Positions 1-64,000 of a stretch of 64,000 nucleotides of DNA are shown piece after piece. This stretch comes from Escallonia rubra. Lineage: Eukaryota; Streptophyta; Magnoliopsida; Escalloniales; Escalloniaceae. Each line of letters starts with the position of its first letter. The first letter of the stretch is position 1. Position numbers and translations under genes: made by a program. The DNA is taken from the NCBI GenBank assembly GCA_033065855.1, contig JAVXUO010000706.1, forward strand, positions 124,001-188,000, in the 5' to 3' direction. Under the pieces are notes generated by a model, which worked only from the letters and a program-made list of their open reading frames with translations, was not told the origin of the DNA and did no database searches.

Positions 1-2640
1 TAGCAAACCAAGTACCAGTGGTCGCCATTGCCATTACCACAAAATGGTATCAGGAACATGTCCGCATCACGGGCGCTCACTGGACTATCCCTATTAAGAA
101 ATGCAAGAAGCGTATCGGTCTGCTCCCACTGGATCAAGGTTTTCTTCCCCTTACGTTTGACCCAACCTTACCATTCAACTAGGAGCATGCCATGAAAAAA
201 TGCATCCATAAAAAAAATGCGTGGACACTCATTCCGCCTATTCTGACTCCTTAGCCTCAAAATATCCACGTAGGCAGAGATCACACTGTTGCTCTACCAA
301 GCCCCCGAAGCAAGGGAGGACATTTCCTCCCACGAGCAACTATAATCCATGTCATTCAGGCAATCCACACTATATGACGCTTTGTTTTGAAGGGCCCCGC
401 TAAAGTAACGCTGGTGGATTAGCTGGCATTTTGCTGGCCGTAGAGGTTTCAGCGGATGCCCTTTGCGATAAGTGAGGGGGTCGACCAGGGGATTTTTTCC
501 TCTGGGGGGGTCGTCCAAAGGATATTGCGGGCGGGGGAAGGGGGGAGGGGAACGGGGGATATTGCCTTTCTAGGGGATCGGCCGACTGATATTGCCCTCC
601 GGGCGGGCCGGAATGTCCCGCCCACAGGACGATTGGCATTGACTCGGAGAGATTGATGTTTGCGAAATCCCAGTCTTGTGTGACTTGACTTTGAGAGCGG
701 GGTAGTGGTTCTGAGTTCGGAAGCAAAGAAAATGAAGGGACACTGTAATCGTCCCATGGCGCTTGAGCCTATCCCCTACAGAGGGACCACCAACTCACTC
801 GCTCACCCCCGATGTCTGCCCCAATGGATCACCGTTTCCCTCGCTCACATGGAGAGGCTGCCACACCGGATAGTCCATTCCCGGGGGGACGCTCGAAGCA
901 GGTCCCGTATAATGGCGCACAAACTCCCCGCAGCCAAACGTCAATGCATCAGCTTGTTGGAAAAGTTCCCATCACATGGCATCCACCAGATCCTTTCGCT
1001 CACTCAACTTCTGGAAGAGGGCGAGTGAGGCATTAACCTACATCCAAAGAGATAATAAGTATAACCATAAAAAAGACGAGATTGAATGTAAAACAAGAAT
1101 CATTAAATCGAATTAAAATCATTGGTTAGGCAACTTACAAGATCGTATGCCCTACGCTCATCGATCTGACCCCTAGGGTGGTACCTCTGCCCTCGTTCAA
1201 ACCTTATCGGGGCTATTCTCTTTCGCGTGATGCGGTAGTACCAGCCGTTGTACTGGTCGATGCTGATCACGGGGTCAGGCTCCAACACAATGGCCGCCAG
1301 CGTGTTTTGCCAAGAACTCCAAACTAGAATTTTGACTGCGCATAATTCGTGCGCATTCACCTTGCCAAACCGTCCGAAACCTGGTGGGTTCCTGTCTGAG
1401 GCATCGGCTGACAACCCCTGTAGGTAGTCAAAATGGCGCATTACGCGATCTGGAAGCTACCACTCTGCAACCTCGAAGTGGATTAGGGGTGTGCGTTGCA
1501 ACCCGAAGAGCGTGAAGACGAATGACTCTGCCACCGGTCACTCCAAACGCTTGTACGGTGCCCAACGCATTTGACCTGGAGATAGCGAGTCGAACTCCCT
1601 CCGATATAGCGTAATGTTGTGATGGGGATCATCTCTCCGCGGGTAGTGGCTCTCCTTCCTCCTGTACTCCCAAGCGCATAACCGAGGCCACACATTATCG
1701 GTTCCGTCCCTACGCTTGGGTGCGCCGGTAGCAATGTGTTCATAAGACCACACCTGAGAACAAAGACAAATTATATATAGTATCGTGAAAATTTATTGTC
1801 CATCGACTAATAAAAAAATATCAATAATGTAATCAAGACTTATATGATATACCTGCAACAGCGAGAGACATACACATATAACTCTGGAGTCGGGCCTCGT
1901 TGCCTTGTGCAATGCTCAGTACAGGTATGCAAGAATTGCTGCACCCCAAGCATACTCCCAACCTCTTGCAGGTTAGCCAACAACAGTAAATATTTGATGC
2001 TGATCGTATTCTTCGACGTCGTTGGGAATAGAATTGCCCCCATCACCCACAAGAGGAAAGTCTGTGTGTACAGCACAAGCATCCCATCCGTGTAGTTTTC
2101 CGGCAGAACCCTGTAGGTATCTAGCAACCACTTCAACTTTATCCCACCAGTGCTAAATTGATCTTCAAGTATCTGTCTAAAGAAGTCTCTAGCAACTTTC
2201 TTATTCGATGCTTCCGACGGAGGAGCAATTACCGGCCGTCCCGTCACCGGTAACCCTAAGATGAACCCTACATCTTCTAGAGTAATTGTCATCTCTTCAC
2301 TTCTCCACCTTTCAACAAGGGCACCTATTAAGTTCCGGTCAAGTTGTTGAAAGATATTTTCATGCGTAAAAACTCCAAACCCAATTTCACGCATTAATTT
2401 TTTTCTAGTATTTGTTCAATTTTCAAACTCCGAAATTATCAAATTCTTCTACTGTGTTGAGTTATAATTTAAGCAAAGCAAACGGTATACAATGTTCGTG
2501 AGAATAAGAAAGTTGATAAAATAAGTATCTTACTCCACCATCCCATATGAGCGTACTGATATGGTTTGCTTGGTCGTATAATACGGAGGGATCTTCTGAT
2601 CCAGGGTTAAACTCCACTTTTTGCAACTGAAATTACGGAA
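1..2640 (-). pseudogene. Decayed PMD-C48 (plant mobile domain + Ulp1-like protease) gene, left part off window
   Basis: Transposon-type gene of the MAIN/PMD family. Read on the minus strand, 2640-2534 encodes a start resembling FNPGSEDPSVLYD, with a GTAAGA donor. 2394-1853 encodes the first PMD block (ALVERWRSEEMTITLEDVGF) and ends at a GTATAT donor. About 1756-1440 resumes after an AG acceptor with VWSYEHIATGAPKRR, and 1441-1130 holds the PMD tail (QYNGWYYRITRKRI). Bases 1-150 encode DADMFLIPFCGNGNGDHWYL, the histidine region of a C48 protease. The order matches the better-kept copy at 25752-28751. Damage: the ~10 residues expected between RWRSE and EMTITL are missing, and at least two in-frame stops lie between about 1537 and 1460. 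The linker (160-1100) is not readable as protein. Probably a remnant of a related Mutator-like element; the rest lies left of the window. Confidence 0.75.
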
Positions 2641-2817
2641 AAACATCAAGTTTGGAAACTTTCATCAAACGCTCGCAAATTACCAACGATAACACATACA
2701 TAATACATACAAAGCTAGCACATGCTCACATAAGTTCACATGCTCAATGCATCTATATAGACACACACACACACGAAATCGGATTTTACCAACGCTAGCA
2801 CATGAACAAATACTACG

Positions 2818-2819
<2 letters not shown>

Positions 2820-2882
<63 letters not shown>
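2820..2882. repeat. (AT)n microsatellite
   Basis: About 31 uninterrupted AT dinucleotides, upstream of the decayed PMD gene. The copies of 'accaacgctagcacatg' on both sides (2788 and 2884) suggest a local duplication around the tract. Confidence 0.95.
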
Positions 2883-2885
<3 letters not shown>

Positions 2886-3084
2886 CCAACGCTAGCACAT
2901 GCTCAATACATAATCAAAACCATGCATAAAACGTAATACTCATCATAACTCTAGATTATGAACAAATAAAGGATTGGTTTATGAACTTACATGATTAATT
3001 AGATGATTAAAGGACTTATTAGAAAGAAATTACGCAGATCTGCTTGCCAACGCCGCTGAAAACATTTGTGAGAAGAAAGAATGG

Positions 3085-3451
3085 ATCGTCCGCTACATAA
3101 TGTAGCGGACAATGTTTATATATAAAGTTCGTCCGTTACATAATGTAGCAGACAATGTGGATACGGACAAAGTAACAGTCGTGGGGGGACATGACAAGAT
3201 GTTACATGTGGACATGATGTGAGATGTGTCAGTCAAAAAGTAGTCCGCTATACTGTGTAGCGGACAACTTTTGACTGACAATTGTCAGAATAAAAAAGTC
3301 GTCCGCTACACAGTGTGGCGGACGACATGGGAGGGGAAATTTGGTAAAAAATCCTGTCCGCTACACTGTGTAGCGAACGTCTGACAATCTTTAAAAAAAA
3401 AAGATTTGGCAACTTCTCATATTTTGCCCGCATGGTCAATGGATCAGCTCC
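3085..3451. repeat. Palindrome-rich element ending in GATCAGCTCC against (AT)n
   Basis: Contains five quasi-palindromes of about 24 bp (near 3089, 3130, 3243, 3300 and 3356). Their arms read gtccgctaca / tgtagcggac and only the central bases vary. The right end, GGATCAGCTCC at 3441-3451, abuts (AT)9 and is the inverted match of the end of the next element (3470). The left end was not found. No coding potential was seen. It belongs with the MITE-like family at 3470-3690 and 16885-17460. Confidence 0.6.
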
Positions 3452-3469
3452 ATATATATATATATATAT

Positions 3470-3688
3470 GGAGCTGATCTATTGCTCGCGCTAGCAACTT
3501 AACCTAAATTGCTAGCGCGATCTGGCCGTCCACGCGCGAGAATGGACGGCCAGATCGTGCGCCACAACAATAATTTTTTTCACTGTCCGCAACATAATGT
3601 AGCGGACGGTAAATTATCGTCCGCTACATTATGTTGCGGACGGCCAAATCGCGCTAGCAACTTGCTAGTGCTATCAACAGATCAGCTC

Positions 3689-3690
<2 letters not shown>
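3470..3690. mobile_element. 221-bp MITE-like element inside an (AT)n tract
   Basis: The left end GGAGCTGATCTATTG and the right end (reverse complement GGGAGCTGATCTGTTG) form a terminal inverted repeat; the GCTAGCAA motif follows inside both ends. (AT)9 lies on the left (3452-3469) and (AT)32 on the right (3691-3754), as if the element sits in a TA microsatellite. Inside are two arms around 'tggccgtcca/tggacggcca' (3522-3556) and two tccgcaaca/tgttgcgga palindromes (3586 and 3619). Non-coding. Rice Micron MITEs are known to target (TA)n; the resemblance is of behaviour, not shown homology. Confidence 0.7.

Positions 3691-3754
<64 letters not shown>
3691..3754. repeat. (AT)n microsatellite flanking MITE
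   Basis: About 32 AT repeats directly adjoining the CTCCC end of the MITE at 3470-3690. The following 3755-4229 is AT-rich with no gene or clear repeat. Confidence 0.95.
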
Positions 3755-3760
<6 letters not shown>

Positions 3761-6329
3761 TTCTTTTCAATCTATAGAGTTTTTTTTAATGCAAGTAAGT
3801 GAAATCAAGTCTTAATATGTTGGTATTTTACTGATTTGGAACTTTAAAATGCTTAAAATTGAACTAATCATAAAAATTAAGGACACCATAAAAAAAGATT
3901 GGTTTAATTTTTCTTCCGAGCAAAGTTGACTTAATTCATGTTTTATCTACTATATTATGTAGAACCTTTGTGAATCAATAATGCTAAATTAATGAGAGCA
4001 TCCATCGATCTACACTCTCGTTTGCTTATCTACACTATACACCTAATTATCAGCTAAAAGATAAACAAGTTCTACTATTGCATTTTTTTATGTCGATGTA
4101 TGGTATAAGAAAAACTTTTCTAGATTTATTTCCAAACGTTATAAGATTTTAATATTACATGTTATTTTTAAGAGTAAATGAATAATTTATTCTTCTATTA
4201 TAAATATCATATGTGATTTTTTTTTCCCATATATTCAGGTTTTGGTTTTCATGTTATCTAGGTTATTATATTGGATTAATTATGCTTTAAATGTTAACTA
4301 ATGATAAAATTAAGGGATAATTGCATAAAATACCCCTGTGGTTTAGGGTAATTGCAAAAAGACCCTTGTTGTTACCAAAATTGTAAAAAGACACTCGAGA
4401 TTGCAAAAGTGTTGCAACAGATAATTCCCGTAGTAAAATGATGAAAATGTCTAAACTGCCCCTCTATATACACTGTAATAGTATATCTTAGGTCTTTTTA
4501 TTTTTTATTTTTTGGTATGAATGGTGTTAGTATTGGGCAGGGGGTAGGGAAGCTCAGGGACGTGGCGTCGGCACATGTGGATGGGGTTGATGGCGGGGCT
4601 GGAGGGTGGAAAGTGCAAGTGATGGCAGCGCTTGGCGGGGTTGGGATTGGCCCTAATTGTAGATCTAGTTTTTTTTTGAATTTTAGATCTAGGCTTGTGG
4701 TTTGTGAATTAGGCCGGTGAGGGTGGTGCACTTGGCTTGGGTTGATGAAGGGGCTACCAGCGGCGGCATAGGAGTCTCTATGGGTGCCTGGGGCTAGCGG
4801 CTTCGTAGGTACATGGGGATGTGCAGTGGTGGCAGAAACGGGCGATGGCAGAAAATAGGGGGTGTTGGCAAAAATGGGCGATGTGGTGGTGGATGGGCCC
4901 TGGTGATGGTGGTGGCTAGGGTTTTGGCTTGAGAGGGCTGATGGTGGCAGGTGATTAGATAGAGCAGGTGGCTTCGGCGGGGGTTGTGATGAACTAGGCA
5001 GTGGTGGCAGAAATGGGCGGTGGTTAGGGTTTAGTAGATTGAAGTAGGAGAGAAAATTAGGATTTGGGGAAGGAAGAAGAAATAAAGGGCATTTTTTCAT
5101 TTTGTTAAATTAATCTCTACCAAACGCACTCTTTAGGAGCGTGAACATCATATGTCGTTAGTTTGATCAAAATATTTTTTTTACGGTTGCAACACTTATA
5201 CAATTTTTCTATAGCCCATATACCATAAGGTTATAAAACTTAAATATGAATTTTAAAAAGTACCCAATTTTTCTTATTAAATCTCTTATTTAATTTTCAT
5301 TTTATTGTTGATTATTTCATATTAGAGAGTGTTTTAGGTATATATACTGACTACAATGACATTTTTCAGGTTATTCTTGTTCACTAAAATGAGCTAGTAA
5401 AATTTAGTAAATATCATTTTTTAAGCTAACAATTATAGGGTGGAGATTACTTCGTATAATTCCCATGTGCCACATAATTTGATTACTTCTTTTTTGCACT
5501 CATGTTAAGGATTTAAGTTATATAACGTGTGTTTCTCATTTTATCCTTTAGAGAGAAGATGAGAAGAAAGTGGACCAGGAGAAAGAAAATAAGTTTGAGT
5601 AGCGTTAAATATATAGAGAGAAATAGAATCAAAAAACTGTTAGAAGGTGGGTCAGGAGAGATAAAATGAATTGGTGGATAGTTAAATATGGAGAGAAAAA
5701 TAGAATAAAAAAAAAGTATAAAGGGGGTAAATATGCAAAAATACATACAGATCGTTTTTAATTTAAAAGTGATCAATTTTTGTGGGACAACCCAAAAAAG
5801 AAATATAATCAATTTATGTGGAACAAAGAGAGTAATTGTTATTCCATTTGCATCATACAGCAGTGACCAAACATAGTCATAATCCACTCTATTACTCGTA
5901 AAATTTAAGTTCTAAAACTTACAATTAGTCTAATATCTACTCATTGGTCTTATTATTCATGTAAATTTAATCAATTACAAAAATAATTCATTTTTCTTTG
6001 TTATTTCGGTCCTATTAAAAGTACTCATTAGTCGATTACGATGCATTCATAAAATTACTTAAAACAAATTCATTTAGAAAGTTATATATTTTCTCAGATA
6101 TAATAAGAATACATGAATCTTATCTTTTTTTTCCCCTTCAAATCTCATGTTTAATTAGTTAACTAAATCCTTATGTATGGGATGGTCATGAGGTCTTATT
6201 TAAAAATGCTGACTATCTCATGTATACTACGTATATCGTTATATATATGAATAATAATAATAGATTTAACTCAATTAGAACTTCACCTTTTTTTTCCTTT
6301 CTAAATCTAATATTTTGGTTTTTCAAATA

Positions 6330-7210
6330 CATGAATTTTTATATTCACACTAAAGAGTGGTTTTAAGGATACAATAGTCAAAAATTAATTCATACTCCAA
6401 GTTAATGTATTGATTATGTTGAGCACTAAAATGTCTAGAATTAACTTAATAGTCTTGCTAAATTAATCAAACTTAAAAATAAAAGACCCCATCAAAATTT
6501 AAATCAATTGTTAGATCAGTTTTTTGTTGTAAGGCTCAAAAGTTGTTTAACCTCAATTCTAACATATTTTTCCTTCTAAGTCGAAAGTGTTATTTTAGTT
6601 TATTTTTATATATATATGTGTTTTTTATAGTCATATTACAGAGTGATTTTAAGGATACAATGGTCAATATTAACTCTTATAAGAACCCTATCAAAATTTA
6701 AATCAATTGTTAGATCAATTTTTGTTCTATCTCATAAGTTGTTTAATCTCAATTATAATGTTAATTTTTCTTCTAAATTAAAAATATTATTTTCGTGTTT
6801 TATATATATGAGTTTCGATATTCATATTAGAGAGTGATATTAAAGATACAATAGTCGATATTAAGTTCTAATAAGTTAGTATATTGATTAGATTGAGTTT
6901 TAGAATGATTAGAATTGGTTTTTGAATCATATATGGCTAATAGAAAATCCTCATTACTCCTACAGACTTAATTAAATATAAAAATAAGGATCCTGTCAAA
7001 TTTTAAATTAATTATTGGATCACATTTTTATTTCAAATCTCATAAGTTATTTGTTTTGGGTCTATAGATTTAAATTTTCATACTAGAGAGCATTTTTAAG
7101 GACATAATTGTCAAAATGAAGATCTAACAAACTAGTATATTAATTAGGTAATTAGAGTTTTAGAGTGATTACAATTAGTTTTTAAATAGACTAAGACTTA
7201 CTAGTGTAGA
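6330..7210. repeat. Diverged tandem repeats (~180-280 bp units), copy A
   Basis: The phrase 'agagtgattttaaggatacaat' in variant form recurs near 6353, 6637, 6833 and 7086. Each time it is followed by 'caaaatttaaatcaattgttagatca' or a close variant and 'tcataagttgtttaatctcaat'. The units are AT-rich and diverged, with no reading frame. A fainter relative lies at 5323. Counterpart in copy B: about 50200-51070. Confidence 0.6.
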
Positions 7211-7349
7211 AGTTAATTAATCTTAAAATAAGGACTCTATATATAATCTAATGATGTGTCATCCAAAGAAGTGACGATGTGTCGTGCAAAGAAGTTATCA
7301 ATCCGTTTCTCGCTTCCCTTATTATATACGAGCTGCAATCCACACGCAA

Positions 7350-7592
7350 TGCGTGTGCGAGTGTGATGATGAATTTTATGAAAAAATAATATTAGGAAAA
7401 ACACTTAACATTACAGTATCAAAGAGAGTCCATTTGGATTGAAAAAATATTTCGAGCACCAAAGAGAGTCTAATTGGATTGAAAAATTAGTTCGAATCAA
7501 TTCAAATAGATTATTTTTGTTATCGTAATGTTAAATAAGTTTTCCTAAATCTATTTTTTCACAAAATTCATCATCACGCTCGCACACGCTTC
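7350..7592. mobile_element. Foldback (MITE-like) element, copy A
   Basis: The left arm (gcgtgtgcgagtgtgatgat, about 75 bp) and the right arm (reverse complement starting agcgtgtgcgagcgtgatga, ending near 7592) are inverted copies at about 85 % identity, separated by about 90 bp. No coding potential. No clear target duplication was recognised. Counterpart in copy B at 51200-51443. Confidence 0.6.
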
Positions 7593-7727
7593 GCATGTTT
7601 ACGAGAGCTCGTTTACTGTTTAAGCATATATATGAAAGCTGAAGATTGAATTTTTATGGATAAAGACAAACTACATAAAGATCGAATTTTTATGGCTAAA
7701 GATTCAAATAAGATTTGAGATTATTAC

Positions 7728-7799
7728 AACCAATAATGACATTGTACAACCAACGATGTATATTGTACAACCAACAATTCACAGTGTACAACCAATAAT
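7728..7799. repeat. Four short tandem 'gtacaaccaa' repeats, copy A
   Basis: The motif 'tacaaccaayaatg' or a close variant occurs four times at about 20-bp spacing. It leads into an ACC/CCG-rich stretch (7800-8420) with no credible reading frame. The counterpart is at 51568-51640. Confidence 0.7.
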
Positions 7800-10254
7800 G
7801 CTGGAACAAATGGGCTGCTGTACACATCACCATCCACCACCGCCGGCAACACCGTCCGGCCCCCCGACGGCAGCACCCTCCGGCGACACTGTTGGCAACA
7901 ACCTCCGGAGAACATGGTGACGTCGTCCACTGCCCCTGCCACCGCCATCCCGATCACCACGATGCACCATGCTGGCCTCCACCTCCCATGAAAACCACCC
8001 AACCACGACACCCCAGGCAGCAGTATTCGGCGACACTACCGCCAACAACCTCCAGTGACCCGAGCACCACCCCCATGCATCACCCATTGCCCCTGCTATC
8101 ACTCTCCCTGTCAGCATGACCCACCAAGCCGGCCTCCATCTCCCCACGAAAACCACCCATCCGCGATCAACACTGTCGCAAACCCTCCGTCGACCACGCT
8201 GGCAGCAACCACCAATCGACCACCCATGAGCCGGTCAACTTCCATTGGCCCAACCACGGCCCACCACCACTGTCCATTGTCCATCCACGCCATCGCGGCG
8301 ATAACCCATTAATCGCCCCAACCACCAGTACAATCGGCACCCACTAATATAATCAACAACCCATCAATCGGCCCACCCATGGCCACCGTGCCCCTCCACT
8401 AATCAATCGCAATTGAACAACCATGGGGAAGGAAAAGGGGAAGTGGAAATGCAGAGAAAGGGAAGGGGAAATATGTAGAAACAAAATAGAAAATGAGAGA
8501 TGCATGAAAAAAAATAGCACAGCATTATGGTCCGTTGCAAAAAAAATATCAAAAAAATGCAAACCCAAAGTTCATCAGTTGCCTATTTTGGTCTCTGCAA
8601 TGGAGATGGAAGAGAGAGGGATAGGGAGGAAGAGAGAGGGCAATTACTATGAGGTAATTGAAGGAAGCGGCTAACAATCTTTTACACTTTTGTCCTCAAA
8701 ATGGACATATATCTTCACTTGCATGAGTTTAGTGTAACACTAAAAAGATATTACACAGATATTAAAAATAATGTTCTCATTATATATAAAGTATAAATGG
8801 ATAGATTATATAGATTTTCCTAGCTTGATGTTTCTAGATTGGCTATATGGTATGATGAATTCTCCAGATCACAATATCATATTGTTTATATGTTAATTGA
8901 GTGTGGCACAAACTTGTATCTCTAATTTATACTACCTATGAAAGTATGAATAGATGAAAATAATTTTTTGGACAAAACTGTCCTTGTAATTTTTCTTAAT
9001 GCCATGACTGACCTTTGTTATGACCATTCATGAGTTAATGTTATGGCGCACGACAAACTCATCATCTCTCCATGACAGATGCATGGTTCCTCTCTCAAAT
9101 TTAATTGTCAAATGCTAGATGCATTGTATCTCTCCCCAAATTAATTGAAACCCCTTCAACTTTTAGCCAACTATTCAACTTCTTTAGTAGCAAACATGTA
9201 CCCTGCATCTATATGCTCTACAAAACTAGGAGCTTGATTTAGTTTTTCCATTAAATTATAAAATTAGATCACATCTAAACTCAACCTCTTCTCTGTATCT
9301 CGCACCTCTGTAATAAATGCCGGGAAGATCAAGTAATCCCCTTCTTTTTCATGTTCCATCTTATTCTCTTCCAAGAATTAATTGTAGAAAAATTCTAATG
9401 AGTGACTCTTGATCTACACCACATCAATTTAGCACCTGATTAGAGGCGATTGCCATCATAGATTGCATTCACGGATTGAAGCATTTTATTTGTAGTAAAG
9501 TAAAGAGACAATACACGACGAACATGCCAAGTGTTATATTTTCATAATTTAGTTTTTATAGTAGAGCACCAAACTTAATTTTGAGATATGCATTTTGTAT
9601 ATTACACGGCTTGACTTTGAGATCTTAGTTTCAATGAACAAAAGTGGTATCTTTCACTTTTCCTTACGAAATGGAGATATAAATTCTTTTTTACATTACT
9701 ATATGTGTATATAATTTTCACAATGACATCTAAAAGCGAGCATCAAAATTTTCATTTCAAAGAATGATGTTGTTGGTCTATTTGCAGGTTTGTTCCTTGT
9801 GTATTACCTCTAGATTAACCTATTCTTAGCATGTAAGTAGGTTACAATGCTCTAAGTTTTTTGCTATTTATTTTTTGATCTATTTTGATCAGGTTGATAA
9901 CCAATTCATAAGTGAAGATATAACAATAAAGTATCACACTCAAACAAATGGTAAGTGGCACATCCGGTCCAGGTATGTGAGTACACACATTTCTGAAACA
10001 AAATGCAGTTGAAGAAAATTTGAGTCAGTTGCAACCCAAAGAGAGTTTAGTGAGATTAGGTATACTCTTGTCATGTAATTATGTTGGTGAGCTTGAGTTT
10101 TACATTCTATTTGATACACTTTTTTTCTCTTCATGGAGCTATATTACGGATGTTTTAAGCCTTTGGGAGTCATACCATGATATAAAACTCTAGCAAAAGC
10201 ATACTCCTAAAAATAATGTCATAGCTATGTTTGTGACTTTTGCGGATAAACATG

Positions 10255-10678
10255 TGTTGTATGTGGAGCCTAATTTCAATCCAGAGTCATTGTTACAATG
10301 AGGTAGTGACTCGAAAGCAAGTTTTTGTGAGGTTGTCCCACATTGCTTAAGGAAAGAAGGTCACAACTTAGCCCAAGTATATAAGTGTTTTGTCCCACAT
10401 TGGTTATTTAGAGAAAGATCACCTCTTAGCTCTAAATAAATATACATGGTCTTGTATTGTTTTAGGTCAAGAGAGAGAGCCACAACATAAAGTGGGGGTT
10501 AGGAGTATGGTTGTAACGCTGTTGAATAGTGAAATCAAAATATGGTCATACTCCGGGGACGTAGCCATATTGGTGAACCTCATAACTCTTGTCTTGTGCG
10601 TTTGGTTTATTTTCTTTTAAATTTCTTGTTTCTTTTTTTCTTCAATATATTGCTTCGTAGTCGCTGCGTTTCGTAACA
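10255..10678 (+). repeat. 5' LTR of copia element, copy A
   Basis: 424 bp, starts TGTTGTATGTGG and ends TTTCGTAACA. It contains TATATAAG near 10378, a likely promoter. Confidence 0.93.
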
Positions 10679-13204
10679 ACTGGTACCAGAGCTTGGGTTC
10701 GAGTCTTACTCACATAGGTTCTACGTTTGAGTGGGAGCAATGGCCGAAGAAGGTAAAGGAAAGATCGAGAAGTTTAATGGTATGAATTTTCAGTGGTGGA
10801 AGATGCAAGTTGAAGACTACTGGTATCAAAAGGATCTGTATCTACCGCTGGTGGGAGAGAAACCTGAAGCGATGAATGCGAGTGAGTGGGCGATTTTGGA
10901 CAGAAAGGCGCTGGCTACAGTAAGACTTAGCCTAACCCCACAAGTAGCATTCAATATCTCTAAGGAAAAAACTACTGCTGTTGTGATGAAAGCATCGGAG
11001 AAATTGTATGAAAAACCTTCTGTTTCGAATAAGGTATTTCTCATGAAGAAACTGTTTAATATGAGAATGTATGAAAATGGTTCTGTTGTTGATCATTTAA
11101 ATGATTTTAACGGTGTTACAAATTAGTAGGAATCTATCGGCATTAATTTTGATGATAAAATTGGGGCTTTGTTGTTTCTGTGTTCACTGGCTGATAGTTG
11201 GAATAACTTGGTGACGACAGTGTGTATTTATTAGATATGGAGGTGATGAATATGGTTATTGTTTGTGGGACTAAGAACATAACAAAATCATTAGGAGTAG
11301 CGATGTCATATTGGATGAATTACGGTTATATAATCATAAGTTACAAAAACATGGTATTGAAAAAAAATACAAGGAATACATGGAACTTGATGAGCCAGAA
11401 GATGGACAAATACCCAGGATAGAAAGTCCAGAAGTCTTTGATGAGACAACTGATACTGAAATTGGATCTAGTGATCAACAACAAGTGCCTGAAACTCTTA
11501 ACCTCAGAAGAAGTAGTCGGGTAAAAAAAGCTCCTTTCAGACTTTGTCTTCCCCTCGATGATATTTTGTATACTGATTCTGGTGAGCCAGAATGTTATCA
11601 AGAAGCGATACAGGATGAATCCAGGTTACAGTGGGAGCAAGCCATGAAAGATGAGATGGCTTCACTTGAGCACAACCAAGCTTGGGTTTTGGTAAATCGC
11701 CCTACAGGGAAAAATGTTATGTACAATAAATGGGTATACAAGATTAAAAATGAAGCTAGAAGAACAAAGAGATACAAGGCAACACTAGTTGTGAAAGGGT
11801 ATCGGCAGAGAAAAGGTATTGATTTCCAAGAAATCTTATCTCCTGTTTTGAAGATGACTTAAATTCGTACGATATTGAGCATTGTAGCTATAGAGGACTT
11901 ACATCTGGAGCAGCTGGATGTTAAGACAGCATTTCTCCATGGGGATTTGGAAGAAGAAATCTACATGCATCAGCCAGAGGGTTTTGAAGTCAAGGGTAAG
12001 GAGGGAATGGTTTGTAGGTTGAAGAGGAGCTTGTATGGCCTAAAGCAAGCTCCTAGACATTAGTATTTGAAGTTTGACAGTTTCATGAAGCAGACAAACT
12101 TCACTAGATGCGACTCTGATCACTGTGTTTATTTTCAGAAGTTTAATAGTGAGGACTTCATTATTTTAACTCTGTATGTAGATGATATGCTTGTAGCAGG
12201 TTCAAGCATGGGAAGGATTAATGAACTCAAGAAGAAGTTGGCAAGTACTTTCTCTATGAAGGACTTGGGAGAGGCAAAACAACTTCTTGGCATGAGGATA
12301 ACCAGGAAAATAAAACAAAAAAAGTTATGGTTGTCACAGGAAGAGTACATTGAAAAGGTTTTGAGGAGATTTAACTTGCATGCCTCTAAACCTGTGACGA
12401 CTCCTTTAGCAGCCCACTTCAAGCTTTCAAAGGAGTTGAGTCCCAAGAACAGGGAGGATGAAGAATACATGGCACAGGTACCGTACACCTCTGCTGTGGG
12501 AAGTCTCATGTATGCCATGGTCAGTACAAGGCCGGATATTGCACATGCAGTTGGAGTTGTGAGCAGATTCATGACAAACCCAGGAAAGAACATTGGCAAG
12601 CAGTGAAGTGGATTCTCAGGTATTTGAGAGGAACATCCAGGTTCTGCTTATGTTTTGAGGGTAATAACATAGATGTGCGAGGCTATGTAGATGCAGACCA
12701 TGGCGGTGATAGAGACAACAGGATAAGTACCACGGGATATGTTATTTCTGTAGGAGGGACTGCAGTAAGCTGGATCTCTAAGCTACAGAAGATTGTTGCG
12801 TTGTCTACAACAGAAGATGAATATGTTACTGTGACATAAGCAAGCAAGGAAATAATTTGGCTTCAGAGGTTGTTGATAGAGTTTGGATATGGGCAAGTAG
12901 ATTGTAAGCTATGGACTGATAGTCAGAGTGCAATACATCTTGCCAAGAACTCAGCATTTCATTCGAGGACCAAGCATATTCAGTTGAGGTATCACTTTAT
13001 ACGGTCTCTGTTAGAGGATGGACAACTGAACTTGGAGAAGATTGAAGGCAACAAGAATCCCGCGAATATGTTAACGAAGGTGGTTGATAGGCAAAAGTTG
13101 ATGCTCAACTTTGATTAGTCTTCGTTGATACTTCTTGGATGAGTATGACCAGCATTTGTGTTGAGTTTCAGCATTGGAGTTGTATCAGTCTCCAAATGGG
13201 AGAT

Positions 13205-13631
13205 TGTTGTATGTGGAGCCTGATTTCAATCCAGAGACATTGTTACAATGAGGTAGTGACCCGAAAGCAAGTTTTTGTGAGGTTGTCCCACATTGCTTAA
13301 GGAAAGAAGGTCACAACTTAGCCCAAGTATATAAGTGTTTTGTCCCACATTGGTTATTTAGAGAAAGATCACCTCTTAGCTCTAAATAAATATACATGGT
13401 CTTGTATTGTTTTGGGTCAAGAGAGAAAACCACAACATAAAGTGGGGGTTAAGATTTTGGTTGTAACGCTGCTGAATAGTGAAATCGAAATCTGGCCATA
13501 CTCCGGAGACGTAGCCATATTGGTGAACCTCATAATTCTTGTTTTCTTGTGTTGTGCGTTTGGTTTATTTTCATTTAAATTTCTTTTTTTTTCTTCAATA
13601 TATTGCTTCGTAGTCGCTGCGTTTCGTAACA
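13205..13631 (+). repeat. 3' LTR of copia element, copy A
   Basis: 427 bp, same ends as the 5' LTR, followed by the ACATG target duplication. It lies about 400 bp beyond the stop codon of WAK pseudogene A. Confidence 0.93.
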
Positions 13632-14033
13632 ACATGATCTCACATAGAGTTAATCTTACATCCTTTTCTGAGAGGGTGTGCATTTACATGCAACGCACGT
13701 GCTTTCATCTAGTAAACGAAAAGTTCTCATTTAAACACAATTTTACATCTTACACAAAACTGTTCTCCCAGCATTCCTCCAAGTAAAGACGCTTTCTTAA
13801 CAATTTCTTCAAATGTCAGGCGTGGTAAAAAAGAAGCACCAGAAAGTTCATAAGCGCAGAACAAACTAACTCTTACAATCTCCATCGAGTAGTCGTTTTT
13901 TCCCCCTTATTGGCTTATTACACTCACCTTACATTTTTTTTTTTCACAAATTAAAGGACAACTAGAGCAAATTGTATGGGATTGCCGATAAGGCTACATG
14001 AAAACCATCCTTCCGAACAAGTAACCACCGAAG

Positions 14034-15905
14034 TCACTGCTTATATGACATGCTCTCAAATCCAAGTGTCGAGCTAGAACCACTGCTGCCAACCAATGCG
14101 TCTTTCTCAGTTTTAGAAGGTACAATCTGATTATGCGCACCCTCGGATACCCTAGTGCTTGCATCAGTATCGATCGATGGATGTTTCTCTATAGTGCTCA
14201 GGCTCTTGAGCTCCTTTGCTACTTCCTCCATAGTAGGCCTGTCCTCTCCTTTCAGGTTTAAGCACGCTTTCACTAACTTAGCAAAATTCTCGAACATCTC
14301 TTTTTTTATATCCTTCGACAATCTTTTATCAAGAATTCTAGGCAATCGATCGTCGTTAGTCCAGGAAACAAAGTACCCAGCTAAATTTCTTTCTTCAACG
14401 GGGCCTTTTTGTGGAAGTTACCTCCTCTCCTGTTAATAGCTCAGCAAGGACTACTCCAAAGCTATAGACATCGCTCTTCTTGGTCAATTGGTTTGACTGA
14501 AAGTACTCAGGGTCGATGTAGCCAACTGTTCCCTCCAGCCTTGTGCTCAGGTGAGGCTTACCTAGAGGAATTAACCTTGAAGCTCCAAAGTCGGCCACTT
14601 TTGCAGTGTAGTTACTATCAAGTAATATGTTGGTGCTCTTGATGTCTCTCTGACTTATTGGCTTTATGGTCGATGAGTGTAACTAGGTGACTGCTTCCGC
14701 GGCCTCAGCAGCTATCTTCAGTCTCCTTTCCCACGATAATGCGGATCCAAGACGTTCATCACTAATATGGTCATACAGCGTGCCATTGGTGATGAATTCA
14801 TAAACTAGTATGGGGAATTTTGTTTCTAAACAACAGCCTAGAAGCTTTACGACATTGTCATGATTAATTTGGGAAAGGATGACCAGCTCATTGATAAATT
14901 GCTCAACCTGTTTTTCATCGCTTATTATGGACTTCTTGATGGCAACCTCTTTGTTATCAGGTAAAACACCTTGATAAACTGTTCATTGCCCACCGCGACC
15001 AATGACTTTGCTTTTATTATAGTTGTTGGTAGCCTTTTTGAGATCTTTCGTGCTAAATATTCTGGTTTTTTCCACATCTCCTTTTTGTCGGGAAAGTTTT
15101 TGTTGTAAAATTTGTCCACCATTTGCTCGAAGAATTTGTCTCTTTTTCGATTGAGCTTTCTGTTCATCGACATCCAATATATCCAAGAACTTCCAATCAG
15201 CAGCAACAAAAGGCTCATGCTTGTACCTGCATATTGTGTAAAATTTTGCCATAATGGAAAGAAGAAATGCGAAGTAAGGAGAGTAGAATGATTTCGTTGA
15301 GTGACTAACAAAAACAAAAATGAACAGATTGGAGCAACTTCCTCCATTGCCTGCTGGGTAAAAATAGGACCATGTCTGGATAGTCCTTGCCCGAGCCCTC
15401 CTACTTGAGATGCCCACTGCAGAAAGACGTCTGGGCATCCCAGATATTGAAGTTCAATACATAGCATTAATTTCTTTTACCTTGAGTGATAATTACTGTC
15501 TGCAAACCCAATTTTCACAAATTTTGATGAACGTAATAGATAACATGCATGTTCAGAGTAAACAAGTTGAATGCAAATCATTGAGGAGGGAGGGAGGGAG
15601 CGAGAGAGAGAGAGAGAGCATTAATAATTGTAACTGCTATGTGTTCTTAATCAAACAGTGTCCTACTGGGTGTAGTTTATATCCGAAGTATTTGACAAAA
15701 TTCTAAATAGCATATGCGGCAAAAGTAGCCCAAAAGAGTAATGGTAACTTACCTAACGCAATCCATAGCGTGTTAGATGGACGACAACCTGTTCCATCTC
15801 TCCTTCCATCACCCACAGAACCCTTTGAGCAATAACATCGAAAAGTGCCTGGTAGATTTTTACAATTTCCACTGCAGGGTTTTTTAGTTTCACATTCGTC
15901 GATAT
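14034..15905 (-). pseudogene. WAK-type receptor kinase pseudogene A, exons 2-3 (EGF-Ca, membrane segment, kinase)
   Basis: Wall-associated kinases bind pectin outside the cell and signal through a cytoplasmic Ser/Thr kinase. Exon 2 (15905-15753) encodes a calcium-binding EGF module (DIDECETKKPCSGNCKNLPG). Exon 3 (15226-14034) begins GTSMSLLLLLIGSSWIYWM (membrane segment), then the kinase, ending FESMSYKQ. Exon phases fit each other and exon 1 at 37315-39104 (...GCK/DIDEC). Lesions relative to copy B: a one-base loss near 15122, a TGA replacing GGA in the glycine loop (14983-14985, GRGGQ*), a TAG near 14694, a 9-bp insertion that removes the H of the HRD loop (SQRD), and a frame change near 14390. 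DFG (ADFGASR) and PEYFQ remain. This gene cannot give a working kinase. The 15906-16884 intron portion holds nothing else that is recognisable. Confidence 0.9.
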
Positions 15906-16884
15906 CTAGAAAGAATGTGGAAAATCAATCACAGAAAATTCAAACCTTAGCAGAAAACCAAAAACCGATCTCGTTGCTAGAGTAACAAATAGTCGCCAAA
16001 CGTCTTCAGTAGCACGACGCAATAAAACTTAGTAAAACTCCTAGCACTCATTTTGTCACACATTTTCTGCAATACAGTGAAAATTAATAACTTGGACGAT
16101 TTTGATATACGGTAGCTTAATGGAGATGATGCATTAGACAATTACATGGTTCAATTATCTACTAATGTGATTCGGTCACGTATCACAAATTATTGTGCAT
16201 AAAATCGGTGCAAGTGTGCACTTAGTTATTGAAAAGCATAGTTATAATACCATACTAAAGTCCTTACCGTGTTTTTACATTAAATAATGGTACGTACAAG
16301 TACTATTCAAATTTGTCATCAACTATAAACATATAATACTCATTTACTTGCAAACTAAAAATATATAAACATATATCTTTTATCACATGTCCTCTAACAT
16401 AAACTGTTTGTGCTAATAGAGCTTGAATTACCTCATTTTTCAACTAAATTCTTTCTTCCTATACGAGTTTTTTATTCCGATACAGTGGCATTAATAACTT
16501 ATTCAATTTGAATTTCCTCCTCTGAAATCACCCCCTTCCAAGCTTATCTCGTTAGTGAATTCTTGTAGAAAAATAAGTTGTTTGTTCGAGCATAACATCT
16601 TTGACTTCAAGAGTAAGCTGTTTGTACGTGTGTAAAGCTGTACATAATATAGATAAAAGAATGAATGCTTCCAGCTATGAATTATTTCATTGCAATATTT
16701 TGACTGATAAGAAATATAAAAGGATACCTTGTCAATAAAAGACAAAAGTGATACGTACAGGCCGTTACGATATTGATAACTATTTTAAAAAGAAGTTAAT
16801 ATGTAAGCATATAAGCAAAGAAAAACAACTTTGCACATCCAGAATGTGTGTACACACACACACACACACATATATAGATATATA

Positions 16885-17460
16885 GGGACATGGTCCCTTA
16901 CCCTCGCAGGCAACTTAAGTTAAGTTGACAGCACGATATGGATGTCCATTCATCGATCTTGGATGGATGGACCAGGTCTAACTTTAAAAGAAAAACCCGT
17001 CGTCGGCTACATTATGTAACGGACGACGATTATAACGAAAATGTCTCAAATGGACTTAGTGAGTCGGAGGGAATCACAGGCAAATAGGACGGGCAATATG
17101 GTACGTAAACTTCACCCTCAGGAGTGAAGGTGAAGTTTACTTTAAAAAAAAATAGATTTGGTTAGTTTATCTAACAAATAGATTGATGACCAAATGTGGC
17201 TGAAAACTTAGCAGATCCATATCTACAGGTGCAGATCTTCACTACTCTGTCTAACTGCTACTCTTTGTACCGGTTAGGTTTGCCCCCCTATTTTCCTTGA
17301 TCCTATCGCTCTTTATGATACCTTCGGCTCGAGTGGACCCCTAACCGCTACTAAGTAAGTGTACAAAATATTCAATCAGAGTCATCTACGAGTTCTATTT
17401 GACTGCCAAATCACCAGTGGAGAAATAATATTTCCTTACCGATAGATGTAGATCAGCCCC
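16885..17460. mobile_element. MITE-like element abutting (AT)n, copy A
   Basis: Begins GGGACATGGTCCCTTACC after 'tatata' and ends TAGATCAGCCCC directly before (AT)9. The first 90 bp align loosely with the element at 3470 (ctcgc..gcaacttaa, then a tggatgtcca arm pair). A 'ggctacattatgtaacgga' palindrome sits near 17003. Its right end, read inward (GGGGCTGATC...CATC...CGG), also resembles the left end of the giant MULE at 21193. Non-coding. The same insertion is present in copy B (62289-62868), so it predates the duplication. Confidence 0.6.
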
Positions 17461-17510
<50 letters not shown>

Positions 17511-17636
17511 ACATATATACACATAAGCATATACGTATATGTATATGTGGGTGTGTGTGTACACACACACGCGCGCGCATACACATATACATATATGTAT
17601 ATGTAAATATATGTGTGTATATATAGACACACACAT
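17461..17636. repeat. Compound (AT)n-(GT)n-(CA)n microsatellite, copy A
   Basis: (AT)9 then (GT)n to about 17508, then alternating CA/TA/CG dinucleotide blocks to 17636. It is purine-pyrimidine alternating throughout and so potentially Z-DNA-forming. Copy B has the same structure with longer AT and GT runs. Further tracts of GT type lie at 17840-17895. 17900-18560 is ACC-rich then GGA-rich low-complexity DNA without a supported gene. Confidence 0.9.
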
Positions 17637-18584
17637 ACACTCTTCATATAAAGGGAATGACCTTTTGATGTAACACCTCTTTCAATGTTACATGCTTCTG
17701 ACACACTAAATTAGGAACACGCGACATTTAAGAATATTAAAAATTTGAGCTTTAACAAAAATGGTAACTAGCCGTAACCAACTCCAAACATGCATAACGT
17801 GTGCCAAAGAACTTAGTTAGGGTCTGCGGGTGGGTGGGCAGGCGTGGGTGGGTGTGGGTGTGTGTGGGTGTGTAGGTGTGTGTGTGTGTGGTGTGTACAC
17901 TCCTTACCATCATCAGTAATACAACGTGCCACCAACGTACCAGCAAGATAGATCTATAACACATGACCACCAACATATCTGGCACCACGAAGCTAATATT
18001 ACCCATCTTTGCCACACCGCCACCACTAGATCTGCCACCACTACGACATTATCTAACTCTGCCCTACCGCCATTACTCACCTCTGCGACCTCACCACCAA
18101 CAGATCTGGCACAACCACGCCATTACCCACATCCACGTTCCACATCGCCGCTAATAGATTTGACACCACCAAGCCATCACCCACTTTCGCCAAACTGCCA
18201 TTACACACAACCTCTAACATAGCTCCACCACCATACCCTCATTATTAGCCAAAGTGCCACCACCTGATTTTGAGAGGAGTAGGGGAAGAGGAAGCAACAG
18301 CAGAGACGGTGAAGGGGGGTGAGAGGAGAGAGACACTGAGGGGAACAGAGGAAGAGAGGGTGGAGAGAGAAAAAAATAACGGAATTGTTAGGGTTTTCAA
18401 GAGGGGATGAGGAGGCGGCAGCTGCCGAGGTAATGGGATGACGGTGGTGGCGAGGGCGGCTACACCGTGGTGTGGCAGTATGGCGGTGGTGGTTCATGAG
18501 GGAAGGGGGAAATATGTAGACTAGATAAAGAGAGGATCTCGGGTGCAAGGAGACAAACCAGATTGTAATTGAGGGGGATAGATG

Positions 18585-18652
<68 letters not shown>
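18585..18652. repeat. (AT)n microsatellite
   Basis: About 33 AT repeats at the right limit of detectable similarity with copy B. 18653-20250 is AT-rich intron DNA of WAK A in which I see no gene or clear repeat. Confidence 0.95.
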
Positions 18653-18654
<2 letters not shown>

Positions 18655-21136
18655 CCATTGCGCAATGCGGACGGCTGAATAACAGCTAAAGACAATAGGG
18701 CTTTGCCAGTAGCTAATAGGGATCAACATTGAAACATTATAGCATACAAATACTGTCAGAGATAATATAAAAGATAAAGTAGAATTAAAACAGTATAACA
18801 TCTGAAAAACATATGTGTGTTTCCACTATGTTTTGTCACATTATCTTTCACAAAATAAGGCGTGGACAAACATGTTAGATGTAGAAATAGACACTCCAAT
18901 AAATTTGATGGTATAATAAACAGATAAAGCATGAGTTACATTCAACTAATTTTATGTTGGAAAACTTATAAAAAAGTTTTCCATGATGTTCTTATGTAGT
19001 TAGTATAGTTAAACTCTTATGATTATAAAATCTACCTTAGTAATATACCAACATATAATGAATTTATCTTGGCTATTATACTCCTAAAGAAACTCTCATT
19101 TGAAAAGAAAAAAAAAACTAAACGTCTATAACATAGATTTGCACATAGAATCGAAATGGATATTAGTCAAGTTGTAATTAGTTATTCTCCAGGCTTAGAT
19201 TGAAAACCTTAGTATGATTTGAATGATTTGAAGATAAATCTAACTTATTAAGCATGTCTGTTAAATTATTTGTTAATTTTTAGTCGAATTTTGTTCATCG
19301 ATTTACTTATAACGAGGTTTTGTACCTTGTACACTTGCACATGAAATATTGTATTGATCTTACTATTTCTCTTTATACTTTTATTTAAAAATGTTTACTT
19401 CTAAAAGCGGCGGCTCGTCATTATTTAATTAGTCATGTTGGTCAACTTTATATACCATATGGTATAAGAAAATATATAGACCAAATTTTCTTTACGAAAA
19501 TGAAACTAACATGTACGTAGTGAAAGTACATAAGAGGCATGCTATTGAAATGTACGAATCATTTTCAAAAGATACTTATACAAGCACAATAAAAATGTCT
19601 TATGCAATAACAAATTAAGCTGGATATGTTCATCGACTATTTTTATCAGTAAGTATTTTTCTTTTTTGGGTACTGAAAACATCTTATTTTTATTCCTATA
19701 TACGATACCAAATTAGTTTTATGTACAATAACATTGCTTATTCATATTTCACCTTAAGGTTTAGTTAATTTTTGTAAAAAGGAAGGTGACCCATTCAAGC
19801 ATAAGCGTGATACGCGCTGGAAAAGATTAAATAACCATGAAAAATTTGATTGTGAACTACGTTATATTTGCAGTTCTTACTTTTTACTTCTTACTTTGTA
19901 AAGTAGATAGCTATTATTTATAAGCCCATCCTTGACACGTGGTTCTGAGCTACTAAGAATAAAAAGAAAGGAGTAATGATGCTTACTTGCTAATGATAAC
20001 TTCCAACGTAACAAAGCAAGCGTTTTAGACTACGATACCAATTGTTGTAAAACAATCCTGGTCAACTGAGTCACATTACGTTGGTCAACTGAGTCAAATG
20101 TTCAGATATAAGTCCCTTATGAACCGAGCATTTCATAATGAATAGGACCCATTATATCAAACTAGTCCAACATAAATCAAGTCACGTTGTGGTGGTAAAC
20201 AACATTAAAGTGAAAATGTTTGTTTTCGGTTGGTATTTTGAAAAATATGGGTCGCTATTAGGGGTGACAATTGCAACCCAAACCCATTTATCCGCCCAAA
20301 TTCGCCCAATTAAAAGCTACCCAAACCCACCCAATAAATAAATGGGTCTAAATGGGTCAATAATTTTTGAACCCAATAACCCACTGGTTTAAGTGGTTTG
20401 TAATTGGGTGCCCACCTAACCATGATTTTTTAATCTATATACTTATGCCACCGGCGTCAGCCCCTGTTTTTTTTTTCCTTTTCATCCCTTTCCCATCCCC
20501 TTTTCTCTCCCCAGCATCTCATTAAGCAACTTATGAGTTTTTGTCAAACAAAACCCCCTCCACGATCTTGTGAAAAAGGTCCCTCTCTCTTCTTTTGTAA
20601 TTTCTTCCTCTTTGAAAAGATCAATTCTAGCCGGATCCGAGACCACAGCCGTCGCCACTACAGGTGACCACAGCCGCCATCTCCGTCACCACCTGCGTTC
20701 TCGTACAGCCACTCCATGGTCGTGGTTGTCGGCTGGTGGTGGTCGTGGGTATGATGGCTACGAGGGGCGGGTTTGCGTTGAGACTTGTATACCTGAACAT
20801 CTTGTGTTGCCGGCGAGAGGCGGATCTTGAAATCCTAGCTCCTCCACTAATATTGGTGGTTGTAATCTAGCGGGTGGTGGTTGTCAATGTCGAGGTGAGA
20901 TTTCGACTCGCAGTGGCTGTGTGTGGTGGTAATTGTGGCTTGGCGGCGGTGGTCTTTGGTGAATTGGTAGCTTTGTGCGACGACGGTGGTGGTGGGTGTG
21001 GCGGCGATGGCGTTTGGTGGTTGTGCTTGCGATTTTAGCTGTGCATGGTGGTGATTGTGGAATGGCAGGGGCGGCGGTGGGTGGTCGGCGATGGGTGGCC
21101 GGCGGCGGTGGTTGACTCGTTAAAGAAGATGAAGCA

Positions 21137-21138
<2 letters not shown>

Positions 21139-21190
<52 letters not shown>
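21139..21190. repeat. (AT)n microsatellite at left edge of MULE
   Basis: About 26 AT repeats. The adjacent GTGGGGGCCGATC resembles the (AT)n-abutting ends of the MITEs at 3470 and 17460 (inward GGAGCTGATC / GGGGCTGATC). Confidence 0.95.
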
Positions 21191-21193
<3 letters not shown>

Positions 21194-21896
21194 GGGGCCG
21201 ATCCCCATCGACCGGTTGGAAAAATCTTATTTTTCCACCCAACCGCTGCAAAGAGCAGCGGTTGCATTAAAGAAAGAAAAAACCAACCGCAACAAAGTGT
21301 TGCGGTTGGAATTATGCGGTACAAAAGCCCAACCGCAACTCTTTGTTGCGGTTGGCAATTATTTGCACACACTGTCCTTTCCCCCACCCCCCCACCCCTC
21401 CTTCCCCCCGTGGCCCCCACCCCCACCCCTCCTGGTCAAAAATCACGGCCGGAATTTCCCAACCGCAACAAAGAGTTGCGGTTGGCAATTCCTTCAAGAA
21501 TTGTCTTTTCCATCTCTTTCCCCGTGGCCCCCACCCCTCACCCCTCCTCCCCCCCGTGGCCCCCACCCCCTTCTCTGTCAAAAACGATGGCCGGAAAAGC
21601 CAACCGCAACAAAGGAAATTCTTGTTTCAGATTGTCCTTCCCCCCCCCCCACCCCGTGGCCCCCACCCCGTGGCCCCCACCCCCTTATTTCCCCCCACCT
21701 TTTCCAGCCGTGATGCCCCCTTCCCCCACCCGTGATTCCCCCTTCCCCCCATGTGTCATTTCCCCCCTCCCCCACCCCCACGTGTCATTCCCCCCTCCCC
21801 CCACCCCCACGTGTCATTTTCCCCTCCCCCACCCTACTGCTCACTCACGGATTTGTCCATCTTCTTTCTTTTCTCTCTCTCTCACACACTTTTCTC

Positions 21897-22066
21897 TCTA
21901 TAAAATCCCTCCTCCCCGAATCATTTCTTCCACTCTCCTCATTCTCAATATCTCACTTACATAATTTCCACAACAATACAAACAAAAAAAAATTTACGCT
22001 AGAAGATCGGTGGATAACCGCTAGAAGATCGGTGGGTTTTTCTTTAAATATATCAAGTTAAAACAA
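21897..22066 (+). promoter_or_regulatory. TIR promoter and spliced 5' leader for the PMD-C48 gene
   Basis: TCTATAAAAT at 21897-21906 follows a CT-rich tract. About 160 bp downstream 'aaacaa|gtaagt' offers a strong donor (intron from 22067). Acceptor 'ttcttag' lies at 25740-25747, just before the ATG at 25752. The leader contains a twice-repeated 'cgctagaagatcggtgg'. The same TATA box, leader and donor occur in inverted form in the right repeat, which supports function. Confidence 0.65.
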
Positions 22067-22149
22067 GTAAGTATTTTTCAAATTGTTCTTACCAATTGAT
22101 TGTTTAAATTGTGTTACGCTTAAATTGTTCTTACCATAGTCTAATATTC

Positions 22150-25100
22150 ATGTTTAGAGCGTCAAAATTACGTTTTTACAAATCGGGGTATTACATTCGA
22201 AAGATTCCAAAATAGCGATTTTTTAGGGTGTCAAAATTAGAATTTTTCACGAATTCATAAAAACTATCTAGAGCTAGATTTTGCCAAAGTGCAAAAAAGA
22301 GACCCTAATTATTTTCAAAAGATCTGTATCAGGTAAAAATTACAGATTTTTCCAAATACTGGAAAGGGGTTAGCTGATACGCGCAACCTTGTAACTTTAC
22401 AGTGTAATTTAAAATATCAAGCTAGCGCGATTTCGTGCGAAACTTTTATGAGAACCCTAGGATGTTGGGAACTTCCATTCCCTAGGAATTCGGGCCATTC
22501 CGAAGCTGTTAGCTATTTTTTTGGCAAAATGGGCTTTTAAGCGCTCGATCCGGACACCGGTTCGCGATTTTTGCGTAAAAAATCCGTAAAATACTTTTTA
22601 GATCAAGAATGAACTCAGGAAGTGTAAAATAGAATTTTAAAGCACTTTTGAGATTTTTCCTGATGCCAGGGGCATTTTGGTAATTTGCCACCCAACGAGG
22701 GGTATTTTGGTAATTTTCCTGATAAAGTTTTCCAACGGACTTGTTAGTCCAGAAATGTAAGCAAAGCACCTGAAAGGTTGTTTTGAAGCTGATTTGCGGG
22801 CGTAATTGTCGCTAAAGGAGAAAACTTAAGTTACCCCGTTTTTCATGAATTTGTAAAACATAGCTAGAGCATGATTTTTCCAAAGTGCAAAAAGGAGACC
22901 CTAGGTATTTTTAAAAGATCTGTATCTGGAAAAAATTTCAGATTTTTCTAAAGACTGGAAATGGGCTAACTAATACGGGGAACCTTGTATCTTCGCAGTC
23001 TAATTTAAAATACCAAGCTAGCGCAATTTCGTGCAAAACTTTTATGAGAACCCTAGGATGTTAGGAACTTCCATTCTCCAAGAATTTGGGCCATTCTGAA
23101 GCCGTTAGCTATTTTTTTGGCCGAACGGGCTTTTAAGCGCTCGATCCGAACATCGGTTCGCATTTTTTTGGCGAAAAATTCGTAAATTACTTTTTAGATC
23201 TAGAATGAACTCAGGAAACGTAAAATAGCATTTTAAAGCACTTTTTAGATTTTTCCTGATGCCAGGGTCATTTTGGTAATTTGCCACCCCGCGAGGGGTG
23301 TTTTGATAATTTTCCCGTGCCAAAGTTTTTCAAACGACTTTTTAGTCCAGAAATGTAAGCAAACCACCTGAAAGGTTGTTTTGAAGCTGGTTTGCGGGCG
23401 TAATTGTCGCTAAAGGTGAAAACTTAATTAGACAGTTTTTTCACAAATTTATAAAAAAATAGCTAGAGCATGATTTTGCCAAAGTACAAAAAATAGACCC
23501 TAGGTATTTTTAAAAGATCTATATCAGGGAACATTTTCAGATTTTTTCAAAGACTGGAAAAGGGGTAACTGATACGGGGAACCTTGTAACTTCGCAGTCT
23601 AATTTAAAATATCAAGCTAGCGCAATTTCGCCCGAAAATTTTGTGAGAATCCTAGGATGTTGGGAAGTTCCATTCCCCAGGAATTTGGGCCATTCCGAAG
23701 TCGTTAGCTAATTTTTTGGCCGAACGGGCTTTTAAGCGCTCGATTCGGACACCGGTTCGGGATTTTTGGGCGAAAAATCCGTAAAATAGTTTTTAGATCA
23801 AGAATGAATTCAGGAAGCTTAAAATAGCATTTTAAAGCAGTTTTGAGATTTTTCCTGATGCCAGGGGCATTTTGGTAATTTACGACCTCGAGAGGGGTAT
23901 TTTGGTAATTTTACGGTGTCAAGTTTTTCAAACGACTTTTTAGTCCAGAAATATAAGTAAAACACCTTAAATGTTGTTTTGAAGCCGGTTCGCGGGGCGT
24001 AATTGTCGCTAAAGGTGAAAACTTAAGTAGGCAGTTTTTTCACGAATTTATAAAACATAGCTAGAACTAGATTTTGCCAAGGTGCAAAAAAGAGACCCTA
24101 GGTATTTTTAAAAGATCTATGTCACGGAAAATTTTCAGATTTTTCCAAAGACTAGAAAGGGGCTAACTGATACGGGAAACCTTGTAACTTCGCAGTCTAA
24201 TTTAAAATATCAAGCTAGCGCGATTTCGCGCGAAACTTTTATGAGATCCCTAGGATGTTGGGAAGTTCCATTTCCCAGGAATTCGGGCCATTCCGAAGCC
24301 GTTAGCTATTTTTTTGGCCGAACGGGCTTTTAAGCGCTCGATCCGGACACCGGTTCGGGATTTTTGGACGAAACTTTTTCAAAATACTTTTTAGATCAAG
24401 AATGAATTCAGGAAGCTTAAAATAGCATTTTAAAGCAGTTTTGAGATTTTTCCTGATGCCAGGGGGCATTTTGGTAATTTGCGACCCTGAGAGGGGTGTT
24501 TTGGTAATTTTTCCGCTGTCAAGTTTTTCAAACGACTTCTTGGTCCATAAATGTAAGTAAAACACCTGAAACGTTGTTTTGAAGCCGGTTCGCGGGGCGT
24601 AATTGTCGCTAAAGGTGAAAATTTAAGTAGGCAGTTTTTTCACGAATTTATAAAACATAGCTAGAGCTAAATTTTGCCAAAGTACAAAAAAGAGACCCTA
24701 GGTATTTTTAAAATATCTGTGTCAGGAAAAATTTTCAGATTTTTCCAAAGACTGGAAAGGGGCTAACTGATACGGGGAACCTTGTAACTTCGCAGTCTAA
24801 TTTAAAATATCAAGCTAGCGCGATTTCGCGCGAAACTTTTATGAGAACCCTAGGATGTTGGGAAGTTCCATTTCTCAGGATTTCGGGCCATGCCAAAGTC
24901 GTTAGCTATTTTTTTTGCCGAACGGGCTTTTAAGCGCTCGGTCCGACCCTAGTTCGAAATTTTTGGTCGAAAATTTGCTAAATACTTTTTAGCTCAAGAA
25001 TGACTTCATGAGGCTTAAAATAGCATTTTAAAGCAGTTTTGAGATTTTTCCTGATGCCAGGGGGCATTTTGGTAATTTGCGACCCTGAGAGGGGTATTTT

Positions 25101-25200
25101 GGTAATTTTACGGTGTCAAGTTTTTCAAACGACTTTTTAGTCCAGAAATATAAGTAAAACACCTGAAATGTTGTTTTGAAGCTGGTTTGCGGCGTTAGGG
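22150..25200 (+). repeat. ~600-bp tandem repeats in left TIR (about five units)
   Basis: The word 'caagctagcgc(g/a)atttcg' recurs near 22417, 23015, 23614, 24210 and 24810 (period about 598 bp). Each unit has the same order of phrases, including 'gagaccctagg', 'ggaaccttgtaacttcgcag' and 'ggcattttggtaattt'. The last unit is cut by a different spacer ending near 25265. No coding evidence: frames differ between units. Confidence 0.88.
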
Positions 25201-25751
25201 TGACAATGAACCCCCGGAGACATTTCGATAATTTGTCGCCCATCAGGGGTATTTTGGTAACTGAACCAGCTTAAAATTATTCGTTATGACTTTTAGTTAT
25301 AGGATAGGGGTGTAAGACACCCGGAAAGTTATTTTGTTCCAGTTGTTCTGGGATGTGACACAGGGGCGATGACTGCCTGGGGGTATTTTGCATAAGTAGC
25401 GGGTGTTTTGGTAACTTTCCCCCTTTAAAATTTTTCCTGATATATTTGGTATATAATTGATGTAATACATTTAAAAACTTGACTTTAAAGCGGTTTTGAG
25501 GTGTTGGGGGTGTAGGGGCCATCGGGGGGTATATTGCTATATAACCACGTTGGCGCTAAATTCTTTGGGAACTAGCGTAATTAAGCGTTCGGAGTGGTGG
25601 GAAGTGAGGATTTGTTTTAATACATTGAAATAATGAGATAATGACTATTGCTAATGTGTTGGTAAGCTAGGTTAAAGATCCAGTTATAGTTTTGGAATGT
25701 AAATATTATGGACGCTAAGTTGGTTTATGATTATATTTTGTTCTTAGAGGT

Positions 25752-28751
25752 ATGAATTTCAGCCCCGGACCTCATGATACATCAATCCTATACGATGACG
25801 ATGACCACGTCGCGAGGCACGTATTTGACGGTGTCGATAGGGGTGTTTTGGAAACAATTCAAAGCACAAGTCACCTTGAAGAGTGGGTACTAAACGAGGA
25901 ACAAATACAACTATTACACCGTCAAAATTTATCTATGTTCACCGATTGCGGGATATGGTCTCGACACGACGATTGCCTTATATCCGCTCTAGTTGAACGA
26001 TGGAGGAGCGAGACGAACTCATTTCACTTCCGGTTTGGTGAAATGACTATTACGTTAGAGGACGTCGGATTTATACTTGGAATCCCATGTCACGGCAGAC
26101 CCATTACTCTGAGCAAAATGTCTGCATCCATAGCGAATATGGCTAGGCAGTATTTTCTGGGAATTCCAAGGGCAGCACTTACAACAAACGGCGTCAAGCT
26201 TAAATGGCTGAGAGAGCAGTACGGCGTGCTACCGGATGAATACACTCCTCATGATTTCGTGACGTATACGAAGGCATTCCTTCTGTATACTATTGGAGCT
26301 ATATTACTTCCGACACATTCGAAAAACACGGTGTATCCGAAGTATATGGTGTTCTTGGAAGATCTTGAGGATGTATACTCGTATTCGTGGGGTTCAGCTG
26401 TCCTTGCGCACCTATATCGAGCACTGCATAAGGCTACGAGAAACGGTGCCAAGTCCATTGCCGCCTGCCTGACTCTATTACAGGTATGAGCATTTATTTT
26501 CTTGTTTTGACGTGTCAATATATTCGTGATTAATTACTAATTCCATATAATGTTTGCATTCACAGGTTTGGTCTTACGAGAGGCTACCCACGGGTCGTCC
26601 ACAACCGCATGTAGATTCCGATGAGACGTGGCCTAGGGTGTGGGCCTGGGGGCCTACGACCAACCGGAGGAGGAGACGGGTAGACCCTCACCACCATCTA
26701 AAGTTCTATCGGGGGGAACTAGAGATACTGGATGCATCCCAGGTGACGTGGCAGCCATATGGCAAGGTGATGCATCAGTTGGATGAGTGGTGTTGGCAAC
26801 TTCCGGTGTCGTACGTGCTGGCAGGTTTGGTTCGGGTGCCGCTTATTCACTTCAAAAAATGTGAGTTTCAGATGCCCGATCGAGCTATGAAGCAAGCTGG
26901 CTGTCTACAAGGGATACCAAAACCCACTGTAGACATGCGGCCATACAAGAGTGGTCGAGGGCCGAACTTCGAGGTGGCTGATGCCTTAAATTTGTTGAAG
27001 GATGAGGTGCAACAGTGGAATACCTGGCAGGAAATGTATGATATCCTTGTATCACTGAAGCACGACGGCATCAGTACTGAGGACTACTTACAGTGGTTTC
27101 TCAAGGTGACGCGCACGAGGGTGAATCGCCCTTCCCAGGTGAGGAAGACATCGTATGCGCCACGTGAGTTCTATGACCAGTTCTGGGCATTGGACATTGT
27201 AAGTCATGCTAGTGTTGTTTCAATTTTTATTTGCGCACCTTATCGACCATGCCTGAAATGATTAGCCATATTTTCTATGCATGTTTTTTAGGTTGACCAG
27301 GGCACTGAGGTGTTCAAGCAGCTGGAGTCGTTTGACTGGTTTGTCGCGCAGGCTCCTGACACTCTCAAGAGGTCCATTGAGAGGTACAAGACTGAAGTTC
27401 ACAACTTTAGTGTTGCGTACCGGGGTTACCAAGGGGATCCGTCTAGTCGCAGGCCGGGTGACGCGTACGACTCTTTGCCCCAGAGTGTGGTGTGGGAGCC
27501 GTCTAGTCGTTTGCCTCCTGACGCGTACGACGGCTTGCCCCAGAGGGAATTCTGGGAGCCGTCTATTCGCTTGTCGACTGACGCGTACGACTCTCAGCCC
27601 CAGAGTAAGGTGTGGGAGCCGTCTAGTCACTTGCCACCTGACGTGTATGACTCTTTGCCCAGAGTGTGGTGTGGGAGCCGTCTTTTCGCTTGCCTCCTGA
27701 CACGTACGACTCTTTGTCCCAGAGGGAATTTTGGGAGCCGTCTATTCGCTTGCCTACTGGGGCGTACGACTCTCAGCACCAAAGTGGGGTCTCCCAAGTA
27801 GGAATCCAGGCCTCGCGCCCAAGGATCCGGTCGGGTAAAGGGCAAGCGACGAAGCCATTGAGGCCGGACAAGCGGGATTGGATCAGCCGACACTACTTCG
27901 AGCCTGAGCCCGTCGATACCTCAGAATTTCCTCTTGAAACATTGCTCTCTCATGATGATGTCAGACACTTGGCGCCGGAGACAGATATTTCAAATTTTGT
28001 CATGAACGCTTATATAGATCTGCTCCGGATTAGAGAGCTACGTTATAACCACTCTGAAGATTTGAAGCTTAACATGTATCCCACTTATTTTGTGGAATTA
28101 ATGGTGACCAGCATGAGGGAATTCACAGAATGGAGGAGGCAAGGGGCAGGCAGGGGTAAGTGGAAACCATCTGGAAACGTGTTAGGCATGTTGAACTCAG
28201 ACAATCAATGTCACGCTGCTCATGCGAACCTTATCATGATACCTTGTCATCATGCCCACCACTGGTTCCTATTAGTTCTCCATCCAGCGAACAGAGCGGT
28301 CCAAATATACGATAGCCTAAGGGAGGACGGACCTAGACAGACACTGGCACAGACGTACAGCGAGTACATCACTGCAGTTGTTAGTTTTTTTATTTTTTGA
28401 CCTTCGCTCTCTCCTATATTCTTCTTGTTACATAGGGATGATGACCTTTTTTATTGTTGGATGCAGACTACTATCCTCTCGCTAGCGTGCCAAGATTATT
28501 CGGGTGAGACCATCACTACGAATTTGAGGGTAGAGCCTTGGACGGTCGCGATGATACAGGACCGACCAAAGCAATATAACAGTCACGATTGCGGGATTTA
28601 TGTCCTCAAGTACATGGACTACATTGCTCGCTTGGAGGTGCTCAAATATACGTCGTGGACTAGGAAGGATGCCTTGACGTTTAAGTATAGGATAGCCTGG
28701 GAGCTGAAAAAGAATGAAGCTAGACGCCTTCATTACCATTATCCTAACTAG
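25752..28751 (+). CDS. PMD-C48: plant mobile domain fused to Ulp1-like cysteine protease (four exons, one frameshift)
   Basis: Exons 25752-26483, 26566-27198, 27292-28379 and 28467-28751, all with GT/AG borders and fitting phases, about 912 residues. Residues ~50-400 form the plant mobile domain (ALVERWRSETNSFHFRFGEM, VWSYERLPTGRP, EDYLQWFLKVTRTRV). Residues ~506-625 are six 20-residue repeats (SSRLPPDAYDGLPQREFWEP type). The C-terminus is a C48/Ulp1-type protease with H in HHWFLLVLHP (~779), D in IYDSL (~796), Q in PKQYNSHDCG (~854) and C in the same motif (~860), so the catalytic set is complete. Ulp1 proteases cleave SUMO; the substrate here is unknown. A CCCC-to-CCC change near 27660, in the fourth 60-bp repeat, breaks the frame once; sequence error is possible. 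Expression would start in the left terminal repeat. Comparable PMD and ULP genes ride in Kaonashi-type MULEs. Confidence 0.87.
27427..27790 (+). repeat. Six 60-bp coding tandem repeats in PMD-C48 linker
   Basis: Each unit encodes about 20 residues with the pattern S-x-R-L-P-x-D-A-Y-D-S-x-P-Q-x-x-x-W-E-P. The DNA units differ by only a few bases, implying recent expansion. Units 2/5 and 3/6 are the most alike, suggesting duplication of a three-unit block. Confidence 0.9.
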
Positions 28752-28794
28752 CGTAGCTAAGGTGCAATGAGCAAAGAACATTGAAAAAAAATGT

Positions 28795-30835
28795 ACATAA
28801 TTTTTTGCAAGCATTGAGTTTGGCGCTAAAGATTGTGCAAATAGGCCCTTCATAGGAAAACCCAAAAAAATAGCGTCTCGTTTTCGCCGAAATTCTTACG
28901 AATGGGCTAACGCGCGCGCCTGAGTTGCAATGAGCGAAAAAAAAGTGACAAAAAAATTACAAGATTTTTCGGAAGTTATGAATTGGGCCCTAAAGTGTGC
29001 CCGAATAGGCCCTTCATAGGAAAACCCAAAAAATAACGTGTCTCGTTTTTTGCCAAAATTCTTACAAGTGGGCTAACTAGTGTGCCTGAGGTGCAATGAG
29101 CGGAAAAAAAAAAAAAAAAAAATTACAAGATTTTTCGGAAGTTATGAATTGGGCCCTAAAGTTTGCCCGAATAGGCCCTTCATAGAAAAATCCAAAAAAT
29201 AACGTGTCTCGTTTTTCTCCAAAATTATTACAAATGGGCTAACTAGCGTGCCTGAGGTGCAATGAGCGGAAAAAAGTGACAAAAAAAATTACAAGATTTT
29301 TCGGAAGTTATGAATTGGGCCCTAAAGTGTGCCCGAATAGGCCCTTCATAGGAAAATTCAAAAAATAACGTGTCTCGTTTTTTGCCAAAATTCTTACAAA
29401 TGGGCTAACTAGCGTGCCTGAGGTGCAATGAGCGAAAAAAAAGTGACAAAAAAAATTACAAGATTTTTCGAAAGTTATGAATTGGGCCCTAAAGTGTGCC
29501 CGAATAGGCCCTTCATAGGAAAACCCAAAAATTAACGTGTCTCATTTTTCGCCGAAATTCATAAAAATGGTCTAACTAGCGTGCCTAAGGTGTAATGAGC
29601 GAAAAAAAGTGACAAAAACAATTATAAGATTTTTCGAAAGTTATGAATTGGGCCCTAAAGTGTGCCCGAATAGGCCCTTCATAGGAAAACCGAAAAAATA
29701 ACGTGTCTTGTTTTTCGCCGAAATTCTTACGAATGGGCTAACTAACGTGCCTGAGTTGCAATGAGCAAAAAAAAGTGACAAAAAAAATTACAAGATTTTT
29801 CGAAAGTTATGAATTGCGCCCTAAAGTGTGCCCAAATAGGCCCTTCATAGGAAAACCCAAAAAATAACGTGTCTCGTTTTTCTCCGAAATTCTTACGAAT
29901 GGGCTAACTAGCGTGCCTAAGGTGCAATAAGCGAAAAAAAAGTGACAAAAAAAATTACAAGATTTTTCGGAAGTTATGAATTGGGCCCTAAAGTGTGTCC
30001 GAATAGGCCATTCATAGGAAAACCCAAAAAATAACGTGTCTCGTTTTTCGCCGAAATTCTTACAAATGGGCTAACTAGCGTGCCTGAGGTACAATGAGCG
30101 AAAAAAAGTGACAAAAAAAATTACAAGATTTTTCGGACGTTATGAATTGGGCCCTAAAGTGTGCCCGAATAGGCCCTTCATTGGAAAACCCAAAAATTAA
30201 CGTGTATCCTTTTTCGTCGAAATTCTTACGAATGGGTAAAATAGAGTGCCTGAGGTGCAATGAGTGAAAAAAAGTGACAAAAAAAAATTACAAGATTTTT
30301 CGAAAATTATGAATTAGGCCCTAAAGTGTGCCCGAATAAGCCTTCATAGGAANAACCCAAAGATAACATGTATCGTTTTTTGCCGAATTTCTTTCCAATG
30401 AGCTAACCAGCGTGACTGAGGTGCAATGAGTGAAAAAAAGTGACAAAAAAAAATTACAAGATTTTTCGAAAATTATGAATTAGGCCCTAAAGTGTGGCCG
30501 AATAGGCCCTTCATAGGAAAACCCAAAAAAATAACGTGTCTTGTTTTCGCCGAAATTCTTACGAATGGGCTAACTAGCTTGCCTGAGGTGCAATGAGCGA
30601 AAAAAAAGTGACAAAAAAATTACAAGATTTTTCGGAAGTTATGAATTGGGTCCTAAAATGTGCCCGAATAGGCCATTCATAGGAAAACCCAAAAAATAAC
30701 GTGTCTCGTTTTTCGCCAAAACTCTTCCAAATGGGCTAACTAGCGTGCCTGAGGTGCAATGAACAAAAAAAATTACAAGATTTTTCGGAAGCTATGAATT
30801 GGGCGCTAAAGTGTGCGCGAATAGGCCCTTCCAAA
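28795..30835. repeat. ~166-bp minisatellite, 13 units, between the convergent MULE genes
   Basis: The phrase 'gggccctaaagtgtgcccga' recurs near 28816 (variant), 28982, 29149, 29316, 29483, 29647, 29814, 29982, 30150, 30315, 30481, 30646 and 30802. Each unit also has 'gcaatgagcgaaaaaaagtg', 'attacaagatttttcg' and 'aacgtgtctcgttttt'. Outer units are more diverged. One undetermined base (n) occurs at 30353. No gene within; it separates the two 3' ends. Confidence 0.93.
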
Positions 30836-30939
30836 AATATCAATAATCCACAAACCAAATCACAAATTAAAGATTCAACAAACCAAATCACAAATTTAAA
30901 CATTATAAAAGTTTTCCTTATACAACTGAAACATTAACC

Positions 30940-33241
30940 CTAACACTCTTCATCATCATCGTCCTCCTCGACCATATTGCCAGGTTCGAGACCTAACACT
31001 TTATAATGATTTCTCTTGTCATGATCAGTCATCTTATTACACAACGCACACTTTCGCAATTTTTTTTGACCCGTTGCTTTTTCAATCGGATTCTTCATGC
31101 GTATTTCTCGTTTTCGCCCTTTTGTTTGAGATATAATTGGATCGAAATTGTGGTTCTCCTCTCCTTGCGTGATAGTGCTGTTAATGGCTGGCTGTTTGGC
31201 TCGATTGAATCTACCGGTTGGGGTCGTCCGAGTAGTTGGAGTGTCCCGTCTTTCTTGTAATGCCATCCTAAACTGTGCATGCTTAGCCTTATCCCGTGCG
31301 GCTGCTTCAACTTGATACCTGTACCCATCAAATGTTGACGCTGCATCCAATGATAAACCGTGCATGATGTTACAAAGGTGATTATATCGCAGCGTCTCAG
31401 ATTGCTCGAAATCAATTGAAACATTGGGCACGTAAGGAATGTGACCGTGGACTCTATTGGCTTCCTTCGTCCACCGTTCCAAGATATACTGTGGAGGGAT
31501 TTCACGAGCATTCTTGGCGCTCAAAACCCTCAACGCGTGTCGACAAAGTATACATTTATGCTCAAACAATTGACAGTTGCAATTTACCAACCCGGTGTCC
31601 ATACATTTAGCCACAGTAAAATGTCTTCTGTTCCTCGGAGCCGACGAAGAGCACGGATTGGCGAAATTCGTCACATTTGTCAAAGCATAAACCTTGCGAT
31701 CTTTCGTGGAATACTCGTGCAACTTTGTCATGCCATATTGATTTGACTTTAGTAGGTCATCTTGAAACTTTCTAATCATTTCATTTGTATAGACTTGAGC
31801 CGCATGAGCCTCCAAAGGTGAAAAGAGTCGTATGGCTCTTTCTCTGTAAACTGTAGCCGCGTCTGCTTCTCTCTCACGGTACAATTGCCTGTCAACGGTT
31901 TTCTACATCTCTAGTACAAACTTCACTATACTTGAAGACTGGCTTATATACCCATCAAAGAATGAATTCATAGCTTCGCTTCTCAAGGTCGTAGTCATTC
32001 CGGCTGCAAAAAACTTCTTGGTGTAGGCACCGACCCACTGTGTCTTGATCTCATACAACGATTGTAACCAGTCATGATTGTGCAAATAGTAGTCATCCAT
32101 TAACGTGGCCCACCTCTCCTCGAACACGTCTACCGTCAACGATTTCTTCACACATGTATTAAAGTCAGTCTTGAATTTCGGATGGTTTGCATATACATTG
32201 TGAAGCCGTTCGGGATATTTGTTGCTTATGTGCCATGTGCACAGGCCATGCTGAGTATCTGGAAGGACCTTAGCAATTGCATTTTTCATTGCCAGATCTT
32301 GGTCGGTGATGATGGTCTTTGGAGGAATATGATACATTGCTTGAAGCCACGTTTCAAATAACCACGTAAATGACTCCTCCGTCTCATCCCTAAGCAGGGC
32401 AAAGCCAAACGAGATTGATTGATAGTGGTGGTTCATCCCGATGAACGGAGCAAAAGGCATAGAGTACTTATTGGTGCGGTATGTGGTGTCAAACGTCACA
32501 ACATCCCCAAAATTTTGGTAAGCAGCTCTAGAACAGGGGTCCGCCCAAAATATAGTACTAATGCGGATGTCTTCATGCAGTTGGAAACTGTAGAAAAATC
32601 CAGAATTCTCACTCTGAAGGCACCTGAAGAGATCAAGTGTAGCTTGAGAATCACTCTTACCGAAAGACTCTCTCCTCTAAGCACGAAGTTCATTTCGAAG
32701 GTCTACTTCGTTGAAACTCAACTTGTCAATCCCTCCAGCCTGGCTTGAGAAAACCCCCCATCATCTTAGAAGGTGGAATTTTAGTCTCGGCCATTGTAAA
32801 AATAAGTTGTCTGTGTGCCGCGCTTATTTCTCGGTGTTGATGAATTTGACAAATCTTACTAGGGGTCATCAACTGATGATTATGGCTCAACTCCACTCCC
32901 GTCACAACCCAATGGTTTTCATTTTTCCGGTGTACTGCATACACATGGGCCTTGCAGCCGGTACCCGAAAATGTGTCCCGTTTTCTTTGTCTTGTTGTCC
33001 CTTCGTCACTGATCCGAACAACCGGGGGTACATGCGGTGCTCCTCTATGACACCCAAATAGTCTTCCACAAATTTGATCTGTATTCGCCCGTTTTCTAGT
33101 CGTCTTAGTTCTAATACCGAAACCTATCATTTTTGAATATGCTCTATAGTATGCTTCAACTTCGTCCAGTGTTTGAAAAACTTGACCCAAGTAAGGTGGA
33201 TCAGAATCTTCACAAAAATTATTTCCTCCAGTTGAATCCAT
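30940..33241 (-). pseudogene. FAR1/MULE-type transposase of the giant element (broken)
   Basis: A Mutator-superfamily transposase cuts and joins element ends. From the ATG at 33241: a FAR1-type DNA-binding domain at residues ~15-120 (AYYRAYSKMIGFGIRTKTTR), a MULE DDE core with D in VTFDTTYRTNKY (~248), D in IITDQDLAM (~313) and E in LRSEAMNSFF, and a SWIM zinc finger CNCQLFEHKCILCRH (~552-566). A C-terminal CALCNKMTDHDKRNH cluster and an acidic tail follow. Total about 767 residues. Three lesions show: a frame change in the G-run near 32745 and in-frame stops at 32677-32679 and 31903-31905. A possible acceptor (ttttttag) at about 33262 and the right-repeat donor would give a leader intron across the TIR. 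No intron was seen within the coding part. The copy is probably inactive now. Confidence 0.87.
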
Positions 33242-33354
33242 ATTTATACTGAAATCTAAAAAATAAAAATTATATCATTCTCAATAAGTCATAGAATTAA
33301 ATAAAAGAAGAATAAAAATTATTTAAACATAATTGTTGGAAAATTTGTATAATG

Positions 33355-36300
33355 TAAAATTACCAAAATAGCCCCCGATGAGCGGCAAATTACGGAAATG
33401 CCCCAGGGGGTTCATTATCACCCTAACGCCCCAAATCAGCTTCAAAACAACCTTTCAGGTGCATTGCTTACATTTCTGGACTAAGAAGTCCTTTGAAAAA
33501 CTTAATGCTGCAAAATTACGAAAATACCCCTCTTGGGGCTGCGAATTACCAAAATGCCCCCTGGCATCAGAAAATCTGAAAAGTACTTTGAAACGGGATT
33601 TTAAACTTCCTGAATTCACTCTTTAAAATAACTTTTTGGATGTCTCACACCCTTACCTGAACTAAAAGTTATTTTAAGCACAAATTTGTGTAATGTAAAA
33701 TTAGCAAAATACCCCCGATGGGCGGCAAATTACCGAAATGCCCCCCAGGGGTTCATTGTCACCCTAACGCCCCACATCCGTATGAGAACAACCTTTCATG
33801 TGTTTTACTTACATTTCGAGACTGAAAAGGCGTTTGAAAAACTTGACACCGTAAAATTACCAAAAATACCCCTCTCGGGGTGACAAATTACCAAAATGCC
33901 CCCTGGCATCAGAAAATCTCAAAAGTGCTTTAAAATGCTATTTTAGGCTTCCTGAATTCATTCTTGATCTAAAAAGTATTTTGCAAAAGTTTCGCCCAAA
34001 AATCTCGAACCGGTGTTCGGATCGAGCGCTTAAAAGCTCGTTCGGCCAAAAAAATAGCTACCAGCTTCGGAAGGGCCCGAATTCCGGGGGAATGGAACTT
34101 CCCAACATCTTAGGGTTCTCACAAAATTGCCGCGCAAGATCGCGCTAGCTTAATATTTTAAATTAGACTGCGAAGTTACAAGGTTCCCCGTATCAGTTAG
34201 CCCCTTTCCAGTCTTTGGAAAAATATGAAAATTTTCCCTGACACAGATCTTTTAAAAATACCTAGGGTCTCTTGTTTGCACTTTCACAAAATCTAGCTCT
34301 AGCTATTTTTTATAAATTCGTGAAAAAATTGCCTACTTAAGTTTTCACTTTTAGCGACAATTACGCCCCGCCAACCAGCTTCAAAACAACATTTCAGGTC
34401 TTTTACTTACATTTCTGGACTAAAAATTCGTTTGAAAAACTTGACAGGGTAAAATTACCAAAACACCCTTCTCGGGGTGACAAATTACCAAAAGTGCTTT
34501 AAAATGATATTTTACGCTTCCTGAGTTCATTCTTGATCTGAAGAGTATTGTACGGATTTTTCGCCCAACAATCCCGTACCGGTGTCTGGATCGAGCGCTT
34601 AAAAGCCCGTTTGGCCAAAAAAATAGCTAACGGCTTCGGAATGGCCCGAATTCCTGGGGAATGGAAGTTCCCAACACCCTAGGGTTCTCATAAAAATTTT
34701 GCGTGAAATTGCGCTAGCTTGGTGTTTTAAATTAGACTGCGAAGTTACAAGGTTCCCCGTATCAGTTAGCCCCTTTCCAGTCTTTGAAAAATCTGAAAAT
34801 TTTCCCTGGTATAGATCTTTTAAAAATACGTAGGGTCTCTTTTTTTGTACTTTGGCAAAATCATGCTCTAGCTATTTTTTATAAATTTGTGAAAAAACGG
34901 GGTAACTTCATTTTCACCTTTAGCGACAATTACGCTCGCAAACCAGCTTCAAAACAACCTTTCAGGTGCTTTGCTTACATTTCTGGACTAAAAAGTCGTT
35001 TGAAAAACTTTGGCACGGGAAAATTACCAAAACACCCCTCGCGGGGTGGCAAATTACCAAAATGTCCCTGGCATCAAGAAAAATCTCAAAAGTGCTTTAA
35101 AATACTATTTTACGTTTCCTGAGTTCATTCTAGATCTAAAAAGTATTTTACGGATTTTTCGCCCAAAAAAAGTGAACCGGTGTCTAGATCGAGCTCTTAA
35201 AATCCCGTTCAACCAAAAAAATAGCTAACGGCTTCATAATGGCCCGAATTCCTGAGAAATGGAAGTTGCCAACATCCTAGGGTTCTCATAAAATTTTTGG
35301 GCGAAATTACACTAGCTTGGTATTTTAAATTAGACTGCCAAGTTACAAGGTTCCCCGTATCAGTTAGCCCCTTTCCAGTCTTTGGAAAAATCTGAAAATT
35401 TTTCCTGATACAGATCTTTTAAAAATACCTAGGGTCTCCTTTTTGTACTTTGGAAAAATCATGCTCTAGCTATGTTTTATAAATTCGTGAAAAACGGGGT
35501 AACTTAAGTTTTCTCCTTTAGTGACAATTACGCCTGCAAATCAGCTTCAAAACAACCTTTCAGGTGCTTTGCTTACATTTCTGGACTCACAAGTCCATTG
35601 GAACACTTTATTGGGAAAATTACCAAAATACCCTTTTCGGGTGGCAAATTACCAAAATGCCCCCTGGCATCAGGAAAAATCTCGAAAGTGCTTTAAATGC
35701 TATTTTACGCTTCCTGAGTTCATTCTTGATCTAAAAAGTATTTTACGGATTTTTCGCCCAAAAATCCCGAACCAGTATCTGGATCGAGCGCTTAAAAGCC
35801 TGTTTGGCCAAAAAAATAGCTAACGGCTTCAGAATGGCCCGAATTCCTGGGGAAAGGATGTTCCCAACATCCTAAGGTTCTCATAAAAGTTTCGCGTGAA
35901 AATCGCGCTAGCTTAATATTTTAAATTAGACTGCGAAGTTACAAGGTTCCCCGTATCAGTTAGCCCCTTTACAGTCTTTGGAAAAATCTGAAATTTTTAT
36001 GATACAGATATTTTGAAAATAACTAGGGTCTCTTTTTTGCAGTTTGGCAAAATCTAGCTCTATATAGTTTTTATGAATTCGTGAAAATTTCTAATTTTGA
36101 CGCCCTAAAAAATCGCTATTGTGGAATCTTTCGAGTGTAATACCCCGATTTGTAAAAACGTAATTTTGACGCTCTAAACACGAATATTAGACTATGGTAA
36201 GAACAATTTAAGCGTAGCACAATTTAAACAATCAATTGGTAAGAACAATTTGAAGAATACTTACTTGTTTTAACTTGATATATTTAAAGAAAAATCCACC

Positions 36301-37098
36301 GATCTTCTAACAGTTATCCACCGATCCTCTAGCGTAAATTTTTTTTGTTTGTATTATTGTGGAGATTATCTAGGTGAGATAGGGAGAATGAGGAGAGTGG
36401 AAGAAATGATTCGGGGATGAGGGATTTTATAGACAGAAAAGTGAGAGAGGAATATAAGAAAGAAGACGGACAAGTCCGTGAGTGAAGAGTAGGGTGGGGG
36501 AGGGGGGAATGACACGTGAGGGTGGGGGGAAAGGACACGTGGGGGTGGGGGAGGGGGGGAAATGACACGTGGGGGGAAGGGGGAATCACGGGTGGGGGAA
36601 GGGGGCATCACGGCTGGAAAAGGTGGGGGAAAGGACATAGGGGGTGGGGGCCACGGGGTGGGGGGGGAAGGACAATCTGAAACAAGAATTGCCTTTGTTG
36701 CGGTTGGCTTTTCCGGCCGTCGTTTTTGACCGAGAGGGGGGTGGGGGCCACGGCGGGGAAGGAGGGGTGAGGGGTAGGGGCCACGGGGAAAGAGATGGAA
36801 AGGACAATTCTTGAAGAAATTGCCAACCGCAACTCTTTGTTGCGGTTGGGCAATTCCGGCCGTGATTTTTGACTAGGAGGGGTGGGGGGTGGGGGCCACG
36901 GGGGGGAAGGAGGGGTGGGGGTGGGGGAAAGGACAGTGTGTGCAAATAATTGCCAACCGCAACAAAGAGTTGCGGTTGGGCTTTTGTACCGCATAATTCA
37001 AACCGCAACACATTGTTGCGGTTGGTTTTTTCTTTCTTTACTGCAACCGCTGCTCTTTGCAGCGGTTGGGTGGGAAAATAAGATTTTTCCCACCGGTC
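33355..37098 (-). repeat. Right terminal inverted repeat of the MULE
   Basis: About 3.75 kb, inverted match to the left repeat. It includes about four ~590-bp units ('gctagc' words near 34143, 34715, 35312 and 35906), the leader and TATA box (36264-36431), and the outer G-rich/CCGCAAC palindrome zone (36600-37090). Confidence 0.88.
36264..36431 (-). promoter_or_regulatory. TIR promoter and spliced leader for the transposase gene
   Basis: Minus-strand TATAAAAT at 36431-36424, with the leader ending at donor 'aaacaa|gtaag' (intron from 36264). It is the inverted twin of 21897-22066. It would drive transcription inward to the ATG at 33241. Confidence 0.65.
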
Positions 37099-37314
37099 CG
37101 GTTTGATGGGTGAAACCAGCCCATTTAAGAAATGACCGAATTGACCCATTAATAAATGGATATAAATGGGTCAGTCATCCATTTAAACCAAACCCGTTTG
37201 ACTCACACCCAAACCCAACCCACCCACCCACTTTGCCACCCCTAGTCTCTATAAATCAGGTATTATGGCTGATACTTTCAGCAACGATTAAACAATATTG
37301 AGCACTGATTTTAC

Positions 37315-39104
37315 CTTTGCAACCATCCAAAAGGTAAGGATTCCCCTCAAAGCCTGCTGAACAATTGCACAGATACCCCGATCCGTTGGTTGAGTTGATA
37401 CATGTGCTATTCTTTGCTCGACACGCATAGCTTGTATTAGATTGAGCTTCTGCGCAATTCTCCTCTCCTACTGCATAATCAAGCACGACGGGTACTGGCT
37501 TCATTTCACGAAAGTCCATAAGGTCTAGTGAAGAAAATTTGAAAGCCTTTTCTTCTACAACAAAAGCATGGCTACAAGGGGCAAATTTTGGTACTTTCGT
37601 CCCAAAGGGGATAAGCGTAAAAATAGAATCCCTGATTCCTTTAGGAATGGAAGTCTGGCAACAGCCAACCCCGGAACACGAGCCGTTTACCACATTCTCA
37701 AGGTCTCCACACTGTGATATGCATCCGGTAGAGTAATTCTGTCCGCCAATTTCTTGGATTGTGGCAGCCGTGGCACAGCCAACCGCAGTAAACTTGTTAT
37801 AAATATTAGAGATGGCAAATTTTGACAGCCTAAGGCGCGGGGACCTGCTCTTGCCTTTGATTCGCTCTCTAGATTTGTCATAGCAGTTACCCGCTACGAC
37901 GACATAAATGCGTTTCAGGCCATCAAGTGATACGTTATGTACGTCTATAGTAGTACTTTTGCGCAAAAAAGCCTTGGGAGGACTAAAAGTTTGGTTGCAA
38001 GTGATGAGGAAAGAATCGTCAAGGTAGCATTCTGGGCTTGTACCAAATGGGTGTTGGAATTGGGTTTTAACCCATTGTGGAAAAGCAACTTTGGCTCAAT
38101 TTTCAAATGGGTTCCAAACCATAGTTTGGTTAGGAACAAATTGATTCATGTTCATTTATTGAAATAGATGATCATAGTATATTCACATGTTTAAAACGAA
38201 TGGGAAGTGAATGAGAAAATTGAAGTTAAAGTTGGTGGTTTACCTTGAAGGGAAAAGAGTATCCCACATTGAAGAGATAAAGCCAATGTTGTCTCCTTAT
38301 AAGGCTTAACCTTGAGCTAAGGGTTGGGTCCCTTGGGGGTACCCATGTTTTGTAAGGAGGGAGGACCTAGGTTGACCCAAGGTCCACCACACGCGCGCGC
38401 CGCCCGTCCCGGTCCGTGGCCGTGGCTTGGGCCCATCAGGTTTTATTCTTTTTGGGACAAAAACATTTTAAATAAATTTTATTTATTTATTTATTTTCTT
38501 TTCCGAAAAGTTGTGACCTTTCCAACTTACAGTTTTTCCTGTGACCCCCCAGTGAATACTCGGTGTATAAAAACGAGAGTCAGTTTTTCAGAAGTTATTA
38601 ATTTTTAACCCGAAATGGTCTTCTGTCATTTTTTATGATGTGTCGTTTTTCCTGTGTCCGAAAGAGTTCTGTGCCATAGTTTTGGTTCGCCGGGTCTGCA
38701 AATTTGGAGTGCTCTTATTTCTAGACGTACTACCGCTGTATCCTGGGAGGCTTTTCGTCAAGAGACCGTTAGCACCATTGCGGGACGAATAAAGTCTTAA
38801 GGACAGTGAATCAAATTCACGCCTCGGCCCTTTTTCCTTTGCTGTTCTGCAATCTTGTTGTGAGTTTACGTTACTGCTGTTTTTGAAACCTTTATATTTG
38901 CATGCCATTAAATATTCGAAACTGATTTTCTACACAAGTACACAAAGTATATATTTCGCCCAACAATGGGAAAGGGATATCTCTAAGCTCGCCACATTCA
39001 GTAGGGCAACCGAAGTTGGACTGATATGTGGCTGCTATCTTGGGTGCTGCTGATATTGCTGCAAACAAGGTAAAAGGCAGAAGCAATATCAGACTCCAGG
39101 CCAT
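37315..39104 (-). pseudogene. WAK pseudogene A, exon 1 (signal peptide and galacturonan-binding domain), split by a solo LTR
   Basis: The first exon of the WAK gene whose exons 2-3 lie at 15905-14034. The start ATG at 39102-39104 gives MAWSLILLLPFTLFAAISAA, a signal peptide, then CPTECGELRDIPFP. After the inserted LTR (38052-38965) the same frame resumes with FGTSPECYLDDSFLITCN, the conserved GUB_WAK pectin-binding core. It runs on through CGDLENVVNGSCSGVGCC and a WAK-associated EGF-like part (CINSTNGSGYLCNCSAGFEG) to GNPYLLDGCK, and the donor 'aaag|gtaaaa' at 37314. Phase fits exon 2 (DIDEC). The LTR interrupts the domain, so no normal receptor can be made. The intron of about 21.4 kb contains the hAT/MULE nest. 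Confidence 0.88.
38052..38965. mobile_element. Solo LTR inside WAK A exon 1
   Basis: 914 bp, TGTTGGAATT...CCCAACA, with the 5-bp target duplication ATGGG on both sides (38047-38051, 38966-38970). No internal retrotransposon region is present, so this is a solo LTR left by LTR-LTR recombination. A TATAAGG box lies near 38297. The family is uncertain (copia or gypsy). The exact target duplication suggests a fairly recent event. Confidence 0.85.
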
Positions 39105-41640
39105 TTTTCTTCCTTCTAACGAGACTGAAATGTGACTTCAAATGACTAGACATGTTGGTTACTCCCTTTCAAAGAACTATATATTAGTTTAAAAAGAAGA
39201 AGTTCCTGCATATCTTTCTCACTTGACTAGTGTAAACGCGAGCCCTTCCTCAGTCTACTGCGGGTTCAGCAAGTAGCCTTAGATGAGAGTTCTCATACCC
39301 TATTCGGAGGGGTTTTAGAAAGTAGCTCGTCAGGGCACAAACTTTGTAGCCTCCGCCAATTGTCAAATTTGCAAAACCTTATCACTTGTCGAACATAGTA
39401 AACTTACCCCAGACTAGAAGTTAGTTCTAGTGAATCTATGGGTCGTTCACTTGTGTAACTTTGAGTGGTTGCATTCCCGTGCTTCACAATAGCAGTTGTT
39501 ACAAAATGTTTATAGAAAAAACAAAAAGCAGCAGCGAAAAACAAAGCAAAAAGCATGCATGTATCAATGCGGACCAGCTGTTGAACAGAGTCACGTACAA
39601 TAATTACTGCCACTCAGTTCGTGAAAAGTAGTCCGGAATGATATATGACATATTTGAGGACCCATGTTACTTGGACCGAACAATGAAAGTATAGAATACT
39701 TTCTTTTGAGGATCTTCACCCAATTTAACACTTAGCTGGATATTATATTTTTAGGCATCGTAGTCCACAAAAGCAAAAAGGAGAAACAATAATTCAATAA
39801 AGATCCTACCTTTGAGATGCTTTTCCATATTATATATGGCAGAGATAACGCTTTTGTTCCTCCGAATAACGTGTAAACCTTACCATTTCACAAGAATGTT
39901 ACATGATTATATAGATATATTCAACGTGAAACATGGGAAAACCTGGATCTACTAGATCTTGAGTTAGCCCTATGGTGCTTGGATTGCTTTAAGGTGCTGC
40001 GCTTATACTGGTTACATGATTACATGATATGAGACTTAGCTTGAAACGAACATTTGTTGGTTGAGTTTTGCTAATCCTTTGTTGTTAGGGTATGTTTAAA
40101 GTACCTAAATGGTGTGGATCATTTTAAGCAAAAAATTATAAGGTGAATCCCTACATGTCATTAGGTCGGTCAGCTTTCGCTAAAAGTTTAAGGAATTGAT
40201 AACTGCACCACATTTCAACACGTTCACTACACTTTTGTTACCAAAAATCAAAACAGCGTCACAAAAAATGTAGCCTATCTTTAGTGACGAAAAACGGACC
40301 AATACAAATGAAGTGCCATTATCATTCCCAAAATTTATTGAGCATAATAATTAGATTAACTACGCGTTTTCTTGATTAGTTTGCTGGCAAAGCTAAACTG
40401 ATACTTATATGAGGCAAGGCACTAGAATTCGTGGCTCTGACCTACTTTTGCATTTTGGTAGAACCGTAATTTATATTTGGCCCATAGGTATGAGGATTCA
40501 AACCCGGAATCTTGAAGTTATTCATCAGGGCCTTTGCCACTTCACCCAAGCCTTGGGTTGGGCTCTGCCCTATTTGATGAACCTATTGTTGTTGATGAAG
40601 TTGCTTATCCAAAATATTAATCTTTGAGCAAGCTGGCCTTTTGAATGGTCTCACACTGTATAAGAGTTTCTCCTTCAATATTGATAAGCTTGGGAAACAA
40701 TACGTGCATGATGATGCCTCTCCGCGTACTCTTCTTAAACGTAGTGATGATGCCTCCGTTAGCTAATGTAAGAGTGGGATAAGCGTAAACATTCGATAAT
40801 ATGAATCATTTCTTATATCATACTAGCTTAGGAAAATATAATCCAGCAGCATAATTTATTCTAGTCTAAACATAAACGCGGGCAGATTAAGGCCATGCGT
40901 TGGAGTTGACGAAGCAAGTAGTAGACTTACAAAACACGGGATTCACGTAGTATATTGAGTTACAAGCTAGCCACCTATATATAACTGGAGATAATAATTT
41001 AGATATAACAATAATGTTCCCAAAGTAAAAAGAAAAATATCACTTGATTGTAAAAGTTGAAAATCTACATCTCATTATGTTACATATATTTCATAATTAA
41101 GTAGATTTGGTTGGATCATACTCATATCTGGTTGATAAAAACATAAAGAAAAATGTTGCTGCTACACGGGTTGCACAAAGATAGTTATAACTTTCGGATA
41201 GCGATAATTAAAAGTCATTTAATATGTTAGTATCTTTTATTTTAGTGACGCCAAGAATTAAAAGTCACTAATTATATCTAGAGACCATTAATTGTCACAT
41301 GTATGAGGAGTTGTACCTATTAACAGTGGCTATAAGAGAGGTCATAGCTATATTTCTACAATCGTGAAAGCTGCAAAAATTCATCCCAAATATAAATCTG
41401 ACATGCATTCTATTGATAGATAGACTAGTTGAAGCTGTTATAACTTTACATGCTACCGTATATATTAGGTGAACCTACCAACTTTGGTAGCTAAACATTC
41501 ATCTAAGAGATAAAATATATGTTGTGTAAACGCTGGATAAAGCCCAAGATCCATATGTGACGTTGCAAAACGAGACACCCGAACCACAAATTTTGAAGAG
41601 ATTCGTAGTAGTCCATTTTGATCCACGCACGATGCCAGAA
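39105..41640. other. Intergenic region without supported genes
   Basis: AT-rich DNA between the WAK exon 1 start and the NLR 3' side. A 69-codon minus-strand frame (39613-39404) has one hydrophobic stretch (LFALFFAAAFCFFY) but no family resemblance that I recognise. 40409-40620 contains 'ggattcaaaccc', like a pol III B box, without a convincing partner A box. Nothing else is supported. Confidence 0.5.
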
Positions 41641-41650
41641 AAAGCTCTAA

Positions 41651-41808
41651 AAACCTTGATACTTGTAAAGATACAAACCTTTGTTACAAAAAGGGAAAAA
41701 AAAAACCTTGATACTTGTAACGATACAAACCTTTGTTACAAAAAAGGAAAAAAAAAAAACTTGATACTTGTAACGATACAAACCTTTGTTACAAAAAGAA
41801 AAAAAAAG
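41651..41808. repeat. Three ~52-bp tandem units with a small stem, downstream of the NLR stop
   Basis: The unit 'accttgatacttgtaacgat...cctttgttacaaaaa' occurs three times. Each has a potential stem tgtaac/gttaca. Position is about 90-250 bp beyond the NLR stop codon, so probably in the 3' UTR if the transcript extends that far. Confidence 0.85.
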
Positions 41809-41897
41809 GTGCAGCGTTGCGAGTACCACTAATAACACCAGAAACAAATAGGGCAAAGTGTCGATGAAGGTTTCGATGCCAATGCTTATGATATTTT

Positions 41898-44726
41898 CTA
41901 AACCTTATGAAGGAAAGTGATGGAAGGAATGTGCTTCACTTTGTAGAAATCCTCTCCTTCTTTTTCTTGCGTCATGCGAACCCTGCTTAACAATTCTTTA
42001 CTCATAGTTCCGAAAGTTAGTTCACGGAGGGTAGTGACAGACTCCAATCCCTGTGGAATCATCTTCAGTTTAGGACAGAAAGAAATGTACAAACCTCTAA
42101 GCCTCTGCATTGCACCTCCCTCCACTCTCCAATCTTCTAGTTGATCTAGGTTGTAAAGTTCAAGAAACTCAAGCTGAGGAAACCCATTGGCAGAGCAAAC
42201 CATTTCACGCCCGATATAAGAGTGTTCGTCCAGTCTAAGGATCTTCAAGTTCTGTAGCTTTTCCAGTGTAGGCATTGGGTCTTGCTTCAACCTTGACAAT
42301 TCTAAGGTCAACTTACGAAGGTTTGGTGGAAGGAACTCCAAAGGGTGACTGATCTGCTTCCCAACTTCAGCTATGGGTCCTTTCAACCGAAGGTTGCTGA
42401 GTCGATCACAAGGGAAAAGCGGTTCCAATATTGGATAAGAGACTTCAGGAGAGTGAACACTCATTTTCAAGGACTGAAGGACTTTCAAAACAGGGGACTT
42501 GAAAAATCCATCAACATCCTCTGACCTTAGAAATATTATTCCTAAATTCCGAAGATTGGCTAATCTGATCCCCTCACCCTCTCCTATCACATGCTCAGAC
42601 TTTATGTGCTTCAAAGTCTCGAGATTCGTTAGTGTACTTCCCCGCAGAACCTCCTGATCAGCTCCTTTCTTGTTACCAAGTAAAAGATGTCTTAGTTCTT
42701 TCATTTTACCAATCGCATTGGTTCGACGGACGTGAGTATCACGCAGGTCCAAGGTGTAAAGGCTCTGTAGGTTGCCCATGGATTCTGGCAGAGTGGTCAG
42801 GTTACAAAACCTTAAACTTAAGTATCGCAAAAGGATCAACCCACCAATTTCTCGAAGTAATACATCCTTCTCAAATTCAGAACCCTCGAGATCTAGCACC
42901 CTGAGTAGATTAAATTTCTTCCACATGAAGATTTGTTCGTTGTGTTTCACGAGGAATGGCGATTGCTGAAATCTAAAGTACAAAAGAGACCGAATTTTGG
43001 GGTAACTTTCATGTAAGCGCTCACACGTCTGGAAGACGTTAACACGGTGAATAGCAATCCTGCGAAGTTTCCTTGATTTTGAGTTCTCGAACTCAGAGGG
43101 ACTAGTTAAACCGTGATCTTCTTCATCATCTGCTGGTTTCAGGGTGGTGCCTCGAGGCTGAACTATGTGTAGGAAATTCTCTTCCCTACCATATAACAGG
43201 CATAGGTCTCGCATAAGGTCATGGATCCGGCAAAAGTTGTGGCCTCTGCCTCCTAAGCCAATTGTTCCAACTTGAACCATGCATCTATTCACCAACTCTA
43301 CCAAGTATCGCTCAGCTAGATCTTCCCTTGTATCTTCTTCAGATAATTTCTGAAATTGTGATGGCACAAGACCTTCAGCGATCCATAATCGGATTAATTT
43401 CTTCTTTGGGATCTCCCAATCCTCGGGGAAATGACCGAAGTATAGGAAGCAAGGCTTTAAGTAGTACGGCAACTCATAGTAACTCAGAGATAATATGCCA
43501 TACACTCTTCCTGGCTGGTTCGTTAGTTGTTGAAATTCAATCAAGTTTGTATTCATGTTCCCTTCCACTTCCTCCCATTCTTTCAGTGATCTCTTCGCCG
43601 CTAACAAGCCTCCTAGGACCACCAATGCAAGTGGTAGCTTTTGACATTTGCTCACCATCGCCTTTCCAGGCTTCTCAAACTCAGGCGGGCAGCCACCACG
43701 GCTTCCAGCAATATTTGGCGGAAATGCTTTCTTGCTGAGTAGCTTCCAGCTCTGATCCTCATCCAACATAGGTGGTTCAATAGGGATACACAATGGATCT
43801 GCATAAGTAGCAACGTCTATGATGCGAGTCGTGAACAAGACCTTACTCCCGGCTTTACCATTCGTTGGAAACGCGTCTGTCAAGATATCCCAATCCTCAA
43901 CCCTCCAAATGTCATCAAGAACCATAAGGTACCGCTTATCTTTCAAGAAATTGTAGAGGGTCACCGCTGGATCTCCCTCTTCCTTTCTCTCAACTTCTGC
44001 CAATCTCTCTCTTTCCGTGGTGATTTTTGCTAGTATGCCAAACAAAATATCCCATGTCGAGATTTCTTGGGATACAAAAGCCCAAGCACGACACTCGAAA
44101 TGACGTGTCACAGCCGCGTGATTATAGACTCGTTTTGCAAGAGTGGTTTTGCCTGATCCCCCCATGCCCACTATAGATACAACGCGCAGATTTTCCTCCT
44201 CGATCTTTAACCGAGAAATTGTCTCCGATATGCTTCTCTCCATGCCGAAAACATCGTCTTCCTCAGCAAGAGAATTCGATTTTCTCCACATGCTTTGACT
44301 CTCCCTCATCTTTTCTCCGTCAGAAAGTTTGATACCATAAGTGTTCATGCTTTGAGAAATGTCTCTAAGTTTGGTGCGAATGGCTTTAATCTCCATTCCA
44401 ATCCTGTATAGATGGCATCCTCTATGAAAAAAAGTAGCGAACACCATGAAGCTTCTACGACGCCCACCTTTTCCTGCGACTTTGAGGATGAACGTGTCGA
44501 TAACGTCCTCTGCGTCGTAGGCAACATCCCTGATTTCGGCAATCCAGTTGCGCACGCTCTCATCTTGATCTTGCCTCTGGTCCGCGTCTTGTAGGAAGCA
44601 TTGCATCCATTGCAATTCCTCGTGAAAGCACCGAACTTCGCCTTTCACACCAAGTAGGAAAACAGTTTCACTGATTAGCAGGTTTGCCATCTTGTCAACA
44701 GCTACAGTAACAACAGCTTCAGCCAT
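41898..44726 (-). CDS. CC-NBS-LRR (CNL) disease-resistance protein, RPP8/RPP13-like, intact
   Basis: Intracellular immune receptor that detects pathogen effectors. Single exon, 942 residues. The ATG at 44726 (MAEAVVTVAVDKMANLLISE) is chosen because it matches CNL N-termini. The frame stays open 66 codons further upstream, but that part (ending LIVLSSYSK-like hydrophobic residues) looks like leader sequence. Coiled coil at ~1-130 with EDVID at 73-77. NB-ARC: P-loop GMGGSGKTT (187-195), RNBS-A FECRAWAFVSQ (210-220), kinase-2 LMVLDDIW (267-274), RNBS-B GSKVLFTTR (293-301), GLPL CQKLPLALVVLGG (361-373), RNBS-D CFLYFGHFPED (426-436) and MHD IHDLMRD (501-507). Irregular leucine-rich repeats span ~590-940. 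All motifs are present with no stop or frameshift, the only such gene in the window. It lies about 2.8 kb from the WAK exon 1 start, on the same strand. Confidence 0.95.
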   Translation of the reverse strand: MAEAVVTVAVDKMANLLISETVFLLGVKGEVRCFHEELQWMQCFLQDADQRQDQDESVRNWIAEIRDVAYDAEDVIDTFILKVAGKGGRRRSFMVFATFFHRGCHLYRIGMEIKAIRTKLRDISQSMNTYGIKLSDGEKMRESQSMWRKSNSLAEEDDVFGMERSISETISRLKIEEENLRVVSIVGMGGSGKTTLAKRVYNHAAVTRHFECRAWAFVSQEISTWDILFGILAKITTERERLAEVERKEEGDPAVTLYNFLKDKRYLMVLDDIWRVEDWDILTDAFPTNGKAGSKVLFTTRIIDVATYADPLCIPIEPPMLDEDQSWKLLSKKAFPPNIAGSRGGCPPEFEKPGKAMVSKCQKLPLALVVLGGLLAAKRSLKEWEEVEGNMNTNLIEFQQLTNQPGRVYGILSLSYYELPYYLKPCFLYFGHFPEDWEIPKKKLIRLWIAEGLVPSQFQKLSEEDTREDLAERYLVELVNRCMVQVGTIGLGGRGHNFCRIHDLMRDLCLLYGREENFLHIVQPRGTTLKPADDEEDHGLTSPSEFENSKSRKLRRIAIHRVNVFQTCERLHESYPKIRSLLYFRFQQSPFLVKHNEQIFMWKKFNLLRVLDLEGSEFEKDVLLREIGGLILLRYLSLRFCNLTTLPESMGNLQSLYTLDLRDTHVRRTNAIGKMKELRHLLLGNKKGADQEVLRGSTLTNLETLKHIKSEHVIGEGEGIRLANLRNLGIIFLRSEDVDGFFKSPVLKVLQSLKMSVHSPEVSYPILEPLFPCDRLSNLRLKGPIAEVGKQISHPLEFLPPNLRKLTLELSRLKQDPMPTLEKLQNLKILRLDEHSYIGREMVCSANGFPQLEFLELYNLDQLEDWRVEGGAMQRLRGLYISFCPKLKMIPQGLESVTTLRELTFGTMSKELLSRVRMTQEKEGEDFYKVKHIPSITFLHKV

Positions 44727-44994
44727 TTTTGAATAAGAAGATAGAACAATAAACAAGCTTTTGATGAGGCTGAAGCTAAGAGTTCTTTCATTTATAATCT
44801 TTACTGCAAAAAAGAATATAAACCAGTAATATGCATTCCATAAAACTGAAAGGAAAATTGGTAAAAAGAATTCGGAAAGAACAATTATTGAGCCCAAGTG
44901 GCGGACATGATGTCCCTCACACACTAATGAGGGAATCTCCTTTGCATAAAGCTTCTATGTGAAAGTATTTTGTTGTTATATGATACTTTCTGTG

Positions 44995-45190
44995 TAAACT
45001 TTACGACTTTGTTGGAGTCTTTGGATAATACTTAGTTAAGTCCGCGAAGTTGAGTCGTAGTCAAGTCCTGCTCACTGCCAGTGCGCGCCGCCCCCCTCTA
45101 AACTTTACGACTTTGCTGGAGTCTTCGGACAATCCTTAGTTAGGTCCGCAAAGTTGAGTTGTAGTCAAGTCTTGCTCACTGCCAGGGCGC
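44995..45190. repeat. Two tandem ~113-bp units
   Basis: 'actttacgactttg(t/c)tggagtct' to 'tgctcactgccag(t/g)gcgc' is repeated twice (about 44997-45085 and 45110-45192) at roughly 90 % identity. It lies upstream of the NLR start, so could be promoter DNA. Confidence 0.8.
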
Positions 45191-45192
45191 CT

Positions 45193-45220
45193 CCCCCCCC
45201 CCCCCCCCCCCCCCCCCCCC
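45193..45220. repeat. Poly-C tract
   Basis: An uninterrupted C run of roughly 30 bases at the end of the second tandem unit. Its length may be a sequencing or assembly artefact. 45230-46058 otherwise shows no gene. Confidence 0.9.
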
Positions 45221-46058
45221 ACAACAGAACAGTCAGGGGAATCTAAGGAAATCTTTTCTAGGGACAGATGACACAGTGCAATGTTTGGGATTTGCTTATG
45301 TGACTAAACATAAAAATGGTTTCGAGTCGTCACGTTGTAACATTTTTCTTAAGTTTTTATTTATCATCACCATAATTGATGTGTAATGAATTGCTAGCAA
45401 ATATCATTGAAGATACAATAAAGCACGACGATGAACTGCGTTTGCACAAATGATGAACACTCCAAGTGTTTACATTTCTGGACGATATTTTTACAAGAAA
45501 GAATTCAATTCGTTATTATAGAAGGTTTGTGGAAGATAAAAAGAGAAAATGAAGAGGCAGAAAAAAAAAAAACATAAAAGAGCGGTAAGATTTTGAGTGT
45601 TGGCTCTATTTAATATGTTGTATATTTTCACTGAACACTCAATCAATTTGGACCATTAAAAAAATTCAGTTAAATCTGACGCCTCAGACATTATGGTTAA
45701 TCGTTGGGCAAACCATCCACTGCGTGTCTAGCCCGAACTAGTGCTACCCTTCAATCACAGCCATCCAAAATAAAAATAGATTCAATCGCGAAATCTTTAA
45801 GGCAATCAATCGCGTCGCGCAATGATTCGCACGTGCGAGGTGCCCAATATTGCACCGTACAACCCATTAATGCCACAATCACAAGCAAGCGAAGATTCTC
45901 ATTATATACTAACTTACTTTGTCAATTGTATTCTACGTAAGATACTAGTTCTTTTGTCTCTTCGGCTTCCTTTCATGTCATTTTTTTACATAAAAAATGA
46001 CCCCTAAGACAACAATAATTTGACATACCAACATACAATCAGGATCTCACCCTTCTTA

Positions 46059-46395
46059 CACTACAAGAAAAGATATATTTAGCGACGAAAGGAATTCCGT
46101 CGCTAAAAGCTCTTTCAGCGACGGATTCCACCGTCGTTAAAAGTCCATTGACAAATTATTTTGCCATAGGAAGTATCCGTCGGTAAAAAAGTTTGTCGAC
46201 GGACTTTTAACAACTGGACATCCCGTCGCTAAATATTTTTTGGGAATTTATAATTTTCAATGGTTTTTTAATATTTTTTAAGCGATGGAAAAATACCGTC
46301 GCTAAAAAAATCCGTTCGTTAAAATGTTTAAAAAACACTTTTGCCAATGGACTTTTAGTGACGGCCAAATTCCGTCGCTAAAAGTCCTTTAATTG
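46059..46395. mobile_element. One end of a CACTA-like (En/Spm) element
   Basis: Starts CACTACAAGAAAAG, the usual terminus of plant CACTA transposons, preceded by TTA (possible 3-bp target). It is followed by about 330 bp of subterminal units with arms agcgacgg / ccgtcgctaaa near 46080, 46115, 46200, 46284 and 46358. The matching right end (TTTCTTGTAGTG) was not found, so the element is truncated, possibly by the duplication border at 48093. No transposase was seen. Confidence 0.72.
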
Positions 46396-47104
46396 ACACA
46401 AATATGCATTTTCTCTCTCCCTATTTTTCTCTCTGTCCCCGTTTCCACCCATCGGTGTTCTCACCTCCGGCAACCCCCCCTCGCGGTGACCAACCTCCGG
46501 CGACAACCTGCACAGCCCCCCGACGCCGCGCCACCTCCGGCGACCCTCACGGCCTCACCAACTCCGGCCAGATCTACAACTCTAGTACGGTTTTAAACTT
46601 GTCCCAATCGTGCTTGATTTATTGCTTTACTGAATTTGCTTGATTTATTGCTTTACTTGTATTGATCGTGCTTGATTTATTGCTTTACTGGATTTGCATT
46701 CTATCCTGCCGATATTCAAGCAGATACACGGAATGATGGCATAGTTGTGTTTTCTTGTTATGAAATTTTGTTGTATGGTGACTTGGATAACTGCCCATCA
46801 AGTAGCTACTTTTACTGATTTTTGGGAGCATTTTAGCAGTAATGGGGTGAGAATGGTGGTATGTATGCATCCTGATGTGGCAGTGTTTCATTACAGCAGA
46901 TTACATAAACTTGATTGTAAGCGTAAATCATCATAGCATCATATCCTGCTGTTCAGGATATTATTTACTGCTCAACAATAAGTTTTTTGTCATTCTTAGG
47001 TTGAATTTCTGGCATAGTGACTAATTAGCAATAGGTCTTTTATGTGTTTCCATCTTCTTGGAACCTTCTACGACTCCAAGATTCTCTATTGTGTGTGCGT
47101 GTCT

Positions 47105-47142
<38 letters not shown>

Positions 47143-48092
47143 TATGTGAGGGGAGTACTCTCTAAGATTGTCTCGGTGGAGCCAAGAACATAGAATAGCT
47201 TGGCTTTTGTCCTTTAACCACTGAAGAAGTTCAAACAAGACATGAACATATTGACAAAGGATTGATTCATGATGAGCAATGGGATTGAACTGAAACATGG
47301 TGAAAATTGAGGATAAGATACTTGAGCTTCGGGTGATACATGGGAAAGGTGACAACATTGCCTTTGTCCTTCACCCTCCATCTCACACTTCGAAATGGTC
47401 TTTTCCCCCCAAACCATCTCATCCGGCCTACATGGTACATGAATCTAGGTTGCCTTGATAATTTCAGTGCTCAGCATTGAATCTCATGGCAGAGTTAAAT
47501 TTTGAAAGTCATGAAACATAATGAGTAGATAATGAGTACAAAATTTGAAATAACTAAGTTTCCTTTTCATGGCACCATCTTTAGATTAGAGCTATACTGT
47601 ATTTTTCTAAAAGATAATGGGTCTATTTGAAGGGCTTCCCCATACTTGGGTAAAGTGTTTATTTTAAGTAAATTTCAGCTAAATTATCTTTAATTTGGTG
47701 AAAACTAAATGTAGAAGTAAGTTTGGAGGTACCTCTCACTCAGTAGTCGTGGCTTGTTCTTCCTAAATTTAGAAGGCCTGCTATTTGTTTCTACCTTCTT
47801 TTGATGTAAATAAGATTTGACATTGATCATGAATTTCATATGATTTCCGAACAAATGTGCTGGCTAAAGATTATCTCATGTGCTCTAGAATGTCCATACT
47901 TTTTGGTTCTGCTTTCCAAAATCTGGTGTTTACTCCAGCGAAGCTCTCCTCGATTGCATGTAAAGTCAAGGGTTTATACTAACTTTTTCAACATAATGTT
48001 CCTGAGTCACTTAAATTCTGATTTGTTGAACTCTTTAGATTTAGGCTTATAATTCACTGCTACAAAGAATAATTTATGTTTACCTAGATATC
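46396..48092. other. Non-coding stretch between CACTA end and duplication copy B
   Basis: Contains CT-rich and CCG-rich DNA (46400-46570), a (GA)n tract at 47107-47139 and otherwise unremarkable DNA. It may be CACTA interior, but no transposase motif could be read. Confidence 0.5.
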
Positions 48093-50199
48093 TATATTCA
48101 GGTTTTGGTTTTCATGTTATCTAGGTTATTATATTGGATTAATTATGCTTTAAATGTTAACTAATGATAAATTAAGGAATAATTGCATAAAATACCCCTG
48201 TGGTTTAGGGTAGTTGCAAAAAGACCCTTGTTGTTACCAAAATTGTAAAAAGACACTCGAGATTGCAAAAGTGTTGCAACAGATAATTCCCGTAGTAAAA
48301 TGATGAAAATGTCTAAACTGCCCCTCTATATACACTGTAATAGTATATCTTAGGTCTTTTTATTTTTTATTTTTTGGTATGAATGGTGTTAGTATTGGGC
48401 AGGGGGTAGGGAAGCTCAGGGAGGTGGCGTCGGCACATGTGGATAGGGTTGATGGCGGGGCTGGAGGGTGGAAAGGGCAAGTGATGGCAGCGCTTGGCGG
48501 GGTTGGGATTGGCTCTAATTGTAGATCTAGTTTTTTTTTTCAATTGTAGATCTAGGCTTGTGGTTTGTGAATCAGGCCGGTGGGGGCAGTGCACTTGACT
48601 TGGGTTGATGAAGAGGCTACCGACGGCAGCATAGGGGTCTCTGTGGGTGCCTGGGGCTAGCGGTTTCGTAGGTACATGGGGATGTGCAGTGGTGGCAGAA
48701 ACGGGCGATGGCAGAAAAAAGGGGTGGTGGCAGAAATGGGCGATGGTGGTGGTGGATGGGGCCTAGTAAGGGTGGCAGCTAGGGTTTTGGCTTAAGGGGG
48801 CTGATGGTGGCAGGTGATTAGATAGAGCAGGTGGCTTCGGCGGGGGTTGTGATGAACTAGGCAGTGGTGGCAGAAATGGGCGGTGGTGAGAATTTAGTTG
48901 ATTGGAGTAAGAGAGAAAATTAGCGTTTGGGGAAGGAAGAAGAAATAAAGGGAATTTTTTTCATTTCATTAAATTATTCTCTACCAAACGCACTTTTTAG
49001 GAGCGTGAACATCACATGCCGTTAGTTTGATCAAAATATTTTTTTTACAGCTGCAACACTTATACAATTTTTCTATAGCCCATATACCATAAGGTTATAA
49101 AACTTAAATATGAATTTTAAAAAGTACCTAATTTTTCTTATTAAATCTCTTATTTAATTTTCATTTTATTGGTGATTATTTCATATTAGAGAGTGTTTTA
49201 GGTATATAATATTGACTACAATGACATTTTTCAGGTTATTCTTGTTCACTAAAATGAGCTAGTAAAATTTAGTAAATATCATTTTTTAAGCTAACAATTA
49301 TAGGGTGGAGATTACTTCGTATAATTCCCCTGTCCCACATAATTTGATTACTTCTTTTTTGCACTCATGTTAAGGATTTAAGTTATATAATGTGTGTTTC
49401 TCATTTTATCCTTTAGAGAGAGGATGAGAAGAAAGTGGACCAGGAGAAAGAAAATAAGTTTGAGTAGCGTTAAATATATAGAGAGAAATAGAATCAAAAA
49501 AACTGTTAGAAGGTGGGTCAGGAGAGATAAAATGAATTGGTGGATAGTTAAATATGGAGAGAAAAATAGAATAAAAAAAGTATAAAGGGGGTAAATATGC
49601 AAAAATACATACAGATCGTTTTTAATTTAAAAGTGATCAATTTTTGTGAGACAGCCCAAAAAAGAAATATAATCAATTTATGTGGAATGAAGAGAGTAAT
49701 TGTTATTCCATTTGCATCATACAGCAGTGACCAAACATAGTCATAATCCACTCTATTACTCGTAAAATTTAAGTTCTAAAACTTACAATTAGTCTAATAT
49801 CTACTCATTGGTCTTATTATTCATGTAAATTTAATCAATTACAAAAATAATTCATTTTTCTTTGTTATTTTGGTCCTATTAAAAGTACTCATTAGTCGAT
49901 TACGATGCATTCGTAAAATTACTTAAAACAAATTCATTTAGAAAGTTATATATTTTCTCAGATATAATAAGAATACATGAATCTTATCTTGTTTTTTCCC
50001 CTACAAATCTCATGTTTAATTAGTTAACTAAATCCTTATGTATGGGATGGTCATGAGGTCTTATTTTAAAATGCTGACTATCTTATGTATACTGCGTATA
50101 TCGTTATATATATGAATAATGATAATAGATTTAACTCAATTAGAACTTCACCTTTTTTTTTCCTTTCTAAATCTAATATTTTGGTTTTTCAAATACATG

Positions 50200-51070
50200 A
50201 ATTTTTATATTCATACTAAAGAGTGGTTTTAAGGATACAATAGTCAAAATTAATTCATACTCCAAGTTAATGTATTGATTATGTTGAGCACTAAAATGTC
50301 TAGAATTAACTTAATAGTCTTGCTAAATTAATCAAATTTAAAAATAAGAACCCCATCAAAATTTAAATCAATTGTTAGATCATTTTTTATTCTAAGTCTC
50401 ATAAAATGTTTAATCTCAATTCTAACATTAATTTTTTCTTCTAAGTCGAAAGTGTTATTTTAGTTTATTTTTATATATATCTGTTTTTTATAGTCATATT
50501 ACAGAGTGATTTTAAGGATACAATGGTCAATATTAACTCTTATAAGAACCCTATCAAAATTTAAATCAATTGTTAGATCAATTTTTGTTCTGTCTCATAA
50601 GTTGTTTAATCTCAATTATAATGTTAATTTTTCTTCTAAATCGAAAGTATTATTTATATATTGAGTTTTAATTGTCATATTAGAGAGTGATTTTAAGGGT
50701 AGAATAGTCAATATTAAGTCCTAACATGTTAGTATATTGATTAGATTGAGTTTTAGAATGATTAGAATTGGTTTTCGAATTATATATGGCTTATGGAAAA
50801 TTCTCATTACTCCTACAGACTTAATTAAATATAAAAATAAGGATCCTGTCAAATTTTAAATTAATTATTGCATCATTTTTATTTCAAATCTCATAAGTTA
50901 TTTGTTTTCGGTCTATAGATTTAAAATTTTCATACTAGAGAGCATTTTTAAGTACATAATTGTCAAAATGAAGATCTAACAAACTAGTATATTAATTAGG
51001 TAATTAGAGTTTTAGAGTGATTAGAATTAGTTTTTAAATAGACTAAGACTTACTAGTGTAGAAGTTAATT
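50200..51070. repeat. Diverged tandem repeats, copy B
   Basis: Counterpart of 6330-7210, with the recurring 'agagtgattttaagg' phrase near 50220, 50504 and 50685 and a weaker one at 50938. Confidence 0.6.
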
Positions 51071-51199
51071 AATCTTAAAATAAGGACTCTATATATAATT
51101 TAATGATGTGTCATCCAAAGAAGTGACGATGTGTCGTGCAAAGAAGTTATCAATTCGTTTCTGCTTCCCTTATTATACATACGAGCTGCAATTCACACG

Positions 51200-51443
51200 C
51201 GATGCGTGTGCGAGTGTGATGATGAATTTTATGAAAAAATAATATTAGGACAAAACAATTAACATTACGGTATCAAAGAGAGTCCATTTGGATTGAAAAA
51301 ATATTTCGAGCGCCAAAGAGAGTCTAATTGGATTGAAAAATTATTTCAAATAGATTCTTTTTGGTATCGTAATGTTAAATAAGTTTTCCTAAAACTATTT
51401 TTTCACAAAATTCATCATCACACTCGCACACGCTTCGCATGTT
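51200..51443. mobile_element. Foldback (MITE-like) element, copy B
   Basis: Inverted arms gcgtgtgcgagtgtgatgat and (reverse complement) agcgtgtgcgagtgtgatga, as in copy A (7350-7592). The right arm and centre differ slightly between copies. Confidence 0.6.
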
Positions 51444-54104
51444 TACGGGAGCTCGTTTACTGTTTAAGCATATATATGAATATTGAAGATTAAATTTTTA
51501 TGGATAAAGAAAAAACTACATAAAGATTGAATTTTTATGGCTAAAGATTCAAATAAGATTTGAGATTATTACAACCAATAATGACATTGTACAACCAACG
51601 ATGTATATTGTACAACCAACAATTCACAGTGTACAACCAATAATGTTGGAACAAACGGGCTGCTGTACACATCACCATCCACCACCGCCGGCGACACCTT
51701 CAGCCACCCTGACGGCAGCACCCTGACGACGACACTGTCGGCAGCAGCCTCCGGAGAACATGGTGACATCGTCCACTGCCCCTGCCACCGCTATCCCGAT
51801 CACCACGATGCACCATGTGCTGGCCTCCACCTCCCACGAAAACCACCCAACCACGACACCCCAGGCAGCAGTATTCGGCGACACTACCGCCAACAACCTC
51901 CAGTGACCCGAGCACCACCCCCATGCATCACCCATTGCCCCTACCATCACTCTCCCTGTCAGCATGACCCATCAAGCCGACCTCTATCTCCCCACGAAAA
52001 CCACCCATCTGCGATCAACAGCATCGCAAACCCTCCGGCGACCACGCTGGCAGCAACCACCAATCGACCACCAATGAGCCGGTCAACTTCCATTGGCCCA
52101 ACCACGGCCCGCAACCACTGTCCATCGTCCATCCACGCCATCGCGGCGATAACCCATTAATCGCCCCAACCACCAGTACAATCGGCAACCACCAATATAA
52201 TTAACAACCCATCAATCGACCCACCCATGGCCGCCGTGCCCCTCCACTAATCAATCACAATCGAACAACCATGGGGAAGGAAAAGGGGAAGTGGAAATGC
52301 AGAGAAAGGGAATGGGAAATATGGAGAAACAAAATAGAAAATGAGAGATGCATGAAAAAAAATAGCACAGCATTATGGTCCGTTGCAAAAAAAATATCAA
52401 AAAAATGCAAACCCAAAGTTCATCAGTTGCCTATTTTGGTCTCTGCAATGGAGATGGAAGAGAGATGGATAGGGAGGAAGAGAGAGGGCAATTACTATGA
52501 GGTAATTGAAGGAAGCGGCTAACAATCTTTTACACTTTTGTCCTCAAAATGGACATATGTCTTCTCCTGCATGAGTTTTTGTATAACACTAAAAGGGTAT
52601 TACACTAAAACTAAAAATCGTGTTCTCATTACATATAAAGTATAAATGGATAGATTATATAGATTTTCCTAGCTTGATGTTTCTAGATTGGCTATATGGT
52701 ATGATGAATTCTCCAGATCACGATATCATATTGTTTATATGTTAATTGAGTGTGGCACAAACATGTATCTCTAATTTATACTACCTATGAAAGTATGAAT
52801 AGATGAAAATCATTTTTTGGACAAAATTGTCCTTGTAATTTTTCGTAATGCCATGACTGACCTTTGTTATGACCATTCATGAGTTAATGTTATGGCGCAC
52901 GACAAACTCATCATCTCTCCATGACAGATGCATGGTTCCTCTCTCAAATTTAATTGTCAAATGCTAGATGCATTGTATCTCTCCCCAAATTAATTGAAAC
53001 CCCTTCAACTTTTAGCCAACTATTCAACTTCTTTAGTACCAAACATGTACCCTGCATCTATATGCTCTACAAAACTAGGAGCTTGATTTAGTTTTTCCAT
53101 TAAATTATAAAATTAGATCACATCTAAACTCAACCTCTTCTCTGTATCTCGCACCTCTGTAATAAATGCCGGGAAGATCAAGTAATCCCCTTCTTCTTCA
53201 TGTTCCATCTTATTCTCTTCCAAGAATTAATTGTAGAAAAATTCTAATGAGTGACTCTTGATTTACACCACATCAATTTAGCACATGATTAGAGGCGATT
53301 GCCATCATAGATTGCATTCACGGATTGAAGCATTTTATTTGTAGTAAAGTAAAGAGACAATACACGACGAACATGCCAAGTGTTATATTTTCATAATTTA
53401 GTTTTTCTAGTAGAGCACCAAACTTAATTTTGAGATATGCATTTTGAATATTACACAGCTTGACTTTGAGATCTTAGTTTCAATGAACAAAAGTGGTATC
53501 TTTCACTTTTCCTTACGAAATGGAGATATAAATTCTTTTTTACATTACTATATGTGTATATAATTTTCACAATGACATCTAAAAGCGAGCATCAAAATTT
53601 TCATTTTAAAGAATGATGTTGTTGGTCTATTTGTAGCTTTGTTCCTTGTGTATTACCTCTAGATTAACCTATTCTTAGCATGTAAGTAGGTTACAGTGCT
53701 CTAAGTTTTTTGCTATTTATTTTTTGATCTATTTTGATCAGGTTGATAACCAATGCATTAGTGAAGATATAACAATAAAGTATCACACTCAAACAAATGG
53801 TAAGTGGCACATTCGGTCCAAGTATGTGAGTACACACATTTCTGAAAGAAAATGCAGTTGAAGAAAATTTGAGTCAGTTGCAACCCAAAGAGAGTTTAAT
53901 GAGATTAGGTATACTCTTGTCATGTAATTATGTTGGTGAGCTTGAGTTTTACATTCTATTTGATACACTTTTTTTCTCTTCATGGAGCTATATTACGGAT
54001 GTTTTAAAGCCTTTGGGAGTCATACCATGATATAAAACTCTAGCAAAAGCATACTTCTAAAAATAATGTCATAGCTATGTTTGTGACTTTTGCGGATAAA
54101 CATG

Positions 54105-54527
54105 TGTTGTATGTGGAGCCTGATTTCAATCCAGAGACATTGTTACAATGAGGTAGTGACCCGAAAGCAAATTTTTGTGAGGTTGTCCCACATTGCTTAA
54201 GGAAAGAAGGTCACAACTTAGCTCAAGTATATAAGTGTTTTGTCCCACATTGGTTATTTAGAGAAAGATCACCTCTTAGCTCTAAATAAATATGCATGGT
54301 CTTGTATTATTCTGGGTCAAGAGAGAAAACCACAACATAAAGTGGGGGTTAAGATTTTTGCTGTAACTCTGCTAAATAGTGAAATCAAAATCTGGTCATA
54401 CTCCGGGGATGTAGCCATATTGGTGAACTTCATAATTCTTGTCTTGTGCGTTTGGTTTATTTTCTTTTAAATTTCTTGTTCCTTTCTTCTTCAATATATT
54501 GCTTCGTAGTTGCTGCGTTTCATAACA
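54105..54527 (+). repeat. 5' LTR of copia element, copy B
   Basis: 423 bp, TGTTGTATGTGG...CATAACA, with TATATAAG near 54227. Confidence 0.93.
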
Positions 54528-57500
54528 ACTGGTACCAGTTCGAGTATTACTCACATAGGTTCTAAGTTTGACCGGGAGCAATGACCGAAGAAGGTAAAGG
54601 AGAGATCGAGAAGGTGAATGGTATGAATTTCCAGTGGTGGAAGATGCAAGTTGAAGACTACTGGTATCAAAAGGATCTGTATCTACCACTGGTGGGAGAG
54701 AAACCTGAAGCGATGAATGCGAGTGAGTGGGCGATTTTGGACAGAAAGGCATTGGCTACAGTGAGACTTAGCCTAACCCCACAAGTAGCATTCAATATCT
54801 CCAAGGAGAAAACTACTGTTGCTGTGATGAAAGCATTGGAGAAATTATATGAAAAACCTTCTGCTTCGAAATAAGGTATTTCTCATGAAGAAACTATTTA
54901 ATATGAGGATGTCTGAAAATGGTTCAGTTGTTGATCATCTAAATGATTTTAACGGTGTTACAAATCAATTGGAATCTGTCGGCATTAATTTTGATGATAA
55001 AATTAGGGCTTTGTTGTTTCTGTGTTCACTGCCTGATAGTTGGAATAACTTGGTGACGACAGTGAGTAATTCTACTATCTCTGGAACGCTAACACTTAAT
55101 GATGTTGTGAGTTCTGTGATGAATGATGAAATGCGGAGAAAGACAATTGGTGATGGTATATCATCTAGTACTGCTTTGTCCGTGGAATCCAGAGGTAGAC
55201 AAAATAACAAGGAGAATAACAAGGGAAGAAGTCCTACAAGAGGAAGATCAAAATCAAGAGGCAAGTCGAAGTCCAAAGGGAGAACCATAGTATGCTGGAA
55301 TTGTAATAAGGAAGGTCATAAGAAGAATGATTGTATAGAACCAAAGAAGAAAAAGGGAGCAGGGGGAAGACAATGTGATGATGAAAGGGCAAACATGGTA
55401 AGTTCAAACGAACGGACATATGACGATTTATATATTTCTGCTATAGTGGATGATAATTCCAAAGTGTGGTATGTAGACTCAGGAGCCTCGATTCATTGTA
55501 CACCTCATAGGGATTGTTTCAGTGATTATGGACATGTGACTATTGGGAATGGATATCAGTGCAGCATTGTTGGAAAGGGAAAAGTCGAAATTAAACTGTC
55601 AAATGGAGGAACCCTAATTTTGAATGATGTTAGACATATTCCAGAACTGCAGAAGAACCTTATATCCGTCAATGGGTTGGATTGTGAAGGCTATTTTGTG
55701 GCATTTGGTGAAAAATAGTGGAAGGTGACCAAAGGGTCGATGGCGGTAACAAGAGGAGAAAGAGTAGGAACCCTATATACTCTTTTAGGTACCTATAACC
55801 ACTCTATCTCTTTGGCTTTTACAGAAAATCAGAGAACCATATTATGGCATCACAGGTTGGGACATTTGAGTGAGAATGGTATGAAAATTCTGCACTCAAA
55901 GAATGCATTGCCAGGGATGAAGAACATTCAGTTGGATTTCTGCGAGGGTTATGTCTATGGAAAGCAAAAGCGGGTCAGTTTTTGGAAGGATGGTAAAGAG
56001 AGGAAGACTGAAAGACTAGAGTTAGTTCATACGGATGTTTGCGGACCTACTACAGTAAAGTCTCTTGGAGGTAATTTCTACTTTGTTTCTTTTATAGATG
56101 ATGCTAGTAGAAAGACCTGGATATATGCCATCAAACAGAAATCTGATGTTTATCACACTTTTAAGAAGTGGAAAGCTCTTGTTGAGAATGAAACAGGGAA
56201 CAAGGTAAAATGCCTAAAATCTGACAATGGGGGTGAGTATCGTGATGGAGGGTTCCAAGAATATTGTTCCAATAACGGTATCAGGTTAATAAGAACTGTT
56301 AAGAGGACACCTCAAGAAAATGGCTTGGCAGAGAGGATGAATCGAACCATCATGGAACAAGCAAGGTGCATGATGATACATGCTAGTTTACCTCTACAGT
56401 TTTGGTAGCAGCTGTTGATACTGTCGTATACTTAATTAACAGAAGTCCAGCCAGTGCTCTCAATGGTGGTATTCCTGAAGAAGAATGGTCAGGTAAACCA
56501 GTAAATTATTCTTTTCTGAGAGTTTTTGGATGTATTGCTTATGCTCATATTGATAAAGAGGAGAGGAAGAAACTTGACTCTAAATCTCATAAGTGTGTAT
56601 TTATTGGATATGGAGGTGATGAATATGGTTATCGTTTGTGGGACTACGAACATACCAAAATCACTAAGAGTAGGGATGTCATATTCGATGAATCACGGTT
56701 GTATAAGCATAGGTTACAAGAACATGGAATTGAAAAAGAAGACAATGAATACATGGAACTTGATGAGCCAGAAGATGGACATAGAAAGTCCAGAAGTCCT
56801 TGGTGAGACAACTGATACTGAAATTGGAGCTGGTGATCAACAACAAGTGCCTGAAACTCTTAACCTCAGAAGAAGTAGTCGGGTAAGGAAAGCTCCTGAC
56901 AGACTTTGTCTTCCACTCAATTATATTTTGTATACTGATTCTGGTGAGCCAGAATGTTATCAAGAAGCGATACAGGATGAATCCAGGTTACAGTGGGAGC
57001 AAGCCATGAAAGATGAGATGGCTTCACTTGAGCAAAACCAAACTTGGGATTTGGTAAAGCTCCATGCAGGTAAAAATGTTATGTACAATAAATGGGTATA
57101 CAGGATTAAAAATGAGGCTAGAGGAACAAAGAGATACAAGGCAAGACTAGTTGTGAAAGGGTATCAACAGAGGAAATGTATTGATTTCCAAGAAATCTTC
57201 TCTCCTGTTGTAAAAATGACTTCAATTCGTACGATATTGAGCATTGTAGCTATAGAGGACTTACATCTGGAGCAGCTGGATGTTAAGACAGCATTTCTCC
57301 ATGGGGATTTGGAAGAAGAAATCTACATGCATCAGCCAGAGGGTTTTGAAGTCAAGGGTAAGGAGGGAATGGTTTGCAGGTTGAAGAGGAGCTTGTATGG
57401 CCTAAAGCAAGCTCCTAGACAGTGGTATCTGAAGTTTGACAGTTTCATGAAGCAGACAAACTTCACTAGATGTGACTCTGATCACTGTGTTTATTTTCAG

Positions 57501-58572
57501 AAGTTTAATAGTGAGGACTTCATTATTTTAACTCTGTATGTAGATGATATGCTTGTAGCAGGTTCAAGCATGGGAAGGATTAATGAACTCAAGAAGAAGT
57601 TGGCAAGTACTTTCTCTATGAAGGACTTGGGAGAGGCAAAACAACTTCTTGGCATGAGGATAACCAGGGACAGAAAACAGAAAAAGTTATGGTTGTCACA
57701 TGAAGAGTACATTGAGAAGGTTTTGAGGAGATTTAACTTGCATGCCTCTAAACCTGTGACGACTCCTTTAGCAGCCCACTTCAAGCTTTCAAAGGAGTTG
57801 AGTCCCAAGAACAGGGAGGATGAAGAATACATGGCACAGGTACCGTACACCTCTGCTGTGGGAAGTCTCATGTATGCCATGGTCAGTACAAGGCCGGATA
57901 TTGCACATGCAGTTGGAGTTGTGAGCAGATTCATGACAAACCCATGAAAGGAACATTGGCAAGCAGTGAAGTGGATTCTGAGGTATTTGAGAAGAACATC
58001 CAGGTTGTGCTTATATTTTGAGGGTAATAACATAGATGTGCGAGGCTATGTAAATGCAGACCATGGCGATGATAGAGACAACAGAAGAAGCACCACAAGA
58101 TATGTTTTTTCTATAGGAGGGACTGCAGTAAGCTGGATCTCTAAGTTACAGAAGATTGTTGCATTGTCTACAACAGAAGCAGAATATGTTGCTGTGACAG
58201 AAGCAAGCAAGGAAATAATTTGGCTTCAGAGATTGTTGATAGAGCTAGGATATGGGCAAGTAGATTGTAAGCTATGGACTGATAGTCAGAGTGCAATACA
58301 TCTTGCCAAGAACTCAGCATTTCATTCGAGGACCAAGCATATTCAGTTGAGGTATCACTTTATACGGTCTCTGTTAGAGGATGGACAACTGAACTTGGAG
58401 AAGATTGAAGGCAACAAGAATCCCGCGGAAATGTTAACGAAGGTGGTTGACTGGCAAAAGTTGAGCTTATGCTTAACTTTGATTAGTCTTCGTTGATGCT
58501 TCTTGGATGAGTATGATCGGCATTTGTGTGGAGTTTCAGCATTGGAGTTGTATCAGTCTCCAAGTGGGAGAT

Positions 58573-58996
58573 TGTTGTATGTGGAGCCTGATTTCAATCC
58601 AGAGACATTGTTACAATGAGGTAGTGACCCGAAAGCAAGTTTTTGTGAGGTTGTCCCACATTGCTTAAGGAAAGAAGGTCACAACTTAGCCCAAGTATAT
58701 AAGTGTTTTGTCCCACATTGGTTATTTAGAGAAAGATCACCTCTTAGCTCTAAATAAATATACATGGTCTTGTATTGTTTTGGGTCAAGAGAGAAAACGA
58801 CAACAAAGAGTGGGAGTTAGGATTTTGGTTGTAACACTGCTGAATAGTGAAATCAAAATCTGGTCATACTCCGGGGACGTAACCATATTGGTGAACCTTG
58901 TAATTCTTGTGTTGTGCATTTGTTTTATTTTCATTTAAATTTCTCATTTCTTTTTTTCTTCAATATATTGCTTCGTAGTCGCTGCGTTTCGTAACA
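58573..58996 (+). repeat. 3' LTR of copia element, copy B
   Basis: 424 bp, same ends, followed by ACATG (58997-59001). It ends about 415 bp from the WAK B stop codon. Confidence 0.93.
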
Positions 58997-59413
58997 ACAT
59001 GATCTCACATAAGAGTTAATCCTTTTCTGAGAGGGTGTGCATTTACATGCAACGCACGTGCTTTCATCTAGTAAACGAAAAGTCCTCATTTAAACACAAT
59101 TTTACATCCTACACAAAACTGTTCTCCCGGTTTACCTTTAAGTAAATACGTTTTGTTAACAATTTCTTCAAATGTCAGGCGTGGTAAAAAAGAAGCACCG
59201 GAAAGTTCAAAAGCGCAGAACAAACTAACTCTTACAATCCCCATCGAGCACTCGTTTTTCACCTTATTGGCTTATTACACCACATTACGTTAATTTGTTT
59301 TTCACAAATTAAAGGACAACTAGAGCAAATTGTATGGGATTGCCGATAAGGCTACATGAAAACCATCCTTCCGAACAAGTAACTATAAGCATTTCCTTGC
59401 CCCACCACGAAAT

Positions 59414-60972
59414 TCACTGCTTATATGACATGCTCTCAAATCCAAGTGTCGAGCTAGAACCACTGCTGCCAACCAATGCATCTTTCTCAGTTTTAGAAGG
59501 TACAATCTGATTATGCGCACCCTCGGATACCCTAGTGCTTGCATCAGTATCGATCGATGGATGTTTCTCTATAGTGCTCAGGCTCTTGAGCTCCTTTGCT
59601 ACTTGCTTCATAGTAGGTCTATCCTCTCCTTTCACACTTAAGCAGTCTTTCACTAACATGGCAAACTTTTTGAGCATGTCAATTTTTCCGTCCTTCGACA
59701 ATCTTTTATCAACAACTCGAGGCACGTCATTCGTCCAAGAAATGACGTACCTAGCTAAATTTTTATCTTCAATAGTCCTTTCTGAAGAAATAACCTCCTC
59801 TCCTGTTAATAGCTCAGCAAGGACTACTCCAAAGCTATAGACATCGCTCTTCTTGGTCAATTGGTTTGACTGAAAGTACTCAGGGTCGATGTAGCCAACT
59901 GTTCCCTCCAGCCTTGTGCTCAGGTGAGGCTTACCTAGAGGAATTAACCTTGAAGCTCCAAAGTCGGCCACTTTTGCAGTGTAGTTATCGTCAACTAATA
60001 TGTTGGTACTCTTGATGTCTCTGTGAACTATGTCCGATGAGTGTAAGTACGTGACTGCTTGTGCGGCTTCCACAGCTATCTTCAGTCTCCTTTCCCACGA
60101 CATTGAGGATCCACGACGTTCGTGAATATGATCGTATAGGGTGCCATTGGTGATGAATTCATAAACTAGTATGGGGAATTTTGTTTCTAAACAACAGCCT
60201 AGAAGCTTTACGACATTGTCATGATTAATTTGGGAAAGGATGACCAGCTCATTGATGAATTGCTCAACCTGCTTTTCATCACTTATTATAGACTTCTTGA
60301 TGGCAACCTCTTTATTATCAAGTAAAACACCTTTATAAACTGTTCCTTGCCCACCGCGACCAATGACTGCTTTTATGATAGTTGTTGGTAGCCTTTTTGA
60401 GATCTTTCGTGCTAAATATTCTGGTTGTTTCCACATCTCCTTTTTGTTGGGAGAGTTTTTCTCGTAAAATTTTTCCACCATTTTGCTCGAAGAATTGTTC
60501 TCTTTTTCTAATGAGCTTTCTCTTCAGCAACATCCAATATACCCAAGAACTTCCAATCAGCAGCACCAAAAGGCTCATGCTTGTACCTGCATATTGGTTA
60601 ACATTTTGCCATAATGGACAGAAGAAATGCGAAGTACAGGATAGTAGAATGATTTTATTGAGTGATTAACAAAAAAAAAAAAGGAAAAGAACATATTGGA
60701 GCAACTTCCTCCATTGCCTGCTAGGTAAAAATAGGACCATGTCTGGATAGTCCTTGCCCGAGTCCTCCTACTTGAGACGCCCACTGCGGAAAGACGTCTG
60801 GGAATCCCAGATATTGAAGTTCAATATATAGCATTAATTTCTTTTCCCTTGAGTGATAATTACTGTCTGCAAACCCAATTTTTCACAAATTTCGATGAAC
60901 GTAACAGATAACATGCATTTTGAGAGTAAAGAAGTTGAATGCAAATCATTGAGGAGGGAGGGAGCGAGCGAG

Positions 60973-61010
<38 letters not shown>

Positions 61011-61297
61011 CATTAATAATTATAACTGCTATGTGTTCTTAATCAAACAGTGTCCTACTGGGTGTAGTTTATATCCTAAGTATTTGACAAAATTCTAAAT
61101 AGCATATGCGGCAAAAGTAGCCCAAAAGAGTAATGGTAACTCACCTAAAGCAATCCAGAGCGAGTTAGATGGACGACAGCTTGTTCCATCTTTCTTTCCA
61201 TCACCCACGTAACCCTTTGAGCAGTAACATCGAAAAGTGCCTGGTAGGTTTTTACAATTTCCACTGCAGGGTTTTTTAGCTTCACATTCGTCGATAT
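59414..61297 (-). pseudogene. WAK-type receptor kinase pseudogene B, exons 2-3
   Basis: Copy of the 14034-15905 gene; exon 1 would lie right of the window. Exon 2 (61297-61145) encodes the Ca-binding EGF module DIDECEAKKPCSGNCKNLPG. Exon 3 (60586-59414) encodes a membrane segment (SMSLLVLLIGSSWVYWM), juxtamembrane [14 protein letters not shown], then the kinase. The kinase keeps every key motif: [40 protein letters not shown] and the C-terminal [11 protein letters not shown], ending SMSYKQ. The visible lesion is a 2-bp loss near 60367, just before the glycine loop (copy A reads agcaaagtc, copy B agcagtc), which puts the kinase out of frame with the membrane segment. No other break was found, so it decayed later or less than copy A. 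Confidence 0.88.
60960..61010. repeat. (GA)n tract in WAK B intron 2
   Basis: GA run of about 40 bp between exons 2 and 3. The copy A equivalent (15590-15620) is shorter. Confidence 0.85.
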
Positions 61298-62288
61298 CTG
61301 GGAAAGAATGTTGAAAATCAATCACAGAAAATTCAAACCTTAGCAGAAAACCAAAAACCGATCTCGTTGCTAGAGTAACAAATAGTCGCCAAACGTATTC
61401 AGTAGCACGACGCAATAAAACTTAGTAAAACTCCTAGCACTCATTTTGTCACACATTTTCTGCAATACAGTGAAAATTAATAACTTGGACGATTTTGATT
61501 TCATAAAATGTGGTAACACACATACGGTAGCTTAATGGAGATGATGCATTAGACAATTACATGGTTCAATTATCTACTAATGTGATTCGGTCACGTATCA
61601 CAAATTATTGTGCATAAAATCGGTGCAAGTGTGCACTTAGTTATTGAAAAGCATAGTTATGAATACCATACTAAAGTCCTTACCGTGTTTTTACATTAAA
61701 TGGTACGTACAAGTACTATTCAAATTTTTCATCAACTATAAACATATAATACTCATTTACTTGCAAACTAAAAATATATAAACATATTTCTTCTATCACA
61801 TGTCCTCTAGCATAAATTGTTTGTGCTAATAGAGCTTGAATTACCTCATTTTTCAACTAAATTCTTTCTTCCTATACGAGTTCTTTATTCCCATACAGTG
61901 GCATTCATAACTTATTCAATTTGAATTTCCTCCTCTGAAATCACCCCCTTCCAAACTTATCTCATTAGTGAATTCTTGTAGAAGAATAAGTTGTTTGTTC
62001 AAGAATAAAATCTTTGATTTCAAGAGTAAGCTGTTTGTACGTGTGTAATGCTGTACATCATATAGATAAAACAATGAAAGCTTCCAGCTATGAATTATTT
62101 CATTGCAATATTTTGACTGATAAGAAATATAAAAGGGATATCTTGCCGATAGAAAACAAAAGTGGCACGTACCCGCCGCTACGATATTGATAACTATTTT
62201 AAAAAGAAGTTAATATGTAAGCATATAAGCAAAGAAAAACAACTTTGCACATCCAGAATGTGTGTACACACACATATATAGATATATA

Positions 62289-62865
62289 GGGACATGGTCC
62301 CTTACCCTCGCAGGCAACTTAAGGTAAGTTGACAGCACGATATGGATGTCCATTCATCGATCTTGGATGGATGGACCAGATCTAACTTTAAAAGAAAAAC
62401 CCATCATCGGCTACATTATGTAACGGACGACGATTATAACGAAAATGTCTCAAATGGACTTAATGAGTCAGAGGGAATCACAGGCAAATAGGACGGGCAA
62501 TATGGTACGTAAACTTCACCCTCAGGAGTGAAGGTGAAGTTTACTTTAAAAAAAAATTAGATTTGGTTAGTTTATCTAACAAATAGATTAATGACCAAAT
62601 GTGGCTGAAAACTTAGCAGATCCACATCTACAGGTGCAGATCTCCACTACTCTATCTAACTGCTACTCTTTGTACCGATTAGGTTTGCCCCCCTATTTTC
62701 CTTGATCCTATCGCTCTTTATGATACCTTCGGCTCGAGTGGGCCCCTAACCGCTACTAAGCATTAGGTGTACAAAATATTCAATCAGAGTCATCTACGAG
62801 TTCTATTTGACTGCCAAATCACCAGTGGAGAAATAATATTTCCTTACCGATAGATGTAGATTGGC

Positions 62866-62868
<3 letters not shown>
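62289..62868. mobile_element. MITE-like element abutting (AT)n, copy B
   Basis: Counterpart of 16885-17460: GGGACATGGTCCCTTACC start, 'ggctacattatgtaacgga' palindrome near 62408, and end TAGATTGGCCCC directly before (TA)n. The two copies differ at few positions. Confidence 0.6.
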
Positions 62869-62945
<77 letters not shown>

Positions 62946-63073
62946 ACATATATACACATAAGCATATACGTATATGTATATGTGGGTGTGTGTGTGTACA
63001 CACACACGCGCGCATACACATATACATATATGTATATGTAAATATATGTGTGTATATATAGACACACACACAT
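62869..63073. repeat. Compound (AT)n-(GT)n-(CA)n microsatellite, copy B
   Basis: Same block order as 17461-17636, but with about 17 AT and 19 GT units, longer than copy A. From 63240 the DNA is GGGT-, then ACC-, then GGA-rich as in copy A, with no supported gene to the window end. Confidence 0.9.
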
Positions 63074-64000
63074 ACACTCTTCATATAAAGGGAATGACCC
63101 TTTGACGTAACACCTCTTTCAGTGTTACATGCTTCTGACACACCACATTAGGAACACGCGACATTAAAGAATATTAAAAATTTGAGCTTTAACAAAAATG
63201 GTAACTAGCCGTAACCAACTCTAAACATGCATAACGTGTGCCAAAGAACTTAGTTAGGGTCTGCGAGTGGGTGGGCAGGCGTGGGTGGGTGTGGGTGTGT
63301 GTGTGGTGTGTACACTCCTTACCATCCTCATTAATACAACGTGCCACCGCAGTACCAGTAAGATAGATCTACAACACATGACCACCAACATATCTAGCAC
63401 CACGAAGCTAATATTACCTATCTTTGCCACACCGCCACCACTAGATCTGCCACCACTACGACATTATCTAACTCTGCCCTACCGCCATTACTCACCTCTG
63501 CGACCTCACCACCAACAGATCTAGCACTACCACGCCATTACCCACGTCCACGTTCCACATCGCCGCTAATAGATTCGACACCACCAAGCCATCACCCACT
63601 TTCGCCAAACTGCCATTACACACAACCTCTAACATAGCGCCACCACCATACCCTCATTATTAGCCAGATTGTCCCCACCTAATTTTGACAGGAGTAGGGG
63701 AAGGGGAAGCAACAGCGGAGACAGTGAAAAGGGAAAGAGGAGAGAGACACTGAGGGGAACAGAGGAAGAGAGGGTGGAGAGAGAAAAAAATAACGGAATT
63801 GTTAGGGTTTTCAAGAGGGGATGAGGAGGCGGCAGCTGCCGAGGTAATGGGATGACGGTGGTGGCGAGGGCGGCTACACCGTGGTGTGGCAGTATGGCGG
63901 TGGTGGTTCATGAGGGAAGGGGGAAATATGTAGACTAGATAAAGAGAGGATCTCGGGTGCAAGGAGACAAACCAGATTGTAATTGAGGGGGATAGATGGA

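Follow-up and report, generated by a model that had tools for sequence, protein, structure and literature searches.

A FAR1-type Mutator-like transposon family of Escallonia rubra with convergent transposase and PMD-C48 protease genes

The locus considered here lies in a 64,000-nucleotide stretch of the Escallonia rubra genome (GenBank JAVXUO010000706.1, positions 124,001 to 188,000), hereafter the window, and raises the question of whether a protease gene found opposite a transposase gene between long inverted repeats is a working part of the transposon that carries it. A first-pass annotation had placed a single element with two inward genes at 21210..37098, and this arrangement was borne out: a transposase gene with FAR1, MULE and SWIM domains is located on the minus strand and converges with a plus-strand gene encoding a plant mobile domain (PMD) and a C48 peptidase domain. 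The left end had to be moved to 21193, beside an (AT)26 microsatellite, while the right end at 37098 was retained, with the terminus there being incomplete.

Organisation of the window copy

The features of the window copy are as follows.

21139..21190, no strand: (AT)26 microsatellite, the insertion site, flanking the left end of the element
21193..37098, no strand: whole element; right terminus without its last 17 nt
21193..25249, plus: left terminal inverted repeat (TIR) arm, ~4.06 kb
21193..22000, no strand: left subterminal zone with eight occurrences of CCAACCGC/GCGGTTGG (palindromic units)
22243..25192, no strand: 598-bp tandem array of the left arm, 4.9 units
25752..26489, plus: PMD-C48 exon 1, N-terminal half of the PMD (PF10536, E 7e-45)
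26551..27261, plus: PMD-C48 exon 2, C-terminal half of the PMD (E 1.7e-18)
27292..27801, plus: start of PMD-C48 exon 3, encoding a linker; 60-bp (20-aa) repeats occupy 27434-27773
27651..28400, plus: C48 peptidase domain, part 1 (PF02902), with catalytic H at 28260 and D at 28311
28401..28751, plus: C48 peptidase domain, part 2 (PF02902), with catalytic Q at 28572 and C at 28590
28744..30831, no strand: minisatellite of 12.7 units of 166 bp, separating the 3' ends of the two convergent genes
30940..31902, minus: C-terminal part of the transposase, SWIM zinc finger (PF04434)
31903..32676, minus: MULE catalytic domain of the transposase (PF10551, E 2.7e-33)
32726..33274, minus: N-terminal part of the transposase, FAR1 DNA-binding domain (PF03101); ATG at 33241, predicted from the frame
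33372..37098, minus: right TIR arm, ~3.7 kb, terminus absent
33932..36087, no strand: 598-bp tandem array of the right arm, 3.7 units

The two genes meet at the minisatellite, as had been proposed. The inverted repeats of about 4 kb described in the first-pass annotation do exist as arms, which align over 2.6 kb at 91.8% in a single alignment, with segments reaching 25249 and 33372, and they are largely made of tandem 598-bp units. The palindromic units of the left subterminal zone are mirrored on the right side by seven occurrences in 36301-37098; beyond these zones they are absent from the rest of the element and occur once elsewhere in the window.

The transposase gene of this copy contains a frameshift near 32750-32757 and in-frame stops at 32677-32679 and 31903-31905; the stop bounding the MULE domain piece is absent from the C485 copy described below. 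In the PMD-C48 gene, the start codon of which was likewise deduced from the reading frame, the frame changes near 27654-27660, within the 60-bp linker repeats, whose number varies among family copies (frame lengths differ by 20-aa steps). The codons for the H-D-Q-C catalytic set are all present in the C48 domain, as previously noted. With both genes broken and the right terminus incomplete, the window element is a defective relic copy, and no target site duplication (TSD) is readable for it, since the last 17 nt of its right end are missing.

The transposase had been called MuDR-like. This class was rejected on domains, the transposase being of the FAR1 type, and no MuDR-type N-terminal Pfam model was matched. 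The FAR1 N-terminus, the MULE domain and the SWIM finger together constitute the domain set of the Jittery dicot/monocot sub-group. FAR1 N-termini are tabulated for this sub-group in PMC6446971, and also for half of one Hop sub-group including plants. The domain composition fits Jittery-type, TA-targeting MULEs, FAR1 not being exclusive to Jittery. Sequence searches against PDB returned no relative of the MULE domain up to E 1 and none of the PMD exon (best E 0.81).

Copies of the family across the genome

A 25-nt family-terminus pattern (with five free and three two-way positions) gave 420 exact matches in 566 Mb and none for the reversed control; the terminus of the window copy differs from it by one inserted base. 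The further copies that the first-pass annotation proposed to search for do exist, as additional loci have the same termini and both genes. C48 and transposase matches located within 20 kb of each other are convergent in 30 of 30 pairs among the matches listed. In the C485 copy, a single outer pair of long, array-bearing TIRs encloses the transposase gene, with an open, uninterrupted frame of 777 aa, and a convergent PMD-C48 gene, the PMD of which has a frame break; open frames exist for each gene, in separate copies. Among the matches listed (148 and 150 scored matches), 7 of 24 terminus pairs hold a transposase match and one, that of C485, also a C48 match; the tally has no bearing on whether the remaining pairs hold both genes. 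In the copies read, full elements span ~12-16 kb and TIR arms ~1 to 5 kb. Two internally deleted copies were read, one without most of PMD exon 2 and the transposase, the other without C48 and most of the transposase, and therefore the genes can be lost. The window element belongs to a large family of Mutator-type transposons of FAR1-MULE-SWIM (Jittery-like) composition, which was apparently amplified in recent times, and its two-gene plan is real and general.

Separate nested elements, the opposing explanation named in the first-pass annotation, were looked for, and nothing points to nesting. Had one element, bearing the PMD-C48 gene or the transposase, entered another, the junction might lie concealed in the minisatellite that separates the two genes; no support for such a composite was found. 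The convergent pairs of this family and of the second family described below (16 of 17), among the matches listed, as well as the one outer TIR pair around both genes in the C485 copy, speak against it, and on this multi-copy evidence it was rejected as extremely improbable.

Insertion into TA microsatellites

A dinucleotide run of at least 10 nt adjoins 20 of 24 distinct family ends, versus 182 of 20,000 control positions in the window, and the remaining four ends lie in interrupted AT-rich repeats. The terminus pattern used in this survey missed the L004 end, a second L003 end and the right end of the window copy, all three of which were observed separately. The family inserts into TA-type microsatellites. 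TSDs of 8-11 bp are indistinguishable from the flanks, since the ends seen sit in dinucleotide or AT-rich repeats. The flank of L004 is also an interrupted AT-rich repeat. Microsatellite targeting and the defects of the window copy had been overlooked in the first-pass annotation.

A second family and selection on the two genes

At the left edge of the window, a second family was found with the same two-gene plan, its domain pieces being only 25-63% identical. PMD and transposase matches of this family within 12 kb of each other are convergent in 16 of 17 pairs among the matches listed, and its C48 domain retains H-D-Q-C. Because so diverged a family has the same plan, the two genes have stayed together. 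Since the plan recurs in other copies and in the second family, the protease gene seems to be a functional component of the transposon.

In the main family, pooled pN/pS was 0.51 for C48, 0.44 for PMD exon 2 and 0.44 for the transposase, whereas shifted-frame controls gave 0.89-1.23 overall and 0.94-1.17 for C48 and PMD exon 2. The transposase set was built with a lower redundancy threshold (20 sequences), and alignments covered by less than 90% were dropped (2 of 37 for C48, 9 of 34 for PMD exon 2 and 0 of 31 for the transposase). To judge from these ratios, purifying selection acts on both genes; a pN/pS near 0.5 is moderate constraint only. All 35 C48 copies in the alignment retain the catalytic H, and all 35 retain the D (Q and C fall outside that alignment). 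A Mantel test on 12 linked gene pairs (of 30) gave r 0.92, reached by 11 of 5000 permutations, and r 0.52, reached by 123 of 5000, without the window copy. This co-divergence carries little weight, since the main-family pairs are too similar, and the second family is stronger evidence for the association of the genes.

Comparison with known elements

Maize MuDR is bounded by TIRs and carries two convergent genes, mudrA and mudrB. This plan is shared by the Escallonia element, which differs from MuDR in its FAR1-type transposase, PMD-C48 second gene, microsatellite targets and far larger TIRs. Plant MULEs with Ulp1 domains appear in publications from 2006-2008 onwards.

Like the Escallonia family, MuTAnT/AutoMuTAnT of Medicago and the SaTar/Micron elements combine insertion into (TA)n with a G-rich extreme terminus and short non-autonomous relatives (PMC4486113, PMC5907723); AutoMuTAnT also has a Jittery-like transposase (PMC4486113), and SaTars stack in microsatellites (PMC5907723). 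However, AutoMuTAnT is 4.9 kb long with one ORF, as against Escallonia elements of ~12-16 kb with array-built TIRs, and the MuTAnT TIR mask GGGGTTTGCTAGAACA differs, compared by eye, from the Escallonia family terminus GGGGGCCGATCC; the available part of the source makes no mention of a PMD or C48 gene for AutoMuTAnT (PMC4486113). In grapevine MULEs, including Jittery-like ones, and in melon, a Jittery- or MuDR-like transposase has a ULP sequence downstream in either orientation; compared by description only, these elements differ in that neither a PMD part nor microsatellite targeting is mentioned in the available text, which states no TIR length for Jitvine-1 and -2 (PMC2528002).

Kaonashi (KI) MULEs carry a C48 gene opposite the transposase, as in the Escallonia family (PMC2528002), and VANC resembles this family in its DUF1985 domain, in the tandem peptide repeats separating its conserved domains and in the tandem arrays held by its non-coding parts (PMC5735166). 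In contrast to the TIR arms of the Escallonia family, KI and VANDAL are non-TIR elements (PMC2528002, PMC5735166, PMC13317346), the TIRs of VANDALs being degenerate (PMC10398659) and those of the Escallonia family giant. The best profile of the Escallonia gene is PMD, not DUF1985 as in VANC, and anti-silencing, which is reported for KIU and VANC (PMC5735166, PMC13317346), is for PMD-C48 inferred only. In MUDR-clade MULEs, PMD lies antisense to the transposase, as in the Escallonia family, but the transposase is of another group; FAR1 is unlisted for group 50 save two Phytophthora elements (table in PMC6446971), and a term search of the main text of that paper returned neither 'protease' nor 'ULP'.

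The first-pass annotation could match the architecture to no described family. The combination of Ulp1, antisense PMD and TA targeting was indeed not found in the literature searched, and Repbase may hold a consensus, but each of the three, including ULP1 in Jittery-like MULEs, has been printed. One element here unites what had been described separately as TA-targeting MULEs, antisense PMD genes, MULE-borne Ulp1 and VANC.

Possible role of the PMD-C48 gene

PMD exon 1 of the window copy matches DUF1985 at E 3.3e-5 (24.3 bits, below the cut-off of 35.1), and three other family copies exceed the Pfam cut-off for this domain. Reciprocally, a DUF1985 protein of the same genome matches PMD at 1.6e-6, below the cut-off for PMD, and hhalign of the two gave E 2.5e-5 over 150 columns with a probability of 75, for a shallow alignment. 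PMD exon 1 thus seems to be related, remotely, to a domain of VANC. The C48 domain of the C2282 copy was aligned at H-D-Q-C with SENP2 (whole-sequence E 4.1e-7), the H-D stretch alone aligning weakly (i-Evalue 6.7); a C48 fold need not imply SUMO specificity. KIU, which combines VANC with Ulp1, reportedly causes its own group to become hypomethylated, and according to a 2026 review the precise function of MULE Ulp1 domains is still unknown (PMC13317346).

By analogy, one could propose that the transposase binds the subterminal palindromes and performs cut-and-paste transposition into (TA)n, while PMD-C48 would be the self-protection factor of the element, comparable to VANC and KIU for VANDAL elements. 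The DUF1985-related PMD and the linker of 20-aa repeats would recognise the element's own non-coding arrays, where the Ulp1-like domain would clear proteins of silencing or chromatin of SUMO, or of a modifier related to it, and would in this way keep the elements expressible. As a whole, this explanation of PMD-C48 as a VANC/Kaonashi-like factor of a TA-targeting family is plausible and the likeliest of those considered, with its chances falling somewhat short of even. Its narrower form, a sequence-guided deSUMOylase in which a PMD/DUF1985-type reader, with a repeat linker of variable length, directs an active Ulp1 domain to the arrays of 598-bp and 166-bp units so that silencing dependent on SUMO is removed there, is doubtful. 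If it were true, PMD-C48 of FAR1-type TA-targeting elements and DUF1985-C48/KIU of VANDALs would represent one ancient anti-silencing gene in distant MULE clades. A search of the non-coding modules for common 9-mers yielded no convincing binding motif; some 9-mers occur in three of the five modules but are not argued as a motif, because the modules in one arm share their ancestry with those in the other. A many-copy family with open frames, a constrained protease and candidate target arrays makes the action of a guided SUMO protease against silencing testable.

In maize MuDR, MURB may act in transposition itself, e.g. in integration. PMD-C48 might similarly help the transposition reaction if it trimmed the transposase or host repair factors or took modifications off them, as its gene is convergent with the transposase, like mudrB, the pair is kept in two diverged families, and within the main family both genes appear to evolve under purifying selection. 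Such a role is, however, unlikely, given that the resemblance found is to DUF1985/VANC rather than to a transposition factor, and that rice Abermu elements without an opposite-strand gene are described as recently active, with data not shown (PMC9168764). Self-protection could alternatively proceed without sequence-specific DNA recognition, if the element PMD interfered with MAIN/MAIL1-PP7L and C48 de-SUMOylated that machinery. MAIN and MAIL1 are host PMD proteins that act in silencing, not against it (PMC5418596), which speaks against the self-protection factor proposed above. For interference with them, TE-borne PMDs have been suggested as possibly counter-silencing (PMC5418596, PMC8616336), and four full-length PMD genes are clustered on C922 of the genome. 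This interference would leave the repeat linker and the arrays unexplained, and we regard it as quite unlikely.

MULEs often capture genes, and PMD-C48 could be a host gene acquired by transduplication, with no function for the element. The patchy occurrence of ULP1 regions among grapevine MULE families would agree with this (PMC2528002). Against such a passenger, which we consider highly improbable, stand the same placement of the gene in two greatly differing families with the catalytic residues retained, and pN/pS values of 0.44-0.51 versus 0.94-1.17 in shifted frames for C48 and PMD exon 2.

Structure of the window copy

The Mutator-type element of the window has inverted arms running inward from 21193 and 37098, with the following features between them.

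Features of the window copy
25752–26489, + strand: plant mobile domain (PMD) exon 1 (PF10536, E 7e-45)
26551–27261, + strand: PMD exon 2 (PMD profile match)
27434–27773, + strand: linker with 60-bp repeats, between PMD and C48
27651–28400 and 28401–28751, + strand: C48 (Ulp1/SENP-type) peptidase domain in two pieces (domain match)
28744–30831: 166-bp minisatellite, 12.7 units, where the transposase and PMD-C48 genes converge
33274–30940, − strand: FAR1-MULE-SWIM transposase (domain matches)

The convergence of two genes on a minisatellite, proposed in the first-pass annotation, was thus borne out, the 166-bp array (28744–30831) lying between the plus- and minus-strand genes. The bulk of the arms consists of 598-bp tandem units (4.9 left, 3.7 right), and the number of units therefore sets arm length. 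Relative to the frames of C485, a whole copy on another contig, the transposase has a frameshift near 32750–32757 and in-frame stops at 32677–32679 and 31903–31905, and the reading frame of the PMD-C48 gene shifts near 27654–27660, inside the linker repeats. The catalytic H-D-Q-C set, earlier described as intact, is indeed present (codons H 28260, D 28311, Q 28572, C 28590), although the copy is a relic.

Alignment with the ends of other copies placed the start of the element 17 nt farther out than the originally annotated position 21210, at a G-rich end of the GGGGGCCGATCC type that immediately follows an (AT)n-type repeat. Dinucleotide runs of 10 nt or more adjoin 20 of 24 distinct family ends (control: 182 of 20,000 random window positions), these being the ends nearest to the query, a non-random sample lacking three aligned ends that escaped the terminus pattern; the remaining four lie inside interrupted AT-rich repeats. 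One shorter copy (C2282) was inserted in an AC/AT compound repeat. The right end of the window copy lacks its last 17 nt and is fused to other DNA, so that a target duplication is illegible there. The joined sequence (37100–37260), which we take to resemble a hAT-type element end (CCACCCCTAG), may mark the event that removed these nucleotides. Palindromic subterminal units on CCAACCGC/GCGGTTGG occur eight times in 21193–22000 and seven times in 36301–37098, with one occurrence in the window beyond the element, and are candidate transposase-binding sites.

A family with paired genes

The window element is one member of a family. A 25-nt IUPAC terminus pattern matched the 566-Mb assembly exactly at 420 sites, 212 in forward and 208 in reverse orientation, and its reversed control had none; among the 100 sites listed, 24 convergent neighbouring pairs spanned 1.3–15.2 kb. 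Searches with C48 and the transposase returned 2043 and 3221 candidates, respectively, which are not confirmed copies. Of the C48 candidates, 150 were scored, all with at least 81% identity, and in 143 of them the matched stretch was stop-free, while many of the 148 scored transposase matches had open frames of 777–780 aa. Among the matches listed, all 30 C48/transposase pairs within 20 kb on one contig, window copy included, were convergent; a further C48 copy outside these pairs (contig C191) has an opposite-strand transposase about 3 kb away.

The C485 copy measures 14.7 kb end to end, with microsatellite on either side. Its arms are roughly 3.3 and 5 kb long, and one of them holds 3.9 units of a 597-bp array. 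Between the arms lie a PMD whose frame is broken, C48, an array of 165-bp units and a transposase that is uninterrupted over 777 aa. Two shorter copies of about 6 kb, C2282 and C430, are internal-deletion forms: in one, PMD exon 2 and the transposase are each largely gone, and in the other C48 is missing along with most of the transposase. No single copy with both genes open was found among those read.

A second family on the same plan

A second element, cut by the left edge of the window (about −3103 to 3451, L097), was read using contig DNA beyond it. Transposase pieces on the plus strand are 63% and 48% (MULE), 34% and 42% (FAR1) and 34% (SWIM) identical to the main element; on the minus strand, identities are 47%, 59% and 41% for pieces of PMD exon 1, 35% for exon 2, and 25% and 33% for C48. 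The decayed C48 keeps H (GDHWY), D (VLDIL), Q (PKQ) and C (DCG). TA/TG runs flank its ends, GGGAGCTGATC(C), and the inverted repeat is 218 bp long and 87.6% alike. It is a strongly diverged two-gene element on the plan of the main one.

The second family looks large as well: PMD candidates number 3651 and transposase candidates 3563, with 150 of each kind scored, and these sets may overlap those of the main family. Among the matches listed, 16 of 17 PMD/transposase pairs within 12 kb were convergent, the exception (C873) having its genes 8.9 kb apart and facing away; C48 as part of the gene was seen in one copy. The transposase and PMD gene have therefore been kept together across a long divergence.

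A piece of 220 bp (3470–3689), bearing GGAGCTGATC ends in both orientations, is lined up end to end with the second element inside one (AT)n run, followed by (AT)32 (3691–3754); this looks like non-nested microsatellite stacking, as described for SaTar arrays.

Selection and divergence

Pooled pN/pS in the main family, from the loci nearest to the query and hence a non-random sample, was 0.51 for C48 (26 sequences; shifted frames 0.94/1.00), 0.44 for PMD exon 2 (21 sequences; 1.09/1.17) and 0.44 for the transposase (20 sequences; 0.89/1.23). All 35 aligned C48 copies retained catalytic H and D. In linked pairs involving contigs C1523 or C1589, C48 differs by about 3–4.6% and the transposase by about 1%, while the closest linked pairs show the reverse, C48 being less diverged. 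Either faster evolution or exchange between copies could account for this contrast; in VANDALs, VANC is described as fast and VANA as more conserved (PMC5735166).

Nature of the PMD-C48 protein

The PMD part is probably related to DUF1985, judging from profile and alignment matches. The window exon matches DUF1985 below the cut-off (E 3.3e-5), and in the genome scan three loci (L090–L092), with PMD exons 84–90% identical to it, exceed the cut-off. Conversely, a DUF1985 protein of the E. rubra genome (L089) matches PMD at 1.6e-6, below the PMD cut-off, and its alignment with the family exon covers 150 columns at 27% identity (probability 75, E 2.5e-5). For C48 of the C2282 copy, the match to SENP2 has a whole-sequence E of 4.1e-7, with an i-Evalue of 7e-4 for the Q-C stretch and a weak 6.7 for the H-D stretch. 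A 20-aa repeat of variable copy number lies between PMD and C48, and frame lengths among similar C48 copies differ in steps of 20 (316/336/356 and 341/361/381/401/421). KIU, VANC genes with Ulp1, are credited with hypomethylation of their own group in a review (PMC13317346). Given the DUF1985 kinship, SENP2-like C48, variable repeat and KIU hypomethylation, the best supported reading is that PMD-C48 would act as an anti-silencing factor removing SUMO or a related modifier, each functional step being one that we infer.

The best-scoring matches of the PMD search were four full-length genes clustered at G000:C922:1278226-1296817 (frames 643–689 aa), possibly host MAIN/MAIL-type genes.

Relation to published elements

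Published TA-microsatellite MULEs include MuTAnT, whose autonomous element is 4.9 kb, single-ORF and Jittery-like (PMC4486113), SaTar and Micron (PMC5907723), and the mMITEs of pineapple, whose autonomous partner was not found (PMC8449440). Other descriptions cover ULP1 regions in MULEs of grapevine and melon, some of them Jittery-like (PMC2528002), an antisense PMD in most MUDR-group MULEs (PMC6446971), MULE-captured PMDs as proposed anti-silencers (PMC5418596), and an opposite-strand gene without assigned function in barley Abermu (PMC9168764). TA-microsatellite MULEs, MULE-borne ULP1 and antisense PMD are thus known separately; no paper uniting PMD, Ulp1/C48 and MULE was found in a search that had most subscription papers and Repbase outside its reach.

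Genomic surroundings

The main element lies between the copies of a tandem segmental duplication (4230–18584 and 48093–63998; 92.6% and 95.5% identity in two main blocks). A wall-associated kinase (WAK)-like exon (37256–38095, −; Pfam WAK under its cut-off) adjoins its right end, and the element may lie inside or beside a WAK-type gene. A protein kinase domain (59414–60523, −) falls within the duplicated block, and a CC-NB-ARC-LRR resistance-type gene has a 1018-aa open frame at 41898–44954 (−).
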